From Mycobacterium sp. (GTDB taxonomy: Bacteria; Actinomycetota; Actinomycetes; Mycobacteriales; Mycobacteriaceae), in contig RXJD01000035.1 of NCBI GenBank assembly GCA_003987775.1, forward strand, positions 1 to 33,808: 33,808 nt of DNA, in the 5' to 3' direction. Below the pieces are notes generated by a model. The model was not told the DNA's origin. It worked only from the letters and a program-made list of their open reading frames with translations, and did no database searches. Positions 1 to 33,808 of this stretch are shown here, one piece after another. A program made the translations under genes and the position numbers. The stretch's first letter is position 1. Each line of letters begins with the position of its first letter.

Positions 1-1041
1 ACCGACGTCCCGGTGCGTTCCCTATTCGACACCCCCACCGTCGCCGACCTCGCCAACCACCTACACCGCCGCACAGGCGCCATTGCTGTGCAAGAAGTGG
101 TTCCGATTCAGACCCTGAAAAAGGGTACCGGCGTTCCACTGTTCTGCATTCATCCCGGGGGTGGGGTGAGCTGGCCGTACCAGGCTCTTGGCAAGTATCT
201 GGACTGCCCGATCATCGGAATCCAGCAGACCCTGCAGGTCGACGAAACCGAGCCTCGCTCAATTCACGATATGGCGAAAAACTATGCTGAGAGGATTCAG
301 ACGGTTTATCCAACCGGCCCCGTCAATCTTCTCGGGTGGTCTTTTGGCGGTATAATCGCCCACGAACTCGCCATCGAACTCCGGGGACGCGGACGTGCGA
401 TCGCACACCTTGTCCTTCTGGATGCCGACCCCGTTATCGACGATACCCAGGAGCTGGGCGATTGGCGGACTCAACTTGAAGCGTTGCGGTTCTATGGTGT
501 GGCTATTCCGGAACAAGATGAACCGCTCGCCTACGAGCAAATCGAGGCGTTAATTCGAGATTCGGACGTCGCCGCAGAATTTCCCCGGTACAAAGAACTT
601 CTGGATCTTTTTACGCAAAACATCACACGTGGTACGGCATTGTATCGCACTCACCACCCCGATGTATTCGATGGTGACATGATCATATTCTCAGCAGTGC
701 GGGGTGAGGGCGATCGGAGTTTGTCTCTTCGCCGTAGTTGGCGCCCTTACGTTGCCGGCGACATCACCGTGCATTCGGTCGACTGTACGCATCAAGAAAT
801 GCTGACCACCGAATCGCTCCGTATGTACGGCCGACAACTCGCGCATTCATTGCCCCGAGTTGCATCCGGTGACGTCTCCGGGCTCGTTTGCGACCCCGAC
901 CAGGTAGGTGCCAGAACGACGCCCCAAGGCAAGTGGTCGCCTGCCGGTCAGGCAATCTGCACCGTCGGGACGCACGTCCACGAGGACCCACGTCACCGGG
1001 TGGCGCAATCCTCGAGCGGCTATCCGGGCTGCGCGTTGTGA
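1..1041 (+). CDS. Nonribosomal peptide synthetase, C-terminal thioesterase domain (5' partial)
   Basis: The frame is open from the first base, so this is the end of a larger protein. The first residues (VRSLFDTPTVADLA) look like the end of a peptidyl-carrier domain. A type I thioesterase alpha/beta-hydrolase follows: FCIHPGGG oxyanion-loop motif, GWSFGG nucleophile elbow (Ser about residue 114 of the visible part), LLDADP acid region (about 141-143) and DCTHQEM histidine (about 264). Such domains release the finished peptide from the last carrier by hydrolysis or cyclisation. About 65 residues beyond the usual thioesterase end form a low-complexity tail, which may be read-through of former intergenic DNA. 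The stop overlaps the GTG of the next gene (GTGA), so the synthetase and the exporter are probably one operon. The product cannot be inferred without the upstream modules. Confidence 0.9.
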   Translation, partial: TDVPVRSLFDTPTVADLANHLHRRTGAIAVQEVVPIQTLKKGTGVPLFCIHPGGGVSWPYQALGKYLDCPIIGIQQTLQVDETEPRSIHDMAKNYAERIQTVYPTGPVNLLGWSFGGIIAHELAIELRGRGRAIAHLVLLDADPVIDDTQELGDWRTQLEALRFYGVAIPEQDEPLAYEQIEALIRDSDVAAEFPRYKELLDLFTQNITRGTALYRTHHPDVFDGDMIIFSAVRGEGDRSLSLRRSWRPYVAGDITVHSVDCTHQEMLTTESLRMYGRQLAHSLPRVASGDVSGLVCDPDQVGARTTPQGKWSPAGQAICTVGTHVHEDPRHRVAQSSSGYPGCAL

Positions 1042-1808
1042 GCGAGCGTTCACCATCGTCGGACGACTCCGAGACGGGTCAGGCTGCGGTAGCCTCCGAG
1101 CCTCCTGTGTTACGGCTGGAGGCGGTGAGCCGAACCTATGGCTCCGGCCCCACCGCGGTGGACGCGCTCAAAGGCGTCGACCTCGAGATCTGGCCCGGTG
1201 AGTTCGTCGTAATGCTTGGTCCGTCCGGTTCGGGCAAAACGACATTACTCAATCTGGTGGGCGGCATTGAAACACCCAGCGGCGGAAGAATTTTGGTGTC
1301 CGGCAACGACATCGCTTCGCTGAATAGCAGGGAGCGCACGGCGTTTCGACGGGACCAGGTCGGTTTTGTGTTCCAGTTCTTCAACCTGGTAGCGACTCTG
1401 ACCGCGCAGGAAAAAGTGGAGATCATTGCCGAACTCGCCGGCGAGGATTGTGCTCAGCGCAGTCGCGACGCGCTGGTGAAAGTCGCAGTCGACGACCTCG
1501 CCGACCGGTTTCCCGATCAGATGTCCGGCGGCCAGCAGCAACGGGTGGCGATTGCCCGTGCCATCGTCAAAGAGCCGCCCCTGTTGCTGTGTGACGAGCC
1601 CACGGGCAGTCTGGACCTGGCCACAGGCCGGCAGGTCCTGGCGGTGCTGAGGGAGTTGTCCCGGGAGGGCCGCCACACCGTCCTTCTGGTAACGCACAAT
1701 TCCGCGATCGCCAAGATCGCCGACCGGGTGGTGTGGTTGCGCTCAGGAAGGGTCGCTCTTCAGGAGCGGGTCGCTGTGCCGTTGCCGCCGCAGGACCTCG
1801 ACTGGTGA
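1038..1808 (+). CDS. ABC transporter ATP-binding protein, MacB/LolD type
   Basis: A 256-residue nucleotide-binding subunit. It has Walker A GPSGSGKT (about 61-68), the Q-loop FVFQFFNL, the signature MSGGQQQR (about 162-169), Walker B LLLCDEPTGS (about 182-191) and the H-loop VTHN (His about 220). The EPTGSLD context and FFNL Q-loop are typical of the MacB/LolD/FtsE class, which drives mechanotransmission rather than substrate channelling. The GTG at 1038 is chosen because it overlaps the synthetase stop (GTGA) and leaves a normal N-terminus; an open frame continues upstream but only antisense-like sequence is there. It overlaps the following permease in the same way, so the three genes are coupled. 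Likely role: energising export of the peptide made by the upstream synthetase. Confidence 0.93.
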   Translation: MSERSPSSDDSETGQAAVASEPPVLRLEAVSRTYGSGPTAVDALKGVDLEIWPGEFVVMLGPSGSGKTTLLNLVGGIETPSGGRILVSGNDIASLNSRERTAFRRDQVGFVFQFFNLVATLTAQEKVEIIAELAGEDCAQRSRDALVKVAVDDLADRFPDQMSGGQQQRVAIARAIVKEPPLLLCDEPTGSLDLATGRQVLAVLRELSREGRHTVLLVTHNSAIAKIADRVVWLRSGRVALQERVAVPLPPQDLDW

Positions 1809-4135
1809 GCCGCGCCCTGCGCCGCAAGGTGCGCCGGGATCTATGGGGGCAGCGTTCGCAGTTCCTCGCGGCAGTGTTGGTGATGGGGATCGGTGTGGCG
1901 GTGTTCGTCGGGGCCACAGACGCCTACGCCAACTTGCAGCAGTCATTCGCCCGGGTCTATGCCACCCAACTGCTGCCGGATGTGGTGATCAGCGGGCCCT
2001 CCGCGCCGGGGCTCTACGCGGCTGCCCGCAACCTTCCGGGTCATCCGAGTCTGGACCTTCGCCAGCAGGCCGACGTCAGTGTCCGCATCAATGGCCGTAC
2101 CCTGTTCGGCCGTGCAGTCGGCGTGCCCGTCGCGGCTCAACCCACCGTGTCGAAGTTGGCACTACGGTCCGGTGGTCTACCGGGACGTGGGTCGGTGCTG
2201 GTGGACGAGCATCTCGCCGCATATTACGGACTGCACCCTGCGAGCACCGTCGAACTGCTTGGACCCTCCGGTTGGCACCAGGTGTCCGTTTCCGGATCTG
2301 CCGTGTCGACGGAATACTTGTGGTCGGCGCGCTCGCAGGCGGAAACCGTGACCACGCCGGAGTACTTCGGCGTGGTATTCGTGCCGGCACCCGATATGGT
2401 GCAGTTTGCGGCGCGGCCGACAGATCAGCTGCTGGCCTATGCGCAGGATCGCGACCAAGCGCACGCATTGGTCACGGCCGCAACGGAATTGGCGCGGTCA
2501 CACGAAGTGTCAGTCACGTCGCGTGACGCGCTGCCGTCCTACAGTTTCTTGCGCGACGGCATGGAATCGGTACGCAAATTCGCACGACTGCTGCCCTGGG
2601 TGTTTCTGGTGGCAGCGGTGGTCGGCACGCATGTGCTTCTGTCGCGACTAGTCGCCGCGCAACAAGCGGTGATCGGCACCTTGTCAGCCAACGGACTGTC
2701 CGGTCGAACGATACTTGCTCACTATCTGACTTACGGCGTAGCGGTCGGTGTCGCGGGCGCCGCGGCAGGGATGATCGGCGGCTACGTTCTCGGTGGCTGG
2801 TACACCGCCCAATACACCCAGGCGCTGGGACTGCCGCAGCGGGCGACGTTGGTGTATCCCAGCAGTCTGATCATCGGGGCCGTGGCCGCCGCTGCGGCGT
2901 CAGCCCTAGCGGCGTGGGCCCCAGCGCGCGCCGCATCCCGGATGAGCCCGGCCGAAGCGATGAGAACCTCGCCGCCGGGTGTACGCGGCGGCATAACCGT
3001 CGCAGAACGTCTGCTGCCGCCGCTGCGGCGTATGCCTGCACGCTGGCGAATGACGTTGCGCGGCATCGCTCGCAACCGTCGCCGCGCCATTCTGACCGTG
3101 GCCGGGGTGGTGAGTTCGGTCTGCCTGGTAATGGTGTTCGCCGGGATGCGCGACACCGTCAATGGTGTCATTGATCGACAATACGGAGAGGTCGAACTAC
3201 AAGACGCTCAACTCATCACTGCTGCGGGCGCTGCCGATGCCGTCGCGGGCGCTTTACGCACCGACCCTCAAATCGCTGCCGCAGAACCTTTCACGCGGCT
3301 GGATGTCACGGTGCAGGGCCGCAACAACCACTACGACACCTTGCTGATCGCGTTGCCGCGGGCGACCCGGATGCACCGCTTCACCTCCGGCCGATCCAGC
3401 CGTAGCCTCCCAGCCGACGGTGTGTTGCTGGGAGCGGGCTTGGGGGCCGTTCTCCGCGTCGCAGTGGGGGACAAGATCACAATCAGCAACGCTCAGAATC
3501 GAATTCGTCTTGACCTACCCGTCGTCGGCTTCGTCGACGAGCCGATGAGCCCGGTGGTCTATATCGGGTCGGACCAAGTGCCCGCCTTGGCGCCATCGGG
3601 AGTGTTGCTCAAGCTGGCACCTGGGGCCAACCAGGAACTCAATCGTCAGGATGCGACGAGGTTGCGCGGTGTGATCGCCTACGTGTCCACCGAATCCGTC
3701 TCCGCCACCATCCGAAAGTCATTCGCCTTGTACAACGTGCTGGTTGCGCTGACCTTGCTATCTGCCGGTGTGATGTCCGCGGCGCTGCTCTATAACGCCA
3801 TGTCTGCCAACGTCAGCGAACGCACCGGTGAGCTCAGTACATTGCAGGCCGCCGGAATGGATGCCCGGCTACTCGGCCGACTGGTGGCCGTGGAGAATAT
3901 GACGCTGGTTGCGATCGGTCTGCCTGTCGGTCTGATCGCCGGGGCGTGGCTCGCCGAGTGGTTCCTGTCCAACTATGTGACGCAGGGCTATCGATGGCAC
4001 CTGATGATGCACACCACGACTCCGCTCCTTGTCGCCGCCGGAGTTTCGATCGCCTCACTTTTGACCCTGATCCCGACGTTTCGCGTGATCAGGCGAATGG
4101 ATGTGGCCAAGGTGGTGCGTGAGCGGACGCTGTGA
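1805..4135 (+). CDS. ABC transporter permease, FtsX/MacB-like, 8 predicted membrane segments
   Basis: A 776-residue permease starting at a GTG in a GTGA overlap with the ATPase gene. One membrane segment lies near the N-terminus (about 20-42), followed by a large extracytoplasmic domain. A first FtsX-like block has three helices (about 262-376). A fifth helix (about 428-448) precedes a second extracytoplasmic domain, and a second FtsX-like block has three helices (about 643-762). This duplicated layout is that of single-chain permeases that pair with MacB/LolD ATPases. The context suggests export of a lipopeptide or peptide across the inner membrane. The substrate is not visible. The gene is the last of its apparent operon; no further coding region follows on this strand for over 1.1 kb. 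Confidence 0.9.
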   Translation: MSRALRRKVRRDLWGQRSQFLAAVLVMGIGVAVFVGATDAYANLQQSFARVYATQLLPDVVISGPSAPGLYAAARNLPGHPSLDLRQQADVSVRINGRTLFGRAVGVPVAAQPTVSKLALRSGGLPGRGSVLVDEHLAAYYGLHPASTVELLGPSGWHQVSVSGSAVSTEYLWSARSQAETVTTPEYFGVVFVPAPDMVQFAARPTDQLLAYAQDRDQAHALVTAATELARSHEVSVTSRDALPSYSFLRDGMESVRKFARLLPWVFLVAAVVGTHVLLSRLVAAQQAVIGTLSANGLSGRTILAHYLTYGVAVGVAGAAAGMIGGYVLGGWYTAQYTQALGLPQRATLVYPSSLIIGAVAAAAASALAAWAPARAASRMSPAEAMRTSPPGVRGGITVAERLLPPLRRMPARWRMTLRGIARNRRRAILTVAGVVSSVCLVMVFAGMRDTVNGVIDRQYGEVELQDAQLITAAGAADAVAGALRTDPQIAAAEPFTRLDVTVQGRNNHYDTLLIALPRATRMHRFTSGRSSRSLPADGVLLGAGLGAVLRVAVGDKITISNAQNRIRLDLPVVGFVDEPMSPVVYIGSDQVPALAPSGVLLKLAPGANQELNRQDATRLRGVIAYVSTESVSATIRKSFALYNVLVALTLLSAGVMSAALLYNAMSANVSERTGELSTLQAAGMDARLLGRLVAVENMTLVAIGLPVGLIAGAWLAEWFLSNYVTQGYRWHLMMHTTTPLLVAAGVSIASLLTLIPTFRVIRRMDVAKVVRERTL

Positions 4136-5247
4136 GTGCGTGCTCGGCGGTGCGCAACGACAACCTTATGAATCTCGAACGAGGCGACCCGGACGAACCC
4201 GGCCGCACGGCCACGAACCAGTCAGCGGGCGTGTTCGCACCGCAGTTCGAGGCGTAGGCGCAGTACATCAGCCTGGCTGTGTTCTACCGGTTGGCCAGCA
4301 CCGTTGGCGTCGAAAACCGTACAGCCGCAGTGTAAATCGGCCCTCCAGCTTTGACCGGGCATCAGCATGAAGTCTGGGTTGCGGCCCGCTGTTTGCGGGT
4401 GCATTGGAATCGTATCCGGCGGGCGGAGTTGGGCCAGTTGCGAAACCCGCGATCGGTTAACCGGCCCTCGTATGCGCCGGAGGTGGCTGAGGTCCCGCCG
4501 GTCACCTTTAGGCCCGCCCGTTACTTGCGTAGGGCCGCTCGACAACCAGGGCGGCTCGCACTTAGCCCGAAGTTACGGCGGCCTTGAGGGCTGATTGTGG
4601 TGTGGCCTGATGGTATCGGGTAGAACCGCGGTGTGGTCATGATTGCTTCGAATTCGATGGGGGTCAAACGGCCGAAGCGACGGCGCTTGGCCCAATGCTC
4701 ATATTCCACGACCTTGGCGGTCAATTCGTCCTTCAATGTGGCCATCATGGCCTCCTTCAGCGAGTCGGGACACGTCGGTTGCGCATGGCCTACGCGGCGG
4801 AATTCCGTCTGCAGCAACGTTTTCAGCCTCGTGTCGGCTCTACGGCTGGTCTAGTGCACAAAGTCCTGAATCAGCTATTGGCCAATCGTTAGGGCAGTCG
4901 CGAAGATAGATCCTCACGCCCGCCGCCCCAAACCGGTAATGGCCAAGCCACGGAACGCGAACTTCACGATCACCGAGCTGCCGTTGCATTGTGGCCAGCG
5001 ATAGGCAGGTTGAATGTCCTTGCAGGGGTTAACCGGGCCTGCAGCACCGTGAGGTTGCCGCGAGTCGGTCGTTTCGGGTGGGTCGCGCCTGGGCTGTTTT
5101 CGAAACATTCGAGGACTGGTCGCCCACCAGCACCAACAGCGTTATGCCGCTGGGTCCGCGAGCCGCGGGACCGGATTGGAGATGATTACTTGATCCCCAG
5201 GCAGTCCAGTTCTTTACGTCACGCTGGCGATCGTCGCGCCACGGCAG
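4136..5247 (+). other. Gene-poor region between the transporter operon and the IS21 element
   Basis: About 1.1 kb with no convincing intact gene on either strand. Short open frames are present, but none has a recognisable domain and few have a ribosome binding site. The only recognisable content is an IS3-type transposase relic on the minus strand around 4.6-4.8 kb. The region ends at the GGCAG direct repeat bordering the IS21 element. Confidence 0.5.
4625..4817 (-). pseudogene. IS3-family transposase OrfB C-terminal relic
   Basis: On the minus strand the reading contains SLKEAMMATLKDEL followed by VVEYEHWAKRRRFGRLTPIEFEA. This resembles the end of IS3-family OrfB integrases, where a 'N-x-LAES-x-x-ATLK-x-EL' helix leads to a 'Y-x-x-WYN-x-RR-x-x-x-L-x-x-x-(S/T)P-x-EFE' motif. 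The stretch between the two motifs is shortened, and no upstream DDE core or start is present, so it is a remnant. The frame runs on past the homologous part into unrelated sequence. Identification rests on motif resemblance only. Confidence 0.5.
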
Positions 5248-5301
5248 TGTCGACGGCAACTGAATACTGACCACTGCGCGGCAACTGAAAATTGACCAGC
5301 T
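5248..5301 (+). repeat. IS21 left end with two 20-bp terminal repeat units
   Basis: Two direct units, CGGCAACTGAATACTGACCA at 5254-5273 and CGGCAACTGAAAATTGACCA at 5279-5298, lie 25 bp apart. Both are repeated in inverted orientation at the right end. Such tandem sites are expected to bind the IstA transposase. Confidence 0.9.
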
Positions 5302-5339
5302 TCCTGGAGAGCCTTGGCTATGGGCCAAGGAGGAAGCGA

Positions 5340-6575
5340 GTGTTGAGCGTGGAGGACTGGGCAGAGATCCGGCGGTTGTGCCGGTCGGAGCAGTTGCCGA
5401 TTTCGGAGGTTGCGCGGGTGTTGGGGATTTCGCGGAACACGGTGAAGTCGGCGTTGGTTTCCGATGGCCCGCCGAAGTATCGGCGTGCTCCGGTGGGGTC
5501 GGTGGCGGACGCGGCCGAGCCGAAGATTCGAGAGTTGTTGGCGGCTTATCCGCGGATGCCGGCCACTGTGATCGCCGAGCGGATCGGATGGTCGTATTCG
5601 ATCCGCACTCTTAGTGAGCGAGTGCGGGAGCTGCGACCGTTTTATCTGCCGCCGGATCCGGCGTCACGCACGACTTATGTCGCTGGGGAAATTGCGCAGT
5701 GCGACTTCTGGTTCCCCGACGTGGAGGTGCCGGTCGGATACGGCCAGGTCCGCACCGCCACACAGTTGCCGGTGCTGACGATGGTGTGCGGATATTCGCG
5801 TTGGGCATCGGCGTTGTTAATCCCGACCCGCACCGCTGAAGACCTCTATGCCGGCTGGTGGCAGCATCTTTCGATGTTGGGCGCCGTCCCGCGGGTGTTG
5901 GTATGGGACGGTGAAGGCGCGGTCGGGCGTTGGCGGGCCCGCCAACCCGAACTCACCGGGCAGTGCCACGCTTTCCGCGGCACCCTGGCCACCAAGGTGC
6001 TGATCTGCAAACCTGGCGACCCCGAAGCCAAGGGTGTGGTCGAACGCTTCCACGACTTCCTCGAGCGGGCCTTCTTGCCGGGTCGGGCGTTCGGCTCACC
6101 GGCGGATTTCAACACCCAGCTGCAGGACTGGCTGGTGCGGGCCAATCACCGCCAGCACCGCGTACTGGGGTGCCGTCCCGCCGACCGGATCGAGGCCGAC
6201 AAGGCGGCGATGCTGGCCCTGCCGCCAGTCGGGCCAGTGGTTGGGTGGCGGACCTCGACCCGGTTGCCGCGGGATCATTACGTGCGCTGCGACGGCAACG
6301 ACTACTCAGTGCACCCGGTCGCGGTCGGTCGCCGCATCGAGATCACCGCGGACCTGGGCCGGGTTCGAGTGTGGTGTGGTGGCGCCCTGGTCGCCGACCA
6401 CGCCCGGATCTGGGCCAAACACCAGACGGTCAGCGATCCCGACCACGTGCAGGCCGCCAAACTGCTGCGGCGCAAGCACTTTGACGTCATCGGGCCGCCA
6501 TCGCACGTTGAGGTAGAACAACGCCTCCTGAGCGACTACGACACCTTGTTGGGTCTTGACGGACCGGTGGCGTGA
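5340..6575 (+). CDS. istA: IS21-family transposase IstA
   Basis: A 411-residue transposase. An N-terminal helix-turn-helix (ISEVARVLGISRNTVKSAL) precedes the DDE catalytic core. The acidic residues fall in CDFWFPD (D122), VWDGEG (D190) and AKGVVERFHDFLE (E235). A C-terminal beta-barrel-like part (HYVRCDGNDYSVHP) is also typical of IstA. The GTG at 5340 is preferred because AAGGAGG lies about 6 bases upstream; a longer open frame to 5292 would run into the terminal repeats. It recognises the ends of the element and catalyses cut and strand transfer together with IstB. The stop overlaps the istB start (TGATG), giving the coupled expression usual in this family. Confidence 0.95.
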   Translation: MLSVEDWAEIRRLCRSEQLPISEVARVLGISRNTVKSALVSDGPPKYRRAPVGSVADAAEPKIRELLAAYPRMPATVIAERIGWSYSIRTLSERVRELRPFYLPPDPASRTTYVAGEIAQCDFWFPDVEVPVGYGQVRTATQLPVLTMVCGYSRWASALLIPTRTAEDLYAGWWQHLSMLGAVPRVLVWDGEGAVGRWRARQPELTGQCHAFRGTLATKVLICKPGDPEAKGVVERFHDFLERAFLPGRAFGSPADFNTQLQDWLVRANHRQHRVLGCRPADRIEADKAAMLALPPVGPVVGWRTSTRLPRDHYVRCDGNDYSVHPVAVGRRIEITADLGRVRVWCGGALVADHARIWAKHQTVSDPDHVQAAKLLRRKHFDVIGPPSHVEVEQRLLSDYDTLLGLDGPVA

Positions 6576-7372
6576 TGGCAGCCAAGACCACCACCGGCAG
6601 CCGCGACGTGACCGCGGAACTGGCGTATCTGACCCGGGCCTTGAAGGCCCCGACCTTGCGTGAGGCCGTCGAGCGGCTCGCCGAACGGGCCCGCACCGAA
6701 ACCTGGACCTACGAAGAGTTCCTGGCAGCATGTCTGCAGCGTGAGGTGTCCGCCCGAGAATCCCACGGCGGTGAAGGACGCATCCGGGCCGCCCGCTTCC
6801 CATCACGGAAATCGTTGGAGGAGTTCGACTTCGAGCACGCCCGCGGCCTCAAACGCGACGTCATCGCCCACCTGGGCACGCTGGACTTCGTCACCGCCAA
6901 AGACAACGTGGTGTTCCTCGGACCACCAGGAACCGGGAAAACCCACCTGGCGACCGGCATCGCGATCCGCGCTTGCCAAGCCGGCCACCGAGTCATGTTC
7001 GCCACCGCGTCGCAATGGGTCGATCGGCTCGCCGCCGCCCACCACAGCGGAACCCTGCAAGCCGAACTCGTCCGCCTCGCCCGCTATCCGCTGCTCGTCG
7101 TCGACGAAGTGGGCTACATACCGTTCGAACCCGAAGCCGCCAACCTGTTCTTCCAATTGGTGTCCTCCCGATACGAGCGGGCCAGCCTCATAGTCACATC
7201 GAACAAACCGTTCGGACGGTGGGGCGAAGTATTCGGCGACGACGTCGTCGCAGCCGCCATGATCGACCGCCTCGTCCACCACGCCGAAGTCATCGCACTC
7301 AAAGGAGACAGCTACCGCATCAAAGACCGAGACCTCGGCCGCGTCCCCACCGTCACGGCCGACGACCAATGA
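6575..7372 (+). CDS. istB: IS21-family helper ATPase IstB
   Basis: A 265-residue AAA+ ATPase of the IstB/DnaC type. It has the usual N-terminal helical domain (Thr/Leu-rich start, then a DFEHARGL segment), Walker A GPPGTGKT (about 116-123), Walker B LLVVDEVGY (Asp177, Glu178), a sensor-like SNKPF and the arginine-bearing MIDRLVHHAEV segment. IstB assembles on target DNA and activates the IstA transposase. The ATG at 6575 overlaps the istA stop; a GTG directly in front (6572) is also in frame. Length is normal and no lesion is visible, so the element looks functional. Confidence 0.95.
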   Translation: MAAKTTTGSRDVTAELAYLTRALKAPTLREAVERLAERARTETWTYEEFLAACLQREVSARESHGGEGRIRAARFPSRKSLEEFDFEHARGLKRDVIAHLGTLDFVTAKDNVVFLGPPGTGKTHLATGIAIRACQAGHRVMFATASQWVDRLAAAHHSGTLQAELVRLARYPLLVVDEVGYIPFEPEAANLFFQLVSSRYERASLIVTSNKPFGRWGEVFGDDVVAAAMIDRLVHHAEVIALKGDSYRIKDRDLGRVPTVTADDQ

Positions 7373-7376
7373 CCCC

Positions 7377-7430
7377 AGCTGGTCAATTTTCAATTGCCGA
7401 CAACTGATCAGTTTTCAGTTGCCGTTGACA
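7377..7430 (-). repeat. IS21 right end with two inverted 20-bp repeat units
   Basis: Units at 7380-7399 (TGGTCAATTTTCAATTGCCG) and 7405-7424 (TGATCAGTTTTCAGTTGCCG) are reverse complements, with few mismatches, of the left-end units and have the same 25-bp spacing. The element closes at 7430 with TTGACA and is followed by the GGCAG target duplication. Confidence 0.9.
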
Positions 7431-7530
7431 GGCAGCAGGCCGGCCTGCACCTGTCAGATGACCCCAAAGTCCGCCAAGCGTTATTTGCGGCACCCGGAAG
7501 CCGCTGTTTCCCAGAGGATTCAGCCGCCTG

Positions 7531-8022
7531 CTAAGTTCCGCGAGACTGTTGCATTCGCTCTAACTCCTCGTCCCAGACGGAATGTCCGCCAATATCAGCC
7601 ACGCGGTAGACCTGGATCGTCGACGAGATCCCGACGACGAGAACTATTATCCCCACCGTGAGATGGATGATCACCCGGGGCTTTTCGGTTCGGTGTTCCC
7701 TCAGGCGCAGCACGACGAGCCCGATCGCGACCGCCAGCAGAGCCGCCGCGAAGTAGATCAGTCTGCTGCCACGGGCGGCGTGTTCGCGCAAGATCGAAGT
7801 GGGATTGGCCGTCACGTTGTAAAGCCACAGGCCAGCGTTTGCAGTGATGGGAGTCAATACCATTGTGACGCTGGCCAATATGAGCGTGAGCCACAACAGC
7901 TGGCCTCGGCGGGCGCCCGGCCACAATCCGCACACGATCTCCAGTAAGGCAGTCAGCGGCACGAACGCCACCACAAAGTGCAGCAGTACAACATGGGCTG
8001 GCATGCCATGGATGACGGTCAT
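7531..8022 (-). CDS. DUF2231-type integral membrane protein
   Basis: A 163-residue protein with four hydrophobic segments: about 9-31 (VVLLHFVVAFVPLTALLEIVCGL), 43-66, 86-105 and 115-135. It begins with the HGMPAHVVLLHFVVAFVPL signature common in DUF2231 proteins, in which His residues at the start of helix 1 are conserved. The start is supported by GAGGAG six bases upstream of the ATG. Members of this family are small inner-membrane proteins, some heme-linked or redox-linked; no enzymatic role can be assigned here. It is isolated, with the IS21 element on one side and degenerate sequence on the other. Confidence 0.75.
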   Translation of the reverse strand: MTVIHGMPAHVVLLHFVVAFVPLTALLEIVCGLWPGARRGQLLWLTLILASVTMVLTPITANAGLWLYNVTANPTSILREHAARGSRLIYFAAALLAVAIGLVVLRLREHRTEKPRVIIHLTVGIIVLVVGISSTIQVYRVADIGGHSVWDEELERMQQSRGT

Positions 8023-8482
8023 CGAGCTCCTCGGCTGGCGGACAACAAGCTGCGTCGACGTCGGTTCCGATCGTCGGCGCAGCGATCAGGCCATACGCTG
8101 CTAGGCACCTGCGGTCAGTGTTCGCAACGATAGCGCCGCCAAGCCGCGATTTGCCGCAGACACGCTCATGACCAGCATGGCCAGCGCAGTAGCCATCGGC
8201 CCGGACAATCACCGTCGAGGAGTATCGGTTAAGTGGTTCATTCCGTGGCGACACGGTCTTCAACCGTCCGACAAGTCGAACTTCTGCAGGATGCTTCGCC
8301 CGTTGGTGGCGCGTGATGGCAACATCGCCGGTCACGCCGCGGCGCGACCGGGTGAGCCACGATTCGACGAACATGTCCCGATCACCCAGTTGTCGGTAAC
8401 TACTTACCGAAACGCAACTATGGGTCGCCACCTGTGAACGAAATGGGGCCATTCTTCGTCTCCTCATAAGGAGGTTGGATTC
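8023..8482. other. Intergenic region without a supported gene
   Basis: About 460 bp between the DUF2231 gene and the sigma/anti-sigma remnant. Open frames cross it on both strands but are compositionally ordinary, lack domains and lack start signals. A clear AAGGAGG stands at 8468-8474 just before the next small open frame. Confidence 0.4.
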
Positions 8483-8722
8483 ATGACGTGCGTGCGCTGG
8501 GCCGGATCGGCCAGGGGCTGTTGGCTGCTCACTACCGCCCCCATCATGATCGCCAACGAGAGATGCGGCGCAATAGTTGCGAGGCAGCCGGTCTCACCAC
8601 CAGAAGGCCACGGCGCAAATCGCCGCGTCTCTCGGCATCGCCAAAGCTCTCGTGACAACGCGGCTCCGCTACGCCACCAGGCATTGCGACTCACACCGCA
8701 TGGAATAGGGCTGACACGATGA
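8483..8722 (+). CDS. Small open frame with strong ribosome binding site, probably a by-product of a decayed sigma-factor gene
   Basis: This 79-codon frame starts at an ATG nine bases after a strong AAGGAGG. It ends in an ATGA overlap with the anti-sigma gene, so ribosomes could be handed from one to the other. The encoded residues match no family I recognise. An alternative frame of the same DNA (8577-8708) encodes what looks like the end of an ECF sigma factor. The small frame is therefore probably what remains translatable after frameshifts in a former sigma gene, though it may still couple translation of the downstream gene. Confidence 0.3.
   Translation: MTCVRWAGSARGCWLLTTAPIMIANERCGAIVARQPVSPPEGHGANRRVSRHRQSSRDNAAPLRHQALRLTPHGIGLTR
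8577..8708 (+). pseudogene. ECF sigma factor C-terminal (region 4) remnant
   Basis: The frame reads ATAQIAASLGIAKALVTTRLRYATRHC and then stops. It resembles the helix-turn-helix of sigma region 4.2, where 'x-x-IA-x-x-LGI-x-x-x-x-V-x-(T/S)RL-x-x-x-x-x-L' is usual. It lies directly before an RslA-like anti-sigma gene, which is where the partner sigma gene (sigL in M. tuberculosis) would sit. A stop at 8574-8576 and absence of regions 2 and 3 upstream show that the gene is broken. Assignment rests on one motif plus context. Confidence 0.5.
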
Positions 8723-9291
8723 CCTCAGTACGGCGGCCCGCGATGCCGCTTGACGCTGAACCATCTGGCCACGCGTACGCGATGTGGGACGCCGCGTACA
8801 TCCTGGGATCGCTGTCACACGCCGACCGACGGGAATTCGAAGCACACATTGCTGGGTGCACCTCATGCCGGGACGCCGTCGCCGAACTGAGCAGCATATG
8901 TGCCTTGTTGTCGCGGCTCGACTGCGACCAGGCGGCGGCAATCGGAGGGGGCGACGCTTCCGGAGAGTTATCGCTGACTCCGGATTTACTGTCGTCGTTG
9001 CTGGCCGAGGTGACCTGGCGGCGGCGCCAGTCACGCCTGATCACCTGGACGGCCGCCGGCGTCGCGGCCGTGATGCTGGTGATCGGCGTGCTCTGCGCGG
9101 TCGAGGCCCATTCCCTGTCATCGGTGCCCGCAGCGCCGCAGGCAAGAATGTTGGCGCCGCCGAGGGCGCAGCTAAATACCACAAGCTGGCCTCAGCAGTC
9201 TCGCGTGCAACGGCTCGCCTCAGCCACACAGCCGCTGGTGGATCTCCGTGATGGACAGGTGCCGGTGCTTGTGTACCCGCCCTATGGGTGA
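8719..9291 (+). CDS. RslA-like zinc-finger anti-sigma factor, altered C-terminus
   Basis: A 190-residue protein. The N-terminal anti-sigma domain (YAMWDAAYILGSLSHADRRE) carries the ZAS zinc motif H43-x3-C47-x2-C50 (HIAGCTSC). A conserved LTPDLLSSLL linker leads to a single membrane helix (about 107-130). The sequence follows M. tuberculosis RslA, the membrane anti-sigma factor for SigL, as far as the helix. RslA has a longer extracytoplasmic domain after the helix; here only about 60 dissimilar residues remain, so the sensory end is truncated or frameshifted. The neighbouring sigma gene is only a remnant. It may be a decaying orphan, or it could still bind a sigma factor encoded elsewhere. 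Confidence 0.75.
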   Translation: MTSVRRPAMPLDAEPSGHAYAMWDAAYILGSLSHADRREFEAHIAGCTSCRDAVAELSSICALLSRLDCDQAAAIGGGDASGELSLTPDLLSSLLAEVTWRRRQSRLITWTAAGVAAVMLVIGVLCAVEAHSLSSVPAAPQARMLAPPRAQLNTTSWPQQSRVQRLASATQPLVDLRDGQVPVLVYPPYG

Positions 9292-9477
9292 TGACCGGCC
9301 GAGATCATCCTCGGAACTCGCCGAGCACCCAGCCCCGAGATCGGGACGATGCGGGATCCGGTTTTGGCCAAACCGGCGTCGAGCACCACGGCTTAGCCGA
9401 TAGAAATTACCTGCCGATGCCGAGCCCTGGCCGGCGGTGCGGCTGAGAGTGTCTGGCGTGCAACGGGAGTGGCGGTT

Positions 9478-9948
9478 TCATGCCCCGCGGCTCATCCGAT
9501 ATGCGACGCCACGCACCGTGATCACGTAGCGCGGATCGGCGGCGTCATTACCCGATTTTTGCGGCAGGACCAGGTGTGCGATCTGGCCTGTGAACGGTGT
9601 CAGGCGTTCACTCATCGCAGGCGCCAGCACGAGATTGGCGCCGGCTTCGCTAAGGGCGTGCACCGCCTGCGGATTGAGAAGGTCGCGGCAAATAGCGAGC
9701 GCAAGGTGCCAACCGTCCGCGCTCACGTAGATCCACAGTTCCGGCCAACCGTGCGGCTGGATGTCTTCGTGGATCGGATGTTCGGCGGGGGAGTGCTTGT
9801 CGTGCGTCACCAGATCGGGATGTCCACGCAGCCAAGCGATCGCGGTGTTTCGGCGCATACGCGGCGAACCGGAGACGTGATGGAAACTACCGGCAATCAG
9901 CAGGCGCGGCCCGTCGTCGCTGTCGATCGTTGTAGATTCGCACGAGCG
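9478..9948 (-). pseudogene. Carbon-nitrogen hydrolase (nitrilase superfamily) fragment
   Basis: The minus-strand frame reads LLIAGSFHHVSGSPRMRRNTAIAW and later GWHLALAICRDLLNPQAVHALSEAGANLVLAPAM. The second part is the nitrilase 'hh-x-IC-(K/R)D-x-x' nucleophile-cysteine region followed by the 'G-x-NL-(V/I)L-x-PA-x-S' strand. The N-terminal glutamate region is absent: the frame begins after a stop at 9949-9951 in unrelated sequence. An ATG at 9858 exists but would omit even more of the domain. It is therefore an amidase or nitrilase gene truncated at its 5' end, next to another broken gene on the opposite strand. Confidence 0.6.
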
Positions 9949-9953
9949 TTATT

Positions 9954-10480
9954 TTGCCTTGTGGAGACTATGGACTCATCATCGACTCGCAGTTGATCGC
10001 CTCGGTGGAGCGAAAATCGCTGGCCGTTCTGGTCGCCAGTCTCACCAGCGGCAAGCTGCGATATCAGATCGCCGACCTGAGTGCGCTGCCACGCGCGGCC
10101 GTAGTTGTTGAAGACCGCTACTCGCGGGTGTTCACCCTTGATCGCGTCCGACCCGCTGTGGTGGCCGACGGGCTGGCCGAACTACAAATCCGTTGACCTA
10201 ACGTGCCGATGGTGTTCTGCGAAACCTGTCAACTTGCCGAGGAATGGACCTCCCGGTTTTTTGGCCGCCGCGCACGACTGGGCATCCACCGAACAGCCTG
10301 CACTGCAAGTGTTCAATCAATTCAGATCAATGTCGGCGACCTCGACCAGGCGTCTGCCACGCCCGCACCCAGTACAGCCGTGGTCCGTGCCTGGGCGCGC
10401 ACTTGTGGCTTGGCAGTACCCGACCACGGCCGGCTGCGGCCCGAAATTTGGCAGGCTGGCGTGACGCCAACGACCAGTAA
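9954..10480 (+). pseudogene. ERCC4-domain nuclease with Lsr2-like C-terminal domain, disrupted
   Basis: The first frame (to 10196) reads YGLIIDSQLIASVERKSLAVLVASLTSGKLRYQIADL..., an ERCC4 nuclease fold with the ERK core of the catalytic motif. It ends at a TGA where the continuing sense is R-(W)-PNVPMVFCET, so a TGG to TGA change is likely. The homology then moves to another frame at the T6 run near 10257 (LAAAHDWASTEQPAL). It returns to the former frame (VRAWARTCGLAVPDHGRLRPEIWQA) and shifts again before WRDAN. This last part resembles the DNA-binding end of Lsr2 (RxWAR...GRIPxxVxxAY). No start codon is evident at the 5' end. The gene is clearly non-functional. Confidence 0.65.
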
Positions 10481-10629
10481 CGCTTTGGCAGGTCGCGACG
10501 CTTCAGTAGGATTGGTAATCCGCTGGGAAGTTCGCTGTGCCAGGCTGAGCTTGCGGGACTGGGCTCTGCGCGTGGGCCCGGCGGTTAAAAGTGGCGTTCT
10601 CGATGATTGTCCGGCGAATGTCATCAGTC

Positions 10630-10980
10630 GCATATCCCCACCTTCTTCGCAGAGGAGCGGAGCAATGCACCGTAGCGGTTGATCAGTTTGGCCAAATGCT
10701 TGTCGTCGGTGGCTTCGACCAGCTCGTCAAAAGCTTGCTGACCAACGTGTAGCGCACGCGGTAGCCGGCTTCGGCGGCCATGGCGCCAAACGCTATGAGG
10801 AGATGGCTGTCGCCGGGGCCGGAATGACCGGTCAAAAACTCGGGGTGTATGGCCTTGAACCAGGACCAGGTCCGAACTGGCGGACAAACGCGGGGGTGAT
10901 GCCGGTTGGCGTCAAAAGATAGCTCCTTCTGCCGTTTCAGCCGTGGAAACCTAGCACTGCGGACGCCTGGGACGGCGCGA
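10630..10980 (-). pseudogene. Degenerate IstB (IS21-type) relic
   Basis: The minus strand encodes LKRQKELSFDANRHHP, SWFKAIHPEFLTGHSGPGDSHLLIAFGAMAAEAGYRVRYTLVSKLL and, in a second frame, FDELVEATDDKHLAKLINRYGALL. In order these match IstB from the pre-Walker segment to the middle of the ATPase domain. The Walker A is degraded (GHSGPGDSH in place of G-x-x-GTGKSH, lacking the lysine), and a frameshift separates the two parts near 10730. It belongs to a different IS21 lineage from the intact element at 5.2-7.4 kb, judged by the low similarity of the two IstB sequences. Confidence 0.65.
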
Positions 10981-11150
10981 CGACGAGTTCGGCCGTCGCA
11001 TCCAGCTATTACCAGCACCGCGAGAAACTCGAGTTAGGACAGCTGCTCGCACTCGGCGGTTGCAGCGATTCGAGCGAAGCGATGCCGGATAGTCGGCAGG
11101 CGCAGCATGCGGCAGCACTCTTCAATCGCCGCGTTGGCGCGTGCTTGACA

Positions 11151-14100
11151 CTAATTCCAGAAGTCATTCATCGGCGTCGCGTACAGATCATTGTTGGTCA
11201 ACGTCGTAAATGGAGTTCCGGCCGTGGGGCTTAGCGCGTATTCGATTGTCGACATGAGGCTGTATTGGTCGTAGTAGGAGTTGGTGATGAATTGTCCTGA
11301 TCGCATGCCGCCTGTTGTTACGGCGTAGTCGTTGGGGATGACGATCGTCGGGACGTGGTTGCCTTGGTTGCCGATTCCCAGTCCGATGTTGTTGAAGTCC
11401 TCGTCCCAGGTAATGATGATCGCGTCGCTTTCGTTGCTGTTCCATGTGGGCGAGTTTTGGATGAGCGAGACTTGTTGTTGCAGGAACGCGTCGCCTGCGG
11501 CGACGTTGTACTGGTGGTTGGTGAGTTGGCTGCCGAGGAAGTTGAGGACACCGAGGGGTGAGTCGACGGGGCCTTCCATGTCGTTGGCGTTGTTGGCGAC
11601 GATCCAGCTGAATCGCGCGGGGGTCCCGTTGGCTAGATCGGTGGTCAATTGCGTCAACGGGAGCAGGTGTTGCTGTTGGTAGGCGACGGTGTTGTTGTAA
11701 ACGTAACTGTATTGGGCTGCGGGTATCTGAAAGGTGCTGTAGTCACCGGAGGAGACCAGCGCGCCGGCGTAGGGCATGCTTTGGGCGTAGTTGGCCCAGG
11801 AAATGTTTTGGGCGTCCATCTCTTGCATGAGGCTGGGTGCATTGATTGAGGGCGGGTTGGGGTTGTAGGTGATTCCGAAGTCTGAGCCGCCGAGGATCCG
11901 GAAGTAGGTGGGGGCGCTGGGGTGGCTGTTGGCGTAGAAGTTGTTCGCTGACCCGTAGGTGGCGATCAGGCTGTTGGTGTAGGGGGCGTTGACACTGCCG
12001 ACGATGTCGGTGAACCCTTTGTTTTCCATATAGATCAGGAACACGTGATCGAGCTGTCCGACATGAGACGTCGGCGGCGTCAACGTCGCCGGGGTCAGGC
12101 CGGGCGCACCGACGGTGAACGACAGGTTGTCCGCATAAGCGTTGTTGTAGTGGTTCAGGATGGGGTTGGCGTCGTTGAAGGTGGCGCTGACGACCGCTTG
12201 GGTGGTGCCTACCGGGATCGTGCCGGAGACGGATCGTGGCTGGAACCCGGTGATTCCCAGACGATCCAGCGTCGAGACCGTGGTAGTGGAGCCGGTGCCC
12301 AACACGGCGCCGCTGGAGTTGAGGAAGGTGACCTGCAAAGAGGTCGAGGACGGGTCGATGAGCGCGCCGCCGAGCAGCCCGCTGAGCGTGTAGGGCGTGG
12401 TGCCGGTGTTGATCTTGGCGGCCGCGGCGGAGAGGTCGACGGTTTGCCTGATGCTGGAGGTGGCCACGGGTCCGCCGCCACCGAAGTTGGCGCCCGCCCC
12501 CGGAGGCGAGGTTTGAGGGAAGCCCAAGAAACTCGGCAGGTCGGGGAACGGGAACGAGACTCCTAACACGTAGCTGACGCGGGGGGTGCCGTAGGCGATG
12601 ATGGTCGGGGTGCCGCTGACCGACCAGCCTGGGTAGGTCACCGAGCTGGTGCCTGATGGTGACGGGGCGGCGATTTCGAAGCTCCCGTTGACCAACAGGT
12701 TCGGGCTCATGGGCAACCCGGGAATCCCGTTGAGGCCCAACACTGTTCCGCGGGCACCGATGGTCCCGGGGCCGCCGAGGAGGCTCATCGTCGCGGCGTT
12801 GCCGGCGTTGCCGCCATTGCCGCCGTCGCCGATCAGCAGGGCGCTGCCGCCGATGCCGCCGTCTCCGCTGATCAAGTTGGGCGCACCTTCGGCGCCGGTC
12901 CCGCCGGGACCGCCATTGCCCAACAGCGCTCCGCCGACCCCACCGTGGCCGCCGGTCCCGCCGGTGCCGGAGGCGGAGTAGCCGCCTGTCCCACCGGCAC
13001 CGCCGGAACCCAGCAGGCCCGCGTTGCCACCCAGGCCGCCATGGCCGCCAGGGATCGTTAAGAGTGGCGTCGCTCCCACCGCGCCGCCCGCACCGCCGGA
13101 ACCGCCGGAACCGAGCAAGCCGCCGTCGCCGCCGCCTCCGCCGAGGCCCCCACCGCCGCTGTTAGCCACGGGCAGCAGCACCGATCCGCCGGCTCCACCG
13201 GAACCACCGGTACCCGCGAATTGTCCACCCGCGCCGCCAGTTCCACCGGAACCACCGATGCCACCCAGGCTCGCGCCACCGTCGCCGCCGGCACCGCCGG
13301 CCCCAACCACCGAGCCGCCGATAGTGCCGGCTCCGCCGCCGAACACCGAACCGGCGATGCCCGAGGCCCCACCGGCGCCGCCCGCGCCTGCGATGTCACC
13401 GGCTCCGCCGACACCGCCGGTGCCGCCAACCGCACCGACCAGCCCGCTCAGCGCGCCGCTGGCTCCGCCGGAGCCGCCGGCCCCGCCCCGCGCACCAGGC
13501 ACCGTGAGATCGGCCATGGCCCCGGTACCGCCGACTCCACCGCCGCCGAAGATCCCGCCGGTGCCGCCGGCCCCGCCACCGCCGCCATTGCCGTCGGCGC
13601 CGACCGCGCCGGCTCCACCTCCCCCGGCGTTGCCGAAGAACAAGCCGCCGTTGCCGCCCTGGCCACCGGAGCGGCCCACACCGGATGCGCCGACTCCGCC
13701 GGCCCCACCGGTACCACCGTTGCCCCACAGCGCGGCCGCACCGCCGGCCCCGCCGGGTACGCCGTTGGCGCCGGAACCGCCGGCCCCGCCATCGCCAAGC
13801 AGCCAGCCGCCGGGAGCGCCGGCGGCTCCGCTGCCCGCCGCTCCTGGCGTGCCGTTGCCGATCAGCGGGCGTCCGGTCAGCGCCACGCTGGGAGCGTTGA
13901 TCACGTTGAGCGCCGCGGACGGCAGCAACAGCCCGTTAGCGCCGTTCGCGCCGTTTACACCCGGCGTGGTCCCGAGTCCGCCGACCCCGCCGTTCCCGCC
14001 GAGTCCGAACAGCGTGGCCTTGCCGCCGCCGCCCCCGGCTCCGCCGTCGTAGTTCATGGCGGCCTGGGCGCCGGCCCCGCCGGCTCCGCCGCTGCCGAAC

Positions 14101-15341
14101 ACCAAGGCGCCTGCGCCGCCGCTACCGCCGGCCCCGCCGTTGCCGCCCGAGGAGAACCCGCCGACGCCACCGGTGCCGCCGAAACCGATCAGGCCCGCGT
14201 CGCCGCCGGCCCCGCCGTGGCCGCCGGTGCCGGTGCCGAAGTTGCTGCCCCCGGCCCCACCCGCGCCACCGGAGCCCAACAGCCAGCCGGCGTGGCCGCC
14301 GCTTCCGCCGGCTCCGCCGTCACCACCGAAGCTGGTGCCGCCGGTGCCCCCGACGCCACCGTTGCCGAACAACGGACCGGCCGCACCTCCGGCCCCGCCG
14401 GTACCGCCTCCACCGGTGCCGCCCAATCCGCCGGTTCCACCGCCGCCGCCGGCACCGAACAGCAGTCCGCCGGCCCCGCCGGCCCCACCGGTACCCCCGC
14501 TGACCCCGACCCCGCCGGCTCCGCCGACCCCGCCTCCGGCGCCGACCAACCCACTGAGCACACCTCCGGCGCCGCCCGCCCCGCCGACCCCGCCGGCCCC
14601 GGCCGCGGCGTATCCGCCGGTCCCGCCGGCGCCGCCGGCACCGAACAACCCGCCGACTCCGCCCGCCCCGCCGGCACCAGCGGTACCCGTTGCCGCGAAA
14701 CCGCCGGCCCCGCCTATCCCGCCGCTGCCCAGCAGCAAACCGCCATGCCCGCCGACACCACCGCCCCCGGCGGTGCCTCCCGCCCCACCCGCTCCGCCAG
14801 TGCCGATCAGTCCCGCATCCCCGCCGGCCCCGCCGCCGTAACCGAGCAAGGGCCCGGCCTGACCCGACCCGCCGGCCCCGCCGTCACCGATCAACCACCC
14901 GCCGGGTGCGCCGTTGCCCCCTGTCCCCGGGGCGGCGTTGGCGCCATTGCCGATCAGCGGGCGCCCGGTCAGCGCCAGCACCGGCACATTCACCGCATCC
15001 ACCGCTTCTTGGAGCGACTGTCCCACGGCCTGTTCGAAGGTTTGCAGCGACAGTCCGTTCACGGCCTCGGCGGCAGCGTACGCACCCGCCCCCGAGAGCA
15101 GCGTCTGCTGAAACTGCTTCTGATATAAGGCAATCTGGGCGCCCACCGACTGATAGGACTGGGCGTAGCCGCCGAACATCCGGGCAATCGCCGCGGACAC
15201 CTCGTCAGCGGCAGCGGCCGCGATCTCCGTGGTCGACGGCGCCGCCGACGCTGTCGCTTTCCCGACCGTCTCGGCGATCCCGTTCAGATCCGCTGACGCC
15301 GCGGCCAGGGCCTCGGGTGCAGCGATCAGGTAGGTCGACAT
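11151..15341 (-). CDS. PE_PGRS protein with C-terminal phosphoesterase domain
   Basis: A 1396-residue protein. The PE domain (about 1-95, [22 protein letters not shown]) leads to the GRPLIGNG linker (about 127). A Gly-Ala-rich PGRS block follows, then a second copy of the linker ([13 protein letters not shown], about 480), a second PGRS block to about 875, a beta-rich NLLVNGSFE module (about 880-1085), and a phosphoesterase domain of the phospholipase C/acid phosphatase class (about 1090-1396). Phosphoesterase motifs are [46 protein letters not shown] and [19 protein letters not shown] lies about 8 bases before the ATG. PE proteins leave the cell by ESX-5, so this is probably a surface-displayed enzyme acting on phosphate esters or phospholipids. 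No frameshift is visible across the repeats. Confidence 0.92.
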
Positions 15342-15611
15342 CTGCGGCTCCCAACACTCAACGAGACGATTCGATCGGCCAACTCTATGCACACGGAATG
15401 CAAATGTGAATAAGCCTCACACTGTCGTGTCGTGTCCATCGCGGGCCCCGAAATCGCGTTGATGCGTCTACCCGGTAAATGAGTCCAGCTTATTTTCGAG
15501 TTCGGTGGCCGCGGTCGGGCTAGAAAAGACGACGAAACACATGGCTGGTCGCAAGCCATCGCGGTAACTCGCGCGCGGGGATGAGTTGGCTGTCAAGGCA
15601 AGACCCAGTGA
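15342..15611. other. Upstream region of the PE_PGRS gene
   Basis: About 270 bp, less GC-rich than its surroundings, lying 5' of the PE_PGRS gene. It must hold that gene's promoter, but no promoter hexamers can be named with confidence. Confidence 0.3.
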
Positions 15612-15758
15612 GGAAATCGCCACCAGTTGGCGGTATCAGCGGCCACGCTGTATGTCTGGCGTCGAGCCTACGACGGCATGAATATTGACGTCGCCAGAGA
15701 GATGGAGAAGCTGTCGGAACAGAACACACGCTTTACGAGGCTGCTGGGAACCGTCTAG
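15612..15758 (+). pseudogene. IS3-family OrfA relic
   Basis: The frame reads LAVSAATLYVWRRAYDGMNIDVAREMEKLSEQNTRFTRLLGTV and stops at 15758. It matches the second half of IS3 OrfA proteins: the helix-turn-helix end 'S-x-x-TLY-x-WR-x-x-(Y/F)GG' followed by the leucine-zipper segment 'L-x-x-LE-x-EN-x-(R/K)LK-(R/K)LLA'. The 5' half is missing (in-frame stop at 15609-15611) and no OrfB follows. It is a short remnant whose end overlaps the 3' end of the convergent secreted-protein gene by 4 bp. Confidence 0.6.
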
Positions 15759-16222
15759 CCAACTTTGGTCAGGGTAAATAATTGATGGTGATCAACGATG
15801 TAGCAGTTCGGTGGGACGTGTGGGATGTCCACATCAGTGTAGGGAGTGAAGTGCACTTCACCGGAGAGCGTAACAGGGTCCCACCACTGGACTACGCTCA
15901 CCGGATGGTATCCACCATCGAGTAATAAGTCGCCCATCACATATAACGGACAATTCAGACCCTCGGGGAGAGTCCGCGAATTGACGTATTTGCCATCTAT
16001 CAGTGGGGCGTCGAAACTCCCCCCTCCCGCAGTCGTCACGTGGGCGACACAGGACGGGCTGCAGGTCGTACTGATAGTCCACGTCCCCTTACCGCCGTCG
16101 TCGTCGGCGTAGAGATAGACACCGTCCATCATTGGAGGTTGCGCCTTCGCCTGCGGTGCGGCTGCGCCGAGCACCACTCCGAACAGCAGCACAACAGCAG
16201 TGGCAGAGGCCTTCGTTCTCAT
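15755..16222 (-). CDS. Small secreted protein of unknown function
   Basis: A 155-residue protein with an N-terminal signal peptide (MRTKASATAVVLLFGVVLGAAAPQAKAQ, cleavage probably after AKA). The mature part is Asp/Gly/Tyr/Pro-rich with four cysteines (CSPSC, NCP, NCY), consistent with disulfides outside the cytoplasm. A GVYLYADDDGGKGTWTISTTC start resembles a group of short mycobacterial exported proteins of unknown role in which a 'G-x-Y-x-Y...TW-x-(I/V)-x-(S/P)-x-C' segment is common. Ribosome binding is weak (AGAGGA 12 bases upstream). The gene stands alone; base composition is less GC-rich than the flanks. No enzymatic motif is visible. Confidence 0.75.
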   Translation of the reverse strand: MRTKASATAVVLLFGVVLGAAAPQAKAQPPMMDGVYLYADDDGGKGTWTISTTCSPSCVAHVTTAGGGSFDAPLIDGKYVNSRTLPEGLNCPLYVMGDLLLDGGYHPVSVVQWWDPVTLSGEVHFTPYTDVDIPHVPPNCYIVDHHQLFTLTKVG

Positions 16223-16602
16223 GCGTATTTCCGTCCTCTGGTTCTGCGGCTAACAATGGCTAGCTCATGTCCCTGCTGGTCATCAGTGGTGACCCCCGCT
16301 TGGCCACCAGTGGGAATTCTGGCCACCTGCGCCTGCCGCGGATCACCGGATCAAGCATATCGTGTCGAATTGCAATACACTTCAAATTGAGGAGACAGTG
16401 AAGAAGCGAGACTCTCAATGCTGGCGCTGCGCCGAGTACGTTATCACATAGTGTAAGAGAGCAACCATATTCGGACGTACCAGTTTCTTGAGCGGATTTG
16501 TGAACAACGGTATATCCGGCACACCTGGTATTTAGAATTCGTACACCGGCAATTAACCGCCGGGTGGGAGGAACCTGCAGCGTCATCGGCCTTCCAGGTG
16601 TG
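16223..16602. other. Intergenic region, AT-richer than its surroundings
   Basis: About 380 bp between the secreted-protein gene and mmcO. A 108-codon minus-strand frame (16260-16586) crosses it, but it has no domain, signal peptide or convincing start, so it is not called. The region should include the promoter of the secreted-protein gene and the end of the mmcO transcript. Confidence 0.4.
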
Positions 16603-18120
16603 TCAGGTCGAGTAAGAGGTGTAGTTGAGCGTGGTCATCATTCCGGCTTCTAGGTGATAGCCATGGTGGCAGTGGAGCATCCAGGTGCCGGGGTTGTCGG
16701 CGATCAGAACAGCGTTGAGTTTCTGTTTGGGCAGCACGATGACGGTGTCTTTGCGTGCGCCCAGGCTGCCGTCGGACTTGATCACCTGAAAAGTGTGACC
16801 GTGCAGGTGCATCGGGTGGTACATCATGGTCGAGTTGGTGAAGGCTAGGGTGGCTCGCTGGCCCTGTTTGACGCTCACCGGAGGACTGTCGGGGTAAGGC
16901 TTGCTGTTGATCGACCAGTCGTATTTCGTCATGGAGCCGGTGAGTTCCAAAGCCAGGTTCACCTCCGATTGCGCTGAACCCAAACTGGCGGACGATGGGG
17001 CGGAGAAGGTGTCGACGGTGCCGATTCTGCCGTTGAGTTCGGGAGGCGCGAAGTTGACGTCGGGTGGGGTGCCGCCGGCGGTCTTTAGCAGCGCGCGCCC
17101 GGGTGTCGCTGGTTTGCCTTCAGGCATTGCTATCAGCGGGAAAACCCCGTCGCCGACGGTGACGACGACGTCATAGCGTTCCGCCATACCGACCAGCAAA
17201 GCGTCGGTGTCGGTCGGCGTAACTGGGAAACCATCGGTGTGGGTCACCGTCATGACGTGGCCTGCCAACGCCACGCGGAAGGCGGTGTCGGCGCCGGCAT
17301 TGATGATGCGGATGCGAATACGCTGGCCCGGCTTCGCGTCGAAGGTGGTCGGTGCTCCCGCAACCCGCCCATTGACCAAGTAGTACGGATAATCGATGTC
17401 GCCGGAGTCTCCGCCTAACAATGCACTGCTACCCACTGCGGACATTCCTGGCATCTCCTGCGCGCTGGGCCCGTGGGCCGGCATTCGAGAGCCCTTGAGT
17501 TCGTCAAATATTTGTTGAGGATTCTTTCCGACGCCGTCGGTCCAGTCGTCGAGGACGACGATCCATTCGGCGTCGTAGCTGCCTCGATCGGCGGGGTCGT
17601 CGATGATCACCGGCAGGTAGAGCCCGTAGTCGGTCTGCATTCCGGCATGCGGGTGGGCCCAGTAGGTGCCGGGGTGCGGCGTGGAAAATCGATAGGTGAA
17701 GTCGCTGTTGGCGGCGATATCGGGGGTTGAAGGGATGGCGCCGTCCATGTCGTTACGCAACGCGATGCCGTGCCAGTGCACCGAGGTGGCGTCGCCGAGC
17801 CGGTTCCTGACCGTAACGGCCAGTTCGTCTCCGACATTGGCGCGAATCAGCGGGCCGGGCAGGGCGTCGCCGTAAAGCAGTGTTCTCGCGATCGGACCGC
17901 CGAGATCTACGGACGCCGGTTGGGCGGTCAGGGTGGCGGTGACGGTTCGTCCCGTGTGGGGACGGGCTTTTTCGACCGCGTAAATGGCTTGCTGCAGGTT
18001 GGGAGCGCGATCGCTTCGCCCGCATGACGCAAGCGCAAGCCCGGCCGCGCCGGCGATTGAAGCGGCGACGAATGTGCGCCGATTGAGTAGGACGTCATTG
18101 CGCACTGCGAGGGTCACCAT
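16603..18120 (-). CDS. mmcO: Multicopper oxidase MmcO, Tat-exported lipoprotein
   Basis: A 505-residue multicopper oxidase. The start NRRTFVAAS is a twin-arginine signal and LASC (Cys33) a lipobox, so the folded, copper-loaded enzyme is probably exported and lipid-anchored. All four copper-ligand motifs are present: HWHG (115-118), HPH (156-158), HPMHLHGH near 437 and HCHHGYHLEAGM near 483, the last with the type 1 Cys and an axial Met. In M. tuberculosis MmcO oxidises Cu(I) to the less toxic Cu(II) and belongs to the RicR regulon. Here it is the last gene of a run lpqS-cysK2-MFS-mmcO, 81 bp after the MFS gene and without its own RicR box. AGGAAGGA directly precedes the ATG; the adjacent GTG (18117) is an equally good start. 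Confidence 0.93.
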   Translation of the reverse strand: MVTLAVRNDVLLNRRTFVAASIAGAAGLALASCGRSDRAPNLQQAIYAVEKARPHTGRTVTATLTAQPASVDLGGPIARTLLYGDALPGPLIRANVGDELAVTVRNRLGDATSVHWHGIALRNDMDGAIPSTPDIAANSDFTYRFSTPHPGTYWAHPHAGMQTDYGLYLPVIIDDPADRGSYDAEWIVVLDDWTDGVGKNPQQIFDELKGSRMPAHGPSAQEMPGMSAVGSSALLGGDSGDIDYPYYLVNGRVAGAPTTFDAKPGQRIRIRIINAGADTAFRVALAGHVMTVTHTDGFPVTPTDTDALLVGMAERYDVVVTVGDGVFPLIAMPEGKPATPGRALLKTAGGTPPDVNFAPPELNGRIGTVDTFSAPSSASLGSAQSEVNLALELTGSMTKYDWSINSKPYPDSPPVSVKQGQRATLAFTNSTMMYHPMHLHGHTFQVIKSDGSLGARKDTVIVLPKQKLNAVLIADNPGTWMLHCHHGYHLEAGMMTTLNYTSYST

Positions 18121-18201
18121 TCCTTCCTCGGTCGTTTGCCACGTCTGCAGCCACGCACGTTTTCGAGCTCTGACCCCGCGGTGTGGCGAGCAGCGTCGTG
18201 C

Positions 18202-19503
18202 TCAAGATCTTTCCCGCTGAACTGCAGGGGACTGCGCAGCGCCGGCTGGCCCGGTCGCGCAGTCTTGAGTTGCCCGGGGCTGGAGGTGCTGGTTGCGGTC
18301 CAGGACGCGCAGAGCCAAAGCTGCGAGTAGACCGATGATGAACAGCCCGGCCCATACCAGTTCGTCGGCTCCGGCCTGACGCGCTGCACCCATTGCCCAA
18401 CCGGTAGCCAGGTTGCCGGCGAGGATCCCCACTCCGACGATGGTGTTGTAGAAGCCGTAATGCGTAGCCACGAGCCGGCCTCCGGCCAGAGCCATGACGG
18501 TGTCCATTTCGAACGGGAAGACCGCGGCCGAGCCGACGGCCAGCATGGCGGCTGTCGCCAGCAGCGCGGCGATAGCCGCGACGATCCCAAGTCGAGACCC
18601 GTTGGGGACGGCTATCAGCGGCAAGAAGGAGGCCGCCAGGACACCCAACCCGACGGCCAGGCTGCGACCGGGACCCCACCGCGCGGCGAACCAGCGAGTG
18701 ATGCGCAGCTGTCCGGCGACCGCCACCAGGCCAGAAACGACGAAGATCGCCGCCACCAGTAGCGTTTGGTAGCGCTTGGTCAACAGCGCTGCCTGGAGTG
18801 GCAGGGCGAGGTAGACCTGGAAGGACAACACGTAGGAGCCGATCATCGCGGCGGCGAACAGCAGAAAGGACCGGTTTCCCAGGACGACTCGCCAGTCATC
18901 GAAAATCGATGTTTTCTCGGGCGTCGGATCAGCGCTGTGTTGCGGCAGCGCTAGCAACTGCGCCACGGTCAGTACCGCGAAGATCGCCGCGGCGCCTCCG
19001 GCGGTGACGCGGAAGTCGATGGCTACCAGCAGAACTCCGACCAACGGACCCAGCAGAATTCCAGCCTGGTAGAAGATGTTGAATACCGCGAATGCTTCCA
19101 CACGGCGCTCACGTGAATCGGCGGCGAGATATGCACGCACCGCGGGGTTGAACAACGCTCCGGCGAAGCCCGTGGCAGCCGAGGCGATCAATACGACCGG
19201 CAACGAATGCGCGAAGATCAGCAACGCGAAGCCGCCCGTTCGAAGCAAACAGCCAACCACGATCAACGGTTTGTAGCCGATCCGGTCTGCCAGCGTGCCG
19301 CCGACAATGAACATGCCCTGTTGGGAGAAGTTGCGGACACCCAAGACGAGCCCAACAGCCCACCCCGCCAGCCCGAGTGGGCCGGCGAGGTAGGCCGCCA
19401 GGTACGGCATCAACATGTAGAAACCGAGGTTGATGCCGAACTGGTTGATCATCAGCATCCGGCTGGGCCGGTCGAAGCTGCGGAATTGCGTCAGCAATTG
19501 CAT
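18202..19503 (-). CDS. Major facilitator superfamily transporter, copper-regulon type (Rv0849-like)
   Basis: A 433-residue MFS protein with about 12 hydrophobic segments. It contains the loop 2-3 signature GTLADRIGYKPL (G-x-x-x-D-R-x-G-x-(R/K)) and a second-half pseudo-repeat. The start [10 protein letters not shown] is chosen because its ATG overlaps the cysK2 stop (TAATG), showing tight coupling. The open frame runs on for another 100 codons upstream, but that is antisense to coding cysK2 frames. In M. tuberculosis the MFS gene Rv0849 follows cysK2 in the same RicR-controlled group; this looks like its orthologue. The substrate is unknown; the context suggests a metal chelate, a sulfur metabolite or another copper-stress compound. 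The C-terminal tail is polar and Gln/Pro-rich. Confidence 0.88.
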   Translation of the reverse strand: MQLLTQFRSFDRPSRMLMINQFGINLGFYMLMPYLAAYLAGPLGLAGWAVGLVLGVRNFSQQGMFIVGGTLADRIGYKPLIVVGCLLRTGGFALLIFAHSLPVVLIASAATGFAGALFNPAVRAYLAADSRERRVEAFAVFNIFYQAGILLGPLVGVLLVAIDFRVTAGGAAAIFAVLTVAQLLALPQHSADPTPEKTSIFDDWRVVLGNRSFLLFAAAMIGSYVLSFQVYLALPLQAALLTKRYQTLLVAAIFVVSGLVAVAGQLRITRWFAARWGPGRSLAVGLGVLAASFLPLIAVPNGSRLGIVAAIAALLATAAMLAVGSAAVFPFEMDTVMALAGGRLVATHYGFYNTIVGVGILAGNLATGWAMGAARQAGADELVWAGLFIIGLLAALALRVLDRNQHLQPRATQDCATGPAGAAQSPAVQRERS

Positions 19504-20672
19504 TACTGCATCGCTCCGGTGGGATCCACTACGGTGGCGCACCGGGTCCAGGACTGCACGACCTGGTCGGTCGGGTGGTCGATGACGGCCGGCTCTTCGG
19601 GCGGTAACTGGTCGAGCAGGCCGTGCTCGCGGCAGTAATTGTCGTTGTAGATGGTGTCGAAATAGCGTTGCGGTCCGTCGGGGAAAACCGCGGCGATGGT
19701 GGTCTCGGCGGGCATGGTCCGCGCGGCCCACCCGGCCACCAAACCGACGGCTCCCACACTCCAGCCGCCGCTGGCGTGGTGGGTGGCTGCCAGGGCACGC
19801 GCCGCCCACACCGCCTCGGCCGGTGCCACCCAGTGCACCTCGTCAAACGCCGCATAGTCGACATTGCGCGGGTAGATGCTCGACCCCAGACCCCGCATCA
19901 ACCGGGTGGCCGCGGGTTGACCGAAGATCGTCGAGCCGACGGTGTCCACACCGATCACCTTCAGATCCGGGTTCGCCTCGCGCAGCACCCGTGCCACTCC
20001 CGCCGAGTGCCCGCCGGTACCCACCGAGCACACCAACACATCGATGCGACCAAGCTGGTCGAGCAGCTCCAGGGCCAGCGGACGGTAGGCGTCCACGTTC
20101 TCGGGGTTGTTGTACTGGTTGGGGCACCACGCGTCGGGGTCAGCGGCCAGCAGCTGCGCAATACGGTCCTTGCGGGCCTGCTGCCATCCGCCGACCGGGT
20201 GGGGCTCGGTGACCACGTCAACCTCGGCGCCGTAGGCGCGCAGCATGTTCTGCACGATGGGCTCCATGCCCGGGTCGGTTACCACCGTGACCGGGTGCCG
20301 GTACACCATGCCGGCCAGCGCCAGCCCCAGGCCCAGGGATCCGCTGGTGGATTCCACGATGCGGGCTCCCGGACGCAGTTCACCGCGGGCACGGGCGCGT
20401 TCAACCATGTGCACTGCGGGCCGGTCCTTCATACTGCCGCCGGGATTGAAGCCTTCCAATTTGGCCCAGAAGCCGCGATCTGCGGCAGTCAGCGGTTCTG
20501 AGATCCGCAGTACCGGGGTGTTGCCCACCAGCCCGGCCGGCTGACGGTGGCTTCCCGGCACGGGCGGGCATTGTGCGGGGCTGAGAGGCCGGTCCACCAA
20601 CGTCAGCGACCGGGAATTGCAGGGCAGACGGGATTCCAGAGAGTTCGAGGAACGAGCAGAGTTGTTGTTCAT
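19503..20672 (-). CDS. cysK2: CysK2-type PLP-dependent S-sulfocysteine/cysteine synthase, copy 1
   Basis: A 389-residue fold-type II PLP enzyme. Visible motifs are [11 protein letters not shown], the PLP lysine in [11 protein letters not shown], a [10 protein letters not shown] substrate loop (TSGNTG in classical CysK) and the phosphate-binding loop GTGGHSAG. The closest match from memory is M. tuberculosis CysK2 (Rv0848), which uses O-phosphoserine and thiosulfate to make S-sulfocysteine. The ATG at 20672 is chosen because GAAAGCGACGATC just upstream is also found just before the start of copy 2. It lies 101 bp after lpqS and overlaps the MFS gene by one base, so it is read from the RicR-type promoter at 21.3 kb. 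A non-conserved Ser/Asn-rich extension of about 50 residues precedes the catalytic domain. Confidence 0.93.
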
Positions 20673-20773
20673 GCGATCGTCGCTTTCTAGCGAGAGGCCG
20701 CTGGCGCAGCCATTGACAAGGGAAGCGGCCACCGGCCGTCGTGACAGTGCACAGACGACCTGGCGCTACCCAG

Positions 20774-21298
20774 TCAGCGACGAGAAGAGCACAACCGCGT
20801 CAAGAGATCTTGACCGGTCAAAATGGCAGCGACGCCACGCGGCGGACCGCGACCACCCGATATCACATGCCGCCCGAACAACCCCGCGGCAGCTACCACT
20901 GCTATGAGCACGCTCAAAGCCGCCATGGTGGTAACGGGCGCGTTGGGCAGCACGGCGGTCATGAACGCCTCGTTATGGGCTACCGAGGGGCTTTCTAGGT
21001 GCGCGTGATCGCTGTTGATTGTGTATTCGCCACCGAGTGGACTTACTAGAACGTGGGAGCGGTGGGAGGGATGGGGGGTAGCAGGCCCATGTCGCACTTC
21101 GGCGTGTCCGAGAACAAGGATCCACACCGCGACGGCGGCAACAGCGGCAGCCAAGGCCGCGGTGAATTGCCACCACGGCCGCGGGCACGCCTTTGATCCG
21201 CTCACAGTGCTTACAGCGTAGCAATGGGATCGGTGCCGCGTCGACGACAGGCGGCCGTGCTGGGACATCGCGTCCGCCCACACCGTTTCGTACCCCAT
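20774..21298 (-). CDS. lpqS: LpqS-like His-rich membrane protein, copy 1
   Basis: A 174-residue protein. After a basic N-terminal segment comes a membrane helix (about 46-64, FTAALAAAVAAVAVWILVL), then a His-rich segment (GHAEVRHGPATPHPSHRSH) and the motif GGEYTINSDHAHL. A second helix (TMAALSVLIAVVAAAGLFG) follows, and the protein ends TGQDLLTRLCSSRR. The DLLTR-x-C-x-x-RR ending and G-x-E-(F/Y)-x-IN-x-DH motif match M. tuberculosis LpqS (Rv0847) from memory. No lipobox cysteine is seen, so it is probably a membrane protein with an external His-rich, likely Cu-binding, loop and a cytoplasmic tail. The ATG begins on the last base of the RicR-type operator. A later start (ATG at 21268) is possible. 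It heads the lpqS-cysK2-MFS-mmcO run. Confidence 0.85.
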   Translation of the reverse strand: MGYETVWADAMSQHGRLSSTRHRSHCYAVSTVSGSKACPRPWWQFTAALAAAVAAVAVWILVLGHAEVRHGPATPHPSHRSHVLVSPLGGEYTINSDHAHLESPSVAHNEAFMTAVLPNAPVTTMAALSVLIAVVAAAGLFGRHVISGGRGPPRGVAAILTGQDLLTRLCSSRR

Positions 21299-21335
21299 AC
21301 CCCCTGAGGGTACAGGCGAGTCGAGTGGGTGGCAA
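21298..21335 (-). promoter_or_regulatory. RicR-type copper operator and promoter of the lpqS-cysK2-MFS-mmcO operon
   Basis: On the minus strand TACCCTCAGGGGGTA (21312-21298) fits the mycobacterial RicR box TACCC-N5-GGGTA. Its first six bases TACCCT also fit a TANNNT -10 element, and TTGCCA (21335-21330) lies exactly 17 bp upstream as a -35. The last base of the box is the A of the ATG, so a transcript starting about 7 bases after the -10 would be leaderless. RicR leaves DNA when it binds Cu(I), so copper should induce the operon. Confidence 0.88.
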
Positions 21336-21403
21336 GGGGCGACAAGGTCACGAAAAGGCTGTCGAACATCGTCTGGCGCATCGACAGGCCCATGGTGTAT
21401 TAC

Positions 21404-21424
21404 TAATGATTATCATTATCATTA
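21404..21424 (+). promoter_or_regulatory. Zur/Fur-like operator
   Basis: An AT-rich near-palindrome starting TAATGATTATC and ending ATTATCATTA stands out in GC-rich DNA. It fits the mycobacterial Zur (FurB) consensus as I remember it (TNATGAAAATNATTTTCA with flanking TA) at about 17 of 21 positions, and also the general Fur-box pattern. It lies 37 bp before a small ORF coupled to a PPE-PPW gene. Related PPE genes near ESX-3 in M. tuberculosis are zinc-regulated by Zur. Which of Zur or another Fur-family protein binds cannot be told from sequence alone. Confidence 0.75.
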
Positions 21425-21460
21425 ACGTGCGGGGCGGTGCCCTCAGCGGTTAAAGGAGCG

Positions 21461-21643
21461 ATGCCGATGGTGGCGCTGCGGTGCCCGCTACAGTCAGTGG
21501 TCGCATTGGCAGCGGATGACCATGTCGTGACGATACGTACGGCGGTGTTCCGCACGGCGCAGCCGGCTAATGGGGGGAACCGGCCACCGTTGAGCTCTGC
21601 ATTGGCTTATCCGCCGGAGTTACATCGTGGCGGCGTACTGTGA
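21461..21643 (+). CDS. Small protein (60 aa) translationally coupled to a PPE gene
   Basis: The frame starts at an ATG three bases after AAAGGAG (21452-21458); a second in-frame ATG at 21467 has the better spacing. It ends in a GTGA overlap with the PPE gene. The Fur/Zur-like box 37 bp upstream would control it. The protein begins [23 protein letters not shown] and matches nothing I recognise; it has one cysteine, no membrane helix and a Pro/Arg-rich second half. Because the PPE gene itself has no clear Shine-Dalgarno, translation of this ORF may be needed for PPE synthesis. It could be a true small protein or only a translational leader. Confidence 0.55.
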
Positions 21644-23124
21644 CGGCCCCACTTTGGATAGCTGTGCCCCCTGAGGTGCATTCGGCGTTGATCAGCAGCG
21701 GCCCCGGGCCTGGGCCGATGATGGAAGCGGCTGCGGCATGGTCGGCGCTGAGCAGCGAGTACGCCGCGGCCGCTGGCGAGCTGACGGCGGTGCTCAGCGT
21801 GGTGCAGGCCGATGCCTGGGGAGGAAGCAGTGGCAACTCCTACGTGTCCGCGCATACGCCCTATCTGGCTTGGCTGATTCAAGCCAGCAACAACACTGCC
21901 GAAGCGGGCGCCAGACAAGAATCCGCCGCCGCGGCGTACTCCGCCGCCGTAGCGGCGATGCCGACTTTGACCGAGCTGGCCGCAAACCACGCGACTAACG
22001 CGGTGCTGGTCGCAACGAATTTCTTCGGCATCAACACCATTCCGATCGCTCTCAACGAGGCGGATTACGTGCGAATGTGGATCCTTGCCGCCACAACAAT
22101 GAGTACCTATCAGGCGTTCGCGGACGCCGCCGTGGCGTCGATCCCGACCACCACATCGGCCCCGCAAATTTACCAGCCCGACGGCAACGCCCGGTGCAGC
22201 GCCGGCACCAGGATTGATCCCTGGACCGGTGAACTCGAAGACATTCCATGCCCGACCGACCCCCAGTTCTACTCCAACTGGGGAACCGAGCTCAGCGAAC
22301 AAATACCCGATCTGATAAACACCCTGCTGACAAATCCGGCGCAGGTGCCCGGCGTCCTTGCTCTGATGGAAGCGGACTTCATGTTCCACGTGCAAGTGAT
22401 CGTTTCCTATTTGGTTCAATCTCCACAGTTTCTGGCGATCGCTCTGGGCGTCCCGACCGCCGGCCTCGGAGCGGTCAGCGGCATGGGTGCAGTCAGTGGC
22501 CTTGCCACGTTGGCTGCAATTCCGGCGGATGTCAGCGCCGCCGAACCGCTGTCCCCCCCGGCCCAGCCCCAAGCGGCGGCCCTCGCCCCCACCTCAACCG
22601 CGTCTGGCGCGGCGACTTCTGGTGCCTCGGCACCTGCGTCCCCGTCCACGTCGACGCCCGCGCCCGCAACTTCTGCGTCCGCCGCGCCACCACCGCCGGC
22701 CGGCGCACAGGGTGTGGCCTTCCCCTACGTGATAGGGGGTCCACGGTTCGGATCCGGTTCCACAATGAGCACCAGTGCCAGTGCAAGTACCAAGAATAAG
22801 GCGGCTGAAGCAGGTGGGGTTGCCTCCGCGGCGACCGAGCGCGAGCACAGGCGGGCGCGGCGTCGCCAGCGCGAAAAGGTGACCGGTTGCGGCGATGAGT
22901 ACATGAATATGAATATTGAGGTCACTGCGACCTGGGAGGAGCCGGTTGATGAGTTGGGGACATCGACGTCGGCCTCGATTCAGGGTGCTGGACGGGTCGG
23001 GTTTTCCGGCACCGCACCCACGGAGCAGGTCCCCGCGGCGGCGGGTTTGACCACGCTGAGCGGTCAGGAGTCTGGCCAGAGTCCGCGACTTCCGATGGTT
23101 CCGGGGACGTGGCACTCCCGGTAG
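21640..23124 (+). CDS. PPE family protein, PPE-PPW subgroup
   Basis: A 494-residue PPE protein. The N-terminal PPE domain (about 1-175) starts [23 protein letters not shown]; it contains the GWGG-like W-x-G turn (DAWGGSSG) and [23 protein letters not shown]. That last segment is close to the ESX-3-linked PPE3/PPE4/PPE20 group. A variable Ala/Pro/Ser-rich middle includes hydrophobic helices. The C-terminus has GFSGT and RLPMVPGTW, the GF-x-GT and P-x-x-P-x-x-W motifs that define PPE-PPW proteins. These members are linked to nutrient and metal transport across the outer membrane. The GTG start overlaps the upstream small ORF. With the Zur-like box upstream, a role in zinc acquisition is a reasonable inference. 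Confidence 0.9.
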
Positions 23125-23373
23125 TCCCTGGTAGTCGTCGGACCAGCCTCTGCTGTCCTGGACTGAAGTATTCGCCGACGATCCTGAACTCGACCTCGAC
23201 AAAGCTCTGTCACGTGCTGACTTGCCAAAAATCAGGGGCCGTCGGCGCTGGCAGGGAGCCCGACCCCGGCGCGGGAATGCGAGGTGCAGTCGGCCGGGAC
23301 CCGTGTTGGTGAGCTCAAAAACTCGTCTGTCCAAATGTGGGTTAACATGTCGTGATCCGGCCGCTGTATCGTG

Positions 23374-23388
23374 TACCCTCGGTGGGTA
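23374..23388 (+). promoter_or_regulatory. RicR-type operator of lpqS copy 2
   Basis: TACCCTCGGTGGGTA matches TACCC-N5-GGGTA exactly. As in the other two lpqS genes its first six bases fit a TANNNT -10 element and its last A is the first base of the ATG. The -35 region 17 bp upstream is poor compared with copies 1 and 3. Confidence 0.85.
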
Positions 23389-23837
23389 TGAGAAGCATCC
23401 GATTGTGGTCGGATGATCGACGTGTAGAAACGAGCAGAGCGTTCCGATTGCGCTTTGCCGTAGTCGTCGCGGCTGCAGTCGCGGCATTGGCCATCATCGG
23501 TCACTGCGTGCCGGTGCGCGCCGCTGCTTCGCCATCTTCGCCGCCGCAACAACTGTCAGTGGCCTCGCTTCCTCTCGCGGTCCATGCCAGCGCTGATCAG
23601 CCGCAGCTTGCGCAGGAGCGGCCAATCTGTAAAGCCTCGAAGGTATTCGCGATTGATGCGATACCCGCCGCGGTGATGACCGCGCTGGTCGTCCTCGGCC
23701 TGGGCTTGGCGGCGCTGGCGGGTATGGGCTGGCTGACACAGCTGGTGGCACCGGCCGGACGGAGCCCTCCGCACCCACGCGTTGCCATCTTGTCCGGTCG
23801 AGATCTTCTGACTCGGTTCTGCTTAGCTCGTCGCTGA
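23388..23837 (+). CDS. LpqS-like membrane protein, copy 2 (His-poor)
   Basis: A 149-residue paralogue. It has a basic start (MRSIRLWSDDRRVETSRAFRLR), a first helix (FAVVVAAAVAALAIIGHC), an external segment, a second helix (AVMTALVVLGLGLAALAGMGWL) and the family ending SGRDLLTRFCLARR. The His-rich segment and the IN-x-DH motif of copies 1 and 3 are missing; only the GHC after helix 1 and one isolated His remain. It therefore keeps the topology and C-terminal signature but probably not the same metal-binding ability. The ATG at 23388 overlaps the RicR box; upstream in-frame codons belong to the promoter. No cysK2 gene follows; a PE/PPE pair lies downstream instead. Confidence 0.8.
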   Translation: MRSIRLWSDDRRVETSRAFRLRFAVVVAAAVAALAIIGHCVPVRAAASPSSPPQQLSVASLPLAVHASADQPQLAQERPICKASKVFAIDAIPAAVMTALVVLGLGLAALAGMGWLTQLVAPAGRSPPHPRVAILSGRDLLTRFCLARR

Positions 23838-24241
23838 CTGGTCAGCGTCAAGCCCTGGTGCTGTGCGGCACACGGCTGGTGACGTCTGTTCCTGTCGATT
23901 TTCGCGCGGTAGCCGCGCCCTGATCTAAAGCCGACTGATGTGATGCATTCACTATTTGATGAATTATACAAATACTCTGCTGCGCCCGGGTTGCTGAGTT
24001 GCTCGCGGCCGAGGGAAGCACGGCACCGTGAGCCTGCCCGCCGAGGCCGATTCGTTCGTGCGTTAGCCGAGGCTCGCGGACGACGGTCGCTGTCCACAGG
24101 GATGTTGCAGGTCCCCGATCGCCGGGAAACGATTCCCGGCGGCACCGTTGATCTTTCCAAGGCGCCTACATGGTCCCTCCGCCGCCATGGCACGGGAACA
24201 CATTTCGGTAGCGGAGCCGCATTCTTTAAAGGAGAGCAAAC
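23838..24241 (+). other. Intergenic region, possible relic of a cysK2 5' end
   Basis: About 400 bp between lpqS copy 2 and the PE gene. The first bases (CTGGTCAGCGTCA) match those after lpqS copy 3. Near 23928-23960 the string AAAGC.GACTGATG...CACTATTTG resembles the leader and start of cysK2 copy 2 (AAAGCGACGATCAATG...CTCTTTG). No catalytic CysK2 sequence follows. An AT-rich patch at 23936-23985 could be a promoter of the PE/PPE pair. Confidence 0.35.
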
Positions 24242-24541
24242 ATGTCGTTTGTGACAACGCATCCGGAAGCGCTGGCGTCGGCGGCCGGCGATCTGCTGAC
24301 GATCGGCGCGGCGATGGAAGCCGGAACGGCGGCGGTCGCGGTCCCGACGGCCGCAGTGGTGCCGGCCGCCGCTGACGAAGTGTCGGCGTTGACCGCGGCC
24401 CAGTTCGCCGCGCACGCGCAGCTGTACCAAGCAGTGGCTGCCCAGGCCACAGCAATTCACGACCAGTTCGTTGCCGCCTTGGCGACTAGCGCTGGGTCCT
24501 ATGCCGTCACCGAGGCCGCCAATGCGGCCGCGACCGGCTGA
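24242..24541 (+). CDS. PE family protein
   Basis: A 99-residue protein that is essentially only a PE domain: MSFVTTHPEALASAAGDLLTIGAAMEAG, two long Ala-rich helices with the turn [24 protein letters not shown], and the YAVTEAANAAA end, which contains the Y-x-x-x-(D/E) export signal. AAAGGAG lies before the ATG. It is followed 28 bp later by a PPE gene, the standard PE/PPE arrangement. The pair should form a helical heterodimer secreted by a type VII (ESX-5-type) system. The PE protein probably serves as the partner carrying the export signal. Confidence 0.93.
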   Translation: MSFVTTHPEALASAAGDLLTIGAAMEAGTAAVAVPTAAVVPAAADEVSALTAAQFAAHAQLYQAVAAQATAIHDQFVAALATSAGSYAVTEAANAAATG

Positions 24542-24569
24542 CGCGCGTCATAGCTGAAGGGGTATGCGA

Positions 24570-25721
24570 ATGGATTTCGGGGCACTTCCACCGGAGATCA
24601 ATTCGGCCAGGATGTATTTGGGTCCCGGTTCCGGACCGATGCTGGCCGCCGCGACCGGCTGGGATGAGCTGGCCGTTGAAATGAGTTTAGCCGCAACGTC
24701 TTACGCCGCGGTAATCGCCCGGCTGACGGCCTTGTCCTGGTACGGCCCGGCGGCGACCTGGATGGCGTCGGCAGCTGCGCCGTATGTGATGTGGATGACC
24801 ACGACCGCAACCGCAGCGGAGCAGGCGGCCGACCAGGCCCGCGCCGCAGCCGCCGCATTTGAGGCGGCGTTCGCGCAGACCGTGCCACCACCGGTGATCG
24901 TGGCCAATCGCAGCTTGTTGATGAGCCTGATCGTGACGAACATCTTCGGGCAGAACACGCCGGCGATCGCGGCCACCGAGGCCCAGTACGCGCAGATGTG
25001 GGCCCAAGATGCGATGGCCATGTACGGATACGCCGGTTCGTCGGCGGCCGCGTCGACGTTGACGCCTTTCGCGCCGCCTCAGCAAGTCGCCAATCCGAGC
25101 GGGTTGGCTGCGCAGGGCGCCGCTGTCGCCCAGGCCGCGGGCGCTTCGGTGGCAACCGACACCCAGGCCGTCCTCACGCAGCTGACGTCGTCCGTACCCA
25201 CCGCGTTGCAGCAACTTGCTTCGCCCCTGTCGTCGGGTTCGGTGTCCTCGATGCTGAGTGCGATAAACCCGGAGCTATCAACGATAAGTTCAACCGCGTG
25301 GATCGCCAGCGCCGGCCTGTCGACCGGGGAGAAGCTCAAGGGTCTGCTGCCGGCGGCCACCAGCGCACTCGCACCAGCCGTTGCCGAAGGGTTGGCCACC
25401 GGGCCACTCGGATCCGGGTTGGCCGGTCTGGCAGGCTTCGGCGGTGCCGGCACGGTATCGGCGGGTATGGGGCAAGCCGGATTGGTCGGGTCGTTGTCGG
25501 CACCGCAGAGTTGGACAGCTTCTGTGCCGGCCAAGGCGGCTGCTGCGCTGACTGGCACCAACCTCGGCGCCGCTCCGGCCGCCAACTCCGGTGTGCCGAG
25601 CAGCATGTTAGGTGGACTCCCGTTGGCGGCGGCAGGAGAGCGCGGCGCAGCCGGGATTGTCCCCGATCCCCGGTTCCTGGAGCGCCCACCAATGGTGCCT
25701 CGGTGGTCAAACCTGGTTTAG
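24570..25721 (+). CDS. PPE family protein, PPE-SVP subgroup
   Basis: A 383-residue protein. The PPE domain (about 1-175) starts [24 protein letters not shown] and contains the SWYGPAAT W-x-G turn and [25 protein letters not shown] variable middle follows. The [12 protein letters not shown] segment at about 308 fits the G-x-x-SVP-x-x-W motif that defines the SVP subgroup (SAP replaces SVP). The end ([12 protein letters not shown]) is usual. The ATG at 24570 has GAAGGGG seven bases upstream; an ATG two codons earlier is also in frame but would give an atypical MRMDFG start. It is co-transcribed with the PE gene. SVP-type PPE proteins are mostly ESX-5 substrates located at the cell surface. Confidence 0.93.
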
Positions 25722-25851
25722 GGAGAGGAGGCCACCACGAAGGGCCGCCAGAAACCACGGTTGCGTAGGCCTGGGGCGCCGTTCATCGGCGGCGCTTCAC
25801 GCAGACCTGGGTCCAACGCCCGATGAATCGGCGAAACGATGTCGCGCCCGG

Positions 25852-25889
25852 TTGCTGGAACAACATCCGACGCCTACCCTCTAGGGGTA
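25852..25889 (+). promoter_or_regulatory. RicR-type operator and promoter of lpqS copy 3 and cysK2 copy 2
   Basis: TACCCTCTAGGGGTA (25875-25889) matches the RicR box. TACCCT serves as a -10 element and TTGCTG at 25852-25857 lies exactly 17 bp upstream as a -35, the same layout as lpqS copy 1. The final A of the box starts the ATG, which predicts a leaderless, copper-induced transcript. Confidence 0.88.
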
Positions 25890-26323
25890 TGAGGTCTGTG
25901 CGAGAACGGACGGCTCCGTCTCCACGCACCTCGCTGCTGACACGGCGCTCGATGACCGCGGTCGCCACAGCCGCGTTCTTGCTTCTGCTGCTGGGGCACT
26001 CGGCACTGCTGCATTCGGAGACCGGCCACCCCCACCACTCCCATGCGTTGTTATCCAGCGTGGGCGCGGAATTCGCGATCAATGTCGATCACCCCAATCT
26101 TGTCAACGGAGCTTTGACCGCTTGTCATGACGTCTCGGCGTCCGCGGTGTTGCCGCGAACCCCAACCATTTTGATGGAAACCGGCGTGGCCGCAGCAATG
26201 GTCGCGATTGTCGCCGGAGTGTCCGGTGACGCCACGACGTCGGGGCGGAGCCCACCGAATGCAGCACCGCCCGCCCTCACCGGTCGAGATCTCTTGACGC
26301 GGCTCTGCCTGATTCGTCGCTGA
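25889..26323 (+). CDS. LpqS-like His-rich membrane protein, copy 3
   Basis: A 144-residue paralogue close to copy 1. It has a basic start (MRSVRERTAPSPRTS), a helix (MTAVATAAFLLLLLGHSALL), a His-rich segment (HSETGHPHHSH), the motif GAEFAINVDHPNL, a helical segment (METGVAAAMVAIVAGVSG) and the ending TGRDLLTRLCLIRR. The clustered histidines outside the membrane suggest copper binding; no lipobox is present. The start is fixed by the RicR box whose last base is the A of the ATG. A cysK2 gene follows after 102 bp, repeating the lpqS-cysK2 order of the first operon, so the pair was probably duplicated as a unit. Confidence 0.88.
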   Translation: MRSVRERTAPSPRTSLLTRRSMTAVATAAFLLLLLGHSALLHSETGHPHHSHALLSSVGAEFAINVDHPNLVNGALTACHDVSASAVLPRTPTILMETGVAAAMVAIVAGVSGDATTSGRSPPNAAPPALTGRDLLTRLCLIRR

Positions 26324-26425
26324 CCGATCAGCGTCAGGTCGTGGTGTCATGCGCACGGCGGCCGGTGCTCGCTGACCGGTGTTCGATGTCGCAATTCTGC
26401 GGCGCATTTGCGAAAGCGACGATCA

Positions 26426-27619
26426 ATGAAGAACTCTTTGTCCCTAGCACACTCTGAGCGCTGCAGTACGCTCACTGAAGCAGCCGAACTGCACTGCAAT
26501 TGTGACGCGGCCGATCCGGGCATCGGAGGCCATCTTAATTCTGCGGCTGCCTCGGCCTGTTCAGCTGGTAGGTATCGCGAAGCCGCTAGTTTAGTGGGCA
26601 ATACCCCGGTGCTGTGGATCTCGGACGCACTTGCGGCCGAGGGCCGCGGGTTCTGGGCCAAGCTTGAGGGCACTAATCCCGGCGGAATGAAAGATCGGCC
26701 CGCCTTGCACATGGTTCAATGCGCTCGGGCTCGCGGCGAACTACAACCAAACGCACAGATTGTCGAATCCACCAGTGGCACGCTCGGATTGGGTCTGGCA
26801 TTGGCCGGGCAGGTATACGGCCATCCCGTGACTTTGGTTACTGATCCCGGCATGGAGCCCATCGTGCAACAGATGCTGGCCGCGTACGGGGTGCGCATCG
26901 AGATCGTCGCCGAGCCGCATCCGCGCGGGGGATGGCAGCAGACCCGCAAAGCCCGCGTGGCGCAACTGCTGGCCGCAGATCCGCGTGCGTGGAATCCCGA
27001 TCAATACAACAATCCTGACAACGTAGGCAGCTACGAGTCGCTGGCGCTTGAACTACTGAATCAGGTTGGAAGCGTTGATGTCCTGGTGTGTTCGGTGGGC
27101 ACCGGAGGCCACTCGGCCGGTGTGACGCGTGTGCTGCGCGAAGCTAACCCCGACCTGAAGTTGATCGGGGTTGACACCATCGGCTCGACGATCTTCGGGC
27201 AGCCGGCCGCCGCCACACGGTTGATGCGCGGTTTAGGGTCAAGCATCTATCCCCGCAACGTCGACTATGCCGCGTTCGCTGAGGCGCATTGGGTATCCCC
27301 GGCCGAAGCCGTGTGGGCATGTCGGACGCTGGCAAGTACGTACTTCATCAGCGGAGGGTGGAGTGTCGGTGCGGTGGCGTTGGTCGCCGGTTGGGCTGCT
27401 CGCGCCTACGGTCCTAGTACGACGATAGTCGCCATCTTTCCCGATGGTCCCTTGCGCTACTTCGACACCATCTATAGCGACGATTTTTGCCGCGGCCACG
27501 ATTTGCTCCTCGCAGCCCGGCCGCGTGAGCCCGCAGTCATCGCTGACCCATCCGATCAGGTTGTGCAGTCGTGGACGCGGTGCACGACCGTACGCGATCC
27601 AACCCTGTCAAGGCAGTGA
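26426..27619 (+). CDS. CysK2-type PLP-dependent S-sulfocysteine/cysteine synthase, copy 2
   Basis: A 397-residue paralogue of copy 1. It shows [12 protein letters not shown], the PLP lysine in [11 protein letters not shown] (one residue shorter than [11 protein letters not shown] of copy 1), [10 protein letters not shown], and GTGGHSAG. Long identical runs occur in the centre ([27 protein letters not shown]). The N-terminal extension of about 55 residues is unlike that of copy 1 and contains four cysteines and two histidines before the catalytic part (ERC, HCNC, SAC), possibly a metal-binding addition. The ATG at 26426 is preceded by GAAAGCGACGATC, conserved before copy 1. It follows lpqS copy 3 behind a RicR-type promoter and so should be copper-induced. 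Confidence 0.9.
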
Positions 27620-27836
27620 GCATTTTCCGGTGTGCACGTCTTCACCCGGGGGGGTCGGTGTCAGCGGAAACCTCATCAAGGTCGCAGCTACGTTGCGGCA
27701 GTTCCGGTGTCCCCCAAGTCCGCAGGGACAAACGGTATGGCGCAATGCTGGCCGTGGACACCGCAGCATCCTCAATCTGCTATGCGACCTTGGACGTTGA
27801 TCAACGAGCCGCAACGACCACGGAAGGGGAGGCTCG

Positions 27837-28565
27837 ATGCCGCCTTTGGAATGCCCGCAGAGACGGGACCCGCGCGCACTCCTGCTCCTCTACAGCGGAC
27901 TGCTGGCCGCAGTCGCCGGTTGGGTCAACTCGGTGGCCCTCCTGGTGTGGGTATATCCGGTGGGCAACCTCACGGCGCTGACCACCAAAATCGGCCAGCA
28001 CACTACGAATCCACTACTGCATCCGGGTGGCATGATCGCGGCGATCGTCACCGGATTTCTGATCGGCGTTCTGGGAGCCGGTGCCCTGCTTGCTCCCGCG
28101 CAAAGCCCTACTGGCCCGCGCCACGCCGCGGTGCTCCTCGGAGAAGCAGCTCTGCTGTTGGCTGCCGCCGGTATCGAACACCCGTTGATCAGAGCGCCGC
28201 TGGCCGCCGCGGCGTGCGGATTGCAGAATGGAATGACTTCCAGTTTCCCGGGGATGCCCATCCGCACCACTCACTTCACCGGCACGATCACCGACCTCGG
28301 CCTGCTGGTGGCGCGTAGTCACCGCCACGGAATTGACGGCTGGAAAGCGGCGCTGCTGACTTCGACGGTCCTGCTATTCATCGGTGGCGCCGCCGGCGGC
28401 GTGATCCTCGGCGGCCGGATCGGCGACCACGCACTGATCCCGGCGGCCATCACGTGCGGGGGTCTCGCTATCGCACACGTGTTGCGTTTTCGCTGGCATC
28501 GCTCGCTCGCTGTCGACACGGCACCCGCGCTCGAACCCGGCCCTCACGGGGACGCACCGTCATAA
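27837..28565 (+). CDS. DUF1275 (YoaK-like) integral membrane protein
   Basis: A 242-residue protein with six or so hydrophobic segments. It contains the family features AGWVNSVALLV near the start, GNLTALTTKIG, the CGLQNGMTS segment and the TTHFTGTITDLG motif. DUF1275 proteins are small membrane proteins of unknown substrate found in many bacteria. GGGGAGG stands about 5 bases before the ATG. It is 217 bp after cysK2 copy 2 on the same strand and could be read from the same copper-controlled promoter, but it could equally have its own. The C-terminal tail (ALEPGPHGDAPS) is hydrophilic. Confidence 0.85.
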   Translation: MPPLECPQRRDPRALLLLYSGLLAAVAGWVNSVALLVWVYPVGNLTALTTKIGQHTTNPLLHPGGMIAAIVTGFLIGVLGAGALLAPAQSPTGPRHAAVLLGEAALLLAAAGIEHPLIRAPLAAAACGLQNGMTSSFPGMPIRTTHFTGTITDLGLLVARSHRHGIDGWKAALLTSTVLLFIGGAAGGVILGGRIGDHALIPAAITCGGLAIAHVLRFRWHRSLAVDTAPALEPGPHGDAPS

Positions 28566-28857
28566 GCTGACGTCATCAACGCGCTTGCCCGCGGGTTGAA
28601 TGCAGTGACTCCTGGTGACTACCAAAGTGCTGCAGGCATTCTCAGCGACCTCAACGTTGCAGATCCAACCGGCCCCGGTGCAGCGGCCGCCGACCCCGCA
28701 GGACTGACGCGGATAGCGACAGGTCAAGTCAAGCACGCCTTGCCGCTCAACCCCGTCGTGGAAGCTATCGACGACCCTGCTGACACACCCGGACGCAACC
28801 GTCAATCTGACGCCGCCGTCACCGCACCATCTCCCCGGGATTGCGTTTGTGAAGCGA
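28566..28857. other. Intergenic region, no supported gene
   Basis: About 290 bp. A plus-strand frame (28596-28991) is open but has no domain, signal or start context, and it overlaps the minus-strand secreted-protein gene. Confidence 0.4.
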
Positions 28858-29175
28858 TCAGCGATTTACGCGGCGGCTGCTTCGCTTGTGGGCGAAAGCT
28901 GTGCGCGTTTGGCGGCACGCCGTTGCCCGCCCGGCGAACCGGCGATCGGTTTGTGGCTGCGGTGCACGCAGGCCGACAAGGCCTTCCTTGATTCCTTCGG
29001 TGACCTCGGGAATATCAAAGCGATGCCCCGAATCCTGGGAAGGGCACGAGCAACTGAGTCCGCTGTAGGGGTCTCCCGGATCAGCCGCAACCGCCGAGGT
29101 GGTACCGCCGATTACCACGCCCGTCGCGGCCACAACGGCCATCAAGTGCTGCAGGTGCCTGCCATGGAGCGTCAT
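28858..29175 (-). CDS. Small secreted protein of unknown function
   Basis: A 105-residue protein. Signal peptide HLMAVVAATGVVIGGTTSAVAADP (cleavage probably after AVA) is followed by GDPYSGLSCSCPSQDSG with a CSC pair, then an acidic IPEVTEGIKEGLVGL helix and a basic C-terminus. Short mycobacterial exported proteins with an 'ADPGDPY-x-x-LSCSC' start occur, but no function is known to me. GGTAGGA precedes the ATG at 29175; an internal ATG (about codon 12, MAVVAAT) would give a more typical signal peptide. The last 30 residues, rich in Arg, may be out-of-frame sequence after a lesion. It follows the DUF4189 gene on the same strand by 228 bp. Confidence 0.6.
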   Translation of the reverse strand: MTLHGRHLQHLMAVVAATGVVIGGTTSAVAADPGDPYSGLSCSCPSQDSGHRFDIPEVTEGIKEGLVGLRAPQPQTDRRFAGRATACRQTRTAFAHKRSSRRVNR

Positions 29176-29403
29176 CGCGTCCTACCGGCTCTCGACACTG
29201 AGACCAGCGAACCCGAATCCGACGTCAGCCCAGCCATCCGCGGCAGAGCTCGGAAATATCCCCACCAGGTGCAGCACCGTCGGACAACACATAACTCTGT
29301 ATACGATAGCCCGGTACGGTATGGCGATCAACCGCCTGGCGCCTGCGCTCGCATGGCCGGATGCTCTACCCCGCGGAACGTTGGCGCCCAGTCCTCAGCG
29401 CGC

Positions 29404-29838
29404 TCAGTTGCATACCCAGCTGACGACCGTCCCACCGCCAAGCCTGTTCAAAGCGTCGGTTTCGGCCGCGGCACGCGAAAAACCCGTTCCACCGCGGTAG
29501 TTCACGCCGTCGGAAGCCACCGCGCCACACAGATTGAAGCTGATCACGACGCGGCAGTCCTTATCGTTGCAGCGATCGACTGCGACCTGTTCGGCTTGTG
29601 CCTTGGCGGGGTAACCCTGCGCTGTACCCCAAGCGCCGCTAGGGGCATAGGCGATCGCGCCGTAGCGCATCACGTGCGGCACGGGCATCTCCGGCCGCAT
29701 GCCCATCTCAGACATCGCAGCTTTGTCCAGATTGGCGCTCACTTGCGGAACCAGCGGAAGCGCTATGGCCATCAGCCCGGCTGTGGCACCGACGCTTGCG
29801 ACTGCTACTGCGATTTTATGCCGTCTCTTAGTTGTCAT
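29404..29838 (-). CDS. Secreted DUF4189 protein (Rv1269c-like)
   Basis: A 144-residue protein with a signal peptide (MTTKRRHKIAVAVASVGATAGLMAIALPLVPQVSA). The DUF4189 domain reads YGAIAYAPSGAWGTAQGYPAKAQAEQVAVDRC, then CRVVISFNLCGAVASD and ends LGGGTVVSWVCN. Four cysteines are placed as in the family and probably form two disulfides. The alternation closely follows M. tuberculosis Rv1269c as I recall it (YGAIAYSGNGSWG...CGAVAAND...WACN). A segment rich in Met between signal and domain (KAAMSEMGMRPEMPVPHVM) is not part of that family and could bind Cu(I), which would suit the setting. AGAGGA lies 9 bases before the ATG. Confidence 0.88.
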   Translation of the reverse strand: MTTKRRHKIAVAVASVGATAGLMAIALPLVPQVSANLDKAAMSEMGMRPEMPVPHVMRYGAIAYAPSGAWGTAQGYPAKAQAEQVAVDRCNDKDCRVVISFNLCGAVASDGVNYRGGTGFSRAAAETDALNRLGGGTVVSWVCN

Positions 29839-29952
29839 TGTCTTGATTCCTCTCTTGTATATTCCCGTGTGTGATGATTTGGCCCTGTTGTGCTGTGGGC
29901 GAGAGACTTTCGACCGAGGCCAAACACGCTCTGCTCCAGACTCTTAGGCGGA

Positions 29953-30288
29953 TTAGGGATGGTGCGGTACTGAAGGCGGTGTCGGCACCGTGGTCTGCCG
30001 TGGCTCGTTTGACTCCTTTCCGGGTTCCATACCTTTGCCTGCCCCCATCATTGGGCAGCTGCTGCGTTCGCCGCCGCCTGATGGTGGGTGCCCGGCGCTC
30101 GGGCCATTCGTGGCGCGGGACAAGAAGAAACCCGCAAAAAACAGCAGGGCTACGACGAAAACGACACCGGCGGTAGTGCCCACGATCACCCGCCCCTGGT
30201 CCAGGGGGCTCGGCGGATTGGATTGGTGCGCGTGGCTGGCCTGTTCTGCTGCCGTGCGAGGCTCCTGCGACCCTGATGTCTGCGTCAT
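29953..30288 (-). CDS. Small His/Met/Cys-containing single-pass membrane protein, candidate new copper-regulon member
   Basis: A 111-residue protein. An N-terminal polar part contains HAH, one strong membrane helix follows (about 35-56, VIVGTTAGVVFVVALLFFAGFFL), then a Gly/Pro/Ser-rich tail with CPMMGAGKGM and a final PHHP. The Cys-Pro-Met-Met cluster and His residues are typical of copper-binding tails, but I recognise no family. The ATG lies about 20 bp downstream of a RicR-type palindrome (30310-30324), so copper control is likely. No clear Shine-Dalgarno is seen. An alternative frame whose ATG overlaps the palindrome, as in the lpqS genes, exists (29828-30310) but has no protein-like composition. 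Confidence 0.7.
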   Translation of the reverse strand: MTQTSGSQEPRTAAEQASHAHQSNPPSPLDQGRVIVGTTAGVVFVVALLFFAGFFLSRATNGPSAGHPPSGGGERSSCPMMGAGKGMEPGKESNEPRQTTVPTPPSVPHHP

Positions 30289-30305
30289 GTAGTAGATTTT
30301 TCGGC

Positions 30306-30334
30306 AGCATACCCCATGGGGGTAGGGACTAAAG
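30306..30334 (-). promoter_or_regulatory. RicR-type operator upstream of the small membrane protein gene
   Basis: TACCCCATGGGGGTA (30310-30324) fits TACCC-N5-GGGTA on either strand. On the minus strand a TATGCT (30311-30306) can serve as -10, with TTTAGT 16 bp upstream as a weak -35. The operator would then fill the spacer, and the transcript would start about ten bases before the ATG at 30288. Confidence 0.75.
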
Positions 30335-30658
30335 TCACCAAAAGACTAGTTTTGTTCGCCGGGGGCTGTGAATCGGCCATCTCGATCAGCCCTTGGGTCC
30401 GGCACCGCTGGCCAATAAGTGACAGCATGAGTTCTTTCGCTGTGCCCAACCGCGCAGACGCAGGGCGTTATCGAATTGCCTGTGCTGCAGCATGTTTGGC
30501 CGTTGCATCCAAGCCCGGCCCAGCGCTTTCCCGGGATGTGCGGTGCTGGGTGTGCGTGATGATGGTCTTACCGGCGTGGTAGGACGTCGCATTATGCGCC
30601 TGTGAGCAGGGCTGTGCCGGCGATGCGAATATCTACGGCTGGTGACGTCGAATTGTGT
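30325..30658. other. Intergenic region, no supported gene
   Basis: About 330 bp between the RicR-type box and the end of the DUF732 gene. Short frames occur on both strands, but none has a domain, a start signal or plausible composition. Confidence 0.4.
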
Positions 30659-31717
30659 TCACGGTGCGAGCCTTATCAGGCCGGGCGGACCGGGGGGCTC
30701 CGGTGACGGCTTCGGCGAACCGCTGCCACCGCCAGAGGCACCGCCCGCTCCACCGCCACTGCCGCCGCCGTGACCGCCTCCCCCTCCAGCGCCGCCGCCA
30801 CCGCCACCACCGCCACCCTGCTGGCCAGCGTCAGGTGGCTCAACTACTTGTGGTGGGGGCGGGGGCTCAAGAGGAATGGGTGTCGGTTGCTGAAGGGGAG
30901 GGGGCGGCTCCTGCGGCGGCGGTGGCGGCTCTTGCGGCGGTGGTGGCGGCGCCTGCGGTGGGGGCGGGGAGTGCCTTGGGGGCGGCGGCGCCTCGACGTG
31001 CGGGAGCGGCGTCACGATATGCGCTGGGGGGGGAGTCGGAATCGGAATCTGTGGCGGGTTCGGTAGGTGGGGATCACCCGCTGGTGGCGCACCGATGGCC
31101 CAGGCCGGCACTATGTCGTGTACCGGCTTCGTATAGGGGTGATACGCGCAAGCTTTTCCGGAGATGTCAGGCGTCAAGCCGACCGCGCGGTCACCCGGGG
31201 GTTCCGGCGGCGCCGCCTGTTCGACGTACGGCGTTGCGCGCCGCTCCAGTGAATCCGTGCCCGAAGTGACGGTGTGGTGCCCATAGCCGCCGAGGCGATA
31301 CATCGGTTGATCCGGTCCCGGCGCCGCGCGGCGCATTACGAAAGCTATTGCGCCACGGTCGTAGGGGCAGTAGACCTCCACTGCTGCAGCGATGAATCGG
31401 GCCATGGTGGTGGTGACTCGGGACGGGGGAAAGCGGTGCAATGTCGGGTCCATGTTGTATGCATCACTGCGTAGCGCCTCGACGATTTCGTCCACTGGCG
31501 TACCGCCGTCAAGTTTGAGACAAACCTTATGAGCTGCGTTGATGACCCGCGGCGGATTCGCAACGGCGGGGATTTCCTGTTTTTCGAGCAGAGCAAGAAA
31601 TTGGTCATCCTGGTCTGGGTCGGCCGCTGCAGCGCCGCCGCGCAGAATGGCGGTGCCGGTGATGACCGCGAGGGCGGTGACGAGCGCGCCGACGTGGGTG
31701 GTGATTCTGGTGGACAT
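30659..31717 (-). CDS. Secreted DUF732 protein with proline-rich and glycine-rich C-terminal regions
   Basis: A 352-residue protein. A signal peptide (MSTRITTHVGALVTALAVITGTAILRGGAAAA) precedes a DUF732 domain (about 33-110: DDQFLALLEKQEIPAV, VINAAHKVCLKLDGGTP, FIAAAVEVYCPYDRG) with its usual two cysteines. Then comes a mid region with a CAYHPYTKPVHDIVPAW segment, a Pro-rich stretch (PPPPPQEPPPPPQEPPPP) of about 80 residues and a Gly/Ser-rich end. Such tails suggest spanning or attachment to the cell wall. The ATG at 31717 is chosen for the signal peptide; the frame stays open to 31924 with no protein-like composition. A RicR-type promoter 370 bp upstream faces this gene. DUF732 function is unknown. 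Confidence 0.82.
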   Translation of the reverse strand: MSTRITTHVGALVTALAVITGTAILRGGAAAADPDQDDQFLALLEKQEIPAVANPPRVINAAHKVCLKLDGGTPVDEIVEALRSDAYNMDPTLHRFPPSRVTTTMARFIAAAVEVYCPYDRGAIAFVMRRAAPGPDQPMYRLGGYGHHTVTSGTDSLERRATPYVEQAAPPEPPGDRAVGLTPDISGKACAYHPYTKPVHDIVPAWAIGAPPAGDPHLPNPPQIPIPTPPPAHIVTPLPHVEAPPPPRHSPPPPQAPPPPPQEPPPPPQEPPPPLQQPTPIPLEPPPPPQVVEPPDAGQQGGGGGGGGGAGGGGGHGGGSGGGAGGASGGGSGSPKPSPEPPGPPGLIRLAP

Positions 31718-32086
31718 GCCCTGTGGTCCTTCTGCCGTGTAGGCGTTCGACTGGTGGGTCGTGTGCCTACTTTTTATTGCCTGCGTTGGTTTTTCAGCCG
31801 CTGCGACATCGTTGCGGCGCTTATTCGTTAGCGATTCGCCCAAGGGCAGGGGCGACGATGATTCGCGTCTAAAGAACACTTCCGGCCGGCAGATTGCACC
31901 TGGAGTTCTGGTCGCCTCGGGCATACCACCGTGGCCGTTGGCCGTTTTCGTCGCGGCTGGTCGCCCCTATCAGTCCGGCAAGGCCAAACAGACGTTTAGC
32001 TACGCGGCGGCATGTTGTTGTGCTGAGTTGAACGAGAAGCAGCTGTTAGGGTCTGCGGCAGAATCACACTCTCTTCATAGCCCTTT
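31718..32086 (-). other. Long 5' region between RicR-type promoter and DUF732 gene
   Basis: About 370 bp. If transcription starts near 32080 it would be an unusually long leader for the DUF732 gene. It contains a four-codon frame (ATGAAGAGAGTGTGA) directly after the predicted start and the upstream extension of the DUF732 frame. No known riboswitch was recognised. A separate nearer promoter cannot be excluded. Confidence 0.35.
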
Positions 32087-32115
32087 AATGTACCCCTATG
32101 GGGTACCTTGGTCAA
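32087..32115 (-). promoter_or_regulatory. RicR-type operator within a minus-strand promoter
   Basis: The palindrome TACCCCTATGGGGTA (32091-32105) is part of a perfect 7-bp-arm inverted repeat. On the minus strand TTGACC (32115-32110) and TACATT (32092-32087) are separated by exactly 17 bp, a near-consensus promoter with the operator in the spacer. This points towards the DUF732 gene. No comparable promoter is seen for the plus strand. Confidence 0.75.
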
Positions 32116-32224
32116 GCAGTTGTGTTGTCTGCGTGGGCAAGCGGGCCCCGTATTGGTTGTGCCGTCATTGCGCCAATTATGGAACGCAGAAGGGGTATCA
32201 ACGTGTTTTTAGCTAATGGGAATC

Positions 32225-32272
32225 GAACAGCGTGCCTTCGACCGATCATCTCTTGTTCGGGGGACGCTGTTC
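32225..32272 (+). ncRNA. Hairpin in the noncoding end of an IS110-family element, candidate bridge-RNA part
   Basis: GAACAGCGT (32225-32233) and ACGCTGTTC (32264-32272) form a perfect 9-bp stem extended by several G-C and G-T pairs, with a loop of about 20 bases. It lies some 200 bp upstream of an IS110-family transposase, in the noncoding end where elements of this family are known to encode a structured bridge RNA that pairs with target and donor DNA. The RNA's limits and guide loops cannot be set from one sequence, and the hairpin might instead be unrelated. Confidence 0.4.
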
Positions 32273-32468
32273 ACCGAGCCGCCGGCCGGTGAGCGTTGTT
32301 AATAGCTGAAGCGGTTGTCGACTTCTAAAGCTAGATCACGCCCCGGCCGGTTGGTGAGGGTCCCTGTAGCACTGATGGGGTGTCGTGCCACCGAGCACTG
32401 ATCCATTAGCTTGTCGCCGGGTTCCCCTGGGCTCGAACATGTTCGACGACCCCGAAGGAGGCAGTCAG

Positions 32469-33692
32469 GTGATTTTTGTCGGCGACGATTGGGCGGAGGA
32501 TCACCACGACGTCCACTTAATGGATGAAAGCGGGGCGCGGCTGGCCTCGCGTCGATTACCCGAGGGGCTTACCGGCATCGGCGAGTTCCATCAGCTCCTT
32601 GCTCGGCACGTCGAAGAACCAGACCAGGTCGTGATCGGGATTGAAACCGACCGTGGCTTGTGGGTCGAGGCGCTCGTTGCGGCTGGGTATCAGGTGTATG
32701 CGATCAATCCGCTGGCGGCCGCCCGCTACCGCGAGCGCCACTGCGTATCGGGGGCCAAGTCCGATGCAGGGGACGCCAAGCTTTTGGCCGATCTGGTGCG
32801 CACCGACCGGCATAACCACCGTCCGGTCGCCGGGGACAGGCCGGCCGCGGAGGCGGTCAAGGTCCTGGCCCGTGCACATCAGAATCTGATCTGGACCCGT
32901 AACCGGCACACCAATGCGCTGCGCTCGGCGCTGCGTGAGTACTACCCGGGCGCGTTGGAGGCGTTCACCGATCTGCATGACCGCGACGCGCTGGCAGTGT
33001 TGGGTCGCGCGCCGACTCCGCTGCAGGCGGCCAACCTGAGTCTGTCCAAGATCCGGTCAGCGCTCAAAGCCGCTGGGCGACAACGCAATCTCGACACCCG
33101 GGCACTAGCGATTCAGACTGCATTGCGCACCGAGCAGCTCGCCGCGCCCGCCTCGGTCACCGCAGCATTCGGAGCGACCACCCGCGCCACGGTCGGCATC
33201 ATCGCTGAACTGAACCGCCAGATCGCCGACCTCGAGGCCGAGCTGGCCACACATTTTGAGACACACCCGGACGCCGACATCTACCTCTCCCTGCCAGGAC
33301 TCGGTGTCATCCTCGGCGCCCGGGTGCTCGGTGAGTTCGGGGACGACCCGAACCGCTACACCACCGCCAAGTCTCGCAAAAACTACGCCGGAACATCACC
33401 GCTGACCGTCGCGTCGGGCCGCAAACGCGCCGTGTTAGCCCGTCACGTCCGCAACCGCCGACTCTACGACGCCATCGACCAATGGGCGTTCTGCGCATCG
33501 AACACCAGCCCCGGCGCCCGCGCCTTCTACGACCAGCGTCGTGCCGCCGGCGACCTGCACCACCAAGCGCTGCGCGCCCTCGGCAACCGCCTCGTCGGCA
33601 TCCTGCACGGCTGCCTACGCCACCACATCCACTACAGCGAACACCAAGCCTGGGCACACCGTCAGATCAACCCCGACACGCAAGCGGCTTGA
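32469..33692 (+). CDS. IS110-family transposase (DEDD, RuvC-like plus Tnp domain)
   Basis: A 407-residue transposase. The N-terminal RuvC-like DEDD domain has VIFVGDDWAEDHHDV (first Asp), VVIGIETDRG (Glu) and GAKSDAGDAKLLADLVRTD (last two Asp). The C-terminal Transposase_20 domain has LPGLGVILGARVLGEFGDDPNRYTTAKSRKNYAGTSPLTVASG with the GTSP...SG serine region. GAAGGAGG seven bases before the GTG at 32469 decides the start; an ATG at 32439 is in frame but has no ribosome binding site. IS110 enzymes move the element as a circle without long terminal inverted repeats, guided by a bridge RNA. The gene is full length. Element ends were not located; the right end is near or beyond the window edge. 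Confidence 0.93.
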   Translation: MIFVGDDWAEDHHDVHLMDESGARLASRRLPEGLTGIGEFHQLLARHVEEPDQVVIGIETDRGLWVEALVAAGYQVYAINPLAAARYRERHCVSGAKSDAGDAKLLADLVRTDRHNHRPVAGDRPAAEAVKVLARAHQNLIWTRNRHTNALRSALREYYPGALEAFTDLHDRDALAVLGRAPTPLQAANLSLSKIRSALKAAGRQRNLDTRALAIQTALRTEQLAAPASVTAAFGATTRATVGIIAELNRQIADLEAELATHFETHPDADIYLSLPGLGVILGARVLGEFGDDPNRYTTAKSRKNYAGTSPLTVASGRKRAVLARHVRNRRLYDAIDQWAFCASNTSPGARAFYDQRRAAGDLHHQALRALGNRLVGILHGCLRHHIHYSEHQAWAHRQINPDTQAA

Positions 33693-33808
33693 CAACTTAC
33701 GGACCTGGGATGTCTAGCTACTTCGACCTGAAAAAGTCAGGGCGTGGCGGTGGCTGAATTGGGCTTTGTTTGACGAGATGATGGCCTCGAACCCTTGGGC
33801 TAGAAGGG

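What the first reader, a model, noticed from the sequence alone, without database searches (positions are those of the whole stretch)
20774..32115. Cluster of five RicR-type copper operators in about 11 kb
Exact TACCC-N5-GGGTA palindromes occur at 21298-21312, 23374-23388, 25875-25889, 30310-30324 and 32091-32105. Each stands at the promoter of a gene or run of genes: lpqS-cysK2-MFS-mmcO, lpqS copy 2, lpqS copy 3-cysK2 copy 2, a small Met/His membrane protein and a DUF732 secreted protein. In M. tuberculosis the RicR regulon is a handful of scattered sites. Here it seems to have grown in place by duplication and recruitment into a copper-resistance island.
Basis: partly seen in the sequence, partly recalled or inferred. 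Interest (0 to 1): 0.85.

Follow-up and report, generated by a model that had tools for sequence, protein, structure and literature searches.

The report
Plasmid copper island with double-switch promoter
A plasmid found in two mycobacterial species carries a copper-resistance region whose genes sit behind copper-responsive DNA switches, and some of these switches are joined to what looks like a low-oxygen switch, which would let the cell combine two host-like stress signals at one promoter.

Summary
All five TACCC-N5-GGGTA sites are real, and the RicR reading holds. The genome has 23 exact sites (reversed-pattern control 7), one before a chromosomal ricR and one before mymT, both passing NCBI's models. 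All three LpqS pass NCBI's model. The "grown in place" story fails: the window matches the 305,730-bp plasmid pMpg-1 of Mycobacterium paragordonae, which holds 15 of the 23 sites (control 0) and three RicR paralogues. The LpqS and CysK2 copies are old paralogues with separate counterparts in M. gordonae. Two genomes 9% apart at a chromosomal locus share this region almost base for base.

The new point is site 4 (30310). It abuts GTGACTTTAGTCCC, one mismatch from the DosR-box core, with no spacer. Such joints occur at 8 of 23 operators here, in 16 of 396 Mycobacterium genomes (reversed-box control 0 of 396), and at 19 of 21 operator-bearing promoters among 45 loci of the CPMMG gene family. Most likely these promoters are derepressed by copper (RicR) and activated by hypoxia/NO (DosR). 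Binding and expression are untested; the other four window sites lack the box.

The parts
16603..18105 (-). mmcO-like multicopper oxidase, last gene of the lpqS1 unit
   Evidence: Pfam Cu-oxidase domains; start from the plasmid annotation
18202..19503 (-). MFS transporter (Rv0849-like by position; name recalled)
   Evidence: Pfam MFS_1; annotation
19503..20561 (-). cysK2 copy 1
   Evidence: Pfam PALP; groups with copies of G119 and G090
20774..21298 (-). lpqS copy 1 (longest ORF; start uncertain)
   Evidence: NCBIfam NF052429 LpqS, 94.2 bits vs cut-off 35
21298..21312 (-). RicR-type operator 1 (TACCC-N5-GGGTA), promoter of lpqS1-cysK2-MFS-mmcO
   Evidence: exact match; flanks
23374..23388 (+). 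RicR-type operator 2, promoter of lpqS2
   Evidence: exact match
23388..23837 (+). lpqS copy 2
   Evidence: NF052429, 72.1 bits; 82.6% identical counterpart in G119
25875..25889 (+). RicR-type operator 3, promoter of lpqS3-cysK2-YoaK
   Evidence: exact match
25952..26323 (+). lpqS copy 3 (annotated start)
   Evidence: NF052429, 107.3 bits for the ORF from 25889; start
26594..27619 (+). cysK2 copy 2
   Evidence: Pfam PALP; 92.5% identical to a G119 copy, 75.6% to copy 1
27837..28565 (+). YoaK family membrane protein, likely same unit
   Evidence: annotation on NZ_CP025547.1
29404..29838 (-). DUF4189 secreted protein, second gene behind operator 4
   Evidence: Pfam DUF4189
29953..30288 (-). small membrane protein with CPMMG motif (CPMMG family, my name), first gene behind operator 4
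   Evidence: no Pfam family, only a sub-threshold NCBIfam hit; nine-member alignment with invariant CPMMG
30310..30324 (-). RicR-type operator 4
   Evidence: exact match
30325..30338 (-). DosR-box-like element GTGACTTTAGTCCC, abutting operator 4 on the promoter's upstream side
   Evidence: 1 mismatch to GGGACTNNAGTCCC; composite pattern
30659..31717 (-). DUF732 secreted protein with Pro/Gly-rich tail
   Evidence: Pfam DUF732; start
32087..32115 (-). operator 5 (32091-32105) inside a TTGACC-17 bp-TACATT promoter reading towards DUF732
   Evidence: exact match; promoter hexamers

Best explanation
This is a copper-resistance region on a large ESX-P5-type plasmid (pMpg-1 of M. paragordonae or a near-identical one), controlled by RicR. 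Inferred from M. tuberculosis RicR: with little copper, RicR sits on TACCC-N5-GGGTA. In 17 of 19 oriented promoters the operator's last TA begins TAT, so RicR probably covers the -10 region and blocks RNA polymerase. Cu(I) removes RicR and switches on LpqS x3, CysK2 x2, MFS exporter, multicopper oxidase, the CPMMG membrane protein, DUF4189 and DUF732 proteins, and elsewhere on the plasmid CopZ-CopA, a DUF326 copper protein and RicR copies. A subset, site 4 among them, has a second layer: a DosR-box-like inverted repeat joined to the operator with no spacer and lying over the -35 region. I infer that DosR (hypoxia, NO) activates there once copper has removed RicR, so these promoters would need both signals or respond most to both. 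Shown: sites, genes, plasmid location, RicR and DosR genes, the fixed joint and its conservation. Inferred: binding, direction of control, signal logic.
For: Sites and enrichment. RicR: chromosomal copy 191.9 and plasmid C6 copy 184 bits against 175; C3 copy 174.5 and C49 copy 149.4. Sites before ricR, mymT and an ArsP_1 permease; ricR, mymT, lpqS, mmcO and the permease Rv2963 are RicR targets in M. tuberculosis (PMC10961391 passages). Plasmid. DosR: C28:30094-30744 matches M. tuberculosis DevR 3c3w, E 1.7e-113; consensus TTSGGGACTWWAGTCCCSAA in PMC2275270 passages; Dev boxes overlap the -35 element in analysed promoters (PMC3029386 passages). Joint: over 46 operator sides in this genome, boxes with <=3 mismatches number 8 at spacing 0 against 1 in 2576 other positions. 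Genus: 33 matches in 16 of 396 genomes, 8 of them from this genome and 6 from the same plasmid in G227; 29 of 33 have <=3 core mismatches. Spacings 1-20 together give 27, of which 4 have <=3. Reversed box: 0 of 396. The 19 matches in 14 other genomes lean to the DosR core at positions the pattern left free. Named genomes: 19 of 21 operator-bearing CPMMG promoters have it; box 1.22 bits per column against 0.26 in the flank beyond it.
Against: No expression or binding data. Four of the five window sites have no DosR-like box (best 5-7 mismatches), so the second layer concerns one promoter here. GGGACTNNAGTCCC at <=1 mismatch is no commoner in the genome than its reversed control (14 vs 14), so a lone box is weak evidence. 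Composite promoters do not have significantly poorer -35 hexamers than the others (P 0.32). Only 6 of 19 oriented promoters have a full TANNNT at the presumed -10. The composite pattern was drawn from this genome's eight cases, and the CPMMG promoters are homologous. 24 of 45 CPMMG-like loci have no operator nearby. Some boxes depart at 3-4 of 12 positions, so another NarL/LuxR-type regulator could bind. Two of the three plasmid RicR copies fall below NCBI's RicR cut-off. That TACCC-N5-GGGTA is RicR's operator is recalled; the primary papers could not be read.
Confidence: 0.72

Rival explanations
1. Ordinary RicR island: the operators work by RicR alone, and the abutting GTGACTTTAGTCCC is an extended RicR contact or a remnant of shared ancestry, not a DosR site.
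For: 15 of 23 operators lack it at spacing 0; one of those has a box 33 nt away. The composite promoters of the CPMMG family are homologous to each other. Lone boxes are not enriched.
Against: It is an inverted repeat close to the published DosR consensus, also at positions left free in the search. It occurs before different gene classes: CPMMG proteins, a DUF4189 gene, a carbonic-anhydrase/YHS protein, a DUF326 four-helix copper protein and a PPE gene. It is conserved while the flank beyond it is not.
Confidence: 0.22
2. The abutting box is bound by another NarL/LuxR-type response regulator, perhaps responding to copper or envelope stress, not by DosR.
For: Several boxes deviate from the core by three positions, e.g. 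GGGTCTAAAGACCA and GGGCCAATGGTCCC, and 4 of the 33 genus matches by four.
Against: Some are perfect DosR cores (GGGACTTTAGTCCC, GGGACTTAAGTCCC). GTGACTTAAGTCCC lies 10.6 kb from dosR in this genome.
Confidence: 0.15
3. The cluster grew in place by recent tandem duplication and recruitment.
For: Three LpqS and two CysK2-type genes within 11 kb.
Against: LpqS copies are 29-39% identical to copy 1, while the same array stands in G119 at 77-83%. CysK2 copies group with different outside copies (support 95/86 and 100/100). pMAH135 also has three LpqS-like stretches near PE/PPE, CysK2, MFS and DUF732 genes.
Confidence: 0.05

Closest known systems
RicR regulon of M. tuberculosis (ricR, mymT, lpqS-cysK2-Rv0849, mmcO, Rv2963, socAB)
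   Same: RicR, palindromic operator, LpqS, CysK2-type, MFS, multicopper oxidase, MymT and a permease
   Different: 15 plasmid-borne sites, three plasmid RicR-type copies, LpqS tripled, CPMMG/DUF4189/DUF732 as further candidates, mmcO in the same direction as lpqS1 (opposite in M. tuberculosis by its gene names, recalled), and the DosR-like box at some operators
Plasmids pMAH135 (M. avium; ESX-P5 according to PMC6616192) and pFLAC0070_1 (M. chimaera)
   Same: each has nine exact sites (control 0), LpqS-like stretches, PE/PPE, CysK2-MFS, and DUF732 with an operator upstream
   Different: fewer sites; nearest CysK2 81% identical to copy 1; a heavy-metal (ArsI/CadI) gene nearby
DosR (DevR) regulon promoters
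   Same: box close to TTSGGGACTWWAGTCCCSAA over the -35 region
   Different: here the box abuts a RicR operator; no such composite appeared in the listings and passages I saw
Plasmid-encoded copper resistance of M. scrofulaceum (Erardi 1987, seen only as a reference in PMC11877719)
   Same: copper resistance on a mycobacterial plasmid
   Different: its genes were not compared here

Membership tests
RicR regulon | RicR repressor encoded in the genome | tested here: met
   chromosomal 191.9 and plasmid C6 184 bits vs cut-off 175; two more paralogues at 174.5 and 149.4, below it
RicR regulon | TACCC-N5-GGGTA operator at the promoter | tested here: met
   five exact sites; that this is RicR's operator is recalled, but it stands before this genome's ricR and mymT
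RicR regulon | known target gene types | tested here: met
   LpqS x3, CysK2-type, MFS, multicopper oxidase
RicR regulon | copper induction and RicR binding | not testable with these tools
   needs RNA and protein work
DosR regulon (operator 4 unit only) | DosR in the genome | tested here: met
   3c3w DevR E 1.7e-113; DosS-like gene next to it, name recalled
DosR regulon (operator 4 unit only) | box close to TTSGGGACTWWAGTCCCSAA upstream | tested here: met
   11 of 12 core positions
DosR regulon (operator 4 unit only) | box commoner than chance in the genome at large | tested here: not met
   14 vs 14 reversed control at <=1 mismatch; only the joined form is enriched
DosR regulon (operator 4 unit only) | hypoxia/NO induction dependent on DosR | not testable with these tools
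   needs expression work
DosR regulon (the other four window operators) | DosR-like box upstream | tested here: not met
   best matches within 70 nt have 5-7 mismatches

The most novel reading that the evidence does not exclude
Slow-growing mycobacteria carry a composite promoter, a DosR box joined without spacer to a RicR operator, that integrates hypoxia/NO and copper. It controls an otherwise unnamed family of CPMMG membrane proteins, DUF4189 proteins, a carbonic-anhydrase/YHS protein and a copper-storage-type gene, and lies on plasmids as well as chromosomes.
Probability: 0.55. Interest if true: 0.78.

Novelty: new variant of a known kind. Interest (0 to 1): 0.6.

Why it matters
Macrophages are reported to bring copper to the mycobacterial phagosome, and copper is reported to be more toxic under hypoxia (PMC4801387 passages). 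How mycobacteria join these signals is open: loss of csoR induces the DosR regulon by a mechanism the authors call unresolved (same passages). A promoter with both boxes in one fixed layout would be a direct and testable link. The plasmid result indicates that a large RicR-controlled copper island has moved between mycobacterial species.

Tried and rejected
Rejected: recent in-place duplication. Rejected: uniqueness of the density; one of the 198 genomes, G119 with 29, has more sites than this one. Not supported: composite promoters having weaker -35 hexamers than the rest (Mann-Whitney P 0.32, 8 vs 11 promoters). Lone DosR boxes are not enriched. Contamination as the reason for the shared plasmid is unlikely: the window differs from pMpg-1 by 5 mismatches in its largest aligned block (23,320 bases) and lacks two IS elements (IS3, IS256) present there. 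A second layout, box plus 12-nt spacer with TTGACA, appears in ten genomes, but nine are one identical sequence with 4 core mismatches, so it is weak support and was not used. The C6:2671 site has a 2-mismatch box 33 nt upstream, left out of the spacing-0 count. The gene at C6:3236-3529, which I first took for a SHOCT protein, matches no family above threshold; the Cys-rich peptide at C6:2543-2695 matches none. Sites C94, C108 and C5:255485 look like chance or cannot be assigned, judged only by reading. Paper searches showed no work on a joint RicR-DosR promoter, but I saw titles, abstract starts and passages only, and the lists were cut (12 of 2,400; 10 of 137, the latter unrelated).
Full report
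What was checked. The five palindromes are exact and at the stated places; at one mismatch the window holds no others, and 0 of 100 shuffles reach five. In the whole genome (7.29 Mb, 114 contigs) there are 23 exact sites against 7 for the pattern read backwards. Among 198 Mycobacterium genomes drawn evenly, only one (29 sites) has more than this genome.

Where it is. The window is the whole of contig C33. Window 16000-32300 matches the 305,730-bp plasmid of M. paragordonae 49061, NZ_CP025547.1, over its full length at 100.0%. PMC6616192 names the plasmid pMpg-1 and gives it an ESX-P5 locus; the word copper does not occur in its main text (passages). On that record there are 15 exact sites and 0 control matches, and their sequences are those of 15 of the genome's 23 sites. 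The four sites of contig C49 lie beside the window's end, with IS110 and ISNCY elements between. The window differs from the plasmid by 5 mismatches in its largest aligned block of 23,320 bases; five smaller blocks are 100% identical, and two IS elements of pMpg-1 are absent from the window. The chromosomal ricR locus (6 kb) is 91% identical between this genome and G227, whose plasmid contig carries the joints at pMpg-1's coordinates, while 15.7 kb of the window are 100% identical. So the same plasmid sits in two species. That G227 is M. paragordonae is inferred from those coordinates.

What is regulated. In the window: lpqS1-cysK2-MFS-mmcO (operator 1), lpqS2 (2), lpqS3-cysK2-YoaK (3), CPMMG protein-DUF4189 (4), DUF732 (5). 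That these are single units is inferred from order and strand. Elsewhere on the plasmid: RicR-type regulators, an HMA protein with a copper-type P-ATPase, a DUF326 four-helix copper protein, a carbonic-anhydrase/YHS protein and a Cys-rich 50-residue peptide of no family. On the chromosome: ricR, MymT (95.5 vs cut-off 80 bits), an ArsP_1 permease and two CPMMG paralogues. The four RicR-type copies score 191.9, 184, 174.5 and 149.4 bits against 175, so two of four pass; they are 62-79% identical to each other. PMC10470581 says that M. tuberculosis RicR blocks five loci at low copper and leaves when copper binds (passages).

History of the cluster. LpqS copies 2 and 3 are 29% and 39% identical to copy 1. 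One contig of G119 (its length, 14,439, is that of a contig of M. gordonae DSM 44160) holds counterparts of all three at 77, 83 and 83% in the same order. CysK2 copy 1 groups with a G119 copy (95/86) and copy 2 with another (100/100); the two window copies are 75.6% identical (26 of 28 segments, two short ones dropped). pMAH135 and pFLAC0070_1 each carry nine exact sites (control 0); a third plasmid, NZ_CP015275.1, carries none. On the first two, LpqS-like stretches, PE/PPE, CysK2-MFS and DUF732 lie together. So this is an older, mobile island and not a recent local expansion.

The joint. On the promoter strand operator 4 reads GTGACTTTAGTCCC|TACCCCCATGGGGTA. The published DosR consensus is TTSGGGACTWWAGTCCCSAA (PMC2275270 passages), and the proximal Dev box overlaps the -35 element in the promoters analysed (PMC3029386 passages). 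Over all 23 operators, both sides, spacings 0-56, boxes with <=3 mismatches occur 8 times in 46 at spacing 0 and once in 2576 elsewhere. Six of the eight are on the plasmid, two on the chromosome. A degenerate pattern drawn from these eight gives 33 matches in 16 of 396 genomes: 8 here, 6 in G227 (the same plasmid) and 19 in 14 others. 29 of the 33 have <=3 core mismatches. The reversed box beside the same operator gives 0 of 396. The box at spacings 1-20 gives 27 matches in 26 genomes, 4 of them with <=3 mismatches; ten share a 12-nt spacer, nine of these being one sequence. In the 19 outside matches the free positions lean to the DosR core: position 6 T 12 of 19, position 10 G 14 of 19, position 11 T 14 of 19, position 2 G or T 19 of 19, with T (not the consensus G) in 11. 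A search of named genomes with the CPMMG alignment gave 45 loci; 21 have an operator (<=1 mismatch) near the start, and 19 of the 21 have the box (<=3 mismatches) at spacing 0, in M. gordonae, szulgai, gastri, persicum, innocens, simiae, angelicum, nebraskense and others. These overlap the genomes. Over 19 of the 21 (two near-duplicates dropped) the box carries 1.22 bits per column, the operator arms 1.93, the flank beyond the box 0.26, the downstream flank 0.58. The genome has a DosR (3c3w, E 1.7e-113) with three DosR-like boxes (<=1 mismatch) within 12.5 kb.

Results against. A lone DosR-type box is not enriched (14 vs 14). Composite promoters do not have significantly poorer -35 hexamers (P 0.32). 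17 of 19 oriented promoters have TAT at the presumed -10, but only 6 a full TANNNT. Four of the five window operators have no such box, so for most of the cluster the plain RicR reading is enough. 24 of 45 CPMMG-like loci have no operator near them.

Mechanism. RicR on the operator would cover the core promoter. At operator 5 a TTGACC, 17 bp, TACATT promoter is intact, which suits simple derepression. At operator 4 the -35 place is taken by the DosR-like box, which suits a promoter opened by copper and driven by DosR. These steps are inferred.

Verdict. The island is a rich member of a known kind. The DosR-RicR joint is the part that would surprise a specialist.

Noticed in passing
window 21404-21424: TAATGATTATCATTATCATTA, a Zur-box-like sequence (consensus recalled), between lpqS1 and the divergent PPE gene at 21640; GAAAACGATTGTCA lies behind the C6:1970 composite site.
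   Followed up: no
window 1-33808 vs NZ_CP025547.1: Near-identical plasmid region in two species whose chromosomal ricR locus differs by 9%; two IS insertions distinguish the copies.
   Followed up: partly
G224 and nine other genomes: A second layout: DosR-like box (2 core mismatches in G224, 4 in the rest), 12-nt spacer holding TTGACA, then the RicR operator.
   Followed up: partly
G000:C6:2671 (L018): Cys-rich 50-residue peptide ORF of no known family with a RicR operator and a GTGACTTAAGTTCC box 33 nt upstream.
   Followed up: partly
window 11151-15392 minus: Long PE-PGRS-type protein with a non-repeat C-terminal part that looks like a phosphoesterase (recalled, not tested).
   Followed up: no
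NZ_AP012556.1 119599-119613 (pMAH135): RicR-type operator 131 bp upstream of DUF732 on the M. avium plasmid, as in the window.
   Followed up: partly
G000:C5:255485 (L021): Exact operator 95 nt before an ORF that looks like a phage capsid protein (recalled); probably chance.
   Followed up: no
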